This document shows, one piece after another, positions 1 through 64,000 of a DNA stretch of 64,000 bases. The DNA is from Mycolicibacterium flavescens (GTDB taxonomy: Bacteria > Actinomycetota > Actinomycetes > Mycobacteriales > Mycobacteriaceae): NCBI RefSeq assembly GCF_001722335.1, contig NZ_MIHA01000004.1, forward strand, positions 186,001 through 250,000, read 5' to 3'. A program made the position numbers and the translations under genes. Numbering within the stretch: position 1 is the stretch's first letter; each line of letters begins with the position of its first letter. The notes under the pieces are model-generated. The model made no database searches. It had not been told where the DNA came from and saw only the letters and a program-made list of their open reading frames with translations.

Positions 1-238
1 GGGCGACCTCCAGCGAGTGGGTGAGCCGGGTGCGCGGCGTCTCCCCCTCCCGCGGCCCGACGACCTGCGTCTTGTCGGCCAGCCGGCGCAGCGCCGCGCA
101 GTGCAGCACCCGAGCGCGGTCGCGGGCGAAGTCGGTGCGGTGTTCGGTGGCGGTGCCCGGCAACGCGGCACCCTTGACCGGTTCGACCACCAGCCGCTGC
201 CGGTCGAACTCGTCGTAGGAATCGTCGTTCGCTGCCAC
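1..238 (-). CDS. dgt: dGTP triphosphohydrolase, N-terminal part (runs off the window)
   Basis: Only the first 79 codons are present; the gene continues beyond base 1. The minus strand reads from a GTG at 238 and gives [16 protein letters not shown], then [19 protein letters not shown], then [12 protein letters not shown]. This is the characteristic start of mycobacterial Dgt, an HD-domain enzyme that hydrolyses dGTP to deoxyguanosine and triphosphate; the His in RLTHSLEV begins the HD metal site. The start is inferred: GTG at 238 precedes the first conserved residues and no ATG lies nearby. It is divergent from the TPM-domain gene, as dgt is from Rv2345 in M. tuberculosis. The metal-binding HD pair itself lies outside the window. 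Confidence 0.85.
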
Positions 239-311
239 CGACGCACAGTCTGCCAGCACGGTTGCCCGGTGCGGCGGGGCCGGCGGCCCGTTCGGCACTA
301 GATTGGCGATC

Positions 312-2312
312 ATGCGCCTCGCCCGTCTGTTCAGCGTGATGCTCACGGTGCTGGCCGCCGGCCTGCTGCTCGCGCCCACGACCGCCGCCGAACGGCCGCT
401 GCGGCTGGGCGGCTACGTCACCGACGACGCCGGTGTGCTCAGCGCCGCCGACCTCGGGCGGGTCACGTCGGCCATCGACACCCTCTACGCCGACGCCAGG
501 ACCCGGCTGTGGGTGGTCTACGTCGACTCATTCGACGGGCAGTCGGCGCAGTCGTGGGCGACCGCGACCCGCCAGCGCAGCGACCTCGGTGACTTCGACG
601 CGCTGCTGGCGGTGGCCACCGTCGACCGCGCGTACGCGTTCCTGGTGCCCGACAGCGCCACCGATCTGAGCGCGAACCGGGTGGACAGCATCCGGCGCAA
701 CGACATCGAACCCGCGCTGCGCCAGGACGACTGGGCCGGCGCGGCGGTGGCGGCCGCGACGGGGCTCGGCGAGCGTCCCGGTTCGGGCACGGGCATCAGC
801 GGGTTCGCGGTGCTGGCGATCCTGGCCGTGATCGGGGTCGGGTTGGTGGGGCTGCTGCTGTGGCGTCGACGGCGCAAGCGCAAGCGTCGCGAAGCCGAGT
901 TCGCCGCGGCCCGCCGGGTGGACCCGACCGATCCGCAGGCGTTGGCCGCGGTGTCCCTGGACGCGCTTGACGACCTGTCCAAGGCGATGGTGGTCGAGGT
1001 CGACAACGCCGTGCGCACCAGCGAACACGAACTCGAGTTGGCCGTCGAGGAGTTCGGCAAGGAGCGCACCGAACCGTTCACCCGCGCGGTGGCCAACGCC
1101 AAAACGACGCTGACTCAGGCGTTCAACGTCCGCCAGATCCTCGACGACGCGATCCCCGAGACACCGGCACAGCGCCGCGACCTGCTGACCCGGGTGGTGG
1201 TGGCCGCCGGTAAGGCCGACCGCGAACTCGAATCGCAGAGCGAGGCGTTCGCCAAGCTGCGCGACCTCGTGATCAACGCGCCGAGCCGCCTGGACACGAT
1301 GACCCAGCAGATCGTCGACATCACCGCCCGACTGGACGCCTCAGGGCAGAAGCTCGACGAATTGCACCGCGAATTCGACGTCGCGGCACTGACTTCGGTG
1401 GCCGGCAACGTCGACGCGGCCAAGGAGCTGCTGAGCTTCGCCGACGAGAACATCACCCGCGGCCGCGAGTTGGCCAACCGGCCGGTGGCCGGGCAGCAGA
1501 CCGAGCTGATCGACTCGGTGCGGGCGGCCGAGTCGGCGCTGCTGCAGGCCCGGTCGCTGCTGGACGCGGTCGACAGCGCCGCCAGCGACATCCGCCGGGC
1601 CGCATCGCACCTGCCCGCGGCGATCGAGGACATCCAGAACGGCATCAGGCAGGCCGGGACGCTGCTGGCGCAGGGTTCGACGCCGCAGCGCGCCGAGCTC
1701 GAGCGGGCCCGCGACGCCGCGGCCGCCGCGGTGGCCACCGCGCAGCGCACCGGCCAGGTGGACCCACTGGGCGCGTTCACCGAGTTGACCAAGGCCGACG
1801 CCGACCTGGACCGGCTGCTCGCCGCGGTCGAGGAGGCCCGCGAGGCCGCCGAGCGGCTCAACCGCGCGCTCGACGAGGCGTTGTTCACCGCCCGGTCGCG
1901 GGTGCGGTCGGTCAGCGACTTCATCGACACCCGGCGCGGCGCGGTCGGCCCGGAGGCCCGCACCCGGCTGGCCGAGGCGGTGCGGCAACTCGGCGCCGCG
2001 GAGAACAAGCGGGCGACCGATCCGGCCGAGGCGATCGCGCACGCCAACGGCGCGGCGATGCTGGCGTCTCAGGCGCAGACACTGGCCAACAACGACGTGC
2101 ACAACGCGCAGAACACGTTCATGGGCCCGCACGGCGGGGGCGGCGGCGGCAACATGGGCGCGATCCTCGGCGGCATCCTGATCGGCAACATCCTCAGCGG
2201 CGGGATGCGCGGCGGCTTCGGCGGTGGTTTCGGCGGGGGCGGGTTCAATCCCGGTTCGTTCGGCGGTTCCGGGGGTGGCGGGGGCATGTTCGGCGGCGGC
2301 GGCCGCTTCTAG
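312..2312 (+). CDS. TPM-domain membrane protein with glycine-rich tail (Rv2345-like)
   Basis: This 666-aa protein starts at ATG 312; an in-frame TTG at 303 adds three residues and is less likely. A signal peptide ([17 protein letters not shown]) ends near an AA site at about residue 27. A TPM fold (about residues 30-145; [17 protein letters not shown] and a YVDSF-like strand) follows, then a transmembrane helix at about 160-180 and a basic RRRRKRKRR stop-transfer. A long alanine-rich helical, probably coiled-coil region spans about 200-590. The last 60 residues are almost all Gly, Phe and Asn. TPM proteins are linked to membrane-associated assembly or repair, but no enzymatic role is established for this one. 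Length and place next to dgt match Rv2345. The domain would face outside, with the coiled coil inside. Confidence 0.8.
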
Positions 2313-2330
2313 ACCCCGCCGCCACTGCCG

Positions 2331-2390
2331 GCGAGCAGACGCGAAGTGCCCCCAAAAGCCGCGAAATTAGGGCACTTTGCGACTGCTCGG
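2331..2390. repeat. 60-bp hairpin repeat, copy 1
   Basis: Arms 2331-2350 and 2371-2390 are inverted repeats (17 of 20 positions match; core AGTGCC/GGCACT) around a 20-base A/C-rich loop. A second copy lies at 63585-63644 in the opposite orientation. Both sit between the 3' ends of convergent genes, here the TPM gene and glyS, so a bidirectional terminator role is plausible. There is no U-run, which is usual for mycobacterial terminators. Confidence 0.8.
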
Positions 2391-2408
2391 CAGGATTTCG
2401 GCAGCCCT

Positions 2409-3803
2409 TCAGCAGCCCTTCAGCCGCGCGGCCAGGTAGTCACTGACCTGATCGAGTGCCACCCGGTCCTGGGTCATCGCGTCGCGCTCGCGGATCGTGA
2501 CGGCCTGGTCCTCGAGCGTGTCGAAGTCGACGGTCACGCAGAACGGCGTGCCGATCTCGTCCTGGCGGCGATACCGGCGGCCGATGGCGCCGGCGTCGTC
2601 GAACTCGACGTTCCAGCACTTGCGCAGTTCGGCGGCCAGGTCGCGGGCCCTGGGTGAGAGCGCCTCGTTGCGCGACAGCGGCAGCACCGCGGCCTTGACC
2701 GGTGAGAGCCGCGGGTCCAGGCGCAGCACGGTGCGCTTGTCGACGCCGCCCTTGGCGTTGGGCGCCTCGTCCTCGGCGTAGGCGTCGACCAGGAACGCCA
2801 TGAACGACCGCGTCAGCCCCGCTGCGGGTTCGATCACGTACGGCACGTAGCGGGTGTCGTTGGCCTGATCGTAGTAGGACAGGTCGGTACCGGAATGCTT
2901 TGTGTGCGTTGACAAGTCGAAGTCAGTCCGGTTGGCGACACCTTCGAGTTCACCCCACGGGTTGCCGGCGAACCCGAACTTGTACTCGATGTCGACGGTG
3001 CGGTCGGAGTAGTGCGACAGCTTCTCTTTCGGGTGTTCGTAGAGCCGCAGGTTGTCGCGGTCGATGCCGAGGTCGACGTACCACTGCAGCCGCTCGTCGA
3101 TCCAGTACTGGTGCCACTCGCGGGCGGTCGACGGTTCGACAAAGAACTCCATCTCCATCTGCTCGAACTCGCGGGTGCGGAAGATGAAGTTGCCGGGGGT
3201 GATCTCGTTGCGGAAGCTCTTACCGGTCTGCGCGATGCCGAACGGCGGCTTCTTGCGCTGCGTGGTCACCACGTTGGCGAAGTTGACGAAGATGCCCTGC
3301 GCGGTCTCCGGCCGCAGGTAGTGCAGCCCCTCCTCGGTCTCGATCGGGCCGAGGTAGGTCTTGAGCATCATGTTGAAGTCGCGCGGTTCGGTCCACTGCC
3401 CCTTGGTGCCGCAGTCCGGGCAGTTGATCTCGTCCATCGTCACCGAGTCGGGATCGGAGATCCCCTTCTTCTCGGCGTACGCCTCCTGCATGTGGTCCTG
3501 CCGGTGGCGCTTGTGGCAGTTCAGGCACTCGACCAGCGGGTCGTTGAACACGTCGACGTGACCCGAGGCCACCCACACCTCGCGCGGCAGGATGATCGAG
3601 CTGTCCAGGCCGACGACGTCGTCGCGGCTGGTGACCACCGAGCGCCACCACTGACGCTTGATGTTCTCCTTGAGTTCCACCCCGAGCGGCCCGTAGTCCC
3701 ACGCCGACTTGGTGCCGCCGTAGATCTCCCCGGCCTGATAAACCAGACCGCGCCGCTTGGCGAGGTTCGCGACGGTGTCGATGATCGAAGAAGACTGAGC
3801 CAC
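2409..3803 (-). CDS. glyS: glycyl-tRNA synthetase (class II, alpha2 type)
   Basis: This 464-aa enzyme charges tRNA-Gly. The start is the GTG at 3803 ([20 protein letters not shown]), which matches the family N-terminus; the frame stays open upstream but the extra residues look like read-through. Family signatures include [14 protein letters not shown] near the N-terminus, motif 2 ([25 protein letters not shown]), and motif 3 near [10 protein letters not shown]. The zinc-type cysteines CLNC and CPDC lie in the insert at about residues 100-150. Length matches M. tuberculosis GlyS (463 aa). The 3' end faces the TPM gene across the hairpin repeat, and the 5' end is divergent from smtB-zur, with only 71 bases between the two start codons. 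Confidence 0.95.
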
Positions 3804-3836
3804 GAGTGCACAGCGTAGCGATCCCCCTCCGCGGCG

Positions 3837-3864
3837 TTGACATGCAGGGACACGCATGTATTGT
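3837..3864 (+). promoter_or_regulatory. smtB-zur promoter with inverted repeat in the spacer
   Basis: TTGACA at 3837-3842 and TATTGT at 3859-3864 are 16 bases apart, a good sigA-type promoter. ACATGC (3840-3845) and GCATGT (3854-3859) form a perfect inverted repeat with an 8-base gap that occupies the spacer, the expected place for an ArsR/SmtB operator. Transcription would begin within a few bases of the ATG at 3875, so the message is probably leaderless or nearly so. Assigning the repeat to SmtB is inference. Confidence 0.6.
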
Positions 3865-3874
3865 TGGCGCCATA

Positions 3875-4243
3875 ATGAAAACCGTTTCCACTTTGCCGGT
3901 GGGGCACGAGGAACCCGCACACGACCACAGCGGCGCACCGTTTCCCGAGGTGCCGACACGTGACGTGCTCGACACCTCCGGGGATCTGCTGCGGGCGCTG
4001 GCGGCGCCGGTGCGGATCGCGATCGTGCTGCAGCTGCGGGTGTCGGCGCGTTGCGTGCACGAACTTGTCGACGCGCTCGCCGTGCCGCAGCCGCTGGTCA
4101 GCCAGCACCTGCGGATCCTCAAGGCGGCCGGGGTGGTCGCCGGTGAGCGGTCGGGCCGCGAGGTGATGTACCGCCTCGTCGACGAGCACCTGGCCGACAT
4201 CGTCGTCGCGGCGGTGACCCACGCGGCCGAAGGCGGGCGATGA
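3875..4243 (+). CDS. smtB: ArsR/SmtB-family zinc-responsive repressor
   Basis: This 122-aa winged-helix repressor resembles Rv2358. ATG 3875 is chosen because the conserved part begins soon after and the promoter -10 ends only 11 bases upstream. The N-terminus is His-rich ([11 protein letters not shown]). The ArsR core is [17 protein letters not shown], the recognition helix region is [17 protein letters not shown], and the wing is [12 protein letters not shown]-terminal acid/His residues ([10 protein letters not shown]) are typical of the alpha-5 zinc site. In mycobacteria SmtB derepresses zur when zinc is abundant. The stop overlaps the zur start (ATGA, 4240-4243), so the two are translationally coupled. 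Confidence 0.88.
3876..3890. promoter_or_regulatory. candidate Zur box at the smtB start
   Basis: TGAAAACCGTTTCCA is a near-perfect palindrome (12 of 15 positions) and resembles the AT-rich TGAAAATCATTTTCA-type Zur site of mycobacteria. It begins inside the smtB ATG, so bound Zur would block the start of this near-leaderless message. This is a match by eye and autoregulation is inferred. Confidence 0.4.
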
Positions 4244-4656
4244 CCACGGTGCCGTCCTCGACCGGCGTGCGCGCGACCCGGCAGCGCGCGGCGATCTCGG
4301 CGCTGCTGGAGAAGGTCGACGAGTTCCGCTCCGCCCAGGAACTGCACGACGAACTGCGCCGCCGCGGTGAGGCCATCGGGTTGACGACGGTCTACCGCAC
4401 GCTGCAGCAGATGGCCGCGGCCGGCGTCGTCGACACTTTGCGCACCGACACCGGCGAATCGGTGTACCGACGCTGCTCCGACGACCACCACCATCACCTG
4501 GTGTGCCGGTTGTGCGGGTCGGCGGTGGAGATTCAGGGCGGCGACGTCGAGGACTGGACCGACCGCGTCGCGCGCGAGCACAACTTCTCCGACGTCAGCC
4601 ACACCATCGAGATCTTCGGTGTGTGCGGCGACTGCACGGGCAAGTCAGCCGATTAG
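4240..4656 (+). CDS. zur: zinc uptake regulator Zur (FurB)
   Basis: This 138-aa Fur-family regulator represses zinc uptake genes and zinc-free ribosomal protein paralogues when zinc is bound. A winged-helix N-terminal domain (about residues 8-85; LTTVYRTLQQMAAAGVV recognition region) is followed by the dimerisation domain. That domain has the metal site DDHHHHLVCRLCG at about 81-93 and the second cysteine pair CGDC near the C-terminus, which form the structural zinc site. Length and position directly after smtB match Rv2359. The last 12 bases overlap the convergent small gene at 4645-5070. Confidence 0.93.
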   Translation: MTTVPSSTGVRATRQRAAISALLEKVDEFRSAQELHDELRRRGEAIGLTTVYRTLQQMAAAGVVDTLRTDTGESVYRRCSDDHHHHLVCRLCGSAVEIQGGDVEDWTDRVAREHNFSDVSHTIEIFGVCGDCTGKSAD

Positions 4657-5070
4657 CGCGCGACGCACTTCCGCGCCGGTGGCCAGCACCATCAGGATCA
4701 GCGTGCGCAGCGCTTCGTCGGTCAGCCCGGCGGCGGGAAAGTTGTAGCGCAGCAGCACATCCGCAGCCTTTTTGGAGTTGCGCTTGGCGCCGGCGGCGAT
4801 CTGCGCGGGGGCGCTCTTGGTGGTCAGCGACACGGTGCCCAGCAGCGTCTTGTGGGCGTGCTCGGCGACCGCGGCGCGCAGCTTGGCGTCCAGCGGCAGG
4901 TCCCAGGCCAGGATCTGGGTCAACGACACCAGCTCCAGCCCCTCGGCGACCGGGACCGTGCGCAGCGAGGCGAACGTCTCGTCGTGGTGCACGGTGACCG
5001 CGCCGTCGTCCTCGCGGGTCACCGGCAGCACACCGTCGAGGACCTCGCCGAGCCGCTCCTGCAGGCTCAT
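4645..5070 (-). CDS. conserved protein of unknown function (Rv2360c-like)
   Basis: This 141-aa protein starts MSLQERLGEVLDGVLP at ATG 5070. It is predicted soluble and mostly helical, with no signal peptide, cysteine cluster or recognisable catalytic motif; there is a mid-protein basic stretch (AAGAKRNSKKAADVLLR). Size and place between zur and uppS match Rv2360c. The start lies one base beyond the uppS stop, so it is probably the last gene of the recO-uppS transcript. I do not recognise a function. Confidence 0.8.
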   Translation of the reverse strand: MSLQERLGEVLDGVLPVTREDDGAVTVHHDETFASLRTVPVAEGLELVSLTQILAWDLPLDAKLRAAVAEHAHKTLLGTVSLTTKSAPAQIAAGAKRNSKKAADVLLRYNFPAAGLTDEALRTLILMVLATGAEVRRALIG

Positions 5071-5071
5071 G

Positions 5072-5971
5072 TCAGGCCCGTCCGAACCGGCGGTTGCGGT
5101 TGACGTACTCCTCGCACGCCGCCCACAGGTCGCGGCGGTCGTAGTCCGGCCACAGCTTGTCCTGGAACACGAACTCGGCGTAGGCCGCCTGCCACAGCAG
5201 AAAGTTGCTGGCCCGCTGCTCCCCCGATGTCCGGATGAACAGGTCGACGTCGGGGATGTCGGACCGGTGCAGGTGTTTGGCGAAGCTCGCCTCGGTGATG
5301 CGGTCGGGCCTGATCTTGCCGTCGACGGCCAGCTGCGCGAGCTCCCGCGTCGCCTCCACGATCTCGGTGCGCCCACCGTAGTTCACGCAGTAGTTGATCG
5401 TGATGACGTCGTTGCCGACCGTCATCTGCTCGGCGATGTCGAACTCCTTGATCACGCTGCGCCACATCCGCGGCCGCGAACCGACCCAGCGCATCCGCAC
5501 ACCCATGTCGTTGAGGTTCTCGCGGCGCCGGCGCACCACCTCGCGGTTGAACCCCATCAGGAACCGCACCTCCTCGGTGCTGCGTTTCCAGTTCTCGGTG
5601 GAAAACGCGTACACCGTCAGGTGCTTGATCCCGATTTCGATTGCCCCGCAAGTGATGTCGATGAGCACCGCTTCACCCATCTTGTGCCCCTCGGTGCGGT
5701 GCAGGCCGCGCTGGGTGGCCCAGCGACCGTTGCCGTCCATCACGACCGCGACGTGGTTGGGCACCTGGTCGGCCGGTATCCGGGGCGCGGACTCCTTCGA
5801 CGTGTGCTGGGGCGGCCGGGCGAAACGGCCGTTGGTGCCCGCCGGGATCTCCGGGAAAACCACCGGCCACGTCGACTTGTCCGGGAACGTCGGGTAGTCC
5901 TCAGGCGCCGGGGGCAGCTGTGGGTAGGTCCCTTTGCCCTTCTTCTTCAGCCCAGCCCGTTCGCTTGCCAT
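5072..5971 (-). CDS. uppS: long-chain (decaprenyl-type) cis-prenyl diphosphate synthase
   Basis: This 299-aa enzyme extends a short prenyl diphosphate with isopentenyl units in cis configuration to give the C50 lipid carrier of mycobacterial cell-wall synthesis. Visible signatures are [16 protein letters not shown] (catalytic Asp, about residue 80), [18 protein letters not shown]-like [21 protein letters not shown] and the C-terminal [20 protein letters not shown]. The 75-residue Pro-rich N-terminal extension ([16 protein letters not shown]) is also present in Rv2361c (296 aa). The start ATG 5971 lies inside the 3' end of recO (71-base overlap), so the two are probably co-transcribed. Confidence 0.93.
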
Positions 5972-6761
5972 GTGGCACATCCTGCCCGACCAGCGACACC
6001 CGCTGCTCGCCGACACTCCTATCGACCCGGTACACCCGTTCGACCAGCGGCAGTGTCCGCAGCTGACGCTCCAAGTGCCACTGCAGATGCGCGGCCACCA
6101 GCCCGCTGGCCTGGCTGCGGTACGACGGCGTCGACGTCTCGGCGTGCGCCCAGTCACCGTCGTGCAGGGCCGCCATCAGGTCCAGCACCCCCTGCGGCGG
6201 CGTGACCGACCCCGACGGCCGGCAGTGCACACACACGCTGCCGCCGGCAGCCACATTGAATGCCCGGTGCGGACCCGGCGCCGCGCAGCGCGCGCACTCG
6301 GTCAACGCCGGTGCCCAGCCCGCGATGCCCATCGCCCGCAACAGATAGGCGTCGAGCACCAGCTCACGCGGCCGGCTGCCGTCGGCGACCGCGCGCAACG
6401 CGGCCACCGTCAACCGGTGCAGCGACGGCATCGGGGCGCGTTCCTCTCCGGCCAGCCGCTCGGCGGTCTCGAGCACCGCGCACGCGCAGGTGTAGCGGCC
6501 GTAGTCGCTGACGATGTCGGAGGCGAACGCGTCGATGGCCTGCACCTGGGTCACGATGTCGAGGTTGCGGCCCGGGTGCAGCTGAACATCGATGTGCGCG
6601 AACGGCTCCAGCCTGGCGCCGAACTTGCTGCGGGTGCGCCGCACCCCCTTGGCCACCGCGCGAACCAGCCCGTGGTCGCGGGTGAGCAGGGTGACGATCC
6701 GGTCGGCCTCGCCAAGCTTGTGCTGGCGCAGCACCACCGCTCGGTCCCGGTACAGCCGCAT
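5901..6761 (-). CDS. recO: DNA repair protein RecO
   Basis: This 286-aa protein mediates loading of RecA on SSB-coated single strands in the RecFOR pathway. The N-terminal OB fold is [27 protein letters not shown], followed by [16 protein letters not shown]. The helical domain contains a four-cysteine zinc knuckle (CARCAAPG ... CVHCRPSG, about residues 160-190). The C-terminal tail beyond [17 protein letters not shown] runs about 25 residues further and overlaps uppS, making this protein about 20 aa longer than the M. tuberculosis one. Order recO-uppS is conserved. It is divergent from the amidase gene. Confidence 0.92.
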
Positions 6762-6810
6762 GGGTCCAGTCTGGCATTGCGGTCCGTCAGATTCCGGTAC
6801 GCACCGCCGA

Positions 6811-6816
6811 TATCCT
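6811..6816 (+). promoter_or_regulatory. -10 element of a probable leaderless amidase message
   Basis: TATCCT (TANNNT) ends 8 bases before the amidase ATG at 6825, so transcription should begin at or just before the start codon. No Shine-Dalgarno sequence is seen. Confidence 0.45.
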
Positions 6817-6824
6817 CGTAACCG

Positions 6825-8318
6825 ATGCCCCAGACAAACCGCTTTCCCACCGTGACTCAACAGCTTTTCCAGCTCGCGAGCGGATCCGCCACGTCGGTGG
6901 AGCTGGTGCAGCGATCGCTCGACGCCATCGCGGCCAGCCAACCGACGCTCAACGCGTTCCGGGTGGTGTTCACCGAACAGGCGCTGGCCGACGCCGCCCG
7001 CGCGGACCGCAAACGCGCCGCGGGTCAAGATCATTCGAAGCATCCGTTGCTGGGCATCCCGATCGCGGTCAAGGACGACGTCGACGTCGCCGGGGTGCCG
7101 ACCCGGTTCGGCGCCGACGGCGCCGTGCGCCCGGCCACCGAGGACAGTGAAGTGGTGCGACGGCTGCGGGCCGCCGGCGCGGTCATCGTCGGCAAGACGA
7201 ACACCTGCGAACTGGGCCAGTGGCCGTTCACCAGCGGACCCGCGTTCGGGCACACCCGCAACCCGTGGTCGCGTGAGCACACCCCGGGCGGTTCGTCGGG
7301 CGGCAGCGCCGCCGCGGTGGCCGCGGGGCTGGTGGCCGCGGCGATCGGCTCCGACGGTGCCGGCAGCGTGCGCATCCCCGCGGCGTGGACACATCTGGTC
7401 GGCATCAAACCGCAGCGCGGACGCATCTCGACCTGGCCGCTGCCCGAGGCGTTCAACGGCATCACCGTCAACGGCGTCCTGGCCCGCACGGTCACCGACG
7501 CCGCGCTGGTGCTCGACGCGGCGTCGGGCAACGTCGCCGGTGACCGGCATCAGCCGCCGCAGGTGCAGATCTCCGACTACGTCTCGCAGGCGCCCGGCCC
7601 GCTGCGGATCGCGCTGTCGACGAAGTTCCCGTTCACGGTGTTTCGGGCCAAGCTGCATCCCGAGATCCGCGCGGCGATGTCGGTGGTGGCCGACCAGCTC
7701 GAACAGCTCGGGCACCACATCGTCGCCGCCGACCCCGACTACAGCCTCGAGATGTCGTGGAACTTCCTGTCGCGGTCGACGTCGGGGCTGCTCGAGTGGG
7801 CCGAACGGCTCGGCCCGGGCGCGCAGCTGGACCCGCGCACCAAAGCCAACCTGCGCACCGGCCGCCTGCTGTCGGAGCACGTGCTGCGCAAGGCCCGCGC
7901 CCGCGAGGCCCGCGCGCACCGCCGGATCGGCTACATCTTCAACATCGCCGACGTGGTGCTGGCCCCGACCACCGCGCAGCCGGCGCCGCCGGTGCACGAC
8001 TTCGACCACCGCGGCGGGTTGTCGACCGACCGCACGATGATCAAGGCGTGCCCGGTGACCTGGCCGTGGAACCTGCTGGGCTGGCCGTCGATCAACGTGC
8101 CCGCGGGATTCACCTCCGAGGGCCTGCCGATCGGCGTGCAGCTGATGGGCCCGGCAAACAGCGAACCGCTGCTGGTGTCGCTGGCCGCCGAGCTGGAGGC
8201 GATCAACGGCTGGGCCATGCGCCAGCCCGATCCGTGGTGGCTGCCGCCGGCCGGCCCCGAGACCGCGAAATCATCGGACCGGCCGGTAACCCGCAACGTC
8301 TCGCACGAGGTCGCGTAA
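6825..8318 (+). CDS. amiA2: amidase-signature family amidase (AmiA2-like)
   Basis: This 497-aa enzyme hydrolyses carboxamides through a Ser-cisSer-Lys triad. The catalytic Lys lies in PIAVKDDVDVAG (about residue 80). The glycine/serine signature GGSSGGSAAAVAAGLV is at about 155-170, and the nucleophile region GSDGAGSVRIPAA is at about 180. The substrate is not predictable. It corresponds in position and orientation to Rv2363, between recO and era. The gene appears to start a leaderless message from the -10 at 6811, and its stop codon overlaps the -10 of the following secreted protein. Confidence 0.9.
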   Translation: MPQTNRFPTVTQQLFQLASGSATSVELVQRSLDAIAASQPTLNAFRVVFTEQALADAARADRKRAAGQDHSKHPLLGIPIAVKDDVDVAGVPTRFGADGAVRPATEDSEVVRRLRAAGAVIVGKTNTCELGQWPFTSGPAFGHTRNPWSREHTPGGSSGGSAAAVAAGLVAAAIGSDGAGSVRIPAAWTHLVGIKPQRGRISTWPLPEAFNGITVNGVLARTVTDAALVLDAASGNVAGDRHQPPQVQISDYVSQAPGPLRIALSTKFPFTVFRAKLHPEIRAAMSVVADQLEQLGHHIVAADPDYSLEMSWNFLSRSTSGLLEWAERLGPGAQLDPRTKANLRTGRLLSEHVLRKARAREARAHRRIGYIFNIADVVLAPTTAQPAPPVHDFDHRGGLSTDRTMIKACPVTWPWNLLGWPSINVPAGFTSEGLPIGVQLMGPANSEPLLVSLAAELEAINGWAMRQPDPWWLPPAGPETAKSSDRPVTRNVSHEVA

Positions 8319-8321
8319 AGT
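8316..8321 (+). promoter_or_regulatory. -10 element overlapping the amidase stop codon
   Basis: TAAAGT overlaps the amidase TAA and ends 8 bases before ATG 8330, so the CAP gene can be transcribed as its own leaderless message as well as by read-through. Confidence 0.4.
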
Positions 8322-8329
8322 CTTGCGCC

Positions 8330-8878
8330 ATGAGGTCGCGACGTGGCGTATTGGCGATGACGGTGCTGGCTCTGACCTGCGGCGCGGTGGTCGGCGCCCC
8401 GGCCGCCGGGGCGGACAACAAGCGCCTCAACGACGGCGTGGTGGCCAACGTGTACACCGTGAAGTCGCAGGCCGGGTGCGACACCGACATCGAGATCAAC
8501 CCGAAGCTGCGGCTGGCCGCCGAGTGGCACACCAACGACGTGCTCAACAACCGCGCACTCAACGGTGACATCGGCTCGGACGGCACCACCGTGGCCGACC
8601 GCGCCCGCAACGCCGGCTATGTCGGCGAGGTCGCCGAGACGGTCGCCATCAACCCGGCGCTGGCGATCAGCGGCATCGAGCTGATCAACCAGTGGTACCA
8701 CCGGCCCGACTACTACGGGATCATGTCCGACTGCTCCAACGTCGACATCGGCGTGTGGTCGGCCAACGCGCTCGACCGCACCGTCGTGGTGGCGGTCTAC
8801 GGCAAGGGCGACGCCGCCCCACCCGTCCCCGGGCCCGGTAGGCCGTTCGGCCAGCCCGGCTCCGGCGCCCAGAGCTGA
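8330..8878 (+). CDS. secreted CAP (SCP/PR-1-like) domain protein
   Basis: This 182-aa exported protein starts MRSRRGVLAMTVLALTCGAV, with signal cleavage expected after AGA at about residue 28. The mature part holds a short CAP-type fold: LRLAAEWHTNDVLNN early, then VGEVAETVAINPALAISGIELINQWYHRPDYY, where His and Tyr correspond to the CAP helix contacts, and a C-terminal strand DIGVWSANAL. Two cysteines (in AGCDTD and SDCSNVD) could pair. The C-terminus is Pro/Gly-rich. CAP proteins are secreted with diverse roles; no catalytic activity is predicted. It has no counterpart between amiA2 and era in M. tuberculosis, so it marks a lineage-specific insertion. Confidence 0.75.
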   Translation: MRSRRGVLAMTVLALTCGAVVGAPAAGADNKRLNDGVVANVYTVKSQAGCDTDIEINPKLRLAAEWHTNDVLNNRALNGDIGSDGTTVADRARNAGYVGEVAETVAINPALAISGIELINQWYHRPDYYGIMSDCSNVDIGVWSANALDRTVVVAVYGKGDAAPPVPGPGRPFGQPGSGAQS

Positions 8879-8881
8879 TCG

Positions 8882-9784
8882 CTAGAACCCCAGGCGTCCC
8901 AGCTGTTTGGGGTCGCGCTGCCAGTTCTTGGCCACCTTGACCCGCAGATCGAGAAACACCTTGGTACCGAGGAGCTTCTCGATCTGCGTGCGCGCGGCGG
9001 TGCCGACCTCGCGTAGCCTGGCGCCGCCCTTGCCGATCACGATGCCCTTCTGGCTGTCGCGTTCGACGTAGAGGATCGCGTGCACGTCGATGAGGTCCTC
9101 ACGGCCCTCACGCGGGGTGACTTCTTCGATCACGACGGCCAGCGAGTGCGGCAGTTCGTCGCGCACCCCCTCGAGCGCGGCCTCGCGGATCAGCTCGGCC
9201 ATCAAGGTTTCCTCGGGTTCGTCGGTGAGCTCACCGTCGGGGTAGAACGCCGGCCCCGGCGGCAGTTGGGCGGCGAGCACACCGGTCAGAACGTCCAGGT
9301 TGTCGTCGGCGGTCGCCGACACCGGGACGATCTCGACGTCGGGGCCGACCAGTTCGCTGACCGCGACCAGTTGCGCGGCGACGCGGTCCCTGGCCACCTT
9401 GTCGATCTTGGTGACGATCGCGACCAGCGTGGTTCTCGGTGCGACAGCGCGGATCTGGTCGTGAATCCAGCGGTCGCCCGGGCCGATCTTCTCGTCGGCG
9501 GGGATGCACCACCCGATCACGTCGACTTCGGAGTAGGTGTCCTTGACCAGATCGTTGAGCCGCTGCCCGAGCAGCGTGCGCGGCCGGTGCAGGCCGGGGG
9601 TGTCGACGAGGATGATCTGGAAGTCCTCGCGGTGCACGATTCCGCGGATGGTGTGCCGGGTGGTCTGCGGCCGGTTCGACGTGATCGCCACCTTCGCCCC
9701 GACCAGCGCGTTGGTCAACGTGGACTTGCCGGTGTTCGGTCGCCCGACGAAACAGACGAAACCGGAGCGGAATTCGTCGCTCAC
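8882..9784 (-). CDS. era: ribosome-assembly GTPase Era
   Basis: This 300-aa GTPase binds the 3' end of 16S rRNA during 30S maturation. The G motifs are G1 GRPNTGKST (about 15-23), G2 TTRHT, G3 DTPG and G4 TKID. The C-terminal KH domain (about 205-300) contains GIVIGKGGARLREVG. Length is that of the family. The ATG at 9784 overlaps the stop of the upstream CDA-like gene (ATGA), placing it last in the phoH-ybeY-CBS-CDA-era operon. It converges with the CAP gene with only 3 bases between stops. Confidence 0.95.
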   Translation of the reverse strand: MSDEFRSGFVCFVGRPNTGKSTLTNALVGAKVAITSNRPQTTRHTIRGIVHREDFQIILVDTPGLHRPRTLLGQRLNDLVKDTYSEVDVIGWCIPADEKIGPGDRWIHDQIRAVAPRTTLVAIVTKIDKVARDRVAAQLVAVSELVGPDVEIVPVSATADDNLDVLTGVLAAQLPPGPAFYPDGELTDEPEETLMAELIREAALEGVRDELPHSLAVVIEEVTPREGREDLIDVHAILYVERDSQKGIVIGKGGARLREVGTAARTQIEKLLGTKVFLDLRVKVAKNWQRDPKQLGRLGF

Positions 9785-10098
9785 GTCGGGCGCCCGGAGC
9801 GGTCGGTGACGATCACCGCGGCGTCGGCCGACAGCTCACGGACCGCGGCCACACCCGCGTCGGAGTCCGACCCGCCGACCAGCACCGCGGCCTCCAGACC
9901 GGTCGCGCCGCTGGATACCGCGGCCGCGACGGCAGCCTGAAGCGCGGTGAGCCGCAACGACTCCAGCGTCACCGGGGCACCGGCGTAGGTGCGGCCGTCG
10001 GCGTCGCGCACCGCCGCCCCGCTGCCCGCCTCGGCGCGACCCATCGCGCCGCGGGCCAGCGTCACCAGCTTGGCGTCTTCGGCGTGCAGCTCACTCAT
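9781..10098 (-). CDS. cytidine-deaminase-like small protein (Rv2365c-like)
   Basis: This 105-aa protein is predicted soluble. The line [22 protein letters not shown] aligns in style with the cytidine deaminase substrate loop and first zinc helix. However, the zinc ligands (Cys/His-Ala-Glu and Pro-Cys-x-x-Cys) are absent: there is no cysteine in the protein. It is therefore probably a non-catalytic relative. It overlaps both neighbours by ATGA (10095-10098 and 9781-9784), so its synthesis is tied to the CBS protein and Era. Conserved position implies a role in this RNA/ribosome operon, but none is known. Confidence 0.75.
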
Positions 10099-11408
10099 CG
10101 CGCCTGATCCTCCTCGCGGTCTTCGGCCTCGTCTTCGACGGGTTCGGTGGGGCTGACGAGCACCGTGCCGATCCGCACCCGGCCGCGGTGATCCGGTCCG
10201 CCCTCGGCCTGCAGCCGCAACCCGTCCCAGATCACCTCGGCGCCCGGCAGCGGAACCCTGCCGAGTTCGAAGGCGACCAGACCACCGACAGTGTCGACGT
10301 CGAGGTCGTCGTCGAACTCGATGTCGTACAACTCGCCGAGGTCCTCGATCGGCAGCCGCGCCGACACGCGATAGCGCTTCTCGCCCAGATCCTCCACCGG
10401 CACGACCTCACCGGCGTCGTACTCGTCGACGATCTCGCCGACGATCTCCTCGAGCACATCCTCGATCGTCACCAGCCCGGCGATCGCCCCGTACTCGTCG
10501 ACCAGCAGCACCATGTGCACGCGGTCGCGCTGCATCTCGCGCAGCAGTTCGTCGAGCGGTTTGGAGTCCGGCACGAACACCGCCCGCCGCATGACCTGTG
10601 CGACGGTGGTGCCGCGGCCCCCGTCGGTCGAATAGTAGGTGCGCTGCACGAGGTCTTTGAGGTAGACGACACCGACGATGTCGTCGACGTTCTCCCCGAT
10701 CACCGGGATGCGGGAGTGCCCGCTGCGCACCGCCAACGACGTGGCCTGCCCGGCGGTCTTGTCGCTCTCGATCCACACCATCTCGGTGCGCGGCACCATC
10801 ACCTCGCGCGCGGCGGTGTCGCCGAGTTCGAACACCGACTGGATCATCCGGCGTTCGTCGTCGGCCACCACACCGCGCTGCTGCGCGAGGTCGACCACCT
10901 CGCGCAGTTCGATCTCGGACGCGAACGGGCCGTTGCGGAACCCGCGGCCCGGGGTCAGCGCATTGCCGATCAGCACCAGTAGACGGCTGATCGGGGTGAG
11001 CAGCACCGAAACCGCCTGCAGCGGAAGCGCGCTGAGCAACGCGATGGTGTAGGCGTGCTGGCGCCCGACCGTGCGGGGTCCGACGCCGATCGCGACGAAG
11101 CTGACCACCACCATGATCGCGGCGGCCACGAAAAGGCCCCAGCTGACGCCGAGGTGCCCGTCGAGATAGGCGGCCAGCAGCACGGTCGCCCCGACCTCGC
11201 AGGCGATGCGCAGCAGCACGATGAGGTTGATGTAGCGCGGTCGCTCGACCATCACCTTGGCCAGCCGCACCGCACCGGGCCGCTCGTCGCGCACCAGTTC
11301 CTCGACGCGGGCCATCGACACGGTGCTCAGCGCGGCGTCGATGGCCGCGAACAACCCGCCGAAGACGACGAGGACGATCGCGACGATCAGCTGTCCCAGG
11401 CCGCTCAC
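10095..11408 (-). CDS. CNNM/CorC-type membrane protein with CBS pair (Rv2366c-like)
   Basis: This 437-aa protein starts at GTG 11408, which overlaps the ybeY stop (GTGA); the longer open frame upstream lies within ybeY. An N-terminal DUF21 transmembrane domain (about 1-180; [24 protein letters not shown] as first helix, in parts) is followed by two CBS domains (about 200-330; [61 protein letters not shown]). A C-terminal CorC/HlyC-type domain (about 345-420; [31 protein letters not shown]) ends the fold. The family is linked to magnesium/cobalt efflux. Size matches Rv2366c (435 aa). Confidence 0.9.
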
Positions 11409-11941
11409 AGTTCGTCGAAGAATCGCGAGTTGTCGAGCAGCCGGCGTTCCTTGGCCGTCTGCCGATCCTGGTGGTAGGCCTCGACCTGGTCGGCGACCCA
11501 CTCTTCGAGCAGTTCACGCTGCAACGTGAACATCTCCTTCTCCTCGTCGGGCTCGGCGTGGTCGTAGCCCAACAGGTGAAGGACGCCGTGCACGGTCAGC
11601 AGGGCCAGTTCCTGGCCCAGCGAATGGCCCGCCGCCGCGGCCTGGTCGGCGGCGAACTGCGGGCACAGCGCGATGTCACCGAGCATCGCCGGGCCCGGTT
11701 CAGGGGCATCCGGCCGGCCGCCGGGCTCGAGTTCGTCCATCGGGAAGCTCATCACATCGGTGGGCCCGGGCAGGTCCATCCACCGCATGTGCAGGTCGGC
11801 CATCGCGGCGGTGTCGAGCAGCACCATCGACAATTCGGCGGACGGGTTGACGTTCATCTTGCGGATGACGAAGCGGGCGACGCTGATCAGTTCCTCTTCG
11901 GACACGTCGATGCCCGACTCGTTGGACACCTCGATACTCAT
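11405..11941 (-). CDS. ybeY: endoribonuclease / rRNA maturation factor YbeY
   Basis: This 178-aa metalloprotein is needed for 16S rRNA 3'-end processing and ribosome quality control. The zinc motif [11 protein letters not shown] (about residues 117-127) is complete with its three His. The fold's early strands [24 protein letters not shown] and DVMSFPMDE are as expected. The start ATG lies 2 bases after the phoH stop, and the stop overlaps the CBS gene start. Order phoH-ybeY-CBS-CDA-era is the mycobacterial operon. Confidence 0.95.
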
Positions 11942-11943
11942 GT

Positions 11944-12999
11944 CTACCGCCGCGGCCGACCGCCGCCGGAGGCCCGCCGCTGCGCCCGGTTCAACTGTGC
12001 CGGCTCATCGTGTCTGGCGTATGCGTCGACGATCTCGGACACCAGCCGGTGTCGCACGACGTCGGCGCTGGTGAGCTCGGAGAAGTGGATGTCGTCGATG
12101 CCGTCGAGGATCCGCATCGCCGCGTGCAGGCCCGATGCCGCCCCGCCGGGCAGGTCGACCTGCGTGATATCGCCGGTGACAACGATTTTCGAGTTGAACC
12201 CGAGCCGGGTCAGGAACATCTTCATCTGCTCGGCGGTGGTGTTCTGGGCCTCGTCGAGGATGATGAACGCGTCCGAGATCGTTCTGCCCCGCATGTACGC
12301 CAGCGGCGCGACCTCGATCACCCCGGCGCTCATCAGCTTTGGGATCAGCTCGGGATCCATCATGTCGTGCAGCGCGTCGTAGAGCGGACGCAGATACGGG
12401 TCGATCTTCTCGCTGAGCGTGCCCGGCAGGAACCCGAGCCGCTCCCCCGCCTCCACCGCGGGCCGAGTCAAGATGATGCGCGAAACCTGTTTGGACTGTA
12501 AGGCGTTGACCGCCTTGGCCATTGCCAGGTAGGTCTTACCGGTGCCCGCGGGGCCGATGCCGAACACGATGGTGTGCGCGTCGATCGCGTCGACGTAGCG
12601 CTTCTGGTTGAGCGTCTTGGGTCGGATGGTCTTGCCGCGACGCGACAGGATGTCGAGCGTGAGCACCTCGGCGGGTGACTCGTTGCCGGTGCCGGTGAGC
12701 ATCGCGACGCTGTGCCGCACCACGTCGGGGGTCAACGTCTGGCCGCTGGACAGGATCGCGATCAGTTCGGAGATCACCCGTTCGGCCAGTGCGACGTCGG
12801 CGGGCTCACCCGTGAGCGTCAGCGCGTTGCCGCGGGCGTGAATGTCGGCCGACAGGGCGCGCTCGATGGCGCGCAGGTTCTCGTCGGCGGAACCCAGAAG
12901 TCCCATGACGAGGTCGGGCGGAACATTTATGCTGCTGCGTACCGACTCAGGAGACTGAGCAGCCTGCGACGAGTCAGCGGTCGTCTCGCGGGGCGTCAA
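11944..12999 (-). CDS. phoH: PhoH-family ATPase
   Basis: This 351-aa protein begins with TTG at 12999 ([12 protein letters not shown]), which aligns with the known start of Rv2368c (352 aa). An N-terminal KH-like region (about 20-110) precedes the PhoH ATPase domain. Walker A is [18 protein letters not shown] (about 150), the region [18 protein letters not shown] follows, and Walker B is [10 protein letters not shown] (about 255). [11 protein letters not shown] sensor is also visible. PhoH proteins have RNA-linked ATPase/helicase-type roles; coupling to ybeY and era supports a role in RNA metabolism. It is the first gene of the operon. Confidence 0.92.
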
Positions 13000-13089
13000 G
13001 AGGGTTCAGTGCCTGCTTTCTGGGTTCTGCCTGATTGCTCTGTGCTCACAGTTTACCGCCGGGTACAGACGCATCCCAGTGGTTAACCA

Positions 13090-13827
13090 TCAGGCCCACC
13101 GCCCGGTCAGCACACCGAGCGCACCGAGCGCGACGGCCGCGGCCGTCGACGTGCGCAGCACGCTGGGTCCCAGCCGCACGGCCGTCGCTCCCGCGGCGGT
13201 CAGCGCCGCCACCTCGTCGTCGGTGATACCGCCCTCCGGGCCGACCACCAGGACCACCGCCTCCGCGTCCGCCAGCGCGACCTCGGTGATCGGCTCAGAA
13301 GCCGCTTCGTGCAGCACCAGCACAGCGGCGCGACCGGACAGCCCGGCCACCAGCTCGGCCGTCGACACCACGCCGCCGACCTCGGGGATGCGGGGCCGCC
13401 GCGACTGCCGGGCCGCCGAGCGGGCGACCGCGGTCCACCGGCGCAGCCCCTTGTCGACCTTGGCCTGGTTCTCCCACCGCGCCACACACCGGGCGGCCTG
13501 CCAGGCGAGGAACGCGTCGGCGCCGGCCTCGGTGGCCAGTTCGATCGCCAGCTCGGAACGCTCGGACTTCGGCAGCGCCTGCACGACGGTCACCGCTGGC
13601 GACGGCGCCGCCACCGTGGACGTCTGCAGCACGCGCGCTGCCAGCCTGCCCTTGCCGACCTCCTCCACGACGCATCGCGCCAGCTCACCGCGCCCGTCGC
13701 TGAGGTCGAGGTGCTCGCCGACGCGGATGCGCCGCACCGTGGCGGCGTGGTGGCCCTCGTCGCCGTCGACGACGGCAAGACCGCCGGCCGGCGGCAGCGC
13801 CTCGACGTAGAACAGTGCGGCGCTCAT
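13090..13827 (-). CDS. rsmE: 16S rRNA m3U1498 methyltransferase RsmE
   Basis: This 245-aa SPOUT methyltransferase is read from ATG 13827 ([13 protein letters not shown]), which has the family N-terminus; the open frame runs 8 codons further without support. A PUA-like N-domain ([23 protein letters not shown]) precedes the SPOUT knot with the SAM-binding signatures [16 protein letters not shown] and [13 protein letters not shown] near the C-terminus. Substrate is U1498 of 16S rRNA in the family. It lies between dnaJ and phoH as in Rv2372c. A 90-base gap separates it from phoH. Confidence 0.92.
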
Positions 13828-13938
13828 CGTCGTGACCTCAGACGTGACCACGCCGATTTCTGCGTCAGGGTCGTCATCGCGGCCGGATCACAGCCCTGTC
13901 GCAGACATCGCGCACGTGGAGTCCCGGCATTCCGACGT

Positions 13939-15087
13939 TCAGCGGCCGCTGAACGTCTCGCGCAGCCGGCTGAACAGCCCGCCGCCGCCCGAGTGGTTCG
14001 ACGTCGTCGAGCGCACCTCGGAGGTGTCGCGGCTGCGCTTGTCCTTGAGCTTGGTGAGCAGTTCGATGTCCTCGTGGTCCAGTCGAGTCGGCACCACGAC
14101 ATCGATGTGGGCGTGCAGATCGCCGCGCACACCGGAGCGCAGGTGCGGCATCCCGTGGCCGCGCAGCGAGATCACCGCACCGGGCTGGGTGCCCGACGGG
14201 ATCGCGATCTCGGTCGGCCCGTCGAGGATCGCGTCGACGCTGACCGAGGTGCCCAGCGCCGCGTCGACCATCGGCACCGAAATCGTGCAGTGCAGGTCGT
14301 CGCCGTCGCGCACGAACGTGTCGTGCGGTTGTTCGTGCACCTCGACGTACAGGTCACCGGCGGGTCCGCCGCCCGGGCCGACCTCGCCCTGCGCGGCCAA
14401 CCGCACACGCATCCCGTCGCCGACACCGGCGGGGATCTTCACGCTGATCTCCCGGCGCGCGCGCACCCGGCCGTCGCCGCCGCAGCGGTGACACGGATCG
14501 GGGATCACCTCGCCGACACCGCCGCACACCGGGCACGGCCGCGACGTCATCACCTGCCCGAGCAGCGAGCGCTGCACGGTCTGGATCTCGCCGCGGCCAC
14601 CACAGGTGTCGCAGGTGGCCGGGCTGGAGTTGCCGTGGGTGCCCTTGCCGTGGCACAGGTCGCAGAGCACCGCGGTGTCGACGGTGACCTGTTTGGTCAC
14701 CCCGGTCGCGCATTCCTCGAGGTTCAGCCGCATCCGCAGCAGCGAGTCCGAACCGGGGCGGACCCGGCCGATCGGTCCGCGGGTGGCGCCGCCGCCGCCG
14801 AAGAAGGCCTCGAACACGTCGCCGAGCCCGCCGAACCCCGAGAACCCGTTGCCGGCCGCCGAGGCCGCCGACTCCAGCGGGTCCCCGCCGAGGTCGACGA
14901 TGCGGCGCTTCTCCGGATCGTTGAGCACCTCGTAGGCGACGCTGATCTCCTTGAAGCGGGCCTGCGCCTCCTCGTCGGGATTGACATCGGGGTGCAGTTC
15001 GCGCGCCAACTTGCGATAGGCGCGTTTGATCTCCGATTCGGAGGCGCCCTTGCTCACTCCGAGCAGCCCGTAATAGTCGCGTGCCAC
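13939..15087 (-). CDS. dnaJ2: chaperone DnaJ (DnaJ2)
   Basis: This 382-aa type I J-protein stimulates DnaK ATPase. The J domain is at about 1-70 with HPD in [11 protein letters not shown], then a Gly/Phe region ([19 protein letters not shown]). Four CxxCxGxG zinc motifs follow at about 140-210 ([32 protein letters not shown]), and the C-terminal substrate-binding domains end in a Ser/Gly tail. The start is GTG 15087 ([14 protein letters not shown]). It lies 39 bases downstream of hrcA, so both are one operon as in Rv2374c-Rv2373c. Confidence 0.95.
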
Positions 15088-15126
15088 GCTGACTTGCCTG
15101 CCTTTTCCTGGTTGAGGGTGCCGGTG

Positions 15127-16158
15127 CTACCGGCTGCCTAAGACTTCCCCGATATAAAGAGCAACCGCAGCGACATTAGCGATAGTTCCCGGATAGTCCA
15201 TTCGGGTGGGACCCAGCACACCCATGCCGCCGTACACCTTGCCCGAACTGCCGTAGGCGGTGGTGACCACCGAGGTGCCGGCCATCTCCTCGGCCTCGGT
15301 CTCGTGGCCGATGCGCACGGTCACCTTGCCGGCCTCCTGCTGGGCGGCCAGCAGACGCAACACCACCACCTGCTCCTCGAGCGCCTCGAGGACCGAGCGC
15401 AGCGATCCGCCGAAGTCGGCGGTGTTGCGGGTCAGGTTGGCGGTGCCGCCCAGCACCAGGCGTTCGTCGCTGTGCTCGACGAGCGTCTCGACCAGCACGG
15501 TCGCCGACCGGCCGACGGCGTCGGCGAGCCCGCCGTTGCCGTTGAGGTGCGACGCCAGATCCGACACCGCGACCGACGCGGCGGCCAGCGGCTTGTTCTC
15601 CAGCGCCTGCCCGAGCAGGTCGCGCAGCTTGACGACGTCGTGTTCGTCGAGGGCGTCGCCGAGCTCGACGATGCGCTGGTCGACGCGGCCGGTGTCGGTG
15701 ATCACCACCAGCAGCAGCTTGGCGGGGGTCAGCGCGACGACCTCGAGGTGGCGCACCGTCGAAGTGGTCAGCGTGGGGTACTGCACGATCGCGACCTGCC
15801 GGGTCAGCTGCGCCAGCAGCCGCACCGCGCGGCGCAGCACGTCGTCGAGGTCGACACCGGTCTCCAGGAACCGCAGGATCGCGCTGCGCTCGGCCGACGA
15901 CAGAGGTTTGACGTTGTCGAGCCGGTCGACGAACTCCCGGTAGCCCTTCTCGGTCGGCACCCGCCCGGAACTGGTGTGCGGTTGGGTGATGTACCCCTCG
16001 GCTTCCAGCACGGCCATGTCGTTGCGGACCGTTGCGCTGGAGACGCCGAGGTTGTGCCGCTCGACGAGCGTCTTCGACCCGATGGGCTCCTTGGTGGCCA
16101 CGAAGTCGGCGACGATCGCGCGCAGCACCTCGAACCGACGGTCGTCGGCGCTACCCAT
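15127..16158 (-). CDS. hrcA: heat-inducible transcription repressor HrcA
   Basis: This 343-aa repressor has an N-terminal winged helix ([24 protein letters not shown], in parts; [35 protein letters not shown]) and a GAF-like C-terminal domain ending [19 protein letters not shown]. It controls class I heat-shock genes by binding CIRCE in the family. The start ATG 16158 has a good ribosome site (GAGGGG and AGGTG upstream). No CIRCE (TTAGCACTC-type) is visible upstream; instead a different inverted repeat surrounds the likely -10. Confidence 0.94.
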
Positions 16159-16187
16159 ATCTGTTCACCTACCCCTCGCATTGTGTT

Positions 16188-16207
16188 GCCGCCTATTTTA
16201 CGGCGGC
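16188..16207 (-). promoter_or_regulatory. hrcA-dnaJ promoter with inverted repeat around the -10
   Basis: On the minus strand TAAAAT (16195-16200) is a strong -10 for hrcA, 36 bases before its ATG. It lies exactly in the loop of a perfect 6-bp inverted repeat, GCCGCC (16188-16193) and GGCGGC (16202-16207). A repressor bound here would cover the -10. No good -35 was found. Confidence 0.4.
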
Positions 16208-16330
16208 CCACTCCGTTGGTTGTTCGCGCGCGCCGCTGTCCACCGCAACCGCCCTTGTTGAACTAGCCTTGCTAAGCGCCGATGGCGTGTGGTCACGGCC
16301 CGGGGGCACGACGCGAAGGACGTTTGCTCG

Positions 16331-16645
16331 ATGATCTTCAAGGGTGTGCGGGACGGCAAGCCGTACCCGGATCACGGGTTGTCGCACCGCCAGTGGGCCC
16401 AGATCCCGCCGCGCCAGATCCGCCTCGACGAGCTGGTCACCACCACCACGGTGCTCGCGCTGGACCGGCTGCTGTCAGAGGATTCGACGTTCTACGGCGA
16501 CCTGTTCCCGCACGCGGTGCGGTGGAAGGGCATCGTCTATCTCGAGGACGGGCTGCATCGCGCGGTGCGCGCCGCGCTGCGTAACCGCACGGTGCTGCAC
16601 GCGCGGGTGTTCGACATGGATGTGCCGCTCAGCCAGCAGATCTGA
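16331..16645 (+). CDS. small conserved protein (Rv2375-like)
   Basis: This 104-aa protein starts MIFKGVRDGKPYPDHGLSHR at ATG 16331, with GAAGGA about 10 bases upstream. It is soluble, with a core of IPPRQIRLDELVTTTTVLAL and FPHAVRWKGIVYLEDGLHRA. Related mycobacterial proteins are sometimes labelled VapB-like antitoxins, but no toxin gene is adjacent here, so I leave the function open. Position after hrcA and orientation match Rv2375. Its last 17 bases overlap the convergent DUF998 gene. Confidence 0.8.
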   Translation: MIFKGVRDGKPYPDHGLSHRQWAQIPPRQIRLDELVTTTTVLALDRLLSEDSTFYGDLFPHAVRWKGIVYLEDGLHRAVRAALRNRTVLHARVFDMDVPLSQQI

Positions 16646-17285
16646 GCGCGCGCCCCCGCACCAGCAGCACGACGCCGGTCAGCAGCTGCCACAGCATCAC
16701 CGTGTACACGCAGCCGCGCTCGACGGCACCGATCGGCGCGTACCGCACGGCCCAGTAGTCGTAGTTCTGCAGCAGCGCGAAGATCACCAGACCGGCGGCG
16801 GCGATCAGCAGGCCGGCCACCCGGTAGGTGCGGCCGCCGACCGCGCGGCCCGCGACCGCCGTCCCCGCGATGATCGCCAGGTTGCCGCCGAAGATCGCCA
16901 GCACCGCGCCCAGCGCGTGCAGCGACTGGTGCCCGTCGTTCCACAGCGGCGAGCCGCCGTAGACGAACGCGACCAGAAAGTCCCCGGCCGCGGCGACGAC
17001 GGCCAGCACCACGAACACCGCGCCGCTCCACCGCGCCCGCACCGCGCGCGACACCAGCACCGCCCCGGCGACGAACAGCACCCCCTGCAGGTACAGCGCC
17101 CCGTTGAGCAGGTAGGCGCGCGGCGACCAGGCCGGCACGCCGAGCGTGCTGATGTAGTGCTCGGTGTAGCTGTAGCCCGGCACCGCCACCGCGGCGAGCA
17201 GTTCCAGGACCACGAAGCCGAGCGACGCGACGATCCAGCATCCGGCGCCGGCCACCAGCACGCGGCGGTGGACCGGCGTCGACAT
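16629..17285 (-). CDS. DUF998 family integral membrane protein
   Basis: This 218-aa protein has about six hydrophobic helices. It starts MSTPVHRRVLVAGAGCWIVA. Family-like features are the YSYTEHYISTLG loop after helix 1, GVLFVAGAVLV, and the buried FGGNLAIIAGTAV segment. DUF998 proteins have no established activity. It sits 54 bases downstream of mbtH on the same strand; it may be read through from the mbt operon, but nothing suggests a role in siderophore synthesis. Confidence 0.7.
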   Translation of the reverse strand: MSTPVHRRVLVAGAGCWIVASLGFVVLELLAAVAVPGYSYTEHYISTLGVPAWSPRAYLLNGALYLQGVLFVAGAVLVSRAVRARWSGAVFVVLAVVAAAGDFLVAFVYGGSPLWNDGHQSLHALGAVLAIFGGNLAIIAGTAVAGRAVGGRTYRVAGLLIAAAGLVIFALLQNYDYWAVRYAPIGAVERGCVYTVMLWQLLTGVVLLVRGRALRSAG

Positions 17286-17339
17286 AGCAACAACCTAGGG
17301 CACAGCCGCCGGGCCGGGGCGTCGGCGCGCTCGAGGCGG

Positions 17340-17555
17340 CTAGCCCTCGGCCATCGCCTCGCGCAGGCTGCGCGGCCGCAGGTCGGTCCAGTTCTCCTCG
17401 ACGTAGGCCAGGCAGTCGGCGCGGGTGCTCTCCCCGTACACGATGCGCCAACCGGCGGGCACGTCGGCGAACGTCGGCCACAGGCTGTGCTGTTCCTCGT
17501 CGTTGACCAGCACGTAGAACGTGCCGTTCTCGTCATCGAATGGGTTGGTGCTCAT
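17340..17555 (-). CDS. mbtH: MbtH-like protein, NRPS adenylation partner
   Basis: This 71-aa protein is the founding member of the family that binds and activates NRPS adenylation domains. The invariant signature NxExQxSLWP-x5-VPxGW is visible as [32 protein letters not shown] tail also matches the family. It is the last mbt gene of the minus-strand operon. Its start overlaps the end of mbtG by 23 bases, so expression is tied to the synthetase genes it serves (mbtB, mbtE, mbtF). Confidence 0.96.
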
Positions 17556-18840
17556 GGCCTCTCCTGGACGTGGACGAATGGGGTGCGCCGCTCAGGTCGG
17601 CGCCGAGGATCCGGTCGGACAGCAGGCCCAGACACGACAGGTTGGGGAAACCGGGGCCCTGGGTCAACCCGGCCAGGCCGGGCAGGAACAGCTTCGGCGA
17701 CACGTCGGTCAGCGCCAGGTCGTCGCCGATCGCCTCCTGCAGCGACTCGCCGGTCAGCGGCCCGCCGAGGCCGAGTTCGAGGACATCGAGCGCGTCCTGG
17801 GCCAGCAGCGGCACGAACCACAGCGCGTCGGCGCCCGAACCGTCGATCACCAGGTCGAAGCCGTGCACGGTCTCCAGCGACTCGCCGCCCTTGATCGTGC
17901 TGAGCGTCAACCGGATTCGCCCGTCCCGGGCCACCGCGTGTGCGACACGGCCGCGCAGGTGGCGGATCCGGTCGTCGGCCAGCAGCGCGTCCTGCACGCG
18001 CGCGGAGAACACCCCCCGGTCGGTGCGCATCAGCGCGTCGCGGCGTTCGGCCATCGTCAGGCTGGTCCAGCCGGTGGGGTCGGAGAACAGGGCGTTCTCG
18101 AAGTACCCCTCGCCGCGGGTGAACAGCGTGACCTGCGGCGAGATCACGGTGATCGTCGAAACCCGGTGCCGGAAAAGCTCGTTGAGCATCGACGCCGCGG
18201 TCTCACCGCCGCCGATGACCGCGACGCGTTCGGCGGAGATCAGCTCGTGCTGCGCGGCGCGGTGCCAGAACTGCGCGATCGACAGCACCCGCGGGTTGCC
18301 CGGGAGGATCGACCGTTCGGGCTGACCTGGCCCGGTGATCATCAGGCCGTCGGCTTCGACGGTCTGATCGGCGGTGTGCAGCTGCCAGCGGTGCCCGTCG
18401 GCGCCGGTGTCGACCGAAATGGACTGCACCTCACCGGTGACCACGCTCATGTCGATGTTGCCCGCCACCCAGCGCAGGTACTGGCTCCACCGGCGGTGGG
18501 TGGGTGCGGGCCTGCCGCGGTCGACCCATTCGGCGAACTGCCCGGTCGAGATCAGGTACTGCTGCCAGCTGTGCCGGGTCATCCGCTCGTCGAGCTCGGC
18601 GTTGCGGCGCGGCACCAGATTCGAGCGGTAGGGGAAGCCGACGTCTTTCTCCGGGCTGGTGCCCAGCCGGTGCTGACCATCGGTCCAGCCGCCGTCGGCC
18701 TGCCAGTTGGCCGCCACGCCCGTCTTCTCGACCGCGACGACGTCGGGCGCCTCGACGCCCATGTCGCGCAGTTCGGCTGCCTTGGCGGCGACGGCGACGG
18801 CCTTGGTCCCCGCGCCCACCACGGCAAGTGTTCGGCTCAT
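17533..18840 (-). CDS. mbtG: L-lysine N6-hydroxylase MbtG
   Basis: This 435-aa FAD/NADPH monooxygenase hydroxylates the lysine side-chain nitrogen to give the hydroxamate precursor of mycobactin. The N-terminal dinucleotide motif is [20 protein letters not shown] (first glycines at about 8-13), and the second Rossmann motif is [14 protein letters not shown] (about 215). Family blocks include [14 protein letters not shown] and [10 protein letters not shown]. The C-terminal [18 protein letters not shown] is shared with Rv2378c. The ATG at 18840 overlaps the mbtF stop by one base. Confidence 0.96.
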
Positions 18841-21800
18841 CAGATGACCTCTCGTAGGGATTCTTGCCAGATGCCCTGCAACGTCTCGACGTCCTCGGCG
18901 CTCAGGATGTCCGGCAGCGTGCGCCACTGCGTGACGAGCACCGGCGCGTCGGCTTCGCCGAGCACGGCCGCCAGGATCGTCAGCTCGTGCCGCACCGCCA
19001 GATTCGGCTCCGGCAGTTGTGACACCCCGGACAGCAGCGCCCGGTCCGGCCGCAGCGCGCCGCCGTCGATGCCGACGTGCACCCGGCCCAGGAAGTTCAG
19101 CAGCAGTTGCGGTTCCGGCAGCGCGCCGAGGCGTTCGGCGGTGTCGGGGCGCACGTACCGCAGCAGCCCGTAGTCGATCGGGTCGCCGGGCAGACCGGCC
19201 ACGTCATCGGCGGTGCGCACCCGCAGCGGGTAGATCGCGGTGAGCAGGCCGACGGTGTCGGAGGTGTCGGCGCCGTCGACCACGGTGTCCGCGCGGCCGT
19301 GGGTTTCCAACGCCAGCAGCGGGGCCGGGCGCGGGTCCTGACCGCGGCGCTCGCGCCACCGGGCGACGGTGCGGGCGGCGGCCGCGGCCAGCAGGTTCGG
19401 CGCGGGTTGCGATCCGTTGAGCACGCGCAGCGTGGTTTCGCGGTCGGTGGCCGACATCGTCACGACGACGTCGCCGACCCGGTCGGTCTCCGGCCGCAGC
19501 CGGCGGGCGCCCAGCGGCGGGTCGTCACCGGCGAGTTGGGCGGCCCAGAAGTCGCAGGTGTCCAGCGCGGCGGCGCGCTCGCTCATCAGCCGCGACCACC
19601 GCCGGTAGCTGGTGTGTTCGGGCGTCGGGGCGGGCCGCGCGCCCGACTGCACGGCGTGCCAGCCCGCGTCGAGTTCGGCCAGCACGATCCGCCACGATGC
19701 GGGGTCCATCGCGAGCACGTGCGCGGTCAGCAGCAACACGCTCTCACCCTCGGGTGGGCGCAGCCACGTCGCGGCGATCATCGAGCCTGCTTGCGGGTCA
19801 AGGCGTTGCACCGATTCGCCGGTGTGCCGGGCGACGGCCTCGGTGAGGTCACCGTCGACGGGCACCTCGGTCAGCAGGTCGCCGCTCTGGTGTTCGACGA
19901 ACGTCATGGTCTGGCGGTCGAGGCGGCTGCGCAGCACCTCGTGGCCGTCGACGACGGCGCGCAGCACCGCCTCGAGTTGCGCGCGGGTGACACCGGCGGG
20001 CAGCCGGATCGCCTCGGTCTGCGCCAACCGGCGCGGGTCCCCGTGCTCGTAGAGCCAGTGCACGTTGGGCAGCACCGGGATCGGGCCGCCGGGTTCGCTG
20101 TCGCGTTCGGCGCCCGCCATCGATTCGCCGTCGATCGCGGCGGCCAGGTCGCGGACCGTCGCGCATTCGAGCATCAGCCGCGCGCGCAACGGGATTCCGC
20201 GGCGCCGCGCGGCCTGCACCACCGACAGCGCGACGATGCTGTCGAGGCCGAGCGCGAGGAAGTCGGCGGTGACGTCGATGCGGTCGTGACCGCCGAGCAG
20301 TTCGGCGAGCACCTCGACCAGCGCGGTCTCGGTCGGGGTCTGCGGCGTCGCGGACGGGCTGTCGGTGACCGTGAGCGCGGCCAGCGCCGCCTCGTCGACC
20401 TTGCCGTGCGCGGTCAGCGGCATCCGGTCGACGACGACGATGGTGTGCGGGAGCATGTAGCGCGGTAACCGTTTCGCCACCATCGCGCGAAGTTCGGCGA
20501 CTTGGGGCGCCGGGTCGGCCGCCACGTAGGCCACCAGCTGTGGGCCCCAACGTTGTTCGCGCACCGCGACGTGCGCGTGCCGCACCGCCGGGTGCGCGTG
20601 CAGCACGGCGGCGATCTCGCCGGGTTCGACGCGGAAACCGCGGATCTTGACCTGCGCGTCGGAGCGACCGAGATACTCGAGCCCGCCGTCGGGTTGGCGG
20701 CGCACCACGTCGCCGGTGCGGTACATCCGCTCGCCGGGGCATAACGGGTCGGCGACGAACCGGCCCGCCGTCTCGGCCGGCCGGCCCAGGTAGCCGCGGG
20801 TCAGTTGGCCGCCGGACAGGTACAGCTCGCCGGCCACCCCGTCGGGCACCGGCCGCAGCCACGAGTCCAGCACGTAGGCCCGGCTGGGCGCGGTGGGCCG
20901 ACCGATGCTCGGCTGGGTGTGTTCGGCTATCGCGGCGACCACCGCTTCGACGGTGGTTTCGGTGGGGCCGTAACAGTTGTAGGCCGTCATCCCGGTGCGG
21001 GCACATTCGTCGCGGATCATGTTCCAGGCGGGGATGCCGACCGCTTCCCCGCCGAGCGCCAGCACCCCCAGCGGCACCGTCGTCAACAGCCCGACCGCGT
21101 GCAGCTGGGCGAACATCGACGGGGTGGTGTCGATCAGGTCGATCGCGTAGCGCCCGATGGTCTCGACCAGCGCCTCGGCGTCGCGTTGGGTGTCGTCGTC
21201 GACGATGTGCACGGCGTGCCCGTCGAGCAGCGCGGCCAGCGGCTGCCAGGCGGCGTCGAACGTGAACGACCAGGCGTGCGCGACCCGCAGCGGGTGACGC
21301 AGCCGGGAAGCCGCCGGCCGCAGCACGTTTCGGGCGTGGTCCTCGGCATAGGCCAGCAGCGCCTGGTGGGTGCCGACGACGCCCTTGGGCCGGCCGGTGG
21401 TGCCGGAGGTGAACACGATGTAGGCGGCCTGACCGGGCTTGGCGGGCACCGGACGGAAGTCGTCGGCGCGTGCCCCCGGTGCGGCGAGCAGGTCGTCGTC
21501 GACGACTACCGTCGCCCCGCACTGGGCGAGGATGTCGGCGATGCGGTCGGCGGGCATCGACGGGTCCAGCGGCACGATCACCCCGCCCGCCTTGAGCACC
21601 GCGAACATCGCGATCACATACTGTGGTCCGCGCGAAAGCCGGATCGCCACCGGGGTTTCGGCGGTGACGCCGCGTTCGACCAGCGTCGCGGCCAGCCGCT
21701 CGGCGGCCTCGTCGAGTTCGCGGTAGGTCAGTTGGCCGCCGGACCAGCTCAGCGCGGGCGACGCCAGCCGGGTGCCGGCGGCCGCGGTGAACGCGGTGTG

Positions 21801-23182
21801 CACGCCGAGATGCTCGGGCTGCGGCGCCGGCGGGTGCGCCTGGACCGCCGCCTCACCGTCGAGCAGCACGCTGACATCGCGGAAAGCGCTGTCCCAGTGG
21901 GTGATCAGCCGTTCGGCGACGGTGAGCACCCGTCGGCCCAGCGATTCGGGGGTCATCTGGCCGAGTGCGCCGTCGACCACCTCGACCAGCACGGTGAGCT
22001 CGTCGTCGGCCATGTGCGCGGCGATGGTGACCGGGAAGTGCGACACGCTCTCCAGCGCGGCCGGCGAGAACGTCGCGCCGTTGGCTTCGAAGTCGCCGCC
22101 GCCGACCAGGCCGCCCGGCGGGAAGTTCTCGTAGACCAGCAGGGTGTCGAAGATCTCGCCGATCCCGCCGAGCGCGCGCAGTTCGTTGTGCGGCAGGTAG
22201 CTGTGGTCGCGCAGCTTGGCCGCCTCGCGTTGCAGCGCCAGGCACTGCGCACCGACCCGCGCCGTGGGGTCCAGCCGCACCCGCAGCGGCACGGTGTTGA
22301 TGAACAGCCCGACCATCGCTTCGACGCCGGCGAGTTCACCCGGCCGCCCGGACACGGTGACGCCGAACGCCACGTCGCGGCGGTCGGTGAAAGCCGACAG
22401 GATTGCCGCCCAGGCCATCTGCACCAGGGTGTTGACGGTGACCCCGCGGGTGCGGGCGGCCTCGGCCAGCCGGGCGGTGGCCTCGCGGTCGAGGTTGAGT
22501 TCGGTGCGCTGCGGTGCGCCGCGCGGCGCCTCGCCGGAGGTCAGCGCCGGTGTCACCAGCGTCGGGCCGCCGAGGTCCGCGAGGTGTTCGCGCCACAGGC
22601 CGCGGCTGGTCTCCTGGTCGCGGTTGGCCAGCCAGCCGATGTAGTCGCGGTACGGGCGCGGCGGCGGTGGCAGCACCCCGGTGTCTCCGCCCGAGCGGTA
22701 CAGCGCGATCAGTTCGCCGACGAACAGCGGCAGCGACCAGCCGTCGATGATGATGTGGTGCGCCACCACGACGAACCGCCAACGCGGACCGGGTGTTTCG
22801 ATCAGCACGAACCGGATCGCCGGTCCGCGTTCCAGGTTGAACGGTCTGCGCCGCTCGTCGGCTTCCAGCGCCGCCACCTCGTCGGCGGCCGCGGTGATGT
22901 GCCGCCACGGCACCTCGGCGCGGGTCGGCACGACCTGCACGGGTTTGTTGCCTGCGCGCACGAAGCTGGCCCGCAGGTTCGGGTGCCGGTCCAGCAGCGC
23001 GGCGGCGCAGTCGCGCAGCAGGCCGGCGTCGAGCGCCCCGGTGATGTCGGCGGCCATCGCGATGACGTACGGGTCCTCGCCGCCGTCCTCGGCGGTGCTC
23101 AGCGCCGACAGCGAGTACAGCCCCTGCTGCAGCGGGCTGAGCGCCATCACGTCCTCGATGGCGACCTTCTCGTCGGTTGAAG

Positions 23183-23186
<4 letters not shown>
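18840..23186 (-). CDS. mbtF: mycobactin NRPS MbtF (C-A-PCP-terminal E-like domain)
   Basis: This 1448-aa synthetase adds the terminal (cyclised) hydroxylysine. Domains: condensation at about 8-440 with HHIIIDG at 143-149; adenylation at about 465-960 with FTSGTTGRPKG (about 592), YNCYGPTETTV and KIRGFRVEPGEIAAVL; carrier with LGLDSIVALSVVQ (Ser about 980); and a C-terminal condensation/epimerisation-like domain at about 1030-1448. In the last domain the HHxxxDG motif reads HVLAMDPASW (about 1157), so the second, catalytic His is Val. There is no thioesterase; release may occur by cyclisation. Start is GTG 23186, overlapping the mbtE stop (GTGA). M. tuberculosis MbtF is 1461 aa. Confidence 0.94.
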
Positions 23187-28271
<5,085 letters not shown>

Positions 28272-28279
<8 letters not shown>

Positions 28280-31202
28280 GCGTGTCCACCTTCTCTGATC
28301 GTTTCGTGTCGAGGTCGGCGATGAGTTGGTCGCCGGTGATGCCGCCGAGCAGGGTCGCCAGCGCCACCTTGTGGCCGGTCACCCGCTGCAGCCGTTTGCG
28401 CAGATCCAGGGCCAGCAGCGAGTCGACGCCGAGATCGAGCAGCGAGGTCTGCAGATCGAGGTTCTCGGCGTCCAGGTTCAGCGCGGCGGCCAGTTCGGCG
28501 ACCACCCGCACCGCGATGTCGGCGTCGGGTGCGGTGCCGGTGTCGGTGTCGGTCTCGGTTTCGCCGCCGACGAGGATCGACAGCCGGTCCCGGTCGGCCG
28601 CCATGACCAGCGGCTCGCCGGGGTGGTCGCGCAGGCTGGCCTCGATCGCGGCTTCGGGGTCCATCGCGCTCAGACCCGACCGTTCGATGCGGGCGACCTC
28701 GTCGGGGTCGACGATGCCGGTCCCCCACAGCCCGAATCGCACTGCGGTGCACTGTATCCCGTTGCCGCGGAGTTGACCGGCCAGTACGTCGAGCATGCGG
28801 TTGGCCGCCGAGTACGCGGCGTGTCCGAGTCCGCCCCAGAGTCCGGACACCGACGAGCACACCAGCACCCGGGCGTCCGGGCGCAGCGGCCAGGACTCGG
28901 TGATCCTGGCGAGCCCGCCGAGCTTGGCCGCGGCGGTGTCGGCGAACGCGGCCGGGGTGAGTTCGTCGTGCCTGCAGAAGGTGGCCGCGCCCGCGGCGTG
29001 CACCAGCAGCGACGCGCCCGATCCGGCGTGGGCCTGCGCGGCGGCGCGGACCTGCTCTGCGGAGGTCACGTCGCACCGAGCCGAAAGGACGTCGGCGCCC
29101 AGGGCGCGTAACTCGTCGAGCACCGCGGTGTCGACGCCACTGCGGCTCAACAGCACGATTCGGCGCGCCCCGTTGGCGGCCAGGTGGCGGGCGTAGTGCA
29201 GGCCGACGGCGCCGCTGCCGCCGGTGATCACCACATCGGCGAGCCGCTCGCCGTCCAGCGGCCACGCCGGCGGCGGCTCCGCGACGTCGACCAGACCTCG
29301 GAAGAATTGCGTTGTCTGCGATCCACTCTCGCGCAGCGCCACGTCGGCGCCCGCGCCGAGCACGGTGTCGACGATGCGGGTGGCGGCGGCCGGGTCGGGC
29401 TCCCAGGTGGCCAGGTCGAGATGGCGGAACGTCTGGTCGGGATGCTCGAAGCCGACGCAGCGGTGCGCGGCGGCCAGCGCGGCCTGCGCGGGCAGCGCGG
29501 CCGGTTCGTCGGGCCGGACGTGTTCGCCGCCGACGGTGATCAGCCACACGTCGCGGCAGTGCGGCCCGATGTGGCCTGCGTAGTCGAACAGCCCGGCGCC
29601 GGTGAGCCGGGCGAGGTCGGCCGCGGCCTGTTCGACGTCCGGGTGGTCGAGCACCGGCGCCACGGCGACCAGCAGGTCGGCGTCGGCGGGTTCGACGAGA
29701 TCTGTGGCGTGGTGTTCGCGCACGGCGTCGCGCAACCGGTCTGCCAGCGGGCCGGCGGGTCCGGCCAGTTCGACCAGCGCGATCCGGCGACCCGTCGGCG
29801 TCGCGGGGAGTTCGGTTGCAGGCGTCCAGGTTTCGGCAGCGATCGTCACCGACGGTACCGGGGCCAACGGTTCGGGGACCGCCCACAGGTGCACGGCGCG
29901 CATCGGGGCGTTGGGGAAACCGCGCAGGGGCCGCGACGTGACGTCCACCAGGTCGCTCCACCGGTAGCCCGGGTCGGCGACCGCCGCCGCGGCGATGTTG
30001 GCCGACAGCGCGTCGATCAGCGGTTCGTCGCGGTGCCCCGATCCGACCATCAGCGTCTGCTCGCCGTCGTCGACCAGGGAGCCGAGCGCGAACAGCAGCG
30101 CGGGATGCGCGGACAGTTCGACGAACGCCCGGGCGCCGTGGTTCGTCGCGGTGGCCGCCGCCTTGTCGAACCGCACGGCGTTGCGCAGGTTGGTGTACCA
30201 GTACTCGGCGAACCCGGTGCCGGCGGCCACCACGTCGCCGGTGGCCGACCCGATGAACGGCACTGCGCTGTCGGCGAACCGGCCGCCGGGCAGCCTGGCG
30301 ATCAGATCCGCGCGCAGCGGCTCGAGCGCGCTGGTGTGCGCCGGGAAGTCCACCGAGATCAGGCGCGCGAAGCCGCCGCGCTCGGTGACACCGGCGACGA
30401 CCGCCTCCACGGCGCCGCGGTCACCGGAGACCACCACCGACGATTCGGCGTTGACGACCGAGACTTCCAGCCAGCCCGCCGCGCCCGCGCACAGCTGTTC
30501 GGCCTCGGCCAGGGCGACTCCGAGCACGCCCATGCCGTACTCCCCGGGCAGGGCAGCGACGGTGGTGGCGCGGGCGACGACGATCGCCGCCGCATCGGGC
30601 AGGGTGACGGTGCCTGCCAGGTACGCGGCGGCCACCTCACCGAGGCTGTGCCCGACCGTGAGGTCGGGGGTGATCCCGCACGACCGCCACACCGCGGCCA
30701 GCCCGACGGCGTGCGTGAATTGCGCTGCCTGCGTCTGGATCTGAGACCACTTGTCGTCGGTCTGCTCGCCGAGCAGATACGCCAGCGGCGACTCGGCGCC
30801 GGCGGCGACGAACTGTTCGGCGCACCGGTCGACCTCGGCGCGGTACGCCGGGATGCGGTAGGCCTCCACGCCCATCGACGGCCACTGGTTGCCCTGACCC
30901 GGGAACACGAACGCGGTGCGGGACGGGTTCGCCTGCACCGAGCGGGAGACCAACGGGTGCTCACCGTCGACGGCCAGCGCCCGCAGTCCGTCGCGCAGTT
31001 CGGCGGTGTCGGCCGCCCGCACCACGGCGCGGTGGCGGCGCGTCCGGCGGATCCGCAGAAGCGTTGCCGCCACCTGGGATACCGACGTGTCCGGGGCGCG
31101 GTCGAGGTAGTCGAGGATGGCCCGGGCGTCCGCGGCGATCAACTCCTCGGCGTGCGCGGACAGCAGCACCGGCACCCGGCCGTCGGGGAACCCGGCCATC
31201 AT
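28272..31202 (-). CDS. mbtD: mycobactin PKS MbtD (AT-KR-ACP)
   Basis: This 976-aa polyketide subunit supplies malonyl extension and ketoreduction of the beta-hydroxy acid unit, working with the separate ketosynthase MbtC. Domains: acyltransferase at about 90-380 (FVFPGQGNQWPSMG; GHSLGEVAAAYLAG, Ser about 186; ELSAHPALL); ketoreductase at about 655-850 (VVITGGSGAVGLHYARHLA; CSSVSGLWGGLGHAAYSAANR with catalytic Ser and Tyr); carrier at about 900-965 (LLDLGVDSLLALDLRKRL, Ser about 929). Start ATG 31202 overlaps the mbtC stop (ATGA); a second ATG follows directly. The split KS/AT-KR-ACP arrangement is as in Rv2381c. Confidence 0.95.
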
Positions 31203-32518
31203 GCCGCCTCACCGTCGGGCACCGCCACGATCACGTGGGCGTTGGTGCCACTCATCCCGAACGCCGACACCGCGGCCACCCGCCTTCCGTCGGTCGCCGA
31301 CCACGGCTGCGGCGCGGTCGCCGGCCGCAGTCCCTGGCTGTCCCAGTCGATTTCGCGGCTGACCTGCTCGATGTGCAGGCTGGCCGGGATCGTCGCGTGC
31401 TCGGCGGCGACCAGCACCTTGGCCAGACCCAGCGCACCGGCGGCGGCCTGCGAGTGCCCGACGTTCGATTTCACCGATCCGAGGAACGCGCCGCGTCCCG
31501 GTTCGGTGGCGCCGTAGGTCTCGGTGAGTGAGCGCAATTCGGTGCGGTCACCGAGACGGGTTCCGGTGCCGTGGCCTTCGATCAGGTCGACGTCCTCGGG
31601 TCGGACACCGGCGGTCCGGATCGCGCGGCCGAACAGCTTGGCCTGCGCCGCGCCGCTCGGGGCGGTGAGCCCGGTGGTCCGGCCGTCCTGGTTCACGCAG
31701 CTCGCGGCGATCTCGGCGAGAATGTGGTGGCCCGCCCGCAGCGCGGCCGACCGGCGTTGCAGCACGAACATCGCGGCACCCTCGGCCCACACGGTGCCGC
31801 TGCACTGCGCGCTGTAGGGCCGGCAGTGCCCGTCGTCGGAAAGCGCGTGCTGCTTGGCGAATTCGACGAAGAAGCCGGGTGATCCCATCACGCAGACCCC
31901 GCCCGCGAGCGCCATGTCGCAGTCGCCTGCGCGCACGGACTGCACCGCGACGTGGAAGGCCGCCAGCGCGGACGCGCACGACGCGTCGATGGTCAGCGCG
32001 GGTCCGGCCAGTCCGAGCGTGTAGGCGATCCGGCCGGAGATCACGCCGAGTGCGGTGCCGGTGATCAGATGTCCGCTGTGCGCGGAGTATTCGGCCATGT
32101 CGGGCCCGTACCCAGTGACCGACGCGCCGATGTAGCAGCCGACGTCGTGACCCTCGAGGTCGTCGGGGTTGACGCCGGTGTTCTCCAGCGCGCGCCACGC
32201 CACCCGCAGCGCCACCCGCTGCTGCGGGTCCATCGCGATCGCCTCGCGCGGTGAGATGCCGAAGAACGCCGGATCGAATGCGGCTGCGCCGGTGAGGAAT
32301 CCACCCATGTCGTGGATGCGTTTGAACCCGTCGCGGCGGGAGCCGGCGAGCAGGTCGCGCACCGACCAGCCACGGTCGGTCGGGAACGGGCCCAGTGCCT
32401 CACGCTGCTCGGACAGCAGCGACCAGTACGCCTGTGGGGTGTCGACGCCGCCCGGCGCCTCCACCGCCATACCGACGATGACGACCGGATCGGCGTCCCC
32501 GCTCGGACTATCGCTCAT
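31199..32518 (-). CDS. mbtC: mycobactin ketosynthase MbtC
   Basis: This 439-aa stand-alone ketosynthase condenses the growing chain with malonyl units on MbtD. It has the complete KS triad: Cys in LTIDASCASALAAFH (about 178), His in EGHGTGTRLGD (about 319) and His in GSVKSNVGHSQAAAG (about 354). N-terminal VVIVGMAVEAPGG and PREAIAMDPQQRVALRVAW are typical. The open frame extends upstream, but ATG 32518 (MSDSPSGDADPVVIVG) fits the family start and overlaps the mbtT stop by 11 bases. Size is close to Rv2382c (444 aa). Confidence 0.95.
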   Translation of the reverse strand: MSDSPSGDADPVVIVGMAVEAPGGVDTPQAYWSLLSEQREALGPFPTDRGWSVRDLLAGSRRDGFKRIHDMGGFLTGAAAFDPAFFGISPREAIAMDPQQRVALRVAWRALENTGVNPDDLEGHDVGCYIGASVTGYGPDMAEYSAHSGHLITGTALGVISGRIAYTLGLAGPALTIDASCASALAAFHVAVQSVRAGDCDMALAGGVCVMGSPGFFVEFAKQHALSDDGHCRPYSAQCSGTVWAEGAAMFVLQRRSAALRAGHHILAEIAASCVNQDGRTTGLTAPSGAAQAKLFGRAIRTAGVRPEDVDLIEGHGTGTRLGDRTELRSLTETYGATEPGRGAFLGSVKSNVGHSQAAAGALGLAKVLVAAEHATIPASLHIEQVSREIDWDSQGLRPATAPQPWSATDGRRVAAVSAFGMSGTNAHVIVAVPDGEAA

Positions 32519-33251
32519 TGACAAGTCTCGCCACCGCCGGGATGTGGTCGTTGAGGTAGAAGTGTCCGCCGTCGAACAGCGTCGAGGTGAACGCACCGCC
32601 GGTGTGGGTCTTCCAGCGCAGCAGCATGTTCTCGTTGATGCGGTGGTCCGAGCGGCCGCCGAGGGTGTGGATGTCGGCGCGGATACGCACGTCGGGATCA
32701 CACGAATACCGGTTGAACGCTTGATAATCCGCGCGCACGGCGCGCACCAGCAGCTCGACGAAGTCCTCGTCGGCCAGCAGCCGCGGGTCGGTGCCGCCGA
32801 GGTCGACCATGTCGGCGACCACGTCGACCGCCGCGGTCGGCAGCCGCGGCGACTCGGCGACCGCGCCCGGGGCGTGGCTGGCCGACACCCACAGGCTGTC
32901 GACGGCGGCACCCTCGCGTTCGGCGACGCGGGCGAACTCGAAGGCGATCACCGCGCCCATGCAGTGCCCGAACAGCCGCAGCGGGCCGACCGCGGCCCAG
33001 TCGCCCGCCGCGAACAGCTCCGCGGCCAACTGCTCGACGGTCTCGGGGGCGGGATGGGCGAGCCGGTCGGCGCGCTGCGGGTACTGCACGACGTAGGCGT
33101 CGGGACCGGTGCGGGCCAGTTCCGCGGCGAGCGTGCGGTAGGCGGTGGCCGCGCCGCCGGCGTGCGGGAAGACCACCGTCGCGGTGTGCGGCGACTGACC
33201 CGGTGTGCGCTTGATCCAGGGGGCGAAAGTCAATTGGTTCTGTTCGATCAT
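32508..33251 (-). CDS. mbtT: stand-alone type II thioesterase of the mycobactin cluster
   Basis: This alpha/beta-hydrolase (247 aa from ATG 33251) has the type II thioesterase signatures VVFPHAGGAATAYRTLAAEL, the nucleophile elbow FGHCMGAVIAFEF (here with Cys-Met after GH, where most members have Ser), and the C-terminal His in LFDGGHFYLND. In M. tuberculosis the equivalent domain is fused to the end of MbtB; here MbtB has none. The nucleophile position reading Cys rather than Ser is visible and unusual but tolerated in thiol-type hydrolases. The start overlaps the stop of a 21-codon leader (ATGA). An in-frame TTG at 33305 would add 18 residues without a ribosome site. It leads the operon mbtT-C-D-E-F-G-H. 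Confidence 0.88.
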   Translation of the reverse strand: MIEQNQLTFAPWIKRTPGQSPHTATVVFPHAGGAATAYRTLAAELARTGPDAYVVQYPQRADRLAHPAPETVEQLAAELFAAGDWAAVGPLRLFGHCMGAVIAFEFARVAEREGAAVDSLWVSASHAPGAVAESPRLPTAAVDVVADMVDLGGTDPRLLADEDFVELLVRAVRADYQAFNRYSCDPDVRIRADIHTLGGRSDHRINENMLLRWKTHTGGAFTSTLFDGGHFYLNDHIPAVARLVNER

Positions 33252-33313
33252 CGTGTCGGCGTCACAGTCGATTCCGGGGATCTGCGGATCTGGTTCGCAG
33301 CACAAACACCCAT
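33248..33313 (-). CDS. 21-aa leader peptide coupled to mbtT
   Basis: ATG 33313 is preceded by GGAGGG six bases upstream, the best ribosome site near this operon start. The frame encodes MGVCAANQIRR followed by SPESTVTPTR and stops at 33248, its TGA overlapping the mbtT ATG (ATGA). Ribosomes that finish the leader could reinitiate on mbtT, which has no clear Shine-Dalgarno of its own. It has one Cys and one Ile but no codon run suggesting amino-acid attenuation. Expression is inferred; the IdeR-like boxes lie just upstream. Confidence 0.5.
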   Translation of the reverse strand: MGVCAANQIRRSPESTVTPTR

Positions 33314-33330
33314 GAGATCCCTCCGTGCAA

Positions 33331-33349
33331 TTAGCGCAGGCTGCCCTAA
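33331..33349 (-). promoter_or_regulatory. IdeR-like iron box 1 upstream of mbtT
   Basis: TTAGCGCAGGCTGCCCTAA matches the mycobacterial IdeR consensus TTAGGTTAGGCTAACCTAA at 14 of 19 positions, with both outer quartets intact. It lies 18 bases upstream of the leader ATG, so iron-loaded IdeR should repress the mbtT-H operon. Confidence 0.75.
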
Positions 33350-33357
33350 GTCGGAAG

Positions 33358-33376
33358 TGAGGTTACCCTATCCTTT
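33358..33376 (-). promoter_or_regulatory. IdeR-like iron box 2 upstream of mbtT
   Basis: Read on the minus strand this is AAAGGATAGGGTAACCTCA, 14 of 19 matches to the IdeR consensus, with the right half better conserved. Its start is 27 bases from box 1, suggesting cooperative dimer pairs. Confidence 0.55.
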
Positions 33377-33453
33377 CCGCACGGGACACGCCTACGGCAG
33401 CCATTTCGGCGCGCTACCACTCGCTGGTCGACTGGTAGGGCACCCAAGCCGCG

Positions 33454-35184
33454 CTAGGGCTTGGCCATCACCCAACCGCTCGCGGCGACACGCTGGTTCC
33501 AGAACTGGGCGTACTGGCCGCCGCGCTGCATCAGATCGGCGTGCGTGCCCCGGTCCTCGACCGTGCCGTGGTCGGAGAGCACGACGATGTTGTCGGCGGC
33601 CGTCACCGTCGACAGTTTGTGCGCGATCACGATCACCGTGCTGCCCTGCGCGAGCGTGCGGATCGACTCCGCCACGTGGTGCTCGTTCTCGGGGTCCAGC
33701 GCGCTGGTGGCCTCGTCGAACAGCACGATCGGCGCGTTCTTGACCAGGGCGCGGGCGATCGACACCCGCTGGCGTTCGCCGCCGGACAGCGCCGAACCGC
33801 CCTCCCCGACGCGGGTCTGCCATCCGTCGGGCAGGCGTTCGACCACCGACAGCAGCCCCGCCGTGCGCGCCGCCTCGACGATCTCGTCGTCGGTGGCGTC
33901 GGCGCGGCCGATGCGGATGTTCTCCCACAGTGTGTCGTCGAACAGGTAGACGTCCTGGAACACCAGCGACAGCTGGGCCATCAGGTCGGCGGTCTGCTGA
34001 TCGCGGACGTCGACCCCGCCGACCCGCACCACACCGGCGTCGACGTCGTAGAAGCGGGCGATCAGCTTGGTGATCGTCGACTTACCGGACCCGGACGGGC
34101 CGACCAGCGCGGTCATCGTGCCGGGTTCGGCGACGAACGTGACGTCAGCGAGCACCCGGCGGTCGCCGTAGCCGAACGCGACGCCGTCGAATTCGACCCG
34201 GCCCGGCTGCCCGGCCCGCGCCGGGGTGACGGGCTCCGGCAGCGCCGGGGTCTCCAGGATCGAGGTGATGCGCTGCAGTTCGGTCGTCGCGAGCCGCATC
34301 GCCGACCCGAGTTCGGCCAGCTGCGAGAGCGGGGACGCGAACCGCGCGGCCAGCCCGAGGATCGCGACCAGCGTGATCGGGTTGACCTCGCCGCTCACCG
34401 CGATCCAGGCGCCCACCGCGATCAGCACCGAGAAAACCGCTTGCACCGCAACGCCGTTGAGCATCAGCCCGGCGACCGACTGCCACAGCGCCGAGCGCCC
34501 GGCCCGGTGGTGGGTCTCCAGCGCGTCGCCGAGCGGCTTGTAGTCCGCACCGGTGCGGCCGAACGCGCGCAGCACCGGCTGGTAGCGCGCGAACTCGATC
34601 ACCCGGTTGTTGACCTCGGTCGCGGCGTCGTGGGTCCGCACCTCCGCGGCGGCGATCAGCCCCGAGGTGAACCGGCCGCAGACGACCAGCAGCGCGCCGC
34701 CGACGACGGCCACCACCCCGATGCGCCAGTCGAAGAAGAACAGGCCGACCGCGACGGTGGCCGCGCTGACCGAGTTGACCACCAGCGGGGTCAGCAGGTT
34801 GCCGCCGCTGGTGCCGACGAACACGGTGCCCTTGACCGCGATCTGCGAGACGTTGCCGACGGTTTCGCGGGTGAACCAGCCCAGCGGCAGGGTGACCATG
34901 TGATCGCCCATCCGGTGGTGCAGCAGCCGCATCGTGGTCAGCGCCATCCGGATCGCGAGCTTGGCCTGCGCGTAGTTGGCGAAGGCGCCGACGACCACGG
35001 CCAGCGCCATCAGCAGCAGCCACCGCCCGGTGGCCGCGTAGTCACCGTCGAACAGCGAGACGGTGACCGGCACCAGCAACAGCATCACCAGGCCGTGCAG
35101 CACGCCGTAGACGCTCACGACGGCCAGGAAAGTGAACATCTTGCCCCGCTCGGGGCCGAGGATCTGCAGGAATCCGCGGATCAT
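33454..35184 (-). CDS. ABC half-transporter, IrtB/YbtP-type, siderophore locus
   Basis: This 576-aa half-transporter has an N-terminal six-helix exporter-fold domain (about 1-310) and a C-terminal ATPase. Walker A is [15 protein letters not shown] (about 361), signature LSGGERQ (about 465), Walker B IVLFDEATSALD and H-loop VIVIAHKLSTV, all complete. It overlaps the partner gene by ATGA and should form a heterodimer with it. Exporter-fold dimers IrtAB and YbtPQ import ferric siderophores across the inner membrane, and this one resembles the IrtB half. A location between mbtB and mbtT under an iron box supports a siderophore substrate; whether it imports or exports cannot be told from sequence. 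Confidence 0.82.
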   Translation of the reverse strand: MIRGFLQILGPERGKMFTFLAVVSVYGVLHGLVMLLLVPVTVSLFDGDYAATGRWLLLMALAVVVGAFANYAQAKLAIRMALTTMRLLHHRMGDHMVTLPLGWFTRETVGNVSQIAVKGTVFVGTSGGNLLTPLVVNSVSAATVAVGLFFFDWRIGVVAVVGGALLVVCGRFTSGLIAAAEVRTHDAATEVNNRVIEFARYQPVLRAFGRTGADYKPLGDALETHHRAGRSALWQSVAGLMLNGVAVQAVFSVLIAVGAWIAVSGEVNPITLVAILGLAARFASPLSQLAELGSAMRLATTELQRITSILETPALPEPVTPARAGQPGRVEFDGVAFGYGDRRVLADVTFVAEPGTMTALVGPSGSGKSTITKLIARFYDVDAGVVRVGGVDVRDQQTADLMAQLSLVFQDVYLFDDTLWENIRIGRADATDDEIVEAARTAGLLSVVERLPDGWQTRVGEGGSALSGGERQRVSIARALVKNAPIVLFDEATSALDPENEHHVAESIRTLAQGSTVIVIAHKLSTVTAADNIVVLSDHGTVEDRGTHADLMQRGGQYAQFWNQRVAASGWVMAKP

Positions 35185-37013
35185 CGGGCCACCTCCTGCT
35201 TCTCCTGTGCGTTACCCGCCGTGTACGTCTGCCACATGCGCGCATACTGGCCACCCGCGGCCAGCAGCTCGTCGTGGCGGCCCTGTTCGACGACCCGCCC
35301 GCCGTCGAGCACGACGATATTGTCGGCGGACACGATAGAGCCGAGCCGGTGCGCGATGACCAGCACGGTGCGCCCGACGATCAGCTGCGACAGCGCCTGC
35401 TGGATCTGGGCCTCCGAATCCGGGTCGGCGAACGCGGTGGCCTCGTCGAGCACCAGGATCGGGGTGTCGGCGAGGATGGCGCGCGCGATGCTGACACGCT
35501 GGGCCTCGCCGCCGGAGAAGTGCGCGTCCTCGTCGACGATCGAGTCATAACCCTTGGGCAGCGCCATGATCCGGTCGTGGATGCGGGCGGCCGTGGCGGC
35601 GGCGACCACCTCGTCGTCGGTGGCGTCGGCGCGGCCGAGGCGGATGTTGTCGGCGACGCTGATGCCGAGCAGCTGCACGTCCTGCAGGACGAACCCGACG
35701 TGCCGGTACAGCTCGGCGGGCGCGACGTCGCGGACGTCGACCCCGCCGATGCGCACCGCGCCGTCGGCGACGTCGTGGAACCGCGGGACCAGGGTCGCCA
35801 GCGTGGACTTGCCGCTGCCGGACGGCCCGACCAGCGCGGTGATGGTGCCGGCGGGCAGAGTCAGCGACACCCCGTGCAACACGGTGTGTTCGCCGTCGTA
35901 GCTGAACCGCACGTCGTCGAACTCGATCGAGTTGTCGCGCGGCACCTGCGGTTCGCGCGCCACCGCCAGCGCCGGCGTGTCCAGCAGACGCTGCAACCGG
36001 CCCGCCGCGGCGGCCGCCTGACGTTTGATGTGCGCGGAGTAGCCGACGGTCAGCACCGCGGCCGGGATGGTGACCGCGACCAGCGTCGCGCCCAGCACCT
36101 CGATCGGGCTGACCCAGCCGCTGCGGACGAACCAGTAGCCGCCTGCCAGGTTGGCCAGCAGCAGGACCGGGGTGTCGATGAAGATCGACGAAATCGCCTT
36201 GACACGCACCAACGGTCCGATCCACTCGGCGAAGCCGTCGTTGAACTCGTCGGCCGCGTCGGCGAAACGCTTGTGCGCCTTGCCGGTCTCGCCGAACGTC
36301 TTGACCACCGAGACCCCGGCGATGAACTCGACGATCGTGGCGCTGATGCGCTCGACGCCGCGGTCGAGGCGCTCCATCTGGGTGCGGGTGTCGCGGCCCA
36401 GCGCGACGTAGACGCCGATGTAGAACGGCACCGTCACCATCGCCAGCAGCCCGAGCCGCCAGTCCAGGTAGAAGCAGTAGATGAGACCGAACAGCGGGGT
36501 GGCCAGCGCGCCGGTGTTCTCGACCGCCGAATGCGCGACCAGGAAGTGCAGCTCCCCGACGTCGTGCTGGACGGCTTTGCGCACCTCGCCCGAGGACCGG
36601 GTGCCGAACCAGCCGAGCGGAAGCCGGCCGAGCTTGTCGACGATGCGCAGCCGCAGCGACCGCTGCAGGTCGACGTCGGCGGCGTGGGTGATGGCCAGCG
36701 CCGCGCCGCCGGCGACGGCGCGCACCAGCAGCGCCACGATCACCACCGCGACGACGGTCCAGATGCGCGTGGTGTCCGGCGGCCCGTCGGCCAGCAGGGC
36801 GCGGCCGATCTCGACGATGCCGATGAACGGCACGATGGTGGCCAGCGACGCGAGCAGCTGATAGCGCTGCGCGCGGGCCGAGCGGGCGCGGGTCGGGGCC
36901 AGCAACTGCTGGAGCGCGAGCTTGTCGTACGTCGCCGCCCGTTTCGCGGCGTCGCCTGCGGATTCGGGCGACGCGGCGTCGACGTCGGTCTGCGCGGTCT
37001 GCACAGCGGTCAT
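35181..37013 (-). CDS. ABC half-transporter, IrtA/YbtQ-type without siderophore-reductase domain
   Basis: This 610-aa partner of the preceding protein has a soluble N-terminal segment of about 60 residues, a six-helix domain (about 60-345) and an ATPase. Walker A is [15 protein letters not shown] (about 401), and the signature is FSGGEAQ (about 499), a variant of LSGGQ. Walker B is ILVLDEATAFADPDSE, a wording typical of IrtA-like halves, and the H-loop is LVIAHRLGS. IrtA of M. tuberculosis carries an extra FAD-binding siderophore-interacting (SIP) domain at its N-terminus; that domain is absent here. The ATG at 37013 has GGAGGG upstream and an IdeR-like box at 37034-37052. Confidence 0.82.
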   Translation of the reverse strand: MTAVQTAQTDVDAASPESAGDAAKRAATYDKLALQQLLAPTRARSARAQRYQLLASLATIVPFIGIVEIGRALLADGPPDTTRIWTVVAVVIVALLVRAVAGGAALAITHAADVDLQRSLRLRIVDKLGRLPLGWFGTRSSGEVRKAVQHDVGELHFLVAHSAVENTGALATPLFGLIYCFYLDWRLGLLAMVTVPFYIGVYVALGRDTRTQMERLDRGVERISATIVEFIAGVSVVKTFGETGKAHKRFADAADEFNDGFAEWIGPLVRVKAISSIFIDTPVLLLANLAGGYWFVRSGWVSPIEVLGATLVAVTIPAAVLTVGYSAHIKRQAAAAAGRLQRLLDTPALAVAREPQVPRDNSIEFDDVRFSYDGEHTVLHGVSLTLPAGTITALVGPSGSGKSTLATLVPRFHDVADGAVRIGGVDVRDVAPAELYRHVGFVLQDVQLLGISVADNIRLGRADATDDEVVAAATAARIHDRIMALPKGYDSIVDEDAHFSGGEAQRVSIARAILADTPILVLDEATAFADPDSEAQIQQALSQLIVGRTVLVIAHRLGSIVSADNIVVLDGGRVVEQGRHDELLAAGGQYARMWQTYTAGNAQEKQEVAR

Positions 37014-37033
37014 GCACCCTCCGAAGCTAGGGG

Positions 37034-37052
37034 TAAGGGTCGCCTAACCCTA
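37034..37052 (-). promoter_or_regulatory. IdeR-like iron box upstream of the ABC pair
   Basis: The minus strand reads TAGGGTTAGGCGACCCTTA, 14 of 19 matches to the IdeR consensus. It lies 21 bases upstream of the ABC start with TAGCTT between as a candidate -10. It also lies 67 bases upstream of the divergent oxidoreductase gene, so it could affect both. Confidence 0.65.
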
Positions 37053-37118
37053 CCGGTCGTCTGACGGCCGCCGTCCGGTACGTAACGTGGGAACGGATTC
37101 TCGAGCGAAAGGACGGCC

Positions 37119-37979
37119 ATGGATCTGGCAGGCGTCGGTGTGTGGAGTTCGCAGTTGCGCTACGGCGACCCGGGTGAGGCCGCCGAAGCCGCCGCCGAAC
37201 TCGAGGAGCTGAAGTTCACCGCGCTGTGGATCCCCGATGTCGGCGGGCCGGTGCTGGACTCGGTGGACCACTTGCTGTCGTCGACCAAGCAGGTGACGGT
37301 GGCGACTGGGATCCTCAACCTGTGGATGCACGAACCGGCTGACGTGGCCGCCAGGTACGCGTCGCTGACCGAACAGCACGGCGAGCGGTTCCTGCTGGGC
37401 ATCGGCGTGAGCCACGCCCCGCTCATCGACTCGCGCGAGCCCGGCCTGTACCGCAAGCCGCTGGCCGCGACCCGCAAGTACCTCGACGACATCGACAAGA
37501 CCGCGCAGCCGGTTCCGGTGGCCAACCGGGTGCTGGCGGCGCTGGGACCCAAGATGCTCGAGCTGTCGGCCACTCGGGCCCGCGGTGCGCACCCCTACCT
37601 GGTGACCCCCGACCACACGCGCTACGCCCGCGAACACCTCGGTGACGAGCCGCTGCTGCTGCCCGAGCAGACGGTGCTGCTGACCACCGACGCCGACGAG
37701 GCCCGTCGGCTTGGAACAGATTGGCTGCGTTCGTATCTCGCGCTTCCGAACTACGCGAACAATCTGCTGCGATCCGGCTTTACCGAAGAGGACGTCTCAT
37801 CGGTCAGCGACCGGTTGTTCGACGCGATCATCGCCTGGGGTGACGAGGACACCGTGCTGCGGCGGGTGCGCGAGCACCACGACGCGGGCGCCGACCACGT
37901 GTGCGTGCAGGTGCTGACCGCCGATCCGCGGGAGTTCCCGCGCGATCAGTGGCGTCGCCTGGCGGCCGCTCTAGGCTGA
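37119..37979 (+). CDS. LLM-class F420-dependent oxidoreductase
   Basis: This 286-aa TIM-barrel protein is of the luciferase-like, F420-binding group (MSMEG_4141-type). It starts MDLAGVGVWSSQLRYGDPG, with AAGGA 8 bases before ATG 37119. Family features are the early FTALWIPDVGG strand, TGILNLWMHEPADVAARYASL, the FLLGIGVSHAPLID loop and GRYRKPL-like YRKPLAATRKYLDDID. The substrate is unknown. It is the only plus-strand gene among the minus-strand mbt genes before mbtA. It is divergent from the ABC pair across an iron box, and its 3' end overlaps mbtB by 9 bases. A role in modifying or recycling the siderophore is only a guess from position. Confidence 0.82.
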   Translation: MDLAGVGVWSSQLRYGDPGEAAEAAAELEELKFTALWIPDVGGPVLDSVDHLLSSTKQVTVATGILNLWMHEPADVAARYASLTEQHGERFLLGIGVSHAPLIDSREPGLYRKPLAATRKYLDDIDKTAQPVPVANRVLAALGPKMLELSATRARGAHPYLVTPDHTRYAREHLGDEPLLLPEQTVLLTTDADEARRLGTDWLRSYLALPNYANNLLRSGFTEEDVSSVSDRLFDAIIAWGDEDTVLRRVREHHDAGADHVCVQVLTADPREFPRDQWRRLAAALG

Positions 37980-40900
37980 CGATTCGAGCTCGGACAGCAC
38001 GGCGGCGCTGTCCATCTCGGCCACCTCGAGGTACACCTCGGCGACGGCGTTGAGCCGCTCGCCGTCGGGTTCGCGGGCGATGAGCCGGTCGGCCAGCCCG
38101 GCCACGGTGCGCGCGGCGAACATGTCGGTCACCATCACCGTCGGGATGTCCAGCCAGTCCCGGACCCTGGCGATCACCTGGGTGGCCAGCACGGAGTCCC
38201 CGCCGAGCGAGAAGAAGTCGTCGTCCATGCCGACGCGGACGTCGTCACCGACCCCGAGTACGTCGGCGACGATCGCCGCCAGCGCGGACTCCAGCGGCGT
38301 TACTGGAGCCCGATAAGCCTGCGCGGCAGGCGGTTCCGCGTCGACCAGCAGCCGCGCGACGGCGGGCCGATCGATCTTGCCGTTGACGGTGAACGGGATC
38401 CGGTCGGTGACCACGACGACCTTCGGGATCATGTGCGCCGGAACGAGATCGGTGAGCGCGGTGGTGACGGCGCGCGCGTCGACGGCCGGGTCGTCGGTGC
38501 GCACCAGCGCGGCCAGCACGTCGCGCTCGCCGGACAGCACCGCCGCCACCGCGGCGTCGACGCCGGCGACCCGCTTGAGCGCGGCCTCGACCTCGCCGAG
38601 TTCGATCCGGTAGCCGCTGATCTTGACCCGGTGATCGACGCGGCCGACGAACTCCAGCGACCCGTCGGGCAGGTAGCGCACGAGATCGCCGGTGCGGTAC
38701 CAGGTCCGGCCGTCGTGTTCGACGAACTTCTCGGCGGTCAGATCGGGCCGGCCCCGGTAGCCGCGGGCGATACCGCGTCCGGCGAACCACAGTTCGCCGG
38801 GCACCCAGTCCGGGCAGTCGGAACCGTCGGAGGCCACGACCCGGCAGGCGTTGTTCGGGAACGGCACGCCGTAGGGCACCGACGTCCAGTGCGCAGGGAG
38901 TTCGTCGACCTCGCAGACGGTGCCGTGCACCGCGGTCTCGGTCGCACCGCCCAGGCCGGCCGCCCGCACTCCAGGGGCCGAGTTGCGCAGCGCCCGAACG
39001 AGTTCCGGGCGCACCCAGTCACCTCCGAGCAGCACCACCCGCAGACTGGTCAGGCGGTCGCCGCCGACCTCGAGCAGCATGTCGAGCCAGCCGGGCATCC
39101 AGTTCAGGAACGTCACGCCGTGCTGCTGGATCAGCTGGGCCCAGGTGTCGGGGTCGCGGCGCTGCGCTTCGTCGACGACGACGACGGTCCCGCCGGCGCG
39201 CAGCAGCGCGAAGATCTCCAGCACCGACATGTCGGCCTCCAGCGAGGCCAGCGCCAGCGACCGGTCCGACGCGTCGAGACCGAAGTGGTCGGTGACGAAC
39301 TCGATGGTGTTCATCACCGCGTCGTGGGTGAGCTCGACGCCCTTGGGCTCACCGGTCGAACCGGAGGTGAACAGCACGTAGGCCAGCGCGTCGGGGTCGA
39401 CGATGACAGGCCCGGCGGCGGGATGACCCGCGACCGCGTCGGCCACCGACAACGTCGGCACGTCGGCCTCGACGGTGGCGCCGCCGCACAGCAGCACCGC
39501 TGCGACGCCGCTCGTGCCCAAGATGCGTGCGGTGCGTTCGGCGGGCTGGTCGGCGCCGATCGGCAGGTACGCCGCGCCGGCCGCCAAGATGCCCAGCACC
39601 GCCGGAAGCTGCTCGGCGCACTTGGGGCCGATCAGCGCGACCAGATCACCGGGGTGAACCCCGTTGTCCTGCAACGCTTTGGTGACCGCGAGCGCGCGTT
39701 GGCGCAACTGCCCGTAGGTCAGCTCGCCGTCGTCACCGACGACGGCGACCGCGTCGGGCCGTTGCGTCGCGGTGCGGAAGAAGCCGTCGTGGATGGCCTC
39801 GCCGCTGGGCGCCGCGGTGGTGCTGTTGACCGCGCGCCGGACCGCCGCGGAGGCCTCGGGTACCGCGGGCGGGTCGGGCCGGTCCCAGGCGGCGTCGTCG
39901 GTGGCCAGCCGCGTCAGCTCGGCGAGGTGGTAGGCGAACATCGCGTCGGCGACGCCGGGCCGGAACGCGTCCACGCGCACGTCCCAGTTGATCATCAGCC
40001 CCTCGACCAGCGGGGTGGCCTGCGCGTCGATGAGTACCTGCGGGCCTTGGGAAATCGTCCACACCGGGGCGCCGAACTGGTCGGTGACCTCGCCGGCGAA
40101 CAGATCGCCGAGGCCGAGCGCGCTGGTGTACACGATCGGGGCCAGCACCTGGTTGCCGCGGTGCCTGCCGAGGTCACGCAGGACCGACAGCCCGGAGTAG
40201 CGCGAGTGGCGGGCGGTGGTGTGCAACGTCTCCTGTACCGCCCGCGCGCGTTGGGTCGGGGTGCGGGTTTCGGTCAGGTCGATGTCGAGCATCAGCGACG
40301 ACGTGAAGCACCCGACCAGTTTCTCGACGTCGGGGTGGAACGGTTCGCGGCCGAACATCGGCAGGTTCAGCAGGAACCGCGGATTGCTCGACCACCGGGC
40401 CAGCGCGTTGGCGTAGGACGCCGCGACCGCCATCGCCGGGGTGATGCCGCGGCGGTGCGCGGCGGCGAACAGCGCGTCGCGGGTGGGTACGTCGAAGATG
40501 TGCCACAGCCGCACGCTGCGCCGCGGGTCCTGTTGTTCGGCGGGCGGAACCAGCGGCAGCACAGGCGCTTCCGGCAGCTCCGGGATCCGCTCGGCCCACC
40601 ACCGCCGGTCCTCCTCGGACGGGCCCGGATCGGTGGCGGTCAACGCCGCGCGGTACTCGCGGTAGGTGTACCCGAGTTCGGGCAGGTCGCCGCCGCGGTA
40701 GAACACCGCCAGATCGGCCATGAACTTGCGGTAGCTCACCGCGTCGGCGGCGTTCATGTCCATGTCGACGTGCAGGCGGGTGCGACCGTCGGGGCGCAGC
40801 GACAGGCTCAGTTCCAGCACGTCGCCGTCGAGGATCTGGTGCGACTTCTGGTGCCGGATCTCCTCCAGCCGCTCGTCGGCGGCGGCGTCGTCGAGGTCAC

Positions 40901-41435
40901 GCAGGTCGTAGACGGTGACCGGCAGGCCGCGGTCACCGATGCGCTGGGTGCCGTCGGGCAGGATCTCCACGCGCAGCATCGGATGGCGCGCAACGAGTTT
41001 GGTGGCCGCGTAGCGCAACCGCTCCGGGTCCACGCCCGCCCCGTCGAATTCGACGTAGAGGTGCGCGGCGACGCCGCCGAGCTGCTGATCGTCGTTGCGG
41101 CCCAACCACATCGCGTGCTGCATCGGGGCCAGCGGGAACGGCCCGTCGTCCTCGTTGGGGCCGGCCGGGTCGGCGGGTTCTGCGGTCTCGGCGCCGGCGT
41201 CGTGCCCGGTTCCCGACCGCTGCGCCACCAGCGCCGACCACGCTGCGACAGTCGGGTTTTCGGCCAGCGCGGCGAAGTTGATGTCGATGCCCTGTTTACG
41301 CCAGCGCCCGGACAGCGACATCATGCGGATCGAGTCCAGCCCCGAGGCGATCAGGTCGGCGTCGGGGTCGACCTCGTCGGGGCTGACGCCGAGCAGTTCG
41401 GCCACCTCGTCGCGGACGGTGCGGGCACCACTCAC
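37971..41435 (-). CDS. mbtB: mycobactin NRPS MbtB (ArCP-Cy-A-PCP, no TE)
   Basis: This 1154-aa synthetase receives the aryl acid from MbtA and joins it to Ser/Thr, cyclising to the oxazoline. Domains: aryl carrier (1-75; SGLDSIRMMSLSG, Ser 33); cyclisation at about 95-520 with the Cy motif DMNAADAVS (about 227-235); adenylation at about 545-1040 with FTSGSTGEPKG (about 689), WYRTGDLVRYLPDG and VKISGYRIELGEVEAAL; carrier with LGGDSVLATQVIA (Ser about 1081). The M. tuberculosis protein (1414 aa) ends in a thioesterase; this one stops after a 40-residue helical tail, and the thioesterase is encoded separately at 32508. GTG 41435 has GGAGG 5 bases upstream. An IdeR-like box is 15 bases further. 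Confidence 0.95.
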   Translation of the reverse strand: MSGARTVRDEVAELLGVSPDEVDPDADLIASGLDSIRMMSLSGRWRKQGIDINFAALAENPTVAAWSALVAQRSGTGHDAGAETAEPADPAGPNEDDGPFPLAPMQHAMWLGRNDDQQLGGVAAHLYVEFDGAGVDPERLRYAATKLVARHPMLRVEILPDGTQRIGDRGLPVTVYDLRDLDDAAADERLEEIRHQKSHQILDGDVLELSLSLRPDGRTRLHVDMDMNAADAVSYRKFMADLAVFYRGGDLPELGYTYREYRAALTATDPGPSEEDRRWWAERIPELPEAPVLPLVPPAEQQDPRRSVRLWHIFDVPTRDALFAAAHRRGITPAMAVAASYANALARWSSNPRFLLNLPMFGREPFHPDVEKLVGCFTSSLMLDIDLTETRTPTQRARAVQETLHTTARHSRYSGLSVLRDLGRHRGNQVLAPIVYTSALGLGDLFAGEVTDQFGAPVWTISQGPQVLIDAQATPLVEGLMINWDVRVDAFRPGVADAMFAYHLAELTRLATDDAAWDRPDPPAVPEASAAVRRAVNSTTAAPSGEAIHDGFFRTATQRPDAVAVVGDDGELTYGQLRQRALAVTKALQDNGVHPGDLVALIGPKCAEQLPAVLGILAAGAAYLPIGADQPAERTARILGTSGVAAVLLCGGATVEADVPTLSVADAVAGHPAAGPVIVDPDALAYVLFTSGSTGEPKGVELTHDAVMNTIEFVTDHFGLDASDRSLALASLEADMSVLEIFALLRAGGTVVVVDEAQRRDPDTWAQLIQQHGVTFLNWMPGWLDMLLEVGGDRLTSLRVVLLGGDWVRPELVRALRNSAPGVRAAGLGGATETAVHGTVCEVDELPAHWTSVPYGVPFPNNACRVVASDGSDCPDWVPGELWFAGRGIARGYRGRPDLTAEKFVEHDGRTWYRTGDLVRYLPDGSLEFVGRVDHRVKISGYRIELGEVEAALKRVAGVDAAVAAVLSGERDVLAALVRTDDPAVDARAVTTALTDLVPAHMIPKVVVVTDRIPFTVNGKIDRPAVARLLVDAEPPAAQAYRAPVTPLESALAAIVADVLGVGDDVRVGMDDDFFSLGGDSVLATQVIARVRDWLDIPTVMVTDMFAARTVAGLADRLIAREPDGERLNAVAEVYLEVAEMDSAAVLSELESSA

Positions 41436-41449
41436 ACTGACCTCCAGAA

Positions 41450-41468
41450 TTAGTACAGGCTGCCCTAA
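41450..41468. promoter_or_regulatory. IdeR-like iron box between mbtB and mbtA
   Basis: TTAGTACAGGCTGCCCTAA matches the IdeR consensus at 14 of 19 positions. It lies 15 bases from the mbtB start and upstream of TATATT (41490-41495), the likely mbtA -10. One bound IdeR unit can therefore repress both divergent genes. Confidence 0.75.
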
Positions 41469-41489
41469 CTAACCCGGCGAACGCTACCT

Positions 41490-41495
41490 TATATT
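41490..41495 (+). promoter_or_regulatory. mbtA -10 element
   Basis: TATATT is 39 bases before the mbtA ATG and 21 bases downstream of the IdeR-like box, which would occupy the -35 region. Confidence 0.5.
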
Positions 41496-41534
41496 CGATC
41501 CACGACCACACCTACCCCGAGGGGCGTATCCGCC

Positions 41535-43208
41535 ATGAGCACCGGTACCGAGCAGCGCCGATCCGGAGAACAGCAGCCCGACGTCGGCGACCTGCTGACC
41601 GGTTTCGTCCCGTTCCCCGCCGACCGCGCCGCGGAGTACCGACGCGCGGGGTACTGGACCGACGAACCGCTGGACTCGATCCTGCGCGATGCCGCGGCAA
41701 AATGGCCCGACCGCACCGCGGTCATCGACCCCGACGTCAGCTACACCTTCGCCGAACTCGACGCGCGCGCCGACCGGATCGGCGCCGCGCTCAGCGACCG
41801 CGGTCTGGCGCCCGGGGACCGCGTGCTGCTGCAGCTGCCGAACATCTGCGAGTTCGCGGTGGCGTTGTTCGGTGTGCTGCGCGCGCGGCTGGTCCCGGTG
41901 ATGTGCCTGCCCGGCCACCGGTCGGCCGAGCTCAACCACTTCGCGGCGGTCAGCGGCGCCGTCGCCGTGATCGTGCCCGATGTGGTGGCCGGCTTCGACT
42001 ACCGGGACCTGGCCGACGACCTGGTGCGCAACAACCCCGCGCTGCAACACGCTTTCGTGCACGGTGAGCCGGGCCACCACCAATCCTGGCGTGCCCTGGC
42101 CGATTTCGACGGGCCGCTGCCGCAGCGGCCGCCGGTCGACGCCGACGTGCCCGCGCTGCTGCTGGTTTCGGGCGGGACGACCGGGCTGCCCAAGCTGATC
42201 GCCCGCACCCACAACGACTACGTCTACACCGCTCGGACCCATGCGCAGGAATGCCACATGACCGGCGACGACGTCTACCTCGTCGTGCTGCCCGCCGGGC
42301 ACAACTTCCCGCTGGGCTGCCCGGGCCTGCTGGGCTCGATGACCGTCGGCGCGACGTCGGTGTTCACCACCGACGCCAGCCCCGAGGCCGCGTTCGCGCT
42401 GATCGACCGGCACCGGGTCACCGTCACCGGGCTGGTCAACGCGCTGGCCAAGGTGTGGACCCAGGCCTGCGAGTGGGAGCCCGTGCTGCCGACGTCGCTG
42501 CGGGTGGTGCAGGTCGGCGGTTCCCGGATGACCCCGCAGGAGGCCGAGTACATCCTCAACGGCCTGGCCCCCGGGTTGCAGCAGATCTTCGGGATGGCCG
42601 AGGGCATGCTGAACTTCACGCGGCCCGGCGACCCGGTCGACGTGGTGGTCAACACGCAGGGCCGGCCGATGTCGCCGCACGACGAGATGCGGGTGGTCGA
42701 CGAGTCCGGCGCCGAGGTGCCCCCCGGCGAGGAGGGTGAACTGCTGGTCCGCGGCCCGTACACGCTCAACGGGTACTACCGCGCCGAGGAGGCCAACGCG
42801 CGCTCGTTCACCCCGGACGGCTTCTACCGCAGCGGGGACCGGGTGCGCATCTTCGCCGACGGCCCGCGCGCCGGCTACGTCGAGGTGACCGGCCGCATCA
42901 AAGACGTCATCCACCGCGGCGGTGAGACGGTCTCGGCGTCCGACCTCGAGGAGCACCTGTTCGCCCACCCCGCGGTGTACGCCGCGGCCGCGGTCGCGCT
43001 GCCCGACGAGTATCTCGGCGAGAAGATCTGCGCGGCAGTCGTGTTCAAGGGCGCGCCGATCACCCTGGCTCAGCTCAACGAGTTCCTCGACGAGCGCGGC
43101 GTCTCGTCGCACTGCAGGCCCGATGTGCTCGCGCCGCTGCCCGCGCTGCCCAAGACCGCGGTCGGCAAGGTCGACAAGAAGAAGGTGGTCAGCCAGCTGA
43201 CCGGCTGA
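41535..43208 (+). CDS. mbtA: aryl-acid AMP ligase MbtA
   Basis: This 557-aa stand-alone adenylating enzyme activates the aryl acid as acyl-AMP and loads it on the aryl carrier domain of MbtB. Signatures are LLVSGGTTGLPKLIARTHNDY (in parts; P-loop about 211), the substrate pocket block LPAGHNFPLGCPG (about 250-262, with the Cys-Pro-Gly form seen in salicylate rather than dihydroxybenzoate enzymes), FGMAEGMLNFTR, FYRSGDRVRI and the C-terminal Lys in PKTAVGKVDKKKV. Mycobacterial MbtA uses salicylate; here 6-methylsalicylate from the convergent PKS is the likely substrate (inference). ATG 41535 follows GAGGGG. Confidence 0.95.
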   Translation: MSTGTEQRRSGEQQPDVGDLLTGFVPFPADRAAEYRRAGYWTDEPLDSILRDAAAKWPDRTAVIDPDVSYTFAELDARADRIGAALSDRGLAPGDRVLLQLPNICEFAVALFGVLRARLVPVMCLPGHRSAELNHFAAVSGAVAVIVPDVVAGFDYRDLADDLVRNNPALQHAFVHGEPGHHQSWRALADFDGPLPQRPPVDADVPALLLVSGGTTGLPKLIARTHNDYVYTARTHAQECHMTGDDVYLVVLPAGHNFPLGCPGLLGSMTVGATSVFTTDASPEAAFALIDRHRVTVTGLVNALAKVWTQACEWEPVLPTSLRVVQVGGSRMTPQEAEYILNGLAPGLQQIFGMAEGMLNFTRPGDPVDVVVNTQGRPMSPHDEMRVVDESGAEVPPGEEGELLVRGPYTLNGYYRAEEANARSFTPDGFYRSGDRVRIFADGPRAGYVEVTGRIKDVIHRGGETVSASDLEEHLFAHPAVYAAAAVALPDEYLGEKICAAVVFKGAPITLAQLNEFLDERGVSSHCRPDVLAPLPALPKTAVGKVDKKKVVSQLTG

Positions 43209-43210
43209 GC

Positions 43211-43286
43211 CGCCGCCGCCGAAACTGAGGTTGTGTAGCAGAACCCGCCGATATCTCGCACATACCTTCAGTTTCGCGGCCGGCGG
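43211..43286. terminator. hairpin between convergent mbtA and PKS genes
   Basis: An imperfect inverted repeat fills the 78-base gap: GCCGAAACTGAGG on the left (about 43218-43230) pairs with CCTTCAGTTTCGC on the right (about 43265-43277), and the flanking GC-rich arms (CCGCCG / CGGCGG) extend it. It ends beside both stop codons, so it probably terminates transcription from both sides. There is no U-run. Confidence 0.5.
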
Positions 43287-46200
43287 TCAGGACACCTGTT
43301 CGGCGGCCGGCGCGCACAGCAGCTCGCCGATGTGCTCGCAAACGGCTGCGGCCGTGGGGTATTCCCACAGCAGCGTCGGCGGCAGCGACAGCCCGGTCTG
43401 CTTCTCCAGGCTGCGCAGCAGCCCGACCGTCATGATCGAGTCCACGCCGAGCTCGACCAGCGGCAGCCCGGTGTCGACGTCGTCCACGGCGACCCCCAGC
43501 TGGGCGGCGACCGCGGCGGCCACCACCTCGGCGATCCGCTGCGGGTCGGCGCCGGCCAGATCCGGGACCGCGACGTCGTCGACAGCGGCTTCGTCGTGCG
43601 CGGCGGGCGCCACATCGGCCAGCATCGGCACCGATGCGGCAGCCGGAAGTACCGGCAGCACAACGACATTGGCTTCGTCGTACCGCATCGCCAGGTCCAG
43701 CGCCCGCATGGCCTCGTCGGCGCCGATGGTGTCCATGCCCAGCGCGTCGAGTTGGGCGGCGACGAATCCCGACGTCGACCCCATGCCCAGCCCCCGCCAC
43801 GCGGTCCACGCGACGCTGACCGTGCGGTCGCCGAGCCGGCGACGGTGGCGGGCCATCACGTCGAGGAACGAGTTCGCGCACGCGTAGGCGCCCTGGCCGG
43901 GGAAGCCCGCGAGGTAGCCGCACGACGAGAACAGCACCATCCAGTCCAGTTGCTCGGGCGGGAACACCTCGTGCAGGGTCAGCGTGCCGTCGACCTTGGG
44001 CCGCATGGCCGCGGTGAAATCGTCGGCCGTGGTGTTGACCAGCAGCGCGCCCGCCTCGACACCGGCGGCGTGGATCACCCCGCGCACCGGCGGCAGTTCA
44101 CGCAGCGCATCGCGCAACACGTCGGCGGCGCCGGCGGCGGCGATGTCGACCGCGAGCACCCGCACCGACACCCCGCGCTCCTCGAGCGCCGAAACGGTGC
44201 GCACCAGTTCCGACTCGGCGTCCCAGTCCGTGCGGTTGGGCATCCCGCTGCGCGACAGCAGCACCAACCGGCGGGCCCCGATGTCGGCCAGCCGCTGCGC
44301 CATCCGCAGACCCAGCGCACCGGTGCCGCCGGTGATCAGGTAGGTGCCGCCCGCCGAGCACTGCAGCGGGCTGCCGGTGCCGCGCGGGGCCGGCGCCAGC
44401 CGCGCCGAGCGGGCCCGGCCGTCGCGCACGACGACCACGGGATGCCCGTGCACGGAGGCCAGCACCCCGATCGGCAGCGGTCCGGCCGCGACGTCGAGCA
44501 CGCCGCCGAACACGTCCGGGTGCTCGGCCGCGGCGACCCTGGCCAGGCCCCACAGCGGCGCGTGGGCCACGTTGACACCCTCGTACACCTGGTCGGTGAG
44601 CACCCAGAGCCGCGCCTTGGCGCCGTGGTCGAGCAGCGCGCGCAGCGTCTGCATCACCGCACCGACCGAAGCCTGCGGGTCCTCGCCGCGGCGCGGGATC
44701 AGCAGCACCGCGGTGTCGCGGTTCAATGCCGCAGCGGCGCCGGCGAATTCGGTGGCGTCGGCATGCAGGTCGTAGGGCACCTCGGCGGCCGACAGGTCAC
44801 GCACCACCTGTTCGCGGGTGGCGTCGTCGCCGCCGACCACCGTCACCGCGGCCGGTCGGGCGTCGTCCTGCCACGGCACCGGATGCCACGACAGCTGGTG
44901 CAGCATCCGCGAAACGTCGCTGCCCGAAGGGTTCTCGAGTTCGTCGAACGTCATCCCGGTCAGCGCCGCCAGCACCTTGCCGGACTCCTCGGCCAGCACC
45001 ACGTCTGTCGTCGTCCCGCCGGGCCGGCGCCGGACGTGCAGCAGCGCGACGTCGGGCGCCTGCCCGTGCACCTGGACGCGTTCGATGCGGGCCGGCATCC
45101 GCAGCCGCGGCGGCCCGCCGAACACCGTCGAGGCCGCCGAGGTGGCGGCATCGAGCAGCGACGCCCACGTCGCCGGGGTGGTGCGGTCACCGCGGGCGGC
45201 GACCTTGGCGATCAGTTCGCCGTCACCGCCGTGCAATTCGAGGATCTCCCAGTCGAATCCCATCGCGGCCACGCCCAGCGTGGCGAGCGTGTCGACGACG
45301 TGGCCCGACGGCAGCGCCTCGGGGCAGCGGTCGCGGGCGGCGCCCTCGTCGAGGACGTCACCGACGAGGTCCTCGATGTCCTCGTCGGCGGCGACCACCG
45401 CGCTGGAGTGGGTGAGCCAGCCGCCGTCCTCGTCGTCCTCGTCGTCGACGAGGCGGGTGGCCAGGGTCAACCCGCGATCCTGCAGCACGACCTGCACGTC
45501 GCGGGCGCGGCCCGGGGCGACGGGTGTCCGCAGCCGGACGTCGACGAGATCGCCGGCGCGGCCGCGTCGGCTGTCCATGGCGCGGGCGGCGGCCAGGAAC
45601 GTGTTGACGATGACCGCGGCGGGCACGATCTCGGTGCCCTTGACCGGGTGGTCGCCGGGGTAGGGCCGGGTGTCGAGGTCGACGCGGGTCTGCCACATGC
45701 GGGAGGCCACCGCACCGGTCACCTCGGTGCGGCCGCCGAGCAGGGTGTGGCTGTCCACGTCGTGCACCGCGCGCCCGCCGGGCGGCGGGGTCGGGGTGCG
45801 CCAGAAGCGCCGGTGCTGCCACTGGGTCACCGGTACGTCGGCATCCCACGGCGCCGCGGCGGGCAGACCGACGTCCACGGGCGCGCCGTGGCAGTGCAGC
45901 TGCGCGACGGCCGTTGCGACGGAGCGCGTTTCGGGACGGTCGCGGCGCAGCAGCGGGACCACCGCGTGGTCGTCGACGCCGGATTCGGTGAGGGTCTCGA
46001 CGATCGAATGCGCGACCACCGGGTGCGCCGAGACCTCCAGGAACAGCCGGTGTCCGTCGTCGATCGCGGCCGAGACGGCTTCGGCGAACCGCACCCGGTC
46101 GCGCAGGTTGGCCACCCAGTAGTGCTGATCGCGGCGCGCCGCCGAGCGCGGATCGGGCAGCGCGGTGGTGTAGAGCGGGATCTGCGGTGGGCGCGGCGGC

Positions 46201-48446
46201 GGCAACTGGCCGGTGAGCCGGCCGAGCTCGGCGGTCAGATCGTCCATCGCGGGGCTGTGGAACGCGACGTCGGTGTTGACGCGGCGCATCATCACGCCCT
46301 CGTCGCCCCACTGCCGGCACAGGTCCTCGACCCCGGCGACCACACCGGAGATCACCGTCGACTGCGGGGAGGCGCTGATCGCCGCCACCACGTCGGTGCG
46401 GCCGGCCAGCCGGCGCTCGGCTTCGTCGAACGGCAGGCGCGCCAAGGCCATCGCGCCCTTGCCGAGCACCGACCGGAAGCCGCGGGCCCGGTAGCAGGCG
46501 ACCGCGGCGCCGACGGTCAGGTCGAACACCCCGGCGGTGACGCACGCGGCGACCTCGCCGACCGAGTGTCCGATGATCGCTGCGGGCCTGACACCGCGCC
46601 CGCGCAGCACCGCCGCGAGACCGACCTGCATCGCAAAGGTCAGGGCCTGCACCTGGTCGGTGCCGCCGAGTTCGCCAGTGGACAGCGCCGCGCGCGCCGA
46701 GAAGCCGAGTTCAGCGCCGAAGACCGGGTCGATGGTGTCGATCACCGCTGCGAACTCCGGTGCAGCGGTGAGTAGTTCGCGACCCATTCCGGTCCAGTGC
46801 GAGCCGTGGCCGGAGAACACCCACACCGCGCCGTCGGCCGCGGAGCGCAGCACCGATCCGGTGACCGCCCCCGGGTCGCCCCCGGCGACGGCGGTGAACG
46901 CCTCGGCGGCCGCGGCGGCGGTGTCGGCCACGACCGCGGCGCGCACCGGTTCGTGCGAGCGCCGCGACCACAGCGTCGCCGCGACCGGCTCGAGCGCCTG
47001 GGTGTCGTCGTCGCGGAGGCGGTTCGCCAGCGCGCGGGCCTGTGCCTGGACGCGGGTGGTCGACCGCGCCGAGATCGGCAGGATCATCGGGAAGCTCTGC
47101 GGCCGCGCGGTTTCGGCAGCCTGTGTGTCGGGCGCCTCCTCGAGCAGGACGTGGGCGATGGTGCCGCCGTAGCCGTAGCTGCACACCGCGGCGCGGCGCG
47201 GGGCACCGGCGGCGTGGTCCCACGGCTCGGTGCGCGTGGGGACCCGCAGGCCGCTCGCGGCCCAGTCGACGGCCGGGGTCAGCGTCGTGACACCGGCGGT
47301 GGGCGGAATGGTCCGATGGTGCAGCGCGAGGGCCGCTTTGATGAGCCCGATGACCCCGGCGCCGCCTTCGAGGTGACCGACGTTGGGTTTCACCGAGCCG
47401 ATGCGGCACGGCGCGTCGGCCGGCCTGCCCTGCCCGTAGACCGCCGCCAGCGCGCCCACCTCGGTGGGGTCGCCGCTGGGCGTGCCGGTGCCGTGCGCCT
47501 CGACGAAGCTGACGCTCTCGGGCGCGACGCCCGCGAATTCGCATGCCCGCCGGAACATGTCGGCCTGCGCCTCACCGTTGGGCGACATGATGCCGACAGT
47601 GCGGCCGTCCTGCGCGACGGCGCCGCCGCGCACCACCGCGTACACGTGGTCCCCGTCGCGCAGCGCGTCGCTCAGGCGTTTGAGCACGACCACACCCGCA
47701 CCTTCGCCGCGGCCGTAACCGTCGGCGGCGGCGTCGAATGTCTTGCAGCGTCCGTCGGGTGCGGTGGCGCCCGCCACGTCGAGCACCCGGGTCAGGCCGG
47801 GTCCGATGAGTGCGCTGACCCCGCCGGCGATCGCCAACGACGTCTCACCGGTGCGCAGCATCTGGCACGCCTGGTGCACCGCGACCAGCGATGCCGCGCA
47901 CGCGGCGTCCAGCGCGACGCTGGGGCCGCGCAGATCCAACAGGTGCGACACCCGGTTGGCGATGCCGCACAGCGAGGTGCCGATACCGGTCCACGCCTCG
48001 ATACCGGGCAGGTCCTCCATGATCAGCTTGCCGTAGTCGTTGGAGTTGACGCCCATCAGCACCGCGGTGTCGCTGCCCGCCAACGACTTCGGCGGCACCC
48101 CGGCGTGTTCGAGCGCCTCCCAGCTGACCTCGAGCGCGAGCCGCTGCTGGGGGTCCATGAGTTCGGCTTCGCGCGGTGAGACGCCGAAGAACTCGGCGTC
48201 GAAGCCGGGCAGGTCGTCGAGGAACGTGCCCCACCGCGTGACGTCTTTGAGGATCGCGGCGTTGCGCGGGTCGCGCCGCAGGTACGGCTCCCAGCGTTCC
48301 TCGGGCACCTCGCGCACGTCGCTGCCGCCGCCGAGCAGGAACTTCCAGAACTGCGCGGGTGTGCCGATGTCGCCGGCCACTCGGCAGCCGATCCCGATGA
48401 TCGCGACGGGCTCGGGGTGGGTGTCGGTCGGGTGGGCCTCCGTCAC
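43287..48446 (-). CDS. iterative type I PKS, 6-methylsalicylic acid synthase type (KS-AT-DH-KR-ACP)
   Basis: This about 1719-aa single-module synthase has ketosynthase at about 15-430 (LDAACAASLVAVHQ, Cys about 182; EAHGTGTPSGDP; VKPNVGHLEGGAG), acyltransferase at about 545-850 (VFSGHGSHWTGMG; GHSVGEVAACVTAG, about 630), dehydratase/thiohydrolase-type domain at about 890-1160 (DHPVKGTEIVPAAV), ketoreductase at about 1370-1560 (LITGGTGALGLRMAQ; SSCGYLAGFPGQGAYACAN with Ser and Tyr-x3-Asn) and carrier at about 1640-1710 (VELGVDSIMTVGLL, LPPTLLWEYPTAAAV). Order, length and the ACP/KR wording are those of bacterial 6-methylsalicylate synthases. An intact KR favours 6-methylsalicylate over orsellinate. 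It occupies the place of mbtI, converges with mbtA and carries an IdeR-like box. The start is uncertain: GTG 48446, or TTG 48455; the open frame to 48518 runs through the iron box. Confidence 0.88.
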   Translation of the reverse strand: MTEAHPTDTHPEPVAIIGIGCRVAGDIGTPAQFWKFLLGGGSDVREVPEERWEPYLRRDPRNAAILKDVTRWGTFLDDLPGFDAEFFGVSPREAELMDPQQRLALEVSWEALEHAGVPPKSLAGSDTAVLMGVNSNDYGKLIMEDLPGIEAWTGIGTSLCGIANRVSHLLDLRGPSVALDAACAASLVAVHQACQMLRTGETSLAIAGGVSALIGPGLTRVLDVAGATAPDGRCKTFDAAADGYGRGEGAGVVVLKRLSDALRDGDHVYAVVRGGAVAQDGRTVGIMSPNGEAQADMFRRACEFAGVAPESVSFVEAHGTGTPSGDPTEVGALAAVYGQGRPADAPCRIGSVKPNVGHLEGGAGVIGLIKAALALHHRTIPPTAGVTTLTPAVDWAASGLRVPTRTEPWDHAAGAPRRAAVCSYGYGGTIAHVLLEEAPDTQAAETARPQSFPMILPISARSTTRVQAQARALANRLRDDDTQALEPVAATLWSRRSHEPVRAAVVADTAAAAAEAFTAVAGGDPGAVTGSVLRSAADGAVWVFSGHGSHWTGMGRELLTAAPEFAAVIDTIDPVFGAELGFSARAALSTGELGGTDQVQALTFAMQVGLAAVLRGRGVRPAAIIGHSVGEVAACVTAGVFDLTVGAAVACYRARGFRSVLGKGAMALARLPFDEAERRLAGRTDVVAAISASPQSTVISGVVAGVEDLCRQWGDEGVMMRRVNTDVAFHSPAMDDLTAELGRLTGQLPPPRPPQIPLYTTALPDPRSAARRDQHYWVANLRDRVRFAEAVSAAIDDGHRLFLEVSAHPVVAHSIVETLTESGVDDHAVVPLLRRDRPETRSVATAVAQLHCHGAPVDVGLPAAAPWDADVPVTQWQHRRFWRTPTPPPGGRAVHDVDSHTLLGGRTEVTGAVASRMWQTRVDLDTRPYPGDHPVKGTEIVPAAVIVNTFLAAARAMDSRRGRAGDLVDVRLRTPVAPGRARDVQVVLQDRGLTLATRLVDDEDDEDGGWLTHSSAVVAADEDIEDLVGDVLDEGAARDRCPEALPSGHVVDTLATLGVAAMGFDWEILELHGGDGELIAKVAARGDRTTPATWASLLDAATSAASTVFGGPPRLRMPARIERVQVHGQAPDVALLHVRRRPGGTTTDVVLAEESGKVLAALTGMTFDELENPSGSDVSRMLHQLSWHPVPWQDDARPAAVTVVGGDDATREQVVRDLSAAEVPYDLHADATEFAGAAAALNRDTAVLLIPRRGEDPQASVGAVMQTLRALLDHGAKARLWVLTDQVYEGVNVAHAPLWGLARVAAAEHPDVFGGVLDVAAGPLPIGVLASVHGHPVVVVRDGRARSARLAPAPRGTGSPLQCSAGGTYLITGGTGALGLRMAQRLADIGARRLVLLSRSGMPNRTDWDAESELVRTVSALEERGVSVRVLAVDIAAAGAADVLRDALRELPPVRGVIHAAGVEAGALLVNTTADDFTAAMRPKVDGTLTLHEVFPPEQLDWMVLFSSCGYLAGFPGQGAYACANSFLDVMARHRRRLGDRTVSVAWTAWRGLGMGSTSGFVAAQLDALGMDTIGADEAMRALDLAMRYDEANVVVLPVLPAAASVPMLADVAPAAHDEAAVDDVAVPDLAGADPQRIAEVVAAAVAAQLGVAVDDVDTGLPLVELGVDSIMTVGLLRSLEKQTGLSLPPTLLWEYPTAAAVCEHIGELLCAPAAEQVS

Positions 48447-48465
48447 GTCAGCCAAGCCCCCAAAG

Positions 48466-48484
48466 TCTGGATAGCCTTGCCTAA
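48466..48484 (-). promoter_or_regulatory. IdeR-like iron box upstream of the PKS
   Basis: The minus strand reads TTAGGCAAGGCTATCCAGA, 14 of 19 matches to the IdeR consensus, with an intact TTAGG and AGGCTA core. It ends 19 bases before the chosen GTG. The site ties the PKS to the same iron regulon as the mbt genes. Confidence 0.7.
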
Positions 48485-48677
48485 TAACCCACACGCCATG
48501 GCGGCAATAGTGGCACAATCTCGGCCGCTTTTGGAATTTACGGCGGCAGTCGAAGGGTGGTGCCGGTCACGTCGCCGACGCTCCCGGGCGACGGCTGTGG
48601 GGCGCCGATTTCCACGCCAGGGCTGCGAACCCGGTCAGATCGCGACCCTGCCGCAAATTTCGGCGACCGGCGGCACG

Positions 48678-49376
48678 TCAGAAGGTGCGCACCGCCAGCG
48701 GTTCGTCGCTGCCCGACACGCGGATGTCGATGGCGGCGATCTCGGCGGTCGGGATGCTTGTCGCCGCGGACAGGCCGTTGGCTTCGTCGCCGGCCGGACG
48801 CCAGGAGCCGACCGCCGTCTGGGCGCCGTCGCGCGTCGTGACCACCAGGTCGTAGCTGTCGACGTCGCGGGCCCAGTCCTTGGTGTACTCGCACGCCCAG
48901 TTGAGCTCGGTGCCCCACTGCTTCTCGGTGACGGCCAGTTGGGCGGTCAGCCCCGGGCGCTGGCCCGGCTGCATCGGCGACATCGCCACCGTCTGCACCG
49001 ACGGCGCCGAGCGCGGGAACACCGTCGCCCCCACCACGCCGCCGAGCACGGCCAGCGCCGCGGCGACCGCGACCGCACCGACCATCGTCGCGCGCCGCGA
49101 CCGGCGTTGCCGCTGCGCGTCCAGCGAGGCCACCCCGGGCGGCGGCACCGAGGAGTCGGCGGGCGGCTCGATCAGCGCCAGGGCCTCTTCCGGGCTGAGC
49201 ACGTCGAGCATTGCGGGCAGGTCGGCGAAGGCCTCCAGGTCGGCGGCGCGGTCGGGGTTCTTGGCGAGGTACTCCTCGTAGGTGCGGCGCTCGTCGACGT
49301 CCAGCGCCCCGAGCACGTAGGCCGCGTCCCACTCGGCGATCTCATCGGGCGTCCGGTCGGGTGTCTGGTTGCGCAC
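48678..49376 (-). CDS. anti-sigma factor, RslA-like, without zinc motif
   Basis: This 232-aa membrane protein starts at GTG 49376, with AGGGGAG seven bases upstream. The cytoplasmic N-domain (about 1-95) contains DEIAEWDAAYVLGALDVDERRTYEEYLAKNPD, in parts like RslA of M. tuberculosis, which binds SigL. The HxxxCxxC zinc motif of that family is missing: EEYLAKNPDRAADL stands in its place. One transmembrane helix at about 110-130 (AVAVAAALAVLGGVVGA) precedes an extracytoplasmic domain (LTAQLAVTEKQWGTELNW; IAAIDIRVSGSDEPLAVRTF). It overlaps the sigma factor frame by 205 bases. Confidence 0.82.
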   Translation of the reverse strand: MRNQTPDRTPDEIAEWDAAYVLGALDVDERRTYEEYLAKNPDRAADLEAFADLPAMLDVLSPEEALALIEPPADSSVPPPGVASLDAQRQRRSRRATMVGAVAVAAALAVLGGVVGATVFPRSAPSVQTVAMSPMQPGQRPGLTAQLAVTEKQWGTELNWACEYTKDWARDVDSYDLVVTTRDGAQTAVGSWRPAGDEANGLSAATSIPTAEIAAIDIRVSGSDEPLAVRTF

Positions 49377-49882
49377 TGGACCACTCCCCTCTCCTGCAAC
49401 GCTATTCGCAACGCGCGCAACGCGTAGTGAAGTCTGGATTTGACGGTGCCCGGCGGGACGTTCTCCGAGCGGGCGATGTCGGCGACGGTCTGGCCCAGGT
49501 AGTAGGAGCGCACGATCGCGGTGCGGTGGTCGGCGCTCAGCGATTTGAGCGCCTCGGCGAGTATCCACTTGTCGACCGCGGGTCCGATCGCGTCGAGCGA
49601 GGGCCGCTCGGGCAGGTCGTCGGTCTGCAGTTCGCGGCTGAAGCGTGCGCTGCGCCGGTCGTCGATCACCAGGTTACGGGCGACGGTGAACAGCCAGGCG
49701 CGGGCCGCGTCGCCGGGCTGGTCGAGGATCTCGCGCTTGCGCCACAACCGCAGCAGCGCCTCCTGCACGACATCCTCGGCGAACGGCATGTCGCCGCGGG
49801 TCAGCCGCAGCACGTAGCGCAGCAGCGCCTGGCGGTGTTCGTCATGAACCGCGCGCAGCAGGTCCGCCTGATGCTCAGTCAT
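49172..49882 (-). CDS. ECF sigma factor, SigL-like
   Basis: This 236-aa open frame has sigma region 2 at about 10-80 (RYVLRLTRGDMPFAEDVVQEALLRLW; RAWLFTVARNLVIDDRRSAR) and region 4 at about 105-165 (LKSLSADHRTAIVRSYYLGQTVADIA; PPGTVKSRLHYALRALR). The core ends near residue 168, as in SigL (177 aa). The frame continues another 66 residues of Ser/Pro/Thr/Arg-rich sequence through the anti-sigma gene, which looks like read-through rather than a domain. ATG 49882 is preferred over GTG 49888; GGGGGTGG lies just upstream. The pair is probably one autoregulated operon. No SigL-type promoter could be picked out confidently. Confidence 0.85.
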   Translation of the reverse strand: MTEHQADLLRAVHDEHRQALLRYVLRLTRGDMPFAEDVVQEALLRLWRKREILDQPGDAARAWLFTVARNLVIDDRRSARFSRELQTDDLPERPSLDAIGPAVDKWILAEALKSLSADHRTAIVRSYYLGQTVADIARSENVPPGTVKSRLHYALRALRIALQERGVVQCATRHPTGRPMRSPSGTRPTCSGRWTSTSAAPTRSTSPRTPTAPPTWRPSPTCPQCSTCSARKRPWR

Positions 49883-50033
49883 GACCACCCCCGGTCAAGG
49901 CCATCCCCGCTTTCCCGTCATCCACACCGAACACAACGACGAGACGTCGGCAGCCGTTCACTGCTCCCGGCGACTGTGGGGTCGTGTCACGCGCGCCAGG
50001 GAAAAGCGTGCCTCAACCCCACACTCGGCGCAT

Positions 50034-51206
50034 CTAATCGAGCAGATCGCGGACCACCGCGTCGGCCAGCAGGCGGCCGCGGTCGGTGAGCACGAGCCGG
50101 TCGGCGGCGCGGCGCAGCAGCCCGCCGTCGACCATCGCGTCGGCGCGGGGACGCTCGGTGTCGGTCAGCACACGCGCGGGCAGCCCCGAGCGCAGCCGGA
50201 CCCGCAGCATCACGTCCTCGATGTGCCTGGTGTCGGCGTCGAGGCGCTCGTAGTCGGCGACCGGGAGCACACCGTCGGCGAGCTGGCGCGCGTAGCCGGT
50301 CGGATGCTTGGTGTTCCACCAGCGCACGGCGTCGACGAAGCCGTGCGCGCCGGGTCCGGCGCCCCACCATTCGCCACCGTTCCAGTAGCCGAGATTGTGC
50401 CGGCATTCGCCGCCGGGCCTGCTCCAGTTCGACACCTCGTACCAGTCGAAGCCGGCGTCGCGCAGCCGGCCGTCGAGCAGCTCGTACCGGCGGGCCAGGA
50501 CGTCGTCGTCGGGCATCGCGAGTTCACCGCGCCGGACCCGGCGGGCCATCGCGGTGCCGTCCTCGACGATCAGCGCGTAGGCCGACAGGTGGTCGACCCC
50601 GGCGGCCAGCGCCGCGTCGAGCGAGCGCAGCAGATCGTCGTCGGACTCCCCGGGGGTGCCGTAGATGAGGTCGAGGCTGACGTGGTCGAACCCGGCCGCG
50701 GCGGCTTCACGCGCCGCCTCTGCGGCCCGTCCCGGCGAGTGGGTGCGGTCCAGGGTGGCCAGCACGTGCGGGGCGGTCGACTGCATGCCCAGCGAGATCC
50801 GGGTGTAGCCGGCCGCGCGCAGCTGCTCGAACAGCACCGGCGAGGTCGACTCCGGGTTCGCCTCGGTGGTCACCTCGGCGTCGGGGGCGAGGGCGAAGTT
50901 CGCGCGGACCGCGTCGAGCACGGCGGTCAGCCCCGCCGCGCCCAGCAGCGACGGGGTACCGCCGCCGACGAACACGGTGTCGATACGCACGGCGCCGACG
51001 TGGCCGGCCGCCGCGGCCAACTCGGCACCCAGCGCGGCCAGCCACCCGTCGGGGGTGGCGCCGCCGAGCTCGCCGGGGGTGTAGGTGTTGAAGTCGCAGT
51101 ACCCGCAGCGCGTCGCGCAGAACGGAACGTGGATGTAGACGCCGAACGGCCGGCCCGGGGTCGGGCGCAGGGCGGGCAGCGCGACGGGCGCCGTTCGGAC
51201 GGTCAT
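50034..51206 (-). CDS. hemN: radical SAM HemN/HemW-type protein
   Basis: This 390-aa protein starts at ATG 51206 (MTVRTAPVALPALRP). The radical SAM cluster motif CATRCGYC is at about residues 31-38, followed by FVGGGTPSLL, EANPES, ISLGMQS and LDLIYGTPGE. Called oxygen-independent coproporphyrinogen oxidase in M. tuberculosis (Rv2388c, 375 aa), but the lengths and motifs of this group fit HemW, a heme-binding chaperone, and a direct oxidase role is doubtful. It is divergent from the sirA operon. The adjacent rpfD gene of M. tuberculosis is absent here. Confidence 0.9.
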   Translation of the reverse strand: MTVRTAPVALPALRPTPGRPFGVYIHVPFCATRCGYCDFNTYTPGELGGATPDGWLAALGAELAAAAGHVGAVRIDTVFVGGGTPSLLGAAGLTAVLDAVRANFALAPDAEVTTEANPESTSPVLFEQLRAAGYTRISLGMQSTAPHVLATLDRTHSPGRAAEAAREAAAAGFDHVSLDLIYGTPGESDDDLLRSLDAALAAGVDHLSAYALIVEDGTAMARRVRRGELAMPDDDVLARRYELLDGRLRDAGFDWYEVSNWSRPGGECRHNLGYWNGGEWWGAGPGAHGFVDAVRWWNTKHPTGYARQLADGVLPVADYERLDADTRHIEDVMLRVRLRSGLPARVLTDTERPRADAMVDGGLLRRAADRLVLTDRGRLLADAVVRDLLD

Positions 51207-51291
51207 GCAGCCAGTCTCCCAGAGCGCCGTTGGACTCACGGTGAGCGCAAATATGGCCCGGTTAGGGCCGATGCGCGAGTTCATGGCACAA

Positions 51292-51319
51292 TTGACAACG
51301 TGTGCGCCGTCAGTAGCTT
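51292..51319 (+). promoter_or_regulatory. candidate sirA operon promoter
   Basis: TTGACA (51292-51297) and TAGCTT (51314-51319) are 16 bases apart. Transcription would start about 51326, upstream of the in-frame GTG 51339 of the leader peptide. Confidence 0.45.
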
Positions 51320-51404
51320 TCCCCAGCGTGTAGCGCTGGTGGCTCGGCGTCACGTCGACTTCAAGCGCGTGTGTACCTGTTGTTGTCTGCCCTCACGCGT
51401 GTGA
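51300..51404 (+). CDS. polycysteine leader peptide upstream of sirA
   Basis: An open frame ends ...RRHVDFKRVCTCCCLPSRV and stops at 51402-51404. The RRHVDF block is shared by actinobacterial leader peptides before sulfur genes, and the cysteine codons (one, then three in a row at 51378-51386) fit the known mycobacterial cysteine-responsive attenuator peptides. The start is unsure: GTG 51300 gives 34 aa including the conserved ALV before RRHVDF; GTG 51339 gives 21 aa and fits the promoter better. Stalling at Cys codons would alter folding of the 100-base region before sirA. Confidence 0.75.
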   Translation: MCAVSSFPQRVALVARRHVDFKRVCTCCCLPSRV

Positions 51405-51485
51405 TTTAGGTCCCAGCCCACCCCGTACTTTCAGCTGGCCGCCGGATCCGCGCCGCCGGACAGCCCCGGCGATGACGCGCGATCC

Positions 51486-51502
51486 GGCTCCACGAAGGAG
51501 CC
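51486..51502 (+). promoter_or_regulatory. hairpin sequestering the sirA ribosome site
   Basis: GGCTCC (51486-51491) pairs perfectly with GGAGCC (51497-51502) around ACGAA. The right arm contains the AGGAG Shine-Dalgarno of sirA, whose ATG is at 51506. It is the expected output element of the leader peptide 82 bases upstream. Confidence 0.6.
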
Positions 51503-51505
51503 ACC

Positions 51506-53188
51506 ATGACCACAGCGGAATCCGCCCCCAAGCCCGCCAAGCGCAAGCGCGCCGAAGGCCAGTGGGCGCACGGCTACCGCGAACCGCTCAACGCCAACGA
51601 GCAGTTCAAGAAGGACGACGACGCGCTCAACGTGCGCAGTCGCATCATCGACATCTACTCCAAGACCGGTTTCGACGGTATCGACAAGCAGGATCTGCGG
51701 GGTCGGTTCCGCTGGATGGGGCTCTACACCCAGCGCGAGCAGGGCTACGACGGCACCTGGACCGGTGACGAGAACGCCGACCTGCTCGAGGCCAAGTACT
51801 TCATGATGCGGGTGCGCTGCGACGGCAAGGCGCTCTCGGCCGCCGCGCTGCGCACCCTGGGCCAGATCTCCATCGACTTCGCCCGCGACACCGCCGACAT
51901 CTCCGACCGGATGAACCTGCAGTATCACTGGCTGCGGGTCGAGGACGTGCCCGAGATCTGGGAGCGGCTGGCCGCGCACGGCCTGCAGACCACCGAGGCG
52001 TGCGGCGACTGCCCGCGCGGGATGCTGGGCTCGCCGCTGGCCGGCGAGTCCCTCGACGAGGTGCTCGACCCGACACCGGCGCTCGACGAGATCGTGCGGC
52101 GCTACATCGGCAACCCGGAGTACTCCAACCTGCCGCGTAAGTACAAGACCGCGATCTCCAGTCTGCAGGACGTCGCGCATGAGGTCAACGACATCTCGTT
52201 CATCGGGGTCAACCATCCCGAGCACGGCCCGGGCCTGGATCTGTGGGTCGGCGGCGGGCTGTCGACCAACCCGATGCTGGCCCAGCGCGTGGGCGCGTGG
52301 GTGCCGCTCGACGAGGTGCCCGACGTGTGGGAGGCCGCGACCGCGGTGTTCCGCGATTACGGGTACCGGCGGCTGCGGTCCAAGGCGCGGCTGAAGTTCC
52401 TGATCAAGGACTGGGGTGTCGAGAAGTTCCGCCAGGTGCTCGAGGACGAGTACCTGGGCCGCAAGTTGATCGACGGCCCGGCGCCCGAGCCGGTCAAGCA
52501 CCCGATCGACCACGTCGGCGTCCAGAAGCTCAAGAACGGTCTCAACGCCGTCGGTGTGTCCCCGATCGCGGGCCGGGTGTCGGGCACGATCCTGACGAAG
52601 GTGGCCGACCTGGCCGAGGCCGTCGGCTCCGACCGGATCCGGTTCACCCCGTATCAGAAGCTGATCATCCTCGACGTGCCCGACGACAAGCTCGAGGAAC
52701 TGTCGGCGGGACTGAACGCGCTCGGGCTGCCGCCGGAGCCGTCGCACTGGCGCAAGAACCTGATGGCTTGCACGGGTATCGAGTTCTGCAAGCTGTCGTT
52801 CACCGAGACCCGGACGCGCGCGCAGGTGCTGGTGCCTGAGCTGGAGAAGCGGCTCGAGGACATCAACGCCCAACTGGACGTGCCGATCACCGTGAACATC
52901 AACGGCTGCCCGAACTCGTGCGCGCGGATCCAGGTCGCCGACATCGGGTTCAAGGGCCAGATGGTCGACGACGGCAACGGCAACTCGGTCGAGGGTTTCC
53001 AGGTGCATCTGGGCGGGAGCCTGGGCCTGGACAGCGGTTTCGGCCGCAAGCTGCGGCAACACAAGGTGCTGTCCAGCGAGCTCGGCGACTACATCGACCG
53101 GGTGGTGCGCAACTTCGTGAAACAACGCGAGCAGGGTGAGCGTTTCGCTACGTGGGCGATCAGAGCGGACGAGGCGGATTTGCGATGA
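51506..53188 (+). CDS. sirA: ferredoxin-dependent sulfite reductase SirA (NirA)
   Basis: This 560-aa siroheme/4Fe-4S enzyme reduces sulfite to sulfide for cysteine synthesis. Ferrite domains repeat in two halves. The cluster and siroheme ligands are ACTGIEFCK (about 422-430) and NGCPNSC (about 468-474). The tyrosine and cysteine of the special cross-link seen in the family correspond to GLYTQRE (about 73) and TTEACGDCPRG (about 165). Length equals the M. tuberculosis enzyme within a few residues. It is the first structural gene of the sirA-cysH-che1 operon and is under the leader peptide/hairpin. Confidence 0.96.
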   Translation: MTTAESAPKPAKRKRAEGQWAHGYREPLNANEQFKKDDDALNVRSRIIDIYSKTGFDGIDKQDLRGRFRWMGLYTQREQGYDGTWTGDENADLLEAKYFMMRVRCDGKALSAAALRTLGQISIDFARDTADISDRMNLQYHWLRVEDVPEIWERLAAHGLQTTEACGDCPRGMLGSPLAGESLDEVLDPTPALDEIVRRYIGNPEYSNLPRKYKTAISSLQDVAHEVNDISFIGVNHPEHGPGLDLWVGGGLSTNPMLAQRVGAWVPLDEVPDVWEAATAVFRDYGYRRLRSKARLKFLIKDWGVEKFRQVLEDEYLGRKLIDGPAPEPVKHPIDHVGVQKLKNGLNAVGVSPIAGRVSGTILTKVADLAEAVGSDRIRFTPYQKLIILDVPDDKLEELSAGLNALGLPPEPSHWRKNLMACTGIEFCKLSFTETRTRAQVLVPELEKRLEDINAQLDVPITVNINGCPNSCARIQVADIGFKGQMVDDGNGNSVEGFQVHLGGSLGLDSGFGRKLRQHKVLSSELGDYIDRVVRNFVKQREQGERFATWAIRADEADLR

Positions 53189-53216
53189 GCGCTTGCGCGA
53201 AGAGCGGAGAACACCG

Positions 53217-53921
53217 GTGAGCGAATTGGCGACGGACATCGATCTGCAGGCACTGGCCGAGCGCGGCGCGGCCGAACTCGACGGCGCCAGCGCACTCGAC
53301 CTGCTGCGCTGGACCGACGAGAACTTCGGCGGCAACTACGTGGTGGCGTCGAACATGCAGGACGCGGTGCTGGTGCACATGGCCGCGCAGGTGCGTCCCG
53401 GTGTGGACATCCTGTTCCTCGACACCGGTTACCACTTCGCCGAGACCATCGGCACCCGCGACGCGGTCGAGGCGGTCTACGACGTCAACATCGTCAACGT
53501 CAGCCCGGAGCGCAGTGTGCCCGAGCAGGACGCGCTGTTCGGCAAGGACCTGTTCGCCCGTGAGCCCAACGAGTGCTGCCGGATGCGCAAGGTCGAGCCG
53601 CTGTCGAAGGCGCTGAGCGGCTACTCCGCGTGGGTGACCGGGATCCGCCGGGTGGAGGCCCCGACCCGGGCCAACGCCCCGTTCATCAGCTGGGACAACG
53701 CTTTCGGGCTGGTGAAGATCAACCCGCTGGCGGCGTGGACCGACGAGGAGATGCAGGCCTACATCGACACGCACGGGGTGCTGGTCAACCCGCTGGTCGA
53801 GGAGGGGTATCCGTCGATCGGCTGCGCGCCGTGCACGGCGAAGCCGGTCGAGGGCGCCGATCCGCGCAGCGGGCGCTGGGCGGGCACCGGCAAGATCGAA
53901 TGCGGGCTGCACGCGTCGTGA
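53217..53921 (+). CDS. cysH: APS reductase CysH (4Fe-4S type)
   Basis: This 234-aa enzyme reduces adenylylsulfate to sulfite. The start is GTG 53217 (V/M-SELATDIDLQAL) with GGAG about 9 bases upstream; the open frame to 53136 lies in sirA. The four cluster cysteines of APS (not PAPS) reductases are present in NECCRMRKVEPL (about 120) and GCAPC (about 205), and the catalytic C-terminal Cys is in KIECGLHAS. The substrate loop ASNMQDAVLVHM is typical. It supplies sulfite to SirA. Confidence 0.95.
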   Translation: MSELATDIDLQALAERGAAELDGASALDLLRWTDENFGGNYVVASNMQDAVLVHMAAQVRPGVDILFLDTGYHFAETIGTRDAVEAVYDVNIVNVSPERSVPEQDALFGKDLFAREPNECCRMRKVEPLSKALSGYSAWVTGIRRVEAPTRANAPFISWDNAFGLVKINPLAAWTDEEMQAYIDTHGVLVNPLVEEGYPSIGCAPCTAKPVEGADPRSGRWAGTGKIECGLHAS

Positions 53922-53928
53922 GGTTCTC

Positions 53929-54633
53929 GTGACGCTGGTGCTCACCGCGCACGGCAGCGCCGACCCACGCTCGGCGGCGGTCACCCACGCGGTGGCGGGC
54001 CGGATCCGCCGGCTGCGGCCGTGGCTCGACGTCCGTGCGGCGTTCCTCGAACAGACCGGACCGGACCTGGGTGAGGTGCTGCGCGGGCTGGACGGCCCCG
54101 CCGTGGTGGTCCCGTTCCTGTTGGCCAGTGCCTTTCACGCGCGCATCGACATCCCCGCGGTGATCGAGGAGTCGCGCGCGGTGGTCGACCGTGCCGAGGT
54201 GCTCGGCGAGGATCCCGCGCTGTTGACCGTGCTGCGTCAGCGGCTGACCGAGACCGGGGTCTCCCCCGACGACGACGACCTCGGCGTGCTGGTCGTCGCG
54301 GTGGGCTCGTCGCACCCGGCCGCCAACGCCAGGACTGCGACCGTCGCCCAGCATCTGTCGCGGGGAACCCGATGGGCGGCAACCGAAGTCGCGTTCGCCA
54401 CCGGACCGTACGCCGGTGTCGCCGAGGCCGCCGACCGGCTGCGGGCCCGCGGGGCCGAGCGGTTGGTCATTGCCCCCTGGTTCCTGGCGCACGGTCGGAT
54501 CACCGACCGGGTCGCCAGTTATGCAGCGGCGCAGTCGATTCCGATGTCCGAGCCGCTCGGTTCGCACAACCTGGTGGCCGCGACGGTGCTGGACCGCTAC
54601 GACGCGGTGACGGCCGTCGACGTCGCCGCCTGA
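53929..54633 (+). CDS. che1: sirohydrochlorin ferrochelatase-like protein (CbiX/Che1)
   Basis: This 234-aa CbiX-type chelatase has two repeated halves: N-terminal LVLTAHGSADPRSAAV with the metal-binding His, and a second half with LGVLVVAVGSSHPAAN; a third conserved stretch, ERLVIAPWFLAHGRITDR, follows. It probably inserts iron in sirohydrochlorin to make the siroheme that SirA needs. GTG 53929 begins 7 bases after the cysH stop. It corresponds to Rv2393. Two bases separate its stop from that of the convergent broken gene. Confidence 0.88.
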   Translation: MTLVLTAHGSADPRSAAVTHAVAGRIRRLRPWLDVRAAFLEQTGPDLGEVLRGLDGPAVVVPFLLASAFHARIDIPAVIEESRAVVDRAEVLGEDPALLTVLRQRLTETGVSPDDDDLGVLVVAVGSSHPAANARTATVAQHLSRGTRWAATEVAFATGPYAGVAEAADRLRARGAERLVIAPWFLAHGRITDRVASYAAAQSIPMSEPLGSHNLVAATVLDRYDAVTAVDVAA

Positions 54634-54635
54634 CC

Positions 54636-55822
54636 TCACACGACCGGGCTGATCTGCTCGGCCACCCCGAGCAGCGACTTACCGAACACCTCGTATCCCA
54701 CGGCCGCGTTCAGCCCGGCATGCCTGGCCATGACGTTCGCGTCGCGCCAGAACCGTTGCAGCGGGTGGGCTTCGGCGAAGGATCCGGCACCGTGCACATC
54801 GAGCAGCATCTGGATGGAGTCGAGGATCTGGCGGCTCGCATACCCCGCGGCGGCCCGCATCCGCGCGCGGTCGGCGTAGTCGACCGGCTGACGGGCGGTG
54901 GTCGCGGCGTCCATTTCGTCGGCGATCCGGTAGGCGTGCATCCGGGCGGTGTCGACCTTCAGAGCCGCCTCGGCGATCTGCACCTGGACCCCGACCGATT
55001 CGCTCTGCCGGGTGTAGACCGTGTGATGGATCCCCTTCGTCGCCGCCTTGGCGACGGTGTGCTCCAACGCCGCCTTCGCCAGACCCAGCAGCGGGCCCAG
55101 GATGACCACCGTCGAGAACGCCCCGACCGGCAGCCGGTAGATGGGTTCGCTGAGGGGCGGTTCGGCACCGATGACGGCGCTCAGCGGAAGTAGCCGGTGC
55201 TCGGGCACGAACACGTCCTCGGCCACCCAGGTGTGGCTGCCGGTTCCGCGCATGCCGACGGTGCGCCAGTTCTCGTCGAGCACAAGGTCTGTCCGGGGCA
55301 CCAGCGCGAAGTACTGCTCGGCCGGCGCCGTATCGGCCTCGACCGTGACGCCGACCGCAGCCCAGTCGGCATGCGGCGACCCCGACGCGTAGGACCAGCG
55401 GCCGCTGAACCGCACCCCGCCGTCGACCCGGCGACCGTCGCCGGATCACCGGTGGCCGTGATCCTGACATCCGGGGTGTCCGCGAAGACCTCCTCCTGCG
55501 CGCGATCGCCGGTGAGGGCGGCCGCCCAGGAACCGCCGGCGCCGATGCAGACCACCCACGCCGCCGACCCGTCGGCGACGCCCAGCGTTTCGGTGACCTC
55601 CACCAGCGTGCGGACCGACACCGCGTAACCGCCGAAGCGACGCGGGGCGAACAGCCGGAACAGACCGGCACCGGTCAACGCATCGATCACCTCGTCGGCC
55701 TGCCGCCGATCGGCCTCCCCGTGCGCAGCGAACCGGGCCAGCACCGGCTGCAGTTGCTGTGCCCGGCTTACCAATTCGGCCCGGCTCGGAATGTCGGTGC
55801 TCGTCGTCATCGCATCTCCCAT
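54636..55822 (-). pseudogene. acyl-CoA dehydrogenase/DszC-like flavoprotein, frameshifted
   Basis: Two overlapping minus-strand frames make one protein of about 395 aa. The 5' part runs from ATG 55822 (MGDAMTTSTDIPSRAELV) through GLFRLFAPRRFGGY and SAAWVVCIGAGGSWAA to DVRITATGDP. The 3' part resumes at RVDGGVRFSGRWSYASGSPHADW and runs through GMRGTGSHTWVAEDVFVP to the end. The frame break is at about 55426-55440, where one base (probably a C in a GGTCGCCGGG context) is missing. The family covers flavin-dependent monooxygenases of the HsaA/DszC type. It is a pseudogene, or a functional gene if this is a sequencing error. GAGGAGGGG precedes the start. Confidence 0.8.
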
Positions 55823-55906
55823 CGCGGTCGTCCCCTCCTCAGAGAGGTAAACGACCACGCGGCGGGATCGCCTCACCGGTGTGACGACGCTCACGCGACG
55901 CCGTTC

Positions 55907-56965
55907 TCAGGCGTTGGTCAGAGCCCCGTCGTCGTCGGCGCTGTCGCTGTGCGGGATGTCGGTCCCGCCGGGCAACTGCGGCACTCGGGTGGCGCGCACG
56001 TAGACCGTGTCGCCCTCCTTGAGCGCGAGTGCCTCGGCGTCGCCGCGGGTGATCTGCGCGGTGAACGACGTGTGATCGGTGGCGCTGGTCAGTTCCACGC
56101 GAACCTCGAAGCCCAGCATGACGATCCGGTTGACCGTCGCGCGCAGCACACCGGTGGCCTGGATCGAGTCGTCGGACGAGGCGATGGCCATGTCGGGTGT
56201 GCGTCCGACCCGGATGTCGTGCGGGCGCACCAGCGACCCGTTGAGGGAGGACACCGCGCCGAGAAACGACATCACGAACGCGTTGGCCGGGGCGTCGTAC
56301 ACCTCTTCGGGTGTGCCGACCTGCTCGATGCGCCCCTTGTTCAGCACCGCGATGCGGTCGGCGACGTCGAGCGCCTCGGACTGGTCGTGGGTGACCAGCA
56401 CCGTGGTGACGTGCACCTCGTCGTGCAACCGGCGCAGCCAGGCCCGCAGGTCCTCACGCACCTTGGCGTCGAGCGCGCCGAACGGCTCGTCGAGCAGCAG
56501 CACCTGCGGGTCGACGGCCAGCGCGCGGGCCAGCGCCATGCGCTGGCGCTGCCCGCCGGAGAGCTGGTTGGGGTAGCGGGTCTGAAAACCGGCCAGCCCC
56601 ACCACTTCCAGCAGGTTGTCGACCTTCTCGGTGATCTCGGCCTTGGGCCGCTTGCGGATCTTGAGCCCGAACGCGACGTTGTCGCGCACGGTCAGGTGTT
56701 TGAACGCCGCGTAGTGCTGGAACACGAAGCCGATACCGCGGCGCTGCGGCGGCACGTCGGTGACGTCGCGGCCGTTGATCGTGATGGTGCCGGTGTCGGG
56801 CTGGTCCAGCCCGGCGATGGCGCGCAGCAGTGTCGACTTGCCCGAGCCGCTGGGCCCCAGCAGGGCGGTCAGCGAACCCGACGGCACCTCGAAGTCGACG
56901 TCGTCGAGTGCGGCGAACTCACCGTAGCGCTTGTTGGCGCCCCGCACGACGATCGCATCGGTCAT
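55907..56965 (-). CDS. cysA: sulfate ABC importer ATPase CysA
   Basis: This 352-aa ATPase powers the SubI-CysT-CysW importer. Motifs are Walker [19 protein letters not shown] (about 34), Q-loop [11 protein letters not shown], signature [15 protein letters not shown] (about 135), Walker [13 protein letters not shown] and H-loop [11 protein letters not shown]. The C-terminal TOBE-like regulatory domain (about 240-340) is [14 protein letters not shown] onward. ATG 56965 begins 17 bases after cysW. It is the last gene of the operon and matches Rv2397c (351 aa). Confidence 0.96.
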
Positions 56966-56982
56966 GTCTGTTCTCCCTGAAC

Positions 56983-57795
56983 CTATTTGCTCGCCCGCGC
57001 CCGTCGGGCGTCGAGCACCACCTGCGCGATCAGCACCACCACCGCCACCGTCATCAACAGCGTCGACACCGCGTACGCGCCGTACTCGGCGCCGCGGGCG
57101 TACCGGTCCGACACCAGCAGGGTCAGCGTCTGAGACGTGCCCGGCAGGTTGGACGACACCATCAGCACCGCGCCGTATTCGCCGAGCGTGCGCGCGATCG
57201 TCAACACGATGCCGTACGTCAGACCCCAGCGGATCGACGGCAGCGTGATCCGCCAGAACGTCTGCCACCACTGCGAACCCAGCGTCGCGGCGGCCTCCTC
57301 CATGTCGGTGCCGATCTCGTGCAGCACCGGTTCGACCTCGCGGATGACGAACGGCACGGTGACGAAGATGCTGGCCAGCACGATGCCCGGAATGCCGAAG
57401 ATGATCTTGAACCCGAGGCTGTTCTCGACGAACCCGAACAGCCCCGCCGATCCCCACAGCAGGATCAGCGCGACACCGACCACCACCGGCGACACCGCGA
57501 ACGGCAGATCGATCACCGCCTGCAACGCACTCTTGCCGCGGAACTTGTTGCGCGCCAACACCAGCGCTGTCGGCACGCCGAACAGCACGTTGAGCGGCAC
57601 CACGATCGCCACCACCAGCAGCGACAGGTTCAGCGCCGAGATCGCGGCCGGCGTCGTGATCGACTCGACGAACGCACCGAACCCGGGGGCGAACGTGCGC
57701 CACAGGATCAGGCCCACCGGCACCACGACCAGGATCACGATGTAGGCCAGCGCGACGTAACGCAGCAGGTGCTTCACGACCGGCGACGGTGTCAC
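56983..57795 (-). CDS. cysW: sulfate ABC importer permease CysW
   Basis: This 270-aa permease has six hydrophobic helices. Start GTG 57795 ([19 protein letters not shown]) overlaps the cysT stop (GTGA); the longer open frame lies in cysT. The EAA loop that contacts CysA is [35 protein letters not shown] is the typical CysW C-terminal block. It pairs with CysT to form the channel. Confidence 0.95.
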
Positions 57796-58658
57796 TGCGC
57801 CAGTTCCTCCCGCTTGGCCGCCCGCGACCCGATCGCCCGCAGGATGAACAACACGACGAACGAGATCAACAGCAGCACAATGGAGATCGCCGCCGCGCCG
57901 GTGCGGTCGTCGTTCTCGATCAGCGTCCGGATCCACTGCGAGGACACCTCGGTCTCACCGGGCACCGCACCACCGATGAGCACCACCGAACCGAACTCGC
58001 CGATCGCCCGCGAGAACGCCAACCCGGCGCCGGACAGCAGCGCGGGCAGCAGCGCAGGCAGGACCACCCTGGTGAAGATCACCCGGTTGCTGGCGCCCAG
58101 TGACGCCGCGGCCTCCTCGACCTCGCGGTCGAGTTCGAGCAGCACCGGTTGCACCGAACGCACCACGAACGGCAGCGTGACGAACAGCAGCGCCACCCCG
58201 ATCCCCCACTTGGTGTGCTGCAGGTGCAGGCCGACGGGGCTGGCCGGGCCGTAGAGCGCCAGCATCACCAGGCTGGCCACGATCGTCGGCAGCGCGAACG
58301 GCAGGTCGATGACCGAGTCGACCAGCCGCCTGCCCGGGAAGTCGTCGCGGGTCAGCACCCACGCCACCAACAGGCCGAACACCATGTTGACCGCGGTCAC
58401 CCCGAACGACACCGTCAGCGTCACCCGGAACGACTCGACCGCGGCGTTCGAGGTGACCGCCGCCCAGAACGCCTGCCAGCCGCCGCCGGCGGCCTGCCAG
58501 AGGATCGCCGCCAGCGGCAGCAGCACGATCAGGCTCAGCCAGATCGACGCGGCTCCCACGCGCAGCGAGGTGGTGCCGTGGCGGCGGCCCAGGAAAGCGG
58601 ACGCCCGGCCCGGCTCACCGTCGGTGAAGTCGGGCCGGGCTGCCAGCGAAGAGGTCAT
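57792..58658 (-). CDS. cysT: sulfate ABC importer permease CysT
   Basis: This 288-aa permease has six helices. ATG 58658 ([15 protein letters not shown]) overlaps the subI stop (ATGA), so the operon is translationally coupled throughout. The EAA loop is [28 protein letters not shown], in parts, and the block [16 protein letters not shown] is characteristic. A 25-residue polar N-terminus precedes the first helix. Confidence 0.95.
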
Positions 58659-59668
58659 CCGGTCGCCTGGGTGTAGATCTTGGTGATGGAACCGTTGTCC
58701 TTGTCGAACAGCGCGGGATCCACCTCGGCCCAGCCGCCGAGGTCGGCGATGGTCCACAGCTTGGCGGGGGCGGGGTACTTGTCCTTGAACTCCTCGAGCA
58801 CGCCGGGGTCGACGGGCCGGAAACCGGCCTCGGCCCACAGTTTCTGGGCCTCCGGGGTGTACAGGAAGTTCTTCAGCGCGGTGGCCTTGTCCTGGTGCGT
58901 GCTGGTGGTCACGACGGCGACCGGGTTCTCGATCTTGAAGGTCTCCGGCGGGTTGACGTACTCGAGGTCGAAGTTCAGCGCCTCGTTCTCGTAGGCCAGC
59001 AGCACGTCGCCGCTGCCCTGGCGGAACACGTCGGTGGCCTCACGGCCCGAGCCGGGACGCAACTTGATGTGCTCGGTCACCAGTTCGGTGACATAGTCCA
59101 GACCGGCCTGCGGATCCTGGCCGCCCTTGCTGGCCCACGCGTACGGCGCCAGCAGGTTCCACTTGGCCGACCCCGAACTCAGCGGGCTGGGCGTGATGAC
59201 CTCGACGCCGGGCTTGAGCAGGTCGCCCCAGTCCTTGATGCCCTTGGGGTTGCCGGGGCGCACCGCCAGCGACACCACCGAACCGAACGGGATGCCCTTG
59301 GTGGCGCCGGCGTTCCAGTCCTCGGTCACCTTGTCGGCCTTGACCAACCGGGTGATGTCGGGTTCGACGGAGAAGTTCACGATGTCGGCGGGCTTGCCGT
59401 CGACGACGGCGCGGGACTGATCACCGGAGGCGCCGTAGGACGTGGTGACCGCGACGCCCTTGCCTTCCGGGGTGGCGGCGAACGCGGGGATGACTTTGCT
59501 CCAGCCGGGTTCGGGCACCGCGTACGCGACGAGCGTCAGCGTGGTGTCGGCCTTTTCGCCGGCGGTGTCGCCGGCGACGTCGCTGGACCCGCCGCCGCAC
59601 GCGGCCAGCAGGGTGGCGCTGGCGGCGAGTGCGGCGGCGACGCGCCAGGTGTTGCGAATGGTGACCAT
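58655..59668 (-). CDS. subI: sulfate-binding lipoprotein SubI
   Basis: This 337-aa substrate-binding protein has a lipoprotein signal peptide (MVTIRNTWRVAAALAASATLLAAC) with lipobox LLAAC and the lipidated Cys at 24. The mature part has the sulfate-binding features TLTLVAYAVPEPGW, TSYGASGDQSRAV, DIVNFSVEPDITRLV and TPSPLSSGSAKWN. It binds sulfate outside the membrane and delivers it to CysTW. ATG 59668 has AGGAAAGG upstream. It is first in the operon and preceded at 130 bases by a cysteine-rich leader. Confidence 0.95.
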   Translation of the reverse strand: MVTIRNTWRVAAALAASATLLAACGGGSSDVAGDTAGEKADTTLTLVAYAVPEPGWSKVIPAFAATPEGKGVAVTTSYGASGDQSRAVVDGKPADIVNFSVEPDITRLVKADKVTEDWNAGATKGIPFGSVVSLAVRPGNPKGIKDWGDLLKPGVEVITPSPLSSGSAKWNLLAPYAWASKGGQDPQAGLDYVTELVTEHIKLRPGSGREATDVFRQGSGDVLLAYENEALNFDLEYVNPPETFKIENPVAVVTTSTHQDKATALKNFLYTPEAQKLWAEAGFRPVDPGVLEEFKDKYPAPAKLWTIADLGGWAEVDPALFDKDNGSITKIYTQATG

Positions 59669-59700
59669 CGGGGACCTTTCCTGAAGGGACTTCGGTGTGA

Positions 59701-59716
59701 ACGGGATGGAACCCGT
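59701..59716 (-). promoter_or_regulatory. stem-loop in the subI leader region
   Basis: ACGGG and CCCGT form a perfect 5-bp stem around a 6-base loop, between the polycysteine leader and subI. Together with a small CCTT/AAGG stem over the subI ribosome site (about 59676-59688), it could take part in attenuation. This is inference. Confidence 0.35.
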
Positions 59717-59798
59717 CTCGACGGAAAGGCGTTGGATCAGCCCCTAAGGCGTGACCTCGACAGCCGTTACCGACACCAGACCGCGGACGGGTGAGGAG

Positions 59799-59891
59799 TC
59801 AGCGACAACAACAGACATCAGCGACGGCGGAAAAACCCACGGCAATGAGGGCCAGGATGTGGCCACTCTTGTTGCCGGACGCCGTTTGCAT
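59799..59891 (-). CDS. polycysteine leader peptide upstream of subI
   Basis: A 30-codon frame from ATG 59891 encodes MQTASGNKSGHILALIAVGF followed by SAVADVCCCR and stops at 59799. Three consecutive TGT codons stand directly before the final Arg, as in mycobacterial cysteine attenuator ORFs. It is short of the usual ORF cutoffs. It differs from the sirA leader, lacking RRHVDF, so the two are not simple duplicates. Low Cys-tRNA would stall ribosomes near the end and could expose the subI start. Confidence 0.65.
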   Translation of the reverse strand: MQTASGNKSGHILALIAVGFSAVADVCCCR

Positions 59892-59942
59892 GGCGCGAAT
59901 CGTAACAGAGCCGCAGCGACGTTCCCGTCCGAGCCTGCGGTC

Positions 59943-60032
59943 TCAGCGGGTGAACCACCACATGACGATGACCAGAACAACCAGGAAGACCAGCACCAGC
60001 GTCACCCGGGACCGCGGCATCCCGCCCCTCAT
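59943..60032 (-). CDS. 29-aa single-helix membrane peptide
   Basis: A frame from ATG 60032 encodes MRGGMPRSRVTLVLVFLVVL followed by VIVMWWFTR. It overlaps the stop of the upstream 65-aa gene by ATGA. A positively charged start followed by a 16-residue helix and an aromatic end is what a small inner-membrane protein looks like. Translation would be coupled to the upstream gene. No function is known, and it may be missing from standard annotations. Confidence 0.55.
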   Translation of the reverse strand: MRGGMPRSRVTLVLVFLVVLVIVMWWFTR

Positions 60033-60226
60033 CGTTCGATGTCCGAATCGTCGTGACGGACGCGGCGCACCAACTTGATTCCGTTGCCGAGCGCACCGTC
60101 GAGCACCATCGCGATGCCGTAGGCCAGCGCGAGCACGACGGGCATCACGACGGCGGTCTGAGCGATGAACGGCAGGCCGGTGAGCCACAGTTCGACGCCG
60201 TCCCACCAATTCAGGAAGCCGCCCAC
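60029..60226 (-). CDS. 65-aa membrane protein (Rv2401A-like)
   Basis: GTG 60226 starts a protein beginning GGFLNWWDGVELWLTG, with a second hydrophobic stretch VVMPVVLALAYGIAMVLDGAL and a charged tail (KLVRRVRHDDSDIER). One or two helices span the membrane. Position upstream of subI on the same strand fits the small Rv2401A-type membrane protein of M. tuberculosis. It is divergent from the FAD monooxygenase, whose start is 11 bases away. Function unknown. Confidence 0.65.
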   Translation of the reverse strand: MGGFLNWWDGVELWLTGLPFIAQTAVVMPVVLALAYGIAMVLDGALGNGIKLVRRVRHDDSDIER

Positions 60227-60237
60227 ACCGCCACCCT

Positions 60238-61476
60238 ATGCGATGCCAGAATGACCCCGTGCCGAGCGGACGGACCACAGCGTTGATCGCCGGAGGTGGC
60301 CCCGCAGGCGTCATGCTCGGGTTGCTGCTCGCCCGCGCCGGCGTCGACGTCACGGTGATGGAGAAGCACGCCGACTTCCTGCGCGATTTCCGCGGTGACA
60401 CCGTCCACGCCAGCACCCTGCGGCTGCTCGACGAACTGGGGCTGGCCGACGAGTTCGCGCGTATCCCGCACCGCGAGATCGAGACGCTGCGAATGTCGGT
60501 GCAGGGCAGCGTGCTGGAGATGGATCTGCGTCGAATTCCCGGTCCGCACAAGCACATCGCGCTGGTTCCGCAGTGGGACTTCCTGGAGCTGCTGGCGTCG
60601 TCGGCCCAGCGCGAGCCGACGTTCACCCTGCTGCGCAGCACCGAGGTGCTGGGCCCGCTGCTCGACGGCGACACCGTGGTCGGGGTCCGCTACCGCGGCG
60701 GGAACGGCCAGATCGGCGAGATGCGCGCGACGCTGACCGTCGCCTGCGACGGCAGGTCGTCGACGCTGCGCACCGCGATGGGCCTCAAACCGCGCGACTT
60801 CGGCGTCCCGATGGACGTGTGGTGGTTTCGGGTGCCCCGCGAGGACGGCGACCCGGCGGGGCTGGCCGGCCAGATCGGCGCCGGCCACGTGTTGGCGGCC
60901 ATCGACCGCGGCGACTACTTCCAGTGCGCGTACGTCATCCCGAAGGGCCGCGACGCCGAGTTGCGGGCGGCCGGCATCAGTGCGCTGCACCGGGGCGCGG
61001 CGGCGCTGGCGCCGTGGCTGGCCGACCGCGTGGCGACGGTGACGTCGTTCGACGACGTCAAACTGCTCGACGTGCAGCTCAACCGGCTGCGGCGGTGGTA
61101 CACCCCCGGTCTGCTGCTGATCGGCGACGCCGCGCACGCGATGTCGCCGGTGGGCGGGGTCGGGATCAACCTCGCGGTGGCCGACGCCGTCGCGGCCGGC
61201 CGCCTCCTGGCCGGACCGTTGCGCGCGGGCACGCTGTCCACCCGGCACCTGGCCCGCCTGCAGCTGCGTCGCCTGGTGCCGACGATGCTGGTCCAGGCCG
61301 TGCAGCGGATGATCCACCGCAGGGTGATCGAGGTGGCGGTGACCTCGCCGGGAGAGGCGAGCGCGCCCCCGTTGATCCGCCTCGCCGGCCGGATTCCCGC
61401 GCTGCGCCGGGTGGCCGCCTACGGCGTGGCGATCGGGCCGTTGCCCGAGCACATCCCGGCGTTTGCCCGGCGCTGA
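60238..61476 (+). CDS. FAD-dependent aromatic-type monooxygenase
   Basis: This flavoprotein has up to 412 aa from ATG 60238; GTG 60259 (V/M-PSGRTTALIAGGG) is an equally good start. The class A monooxygenase motifs are present: GGGPAGVMLGLLLARAG for the FAD ADP moiety, CDGRSST (the DG motif, about 170) and LIGDAAHAMSPVGGVGINLAVAD (about 295) for FAD ribityl binding. Such enzymes hydroxylate aromatic rings or related substrates with NAD(P)H. No pathway neighbours are visible, so the substrate is unknown. Confidence 0.85.
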   Translation: MRCQNDPVPSGRTTALIAGGGPAGVMLGLLLARAGVDVTVMEKHADFLRDFRGDTVHASTLRLLDELGLADEFARIPHREIETLRMSVQGSVLEMDLRRIPGPHKHIALVPQWDFLELLASSAQREPTFTLLRSTEVLGPLLDGDTVVGVRYRGGNGQIGEMRATLTVACDGRSSTLRTAMGLKPRDFGVPMDVWWFRVPREDGDPAGLAGQIGAGHVLAAIDRGDYFQCAYVIPKGRDAELRAAGISALHRGAAALAPWLADRVATVTSFDDVKLLDVQLNRLRRWYTPGLLLIGDAAHAMSPVGGVGINLAVADAVAAGRLLAGPLRAGTLSTRHLARLQLRRLVPTMLVQAVQRMIHRRVIEVAVTSPGEASAPPLIRLAGRIPALRRVAAYGVAIGPLPEHIPAFARR

Positions 61477-61532
61477 GCTGACACGCCGCCGATGAGTGGA
61501 CGACGAGCAGGTCGGCAGTCGATGATGTCGGC

Positions 61533-63569
61533 ATGGTTTTGCAGCAAGCCGGACATTCGGACGGAACCCCGCAGTCAGGTGCCGCGTCGATGCCCGCGCC
61601 GTCGGTGGCCGCGAACAGCCCGCTGACCGTCACGGCGCCGACTCCGTACGCGCCGACCGGGGCGCTGCGCAACCCGTTCCCGCCGATCGCCGACTACGGG
61701 TTCCTGTCCGACTGCGAGAACACCTGCCTGATCTCGTCGGCCGGGTCGGTGGAGTGGCTGTGCGTGCCGCGGCCGGATTCACCCAGCGTGTTCGGCGCGA
61801 TCCTGGACCGCGGCGCCGGCCACTTCCGGCTCGGCCCCTACGGGGTGTCGGTGCCGTCGGCGCGACGCTATCTGCCGGGCAGCCTGATCCTGGAGACCAC
61901 CTGGCAGACCCACACCGGCTGGCTGATCGTGCGCGAGGCGCTGGTGATGGGTCCGTGGCATGACCTCGACGCCCGCTCACGCACCCACCGTCGCACCCCG
62001 ATGGACTGGGACGCCGAGCACATCCTGCTGCGCACCGTGCGCTGCGTCAGCGGCACCGTCGAGCTGGTGATGAACTGCGAGCCGGCGTTCGACTACCACC
62101 GCATCCCGGCGACCTGGGAGTACTCGGCGCAGGCCTACGGCGAGGCGATCGCGCGGGCCAGCCGCGACGCCGACGCGCATCCGACGCTGCGGCTCACCAC
62201 GAACCTGCGGCTGGGGCTGGAGGGCCATGAGGCGCGGGCCCGCACCCGGATGAAGGAGGGCGACAACGCGTTCGTCGCGCTGTCGTGGTCCAAGCATCCG
62301 GCGCCGCAGACCTACGACGAGGCCGCCGACAAGATGTGGCAGACCAGCGAAGCCTGGCGCCAGTGGATCAACGTCGGCGACTTCCCGGACCACCCGTGGC
62401 GGGCGTACCTGCAGCGCAGCGCGTTGACGTTGAAGGGGCTGACCTACTCCCCGACCGGCGCGCTGCTGGCCGCGCCGACCACGTCGCTGCCGGAAACCCC
62501 TCAGGGCGAACGTAACTGGGACTACCGCTACGCGTGGGTGCGGGACTCGACGTTCGCACTGTGGGGTCTGTACACGCTGGGGCTGGACCGCGAGGCCGAC
62601 GACTTCTTCGCGTTCATCGCCGACGTGTCGGGCGCGAACAACGGTGAGCGCCACCCACTTCAGGTGATGTACGCCGTCGGCGGCGAACGCACGCTGGTCG
62701 AGGAGGAGCTGCCGCACCTGTCCGGCTACGACGGGGCCCGGCCGGTGCGCATCGGCAACGGCGCCTACAACCAGATGCAGCACGACATCTGGGGCACCAT
62801 GCTCGATTCGGTGTACCTGCACGCCAAGTCGCGCGAGCAGATCTCCGACACGCTGTGGCCGGTGCTCAAGCAGCAGGTCGAAGAGGCGATCAAGCACTGG
62901 AAGGAGCCCGACCGCGGGATCTGGGAGGTCCGCGGCGACCCGCAGCACTTCACCAGCAGCAAGATCATGTGCTGGGTCGCGTTGGATCGCGGCTCGAAAC
63001 TGGCCGAGTTCCAGGGCGAGAAGTCCTATGCCCAGCAGTGGCGCGCGATCGCCGAGGAGATCAAGGCCGACGTGCTCAAGCACGGCGTCGACAAGCGCGG
63101 GGTGCTGACCCAGCGCTACGGCGACGACGCGCTCGACGCGTCGCTGCTGCTCGCGGTGCTGACCCGCTTCCTGCCGCCCGAGGACCCGCGGGTGCGGGCG
63201 ACGGTGCTGGCGATCGCCGACGAGCTCACCGAGGAAGGCCTGGTGCTGCGCTACCGCGTCGAGGAGACCGACGACGGGCTGTCCGGCGAGGAGGGCACGT
63301 TCACGATCTGCTCGTTCTGGTTGGTGTCGGCGTTGGTCGAGATCGGCGAGATCAGTCGGGCCAAGCATCTGTGTGAGCGGTTGCTGTCGTTCGCCAGCCC
63401 GCTGCACCTGTACGCCGAGGAGATCGAGCCGCGCACCGGCCGGCATCTGGGCAACTTCCCGCAGGCGTTCACCCATCTGGCGTTGATCAACGCGGTGGTG
63501 CACGTGATCCGCGCCGAGGAGGAGGCCGACAGCTCCGGGGTCTTCGTCCCGGCCAACGCCCCGATGTAG
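61533..63569 (+). CDS. glycoside hydrolase family 15 protein (trehalase-type)
   Basis: This 678-aa protein is homologous to Rv2402 and to the GH15 trehalase described in mycobacteria. A 45-residue Ala/Pro/Thr-rich N-terminus precedes the N-terminal beta domain (IADYGFLSDCENTCLISSAGSVEWLCVPRPDS, in parts). The (alpha/alpha)6 barrel begins around residue 290 and contains ERNWDYRYAWVRDSTFALWG, in parts, the GH15 catalytic region. A second catalytic Glu is expected in LSGEEGTFTICSFW (about 585). It would hydrolyse trehalose to glucose. It has no signal peptide, so it acts in the cytosol. Confidence 0.85.
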   Translation: MVLQQAGHSDGTPQSGAASMPAPSVAANSPLTVTAPTPYAPTGALRNPFPPIADYGFLSDCENTCLISSAGSVEWLCVPRPDSPSVFGAILDRGAGHFRLGPYGVSVPSARRYLPGSLILETTWQTHTGWLIVREALVMGPWHDLDARSRTHRRTPMDWDAEHILLRTVRCVSGTVELVMNCEPAFDYHRIPATWEYSAQAYGEAIARASRDADAHPTLRLTTNLRLGLEGHEARARTRMKEGDNAFVALSWSKHPAPQTYDEAADKMWQTSEAWRQWINVGDFPDHPWRAYLQRSALTLKGLTYSPTGALLAAPTTSLPETPQGERNWDYRYAWVRDSTFALWGLYTLGLDREADDFFAFIADVSGANNGERHPLQVMYAVGGERTLVEEELPHLSGYDGARPVRIGNGAYNQMQHDIWGTMLDSVYLHAKSREQISDTLWPVLKQQVEEAIKHWKEPDRGIWEVRGDPQHFTSSKIMCWVALDRGSKLAEFQGEKSYAQQWRAIAEEIKADVLKHGVDKRGVLTQRYGDDALDASLLLAVLTRFLPPEDPRVRATVLAIADELTEEGLVLRYRVEETDDGLSGEEGTFTICSFWLVSALVEIGEISRAKHLCERLLSFASPLHLYAEEIEPRTGRHLGNFPQAFTHLALINAVVHVIRAEEEADSSGVFVPANAPM

Positions 63570-63584
63570 CTCACCTTTTCCTGC

Positions 63585-63644
63585 GCGAGCAGTCGCAAAG
63601 TGCCCTCATTTCGGCGGTTTTCAGGTCACTTTGCGTCTGCTCGG
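63585..63644. repeat. 60-bp hairpin repeat, copy 2
   Basis: Arms 63585-63604 and 63625-63644 form an inverted repeat with the same core as copy 1 (GCGAGCAG, CGCAAAGTGCC). Its reverse complement aligns with 2331-2390 over nearly the whole 60 bases, including the loop. It also sits between convergent genes. Confidence 0.8.
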
Positions 63645-63668
63645 CGTGGACCAACTCGGCAGAAAAAG

Positions 63669-64000
63669 TCAGCCGGCCAGCGCCGGTTCGCGGGCCGCGG
63701 CGTAGTCGCTCCACGCGACGAGCACCGCTTCGAGCTGTTCGGCCGAATGCCGACCGAGCCCGCACTCGGTCGAGATCCCGAACTCCGGCAGGAACTCCGC
63801 GGCCAACGCGGCCCGCGTCCTGGCGCCGTCCGCGCCGTCCTCGGCGTGCAGCAGACCGAGGTAGATCTCGGTGTCGGCCTCCAGCGCCAGCCCGCTCAGC
63901 GGCTGCCAGTGCGCGCGGCGGTTCCACGCCGCGACCGTCGCCGCCTGGATCGCGTCGATGCGGCGCGGCACATGCCGCGACAACCCGTTGGCCAGCGTGA
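63669..64000 (-). CDS. C-terminal part of a MetE/UROD-like protein (runs off the window)
   Basis: The minus frame is open from 64000 to the stop at 63669, giving the last 110 residues: LSRHVPRRIDAIQAATVAAW, then LALEADTEIYLGLLHAEDGADG, in parts, and FLPEFGISTECGLGRHSAEQ. The G(I/V)STECG(L/F)GR block near the end is found in proteins related to cobalamin-independent methionine synthase. The rest of the gene is outside the window, so the exact function is uncertain. Confidence 0.5.
   Translation of the reverse strand, partial: TLANGLSRHVPRRIDAIQAATVAAWNRRAHWQPLSGLALEADTEIYLGLLHAEDGADGARTRAALAAEFLPEFGISTECGLGRHSAEQLEAVLVAWSDYAAAREPALAG

What the first reader, a model, noticed from the sequence alone, without database searches (positions are those of the whole stretch)
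43287..48446. 6-methylsalicylate-type iterative PKS embedded in a mycobactin cluster
Seen: a single 1719-aa KS-AT-DH-KR-ACP protein with complete active-site motifs, in the slot used by mbtI/mbtJ in M. tuberculosis, convergent with mbtA. Known: mycobactins bearing 6-methylsalicylate instead of salicylate have been described chemically from some rapid-growing mycobacteria, and bacterial 6-MSA synthases have this domain order and length. Inferred: this gene is the source of that aryl cap.
Basis: partly seen in the sequence, partly recalled or inferred. Interest (0 to 1): 0.92.

Follow-up and report, generated by a model that had tools for sequence, protein, structure and literature searches.

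The report
Polyketide-made ring for mycobactin siderophore
In this mycobacterium, and in about a third of the mycobacterial genomes sampled, a large enzyme that most likely builds a methylated salicylate ring from acetate units sits where other species keep the gene that makes the plain salicylate ring of the iron-scavenging molecule mycobactin.

Summary
Window 43287-48446 (minus strand) encodes an intact 1719-aa KS-AT-TH/DH-KR-ACP iterative PKS in a mycobactin (mbt) cluster, convergent with mbtA: the slot and orientation that mbtI has in other mycobacteria. It is 46% identical over its length to ChlB1 (6-methylsalicylate synthase of chlorothricin), keeps the catalytic residues, and groups with ChlB1-type enzymes apart from mycobacterial modular PKSs (100/100). 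New here: (1) in a genus sample of 297 genomes it occurs in 98, the salicylate synthase MbtI in 158, both in 14; (2) an iron box precedes it in 40 of 40 orthologous loci; (3) the partner ligase MbtA splits on one branch into PKS-linked and mbtI-linked types; (4) 11 genomes keep mbtI in tandem with the PKS; (5) the M. phlei orthologue is the window's sister. Best reading: it makes 6-methylsalicylate, which MbtA loads in place of salicylate. The product is inferred, not shown. 6-Methylsalicylate mycobactins are old chemistry (recalled). A 2009 paper already noted four Mycobacterium PKSs 'of unknown function' as nearest kin of fungal 6-methylsalicylate synthases; they may be these genes. I saw no gene-level account in the held papers. 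New variant of a known kind.

The parts
43287..48446 (-). 6-methylsalicylate-synthase-type iterative type I PKS (MSAS), 1719 aa
46932..48413 (-). KS domain with C-terminal extension, residues 12-505; active Cys C183; Tyr244 and Tyr426 in the MSAS-type cavity motifs
45882..46826 (-). AT domain, residues 541-855; GHSVGE and DVAFHSP motifs as in ChlB1
44925..45749 (-). TH/product-template-type DH domain, residues 900-1174; His933 and Asp1099 align with the AviM PT dyad
43794..44348 (-). KR domain, residues 1367-1551
43329..43526 (-). ACP domain, residues 1641-1706; Ser1670
48466..48484 (-). IdeR/DmdR1-type iron box, 19 bases before the MSAS GTG (TTAGGCAAGGCTATCCAGA on the gene strand)
41535..43208 (+). 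mbtA, aryl-acid AMP ligase, convergent with MSAS; N302 and I351 are of the MSAS-linked type
41450..41468 (+). iron box between mbtA and mbtB
37971..41435 (-). mbtB-like NRPS: carrier domain at the N terminus, condensation-type, A and a second carrier domain
33454..37013 (-). two ABC exporter-type genes, irtB-like (33454-35184) and irtA-like (35181-37013)
   Evidence: the irt names are recalled
32508..33305 (-). thioesterase gene (PF00975)
33331..33349 (+). third iron box, 25 bases before the thioesterase ORF that precedes the mbtC-mbtG run
31199..32911 (-). mbtC-like ketosynthase (maximal ORF; overlaps the thioesterase ORF)
28272..31202 (-). mbtD (NF037940, over cut-off)
18840..28279 (-). mbtE-like (23183-28279) and mbtF-like (18840-23186) NRPSs
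17533..18927 (-). mbtG-like lysine/ornithine N-monooxygenase

Best explanation
The gene encodes an iterative 6-methylsalicylate synthase that supplies the aryl cap of a mycobactin. Under iron starvation the box upstream of the gene releases transcription, together with mbtA/mbtB and the thioesterase-mbtC-G run. The enzyme joins one acetyl and three malonyl units, reduces one keto group, cyclises and releases 6-methylsalicylic acid through its TH domain. MbtA adenylates this acid and loads it on the N-terminal carrier domain of MbtB, where salicylate would otherwise go; the rest of the mycobactin assembly line is standard. The locus arose in one lineage of mycobacteria, where the PKS came to lie beside mbtA and mbtI was lost in most descendants. 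Shown: gene, domains, catalytic residues, kinship with ChlB1, linkage, conserved box, near-exclusion with mbtI. Inferred: the product, its use by MbtA, iron regulation, the order of gain and loss.
For: ChlB1 (UniRef Q0R4P8; its function is recalled) 46% identical over the full length. Catalytic residues intact. KS-AT trees. Two KS tyrosines (Y244, Y426) in 41 of 41 mycobacterial and 13 of 13 other MSAS/OSAS-type rows, both together in 0 of 8 modular rows; PMC2661021 (passages) reports two tyrosines that block the small KS cavity of MSAS, at positions 229 and 400 of 1KAS (matched here by motif, numbering recalled). The mid-region aligns with the AviM product-template domain 7vwk including His and Asp. 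MbtI over cut-off in 7 of 36 MSAS genomes (36 of 41 loci submitted). Genus sample of 297: MSAS 98, MbtI 158, both 14, neither 55; Fisher odds ratio 0.064, p 3.5e-22, kinship not corrected, so the p-value is overstated. MSAS within 10 kb of mbtA in 69 of 72, and convergent with it in 37 of 41 named loci, the other 4 showing no mbtA in the DNA held. Iron box in 40 of 40 upstream regions, against 5 of 2000 resampled ones. 28 of 29 MSAS genomes without mbtI also lack a TIGR01803 enzyme over cut-off (that this family holds isochorismate pyruvate lyases is recalled). MbtA: the MSAS/mbtI label needs one change on the tree; N302 in 67 of 67 versus 0 of 29, I351 in 65 of 67 versus 0 of 29; position 351 aligns with CahJ V350, which lines ring positions 4 and 5, and CahJ was crystallised with 6-methylsalicyl-AMP (PMC11253843 section 2.6 and Table, passages). 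M. phlei orthologue P0023 80% identical, sister of the window at 85/98; mycobactin P of M. phlei carries 6-methylsalicylate (recalled).
Against: No product measured. The window's own genome is not held, so an mbtI elsewhere in it is not excluded. None of the 25 NCBIfam models shown (of 37) reaches its cut-off for the PKS. The best PDB match over the whole length is mycocerosic acid synthase; no MSAS was named among the 60 of 78 matches shown. One orthologue (P0207, M. vanbaalenii) is labelled 5-methyl-1-naphthoate synthase by its source; no characterised naphthoate synthase was at hand to test this. CahJ takes 6-methylsalicylate with the Pro and Val of salicylate-type MbtA, so the MbtA changes are not needed for acceptance; they lie on one branch and count as one event, and many other MbtA columns differ too. 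14 of 98 MSAS genomes keep mbtI.
Confidence: 0.88

Rival explanations
1. The PKS makes another aromatic acid (orsellinate, 6-ethylsalicylate or 5-methyl-1-naphthoate) that caps the siderophore or goes elsewhere.
For: One orthologue is labelled 5-methyl-1-naphthoate synthase by its source; such synthases share the domain order (recalled); starter choice cannot be read from sequence here.
Against: KR present with its Ser, Tyr and Asn, against orsellinate; two relatives without a KR are shorter (1271 and 1292 aa from stop to stop). A 1-naphthoate lacks the ortho hydroxyl needed for iron (recalled chemistry). The two cavity tyrosines fit a short chain, though they also occur in KR-less relatives and no naphthoate synthase was compared. 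MbtA keeps Asn257, Phe258 and Cys262 of salicylate-type ligases.
Confidence: 0.07
2. The PKS makes 6-methylsalicylate, but for a separate product; the mycobactin keeps plain salicylate from another source.
For: In the cahuitamycin producer salicylate and 6-methylsalicylate routes coexist (PMC4757757, abstract and passages); 14 of 98 MSAS genomes keep mbtI.
Against: 84 of 98 MSAS genomes lack MbtI; linkage to mbtA and own iron box; 28 of 29 such genomes also lack a TIGR01803 enzyme over cut-off.
Confidence: 0.04
3. It is a modular or mycocerosic-type lipid PKS that happens to lie beside mbtA.
For: Best PDB match over the whole length is mycocerosic acid synthase.
Against: KS-AT tree separates it from 8 mycobacterial modular PKS rows at 100/100; AT identity 50-56% to MSAS/OSAS-type enzymes versus 37-41% to modular ones over the whole domain (two short AT fragments at 45 and 53% left aside); no ER domain among the Pfam matches.
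Confidence: 0.01

Closest known systems
ChlB1, 6-methylsalicylate synthase of chlorothricin (Streptomyces antibioticus, Q0R4P8)
   Same: Domain order, length (1756 vs 1719 aa), 46% identity, catalytic residues
   Different: In chlorothricin the 6-methylsalicyl group is moved to a carrier protein by ChlB3 (PMC9573744, abstract in the listing); here the neighbour is a free-acid AMP ligase of a siderophore line, with an iron box upstream
Cahuitamycin system (CahI salicylate synthase, CahJ ligase, unlinked MSAS; Streptomyces gandocaensis)
   Same: An MSAS proposed to feed a salicylate-type AMP ligase of an iron-binding oxazoline peptide (PMC4757757, abstract and passages)
   Different: There the MSAS is unlinked and the MbtI homologue CahI remains; here the MSAS is inside the cluster and mostly replaces mbtI
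mbt cluster of mycobacteria with MbtI
   Same: mbtA-mbtB pair, MbtD, NRPSs, monooxygenase, same slot and orientation beside mbtA
   Different: Ring from acetate/malonate by a PKS, not from chorismate by MbtI
Four Mycobacterium PKSs of unknown function, sister to fungal 6-MSAS-type PKSs (PMC2636887, 2009; Results section read)
   Same: Genus, and closeness of the KS to iterative 6-MSA/orsellinate enzymes rather than to the lipid PKSs
   Different: The paper calls them modular and gives no context; their accessions are in a figure I could not see, so identity with this gene is a guess
AviM orsellinate synthase (PDB 7vwk, PMC9135731)
   Same: Homologous product-template domain with His-Asp pair
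   Different: AviM has no KR

Membership tests
Bacterial 6-methylsalicylate synthase | KS-AT-TH(DH)-KR-ACP on one chain of about 1700-1760 aa, active sites intact | tested here: met
Bacterial 6-methylsalicylate synthase | KS-AT groups with a characterised MSAS and not with modular reducing PKSs | tested here: met
   33 MSAS/OSAS-type rows with ChlB1 versus 8 modular rows, 100/100; ChlB1 is the only row whose function I know (recalled); the exact sister of the mycobacterial clade is weak (84/79)
Bacterial 6-methylsalicylate synthase | Two tyrosines closing the small KS cavity | tested here: met
   Y244 and Y426; feature from PMC2661021, positions matched by motif
Bacterial 6-methylsalicylate synthase | Makes 6-methylsalicylate | not testable with these tools
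   needs expression and LC-MS
Mycobactin (mbt) gene cluster | mbtA-mbtB pair, MbtD over its curated cut-off, NRPSs and N-monooxygenase together | tested here: met
Mycobactin (mbt) gene cluster | MbtI salicylate synthase in the locus | tested here: not met
   no match in the window; absent from 29 of 36 genomes with named MSAS loci
Iron-regulated (IdeR/DmdR1-box) promoter | 19-bp box near TTAGGTTAGGCTAACCTAA upstream | tested here: met
   DmdR1 sites of this form in PMC7174319 Table 1; binding by IdeR not tested
Orsellinate synthase (AviM type) | KS-AT-PT-ACP without KR | tested here: not met
   KR present with its Ser, Tyr and Asn
5-methyl-1-naphthoate synthase (AziB/NcsB type) | Groups with AziB/NcsB; hexaketide naphthoate product | not tested
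   no characterised sequence was found; one source label only
Mycocerosic/modular reducing PKS | KS-AT grouping with mycobacterial modular PKSs; ER domain in MAS | tested here: not met
   MAS itself was not in the tree

The most novel reading that the evidence does not exclude
One ancestral mycobacterium swapped the chorismate-derived ring of its main siderophore for a polyketide ring in a single event: a PKS entered beside mbtI, MbtA changed with it, and mbtI was then lost along most lines, while some species still keep both ring sources in tandem and may make mixed caps. About a third of the genus would then make mycobactin with a polyketide ring. If the four Mycobacterium PKSs of PMC2636887 are these genes, this siderophore enzyme is also the nearest bacterial kin of the fungal 6-methylsalicylate synthases.
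Probability: 0.5. Interest if true: 0.7.

Novelty: new variant of a known kind. Interest (0 to 1): 0.6.

Why it matters
It gives a gene and a clear test to an old chemical observation (6-methylsalicylate in some mycobactins, recalled). The usual first step of mycobactin synthesis, MbtI, which is studied as an antitubercular target (titles and abstracts in the listing), is missing from 84 of the 98 sampled genomes with this gene. The finding predicts from sequence which species make which cap, offers a natural pair of MbtA types for studying aryl-acid selectivity, and is a clear case of one enzyme class replacing an unrelated one inside a conserved pathway.

Tried and rejected
Modular or mycocerosic-type PKS: rejected by the KS-AT trees. 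Orsellinate synthase: rejected because a KR with its catalytic residues is present. Salicylate from another route in MSAS species: largely rejected, with one exception over cut-off, G035, and three weak matches below it (G009, G012, G023). MbtA pocket changes as independent proof: rejected, since the label changes once on the tree. I make no claim that the discriminating columns cluster at the pocket: many others differ too.

Led nowhere: finding the M. phlei genome itself (machine errors; the G259 enzyme is 86% identical to the M. phlei protein over 1319 residues, so not it); plasmid relatives (three records each, none covering 80% of the query). Literature on a gene for the 6-methylsalicylate cap: all 10 searches used. 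In the listings, and in the passages or sections that I saw of 12 papers, none names an MSAS in a mycobactin cluster. Chavadi et al. 2011 and Snow 1970 are not held and may hold more.

Rows dropped before counts: L037 (MSAS cut by the contig end) from the box count; for L022 and L025 I moved the start downstream by hand because the alignment ran into the upstream region, and for L024 I used 10001. L037 and L038 left out of the KS-AT tree; the tree used 10 of the 39 named-locus MSAS rows and left out MbtC. L130 (broken mbtA of G491) left out of the MbtA tree, which holds the window, 37 named loci, 29 of the 30 genomes and none of the 43. In one search, 26 of the 29 mbtI-only genomes with mbtA were compared, as mbtI coordinates of three were not listed. 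In one search, 30 of 144 mbtI-only genomes were given and 29 had mbtA. In one search, 36 of 41 loci were given.

Full report
What is there. The minus-strand ORF 43287-48446 encodes 1719 aa with KS, AT, a DH-like domain, KR and ACP. The GTG start is favoured over an upstream TTG because an iron box lies between them. The catalytic residues align with ChlB1. The gene lies in an mbt cluster: mbtA convergent with it, mbtB divergent from mbtA, then ABC genes, a thioesterase, an mbtC-like KS, MbtD (1476 bits, cut-off 1150), two NRPSs and a monooxygenase. On the other side come an ECF-type sigma factor, a HemN-like radical-SAM gene, a nitrite/sulfite reductase and a PAPS-reductase gene. tblastn with MbtI finds nothing in the window; its genome is not held.

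What kind of enzyme. ChlB1 is 46% identical over the full length; that ChlB1 makes 6-methylsalicylate is recalled. The mid-region matches the product-template domain of AviM (7vwk, E 8.2e-37), whose H949 is needed for cyclisation and whose D1104 matters little (PMC9135731, passages); both are kept as His933 and Asp1099. PMC4797705 (first of three parts read) reports evidence that this region of the fungal enzyme ATX is a thioester hydrolase domain that releases 6-methylsalicylate, leaves open whether that is its only role, and gives the build from one acetyl and three malonyl units. PMC2661021 (passages) reports two tyrosines that block the KS cavity of MSAS; the window has tyrosines in the matching motifs (Y244, Y426), as do 41 of 41 mycobacterial and 13 of 13 other MSAS/OSAS-type rows, while none of 8 modular rows has both. 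In a KS-AT tree (IQ-TREE, 41 rows) the mycobacterial enzymes form one clade (100/100) inside 33 MSAS/orsellinate-type rows that include ChlB1, separate from 8 mycobacterial modular PKS rows (100/100); the sister of the mycobacterial clade is weakly placed (84/79), and the window's nearest neighbour is M. phlei (85/98). Against this: the top PDB match is mycocerosic acid synthase, and one orthologue is labelled a naphthoate synthase by its source.

Distribution. A scan of named genomes gave 41 loci, all from mycobacteria by title. In 37 of 41 MSAS is convergent with mbtA and mbtA divergent from mbtB, with a gap of 2 bp to 5.3 kb (under 200 bp in 25); the other 4 show no mbtA in the DNA held. 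MbtI (TIGR03494 over cut-off) was found in 7 of the 36 genomes given: M. septicum, M. porcinum, M. houstonense, three M. peregrinum records and strain GA-1841, that is, the fortuitum complex and kin (that grouping is recalled). In a sample of the genus (297 genomes) the MSAS mid-region was found in 98 (E up to 1e-40), MbtI in 158, both in 14, neither in 55 (p 3.5e-22). Kinship is not corrected, and as the MSAS-linked MbtA is one side of one branch, the exclusion rests on few independent events. Of the 98, 72 were compared for linkage (the other 26 are among the genomes): 69 have MSAS within 10 kb of mbtA, one at 15.6 kb and two on another contig. In a class sample of 394 genomes, eight that had not turned up before matched, at 36-51% identity at most; their groups are not told, but one (G798) is 95% identical to a Parafrankia protein.

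Slot and order. Where mbtI is the only ring gene, it is convergent with mbtA in 25 of 25 same-contig genomes (26 compared), as MSAS is here. Eleven genomes have mbtI directly upstream of MSAS on the same strand (coordinates). In the MbtA tree they fall in one clade of 14 rows, three of which lack mbtI. Their MbtI proteins form one clade (100) that is not nested in any mbtI-only group sampled, which fits retention, though the base is unresolved. Three further genomes (G454, G515, G556) have a solitary mbtI nested among mbtI-only sequences (98), with no other mbt biosynthetic gene in the 19 kb fetched, which fits later acquisition. G491 has both, but its MSAS, mbtA and mbtB are all split between frames.

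Regulation. Three iron-box-like sites occur in the 64-kb window (0.12 expected): before the thioesterase that precedes mbtC-G, between mbtA and mbtB, and 19 bases before MSAS. The MSAS box is found in 40 of 40 orthologous upstream regions, against 5 of 2000 resampled ones, and the window's box equals the commonest form (11 of 40). The consensus is of the form printed for DmdR1 sites in PMC7174319 (passages); that IdeR recognises it is recalled.

Ring acceptance. MbtA of MSAS genomes (67 rows, window included) and of mbtI-only genomes (29) are split by one branch (SH-aLRT 100), so the label changes once. Asn302 is in 67 of 67 versus Pro in 29 of 29; Ile351 in 65 of 67 versus Val in 29 of 29; Met358 in 66 of 67 versus Leu in 29 of 29. 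By the alignment, position 351 is CahJ V350, which lines ring positions 4 and 5, and Gly328/329 are CahJ G327/G328 around position 6 (PMC11253843 section 2.6, passages). CahJ itself binds 6-methylsalicyl-AMP without these changes, so they are suggestive only and count as a single event.

Other ring sources. A TIGR01803 enzyme (isochorismate-pyruvate-lyase kin, recalled) over cut-off was found in 1 of 30 MSAS genomes, G035; of the 29 without mbtI, 28 lack it. For those 28 the MSAS is the only ring source among the kinds that I searched for.

What is known. 6-Methylsalicylate in mycobactin P of M. phlei (Snow) and its biosynthesis in M. phlei (Hudson, Campbell and Bentley 1970) are recalled, not seen. 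That mycobactin was first isolated from M. phlei is in PMC4810606 (passage). The nearest described system is cahuitamycin, with an unlinked MSAS beside a retained MbtI homologue (PMC4757757, abstract and passages). [quoted passage not shown] they may be this gene family, but the accessions are in a figure that is not held. In the listings of ten searches and the parts of 12 papers that I saw, no MSAS is named in an mbt cluster; this does not show that no such account exists.

Verdict. The finding holds. The enzyme kind is known; its place, its near-exclusion with MbtI, its conserved iron box and the matching split of MbtA make it a new variant of the mycobactin pathway. The product remains to be measured.

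Noticed in passing
window 49172-49888 (-) and 48538-49332 (-): An ECF-type sigma factor gene (Sigma70_r2 and r4) lies just upstream of the MSAS, with an overlapping downstream ORF without any Pfam match that could be its partner.
   Followed up: no
L173, L174, L175 (G454, G515, G556): A solitary mbtI with no other mbt biosynthetic gene in the 19 kb fetched, in genomes whose mbt locus carries the MSAS; nested among mbtI-only sequences in the MbtI tree.
   Followed up: partly
L176 (G491, 28000-46000 of C8): MSAS, mbtA and mbtB are all split between frames in one genome, which looks more like assembly errors than decay; described only.
   Followed up: partly
L038 (M. houstonense ATCC 49403T), 10001-15107: The best MSAS alignment starts only at 11472; the reading frame seems interrupted in this record, while mbtI is present next to it.
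   Followed up: no
G035 contig C49, 149908-152237: A chorismate-binding enzyme and a TIGR01803 enzyme lie about 1.3 kb apart: possibly a second, pyochelin-type salicylate route in an MSAS species.
   Followed up: no
window 37119-37979 (+): An F420-dependent LLM-class oxidoreductase (TIGR03620) sits between mbtB and the ABC genes; a related gene lies downstream of mbtB in close relatives but upstream of MSAS in others (L017-L021, L023, L034, L040).
   Followed up: partly
PMC2636887 against L001-L041: The four Mycobacterium PKSs of unknown function that the paper puts as sister to fungal 6-MSAS-type enzymes may be this siderophore gene, which would tie the origin of the fungal enzymes to its lineage.
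   Followed up: partly
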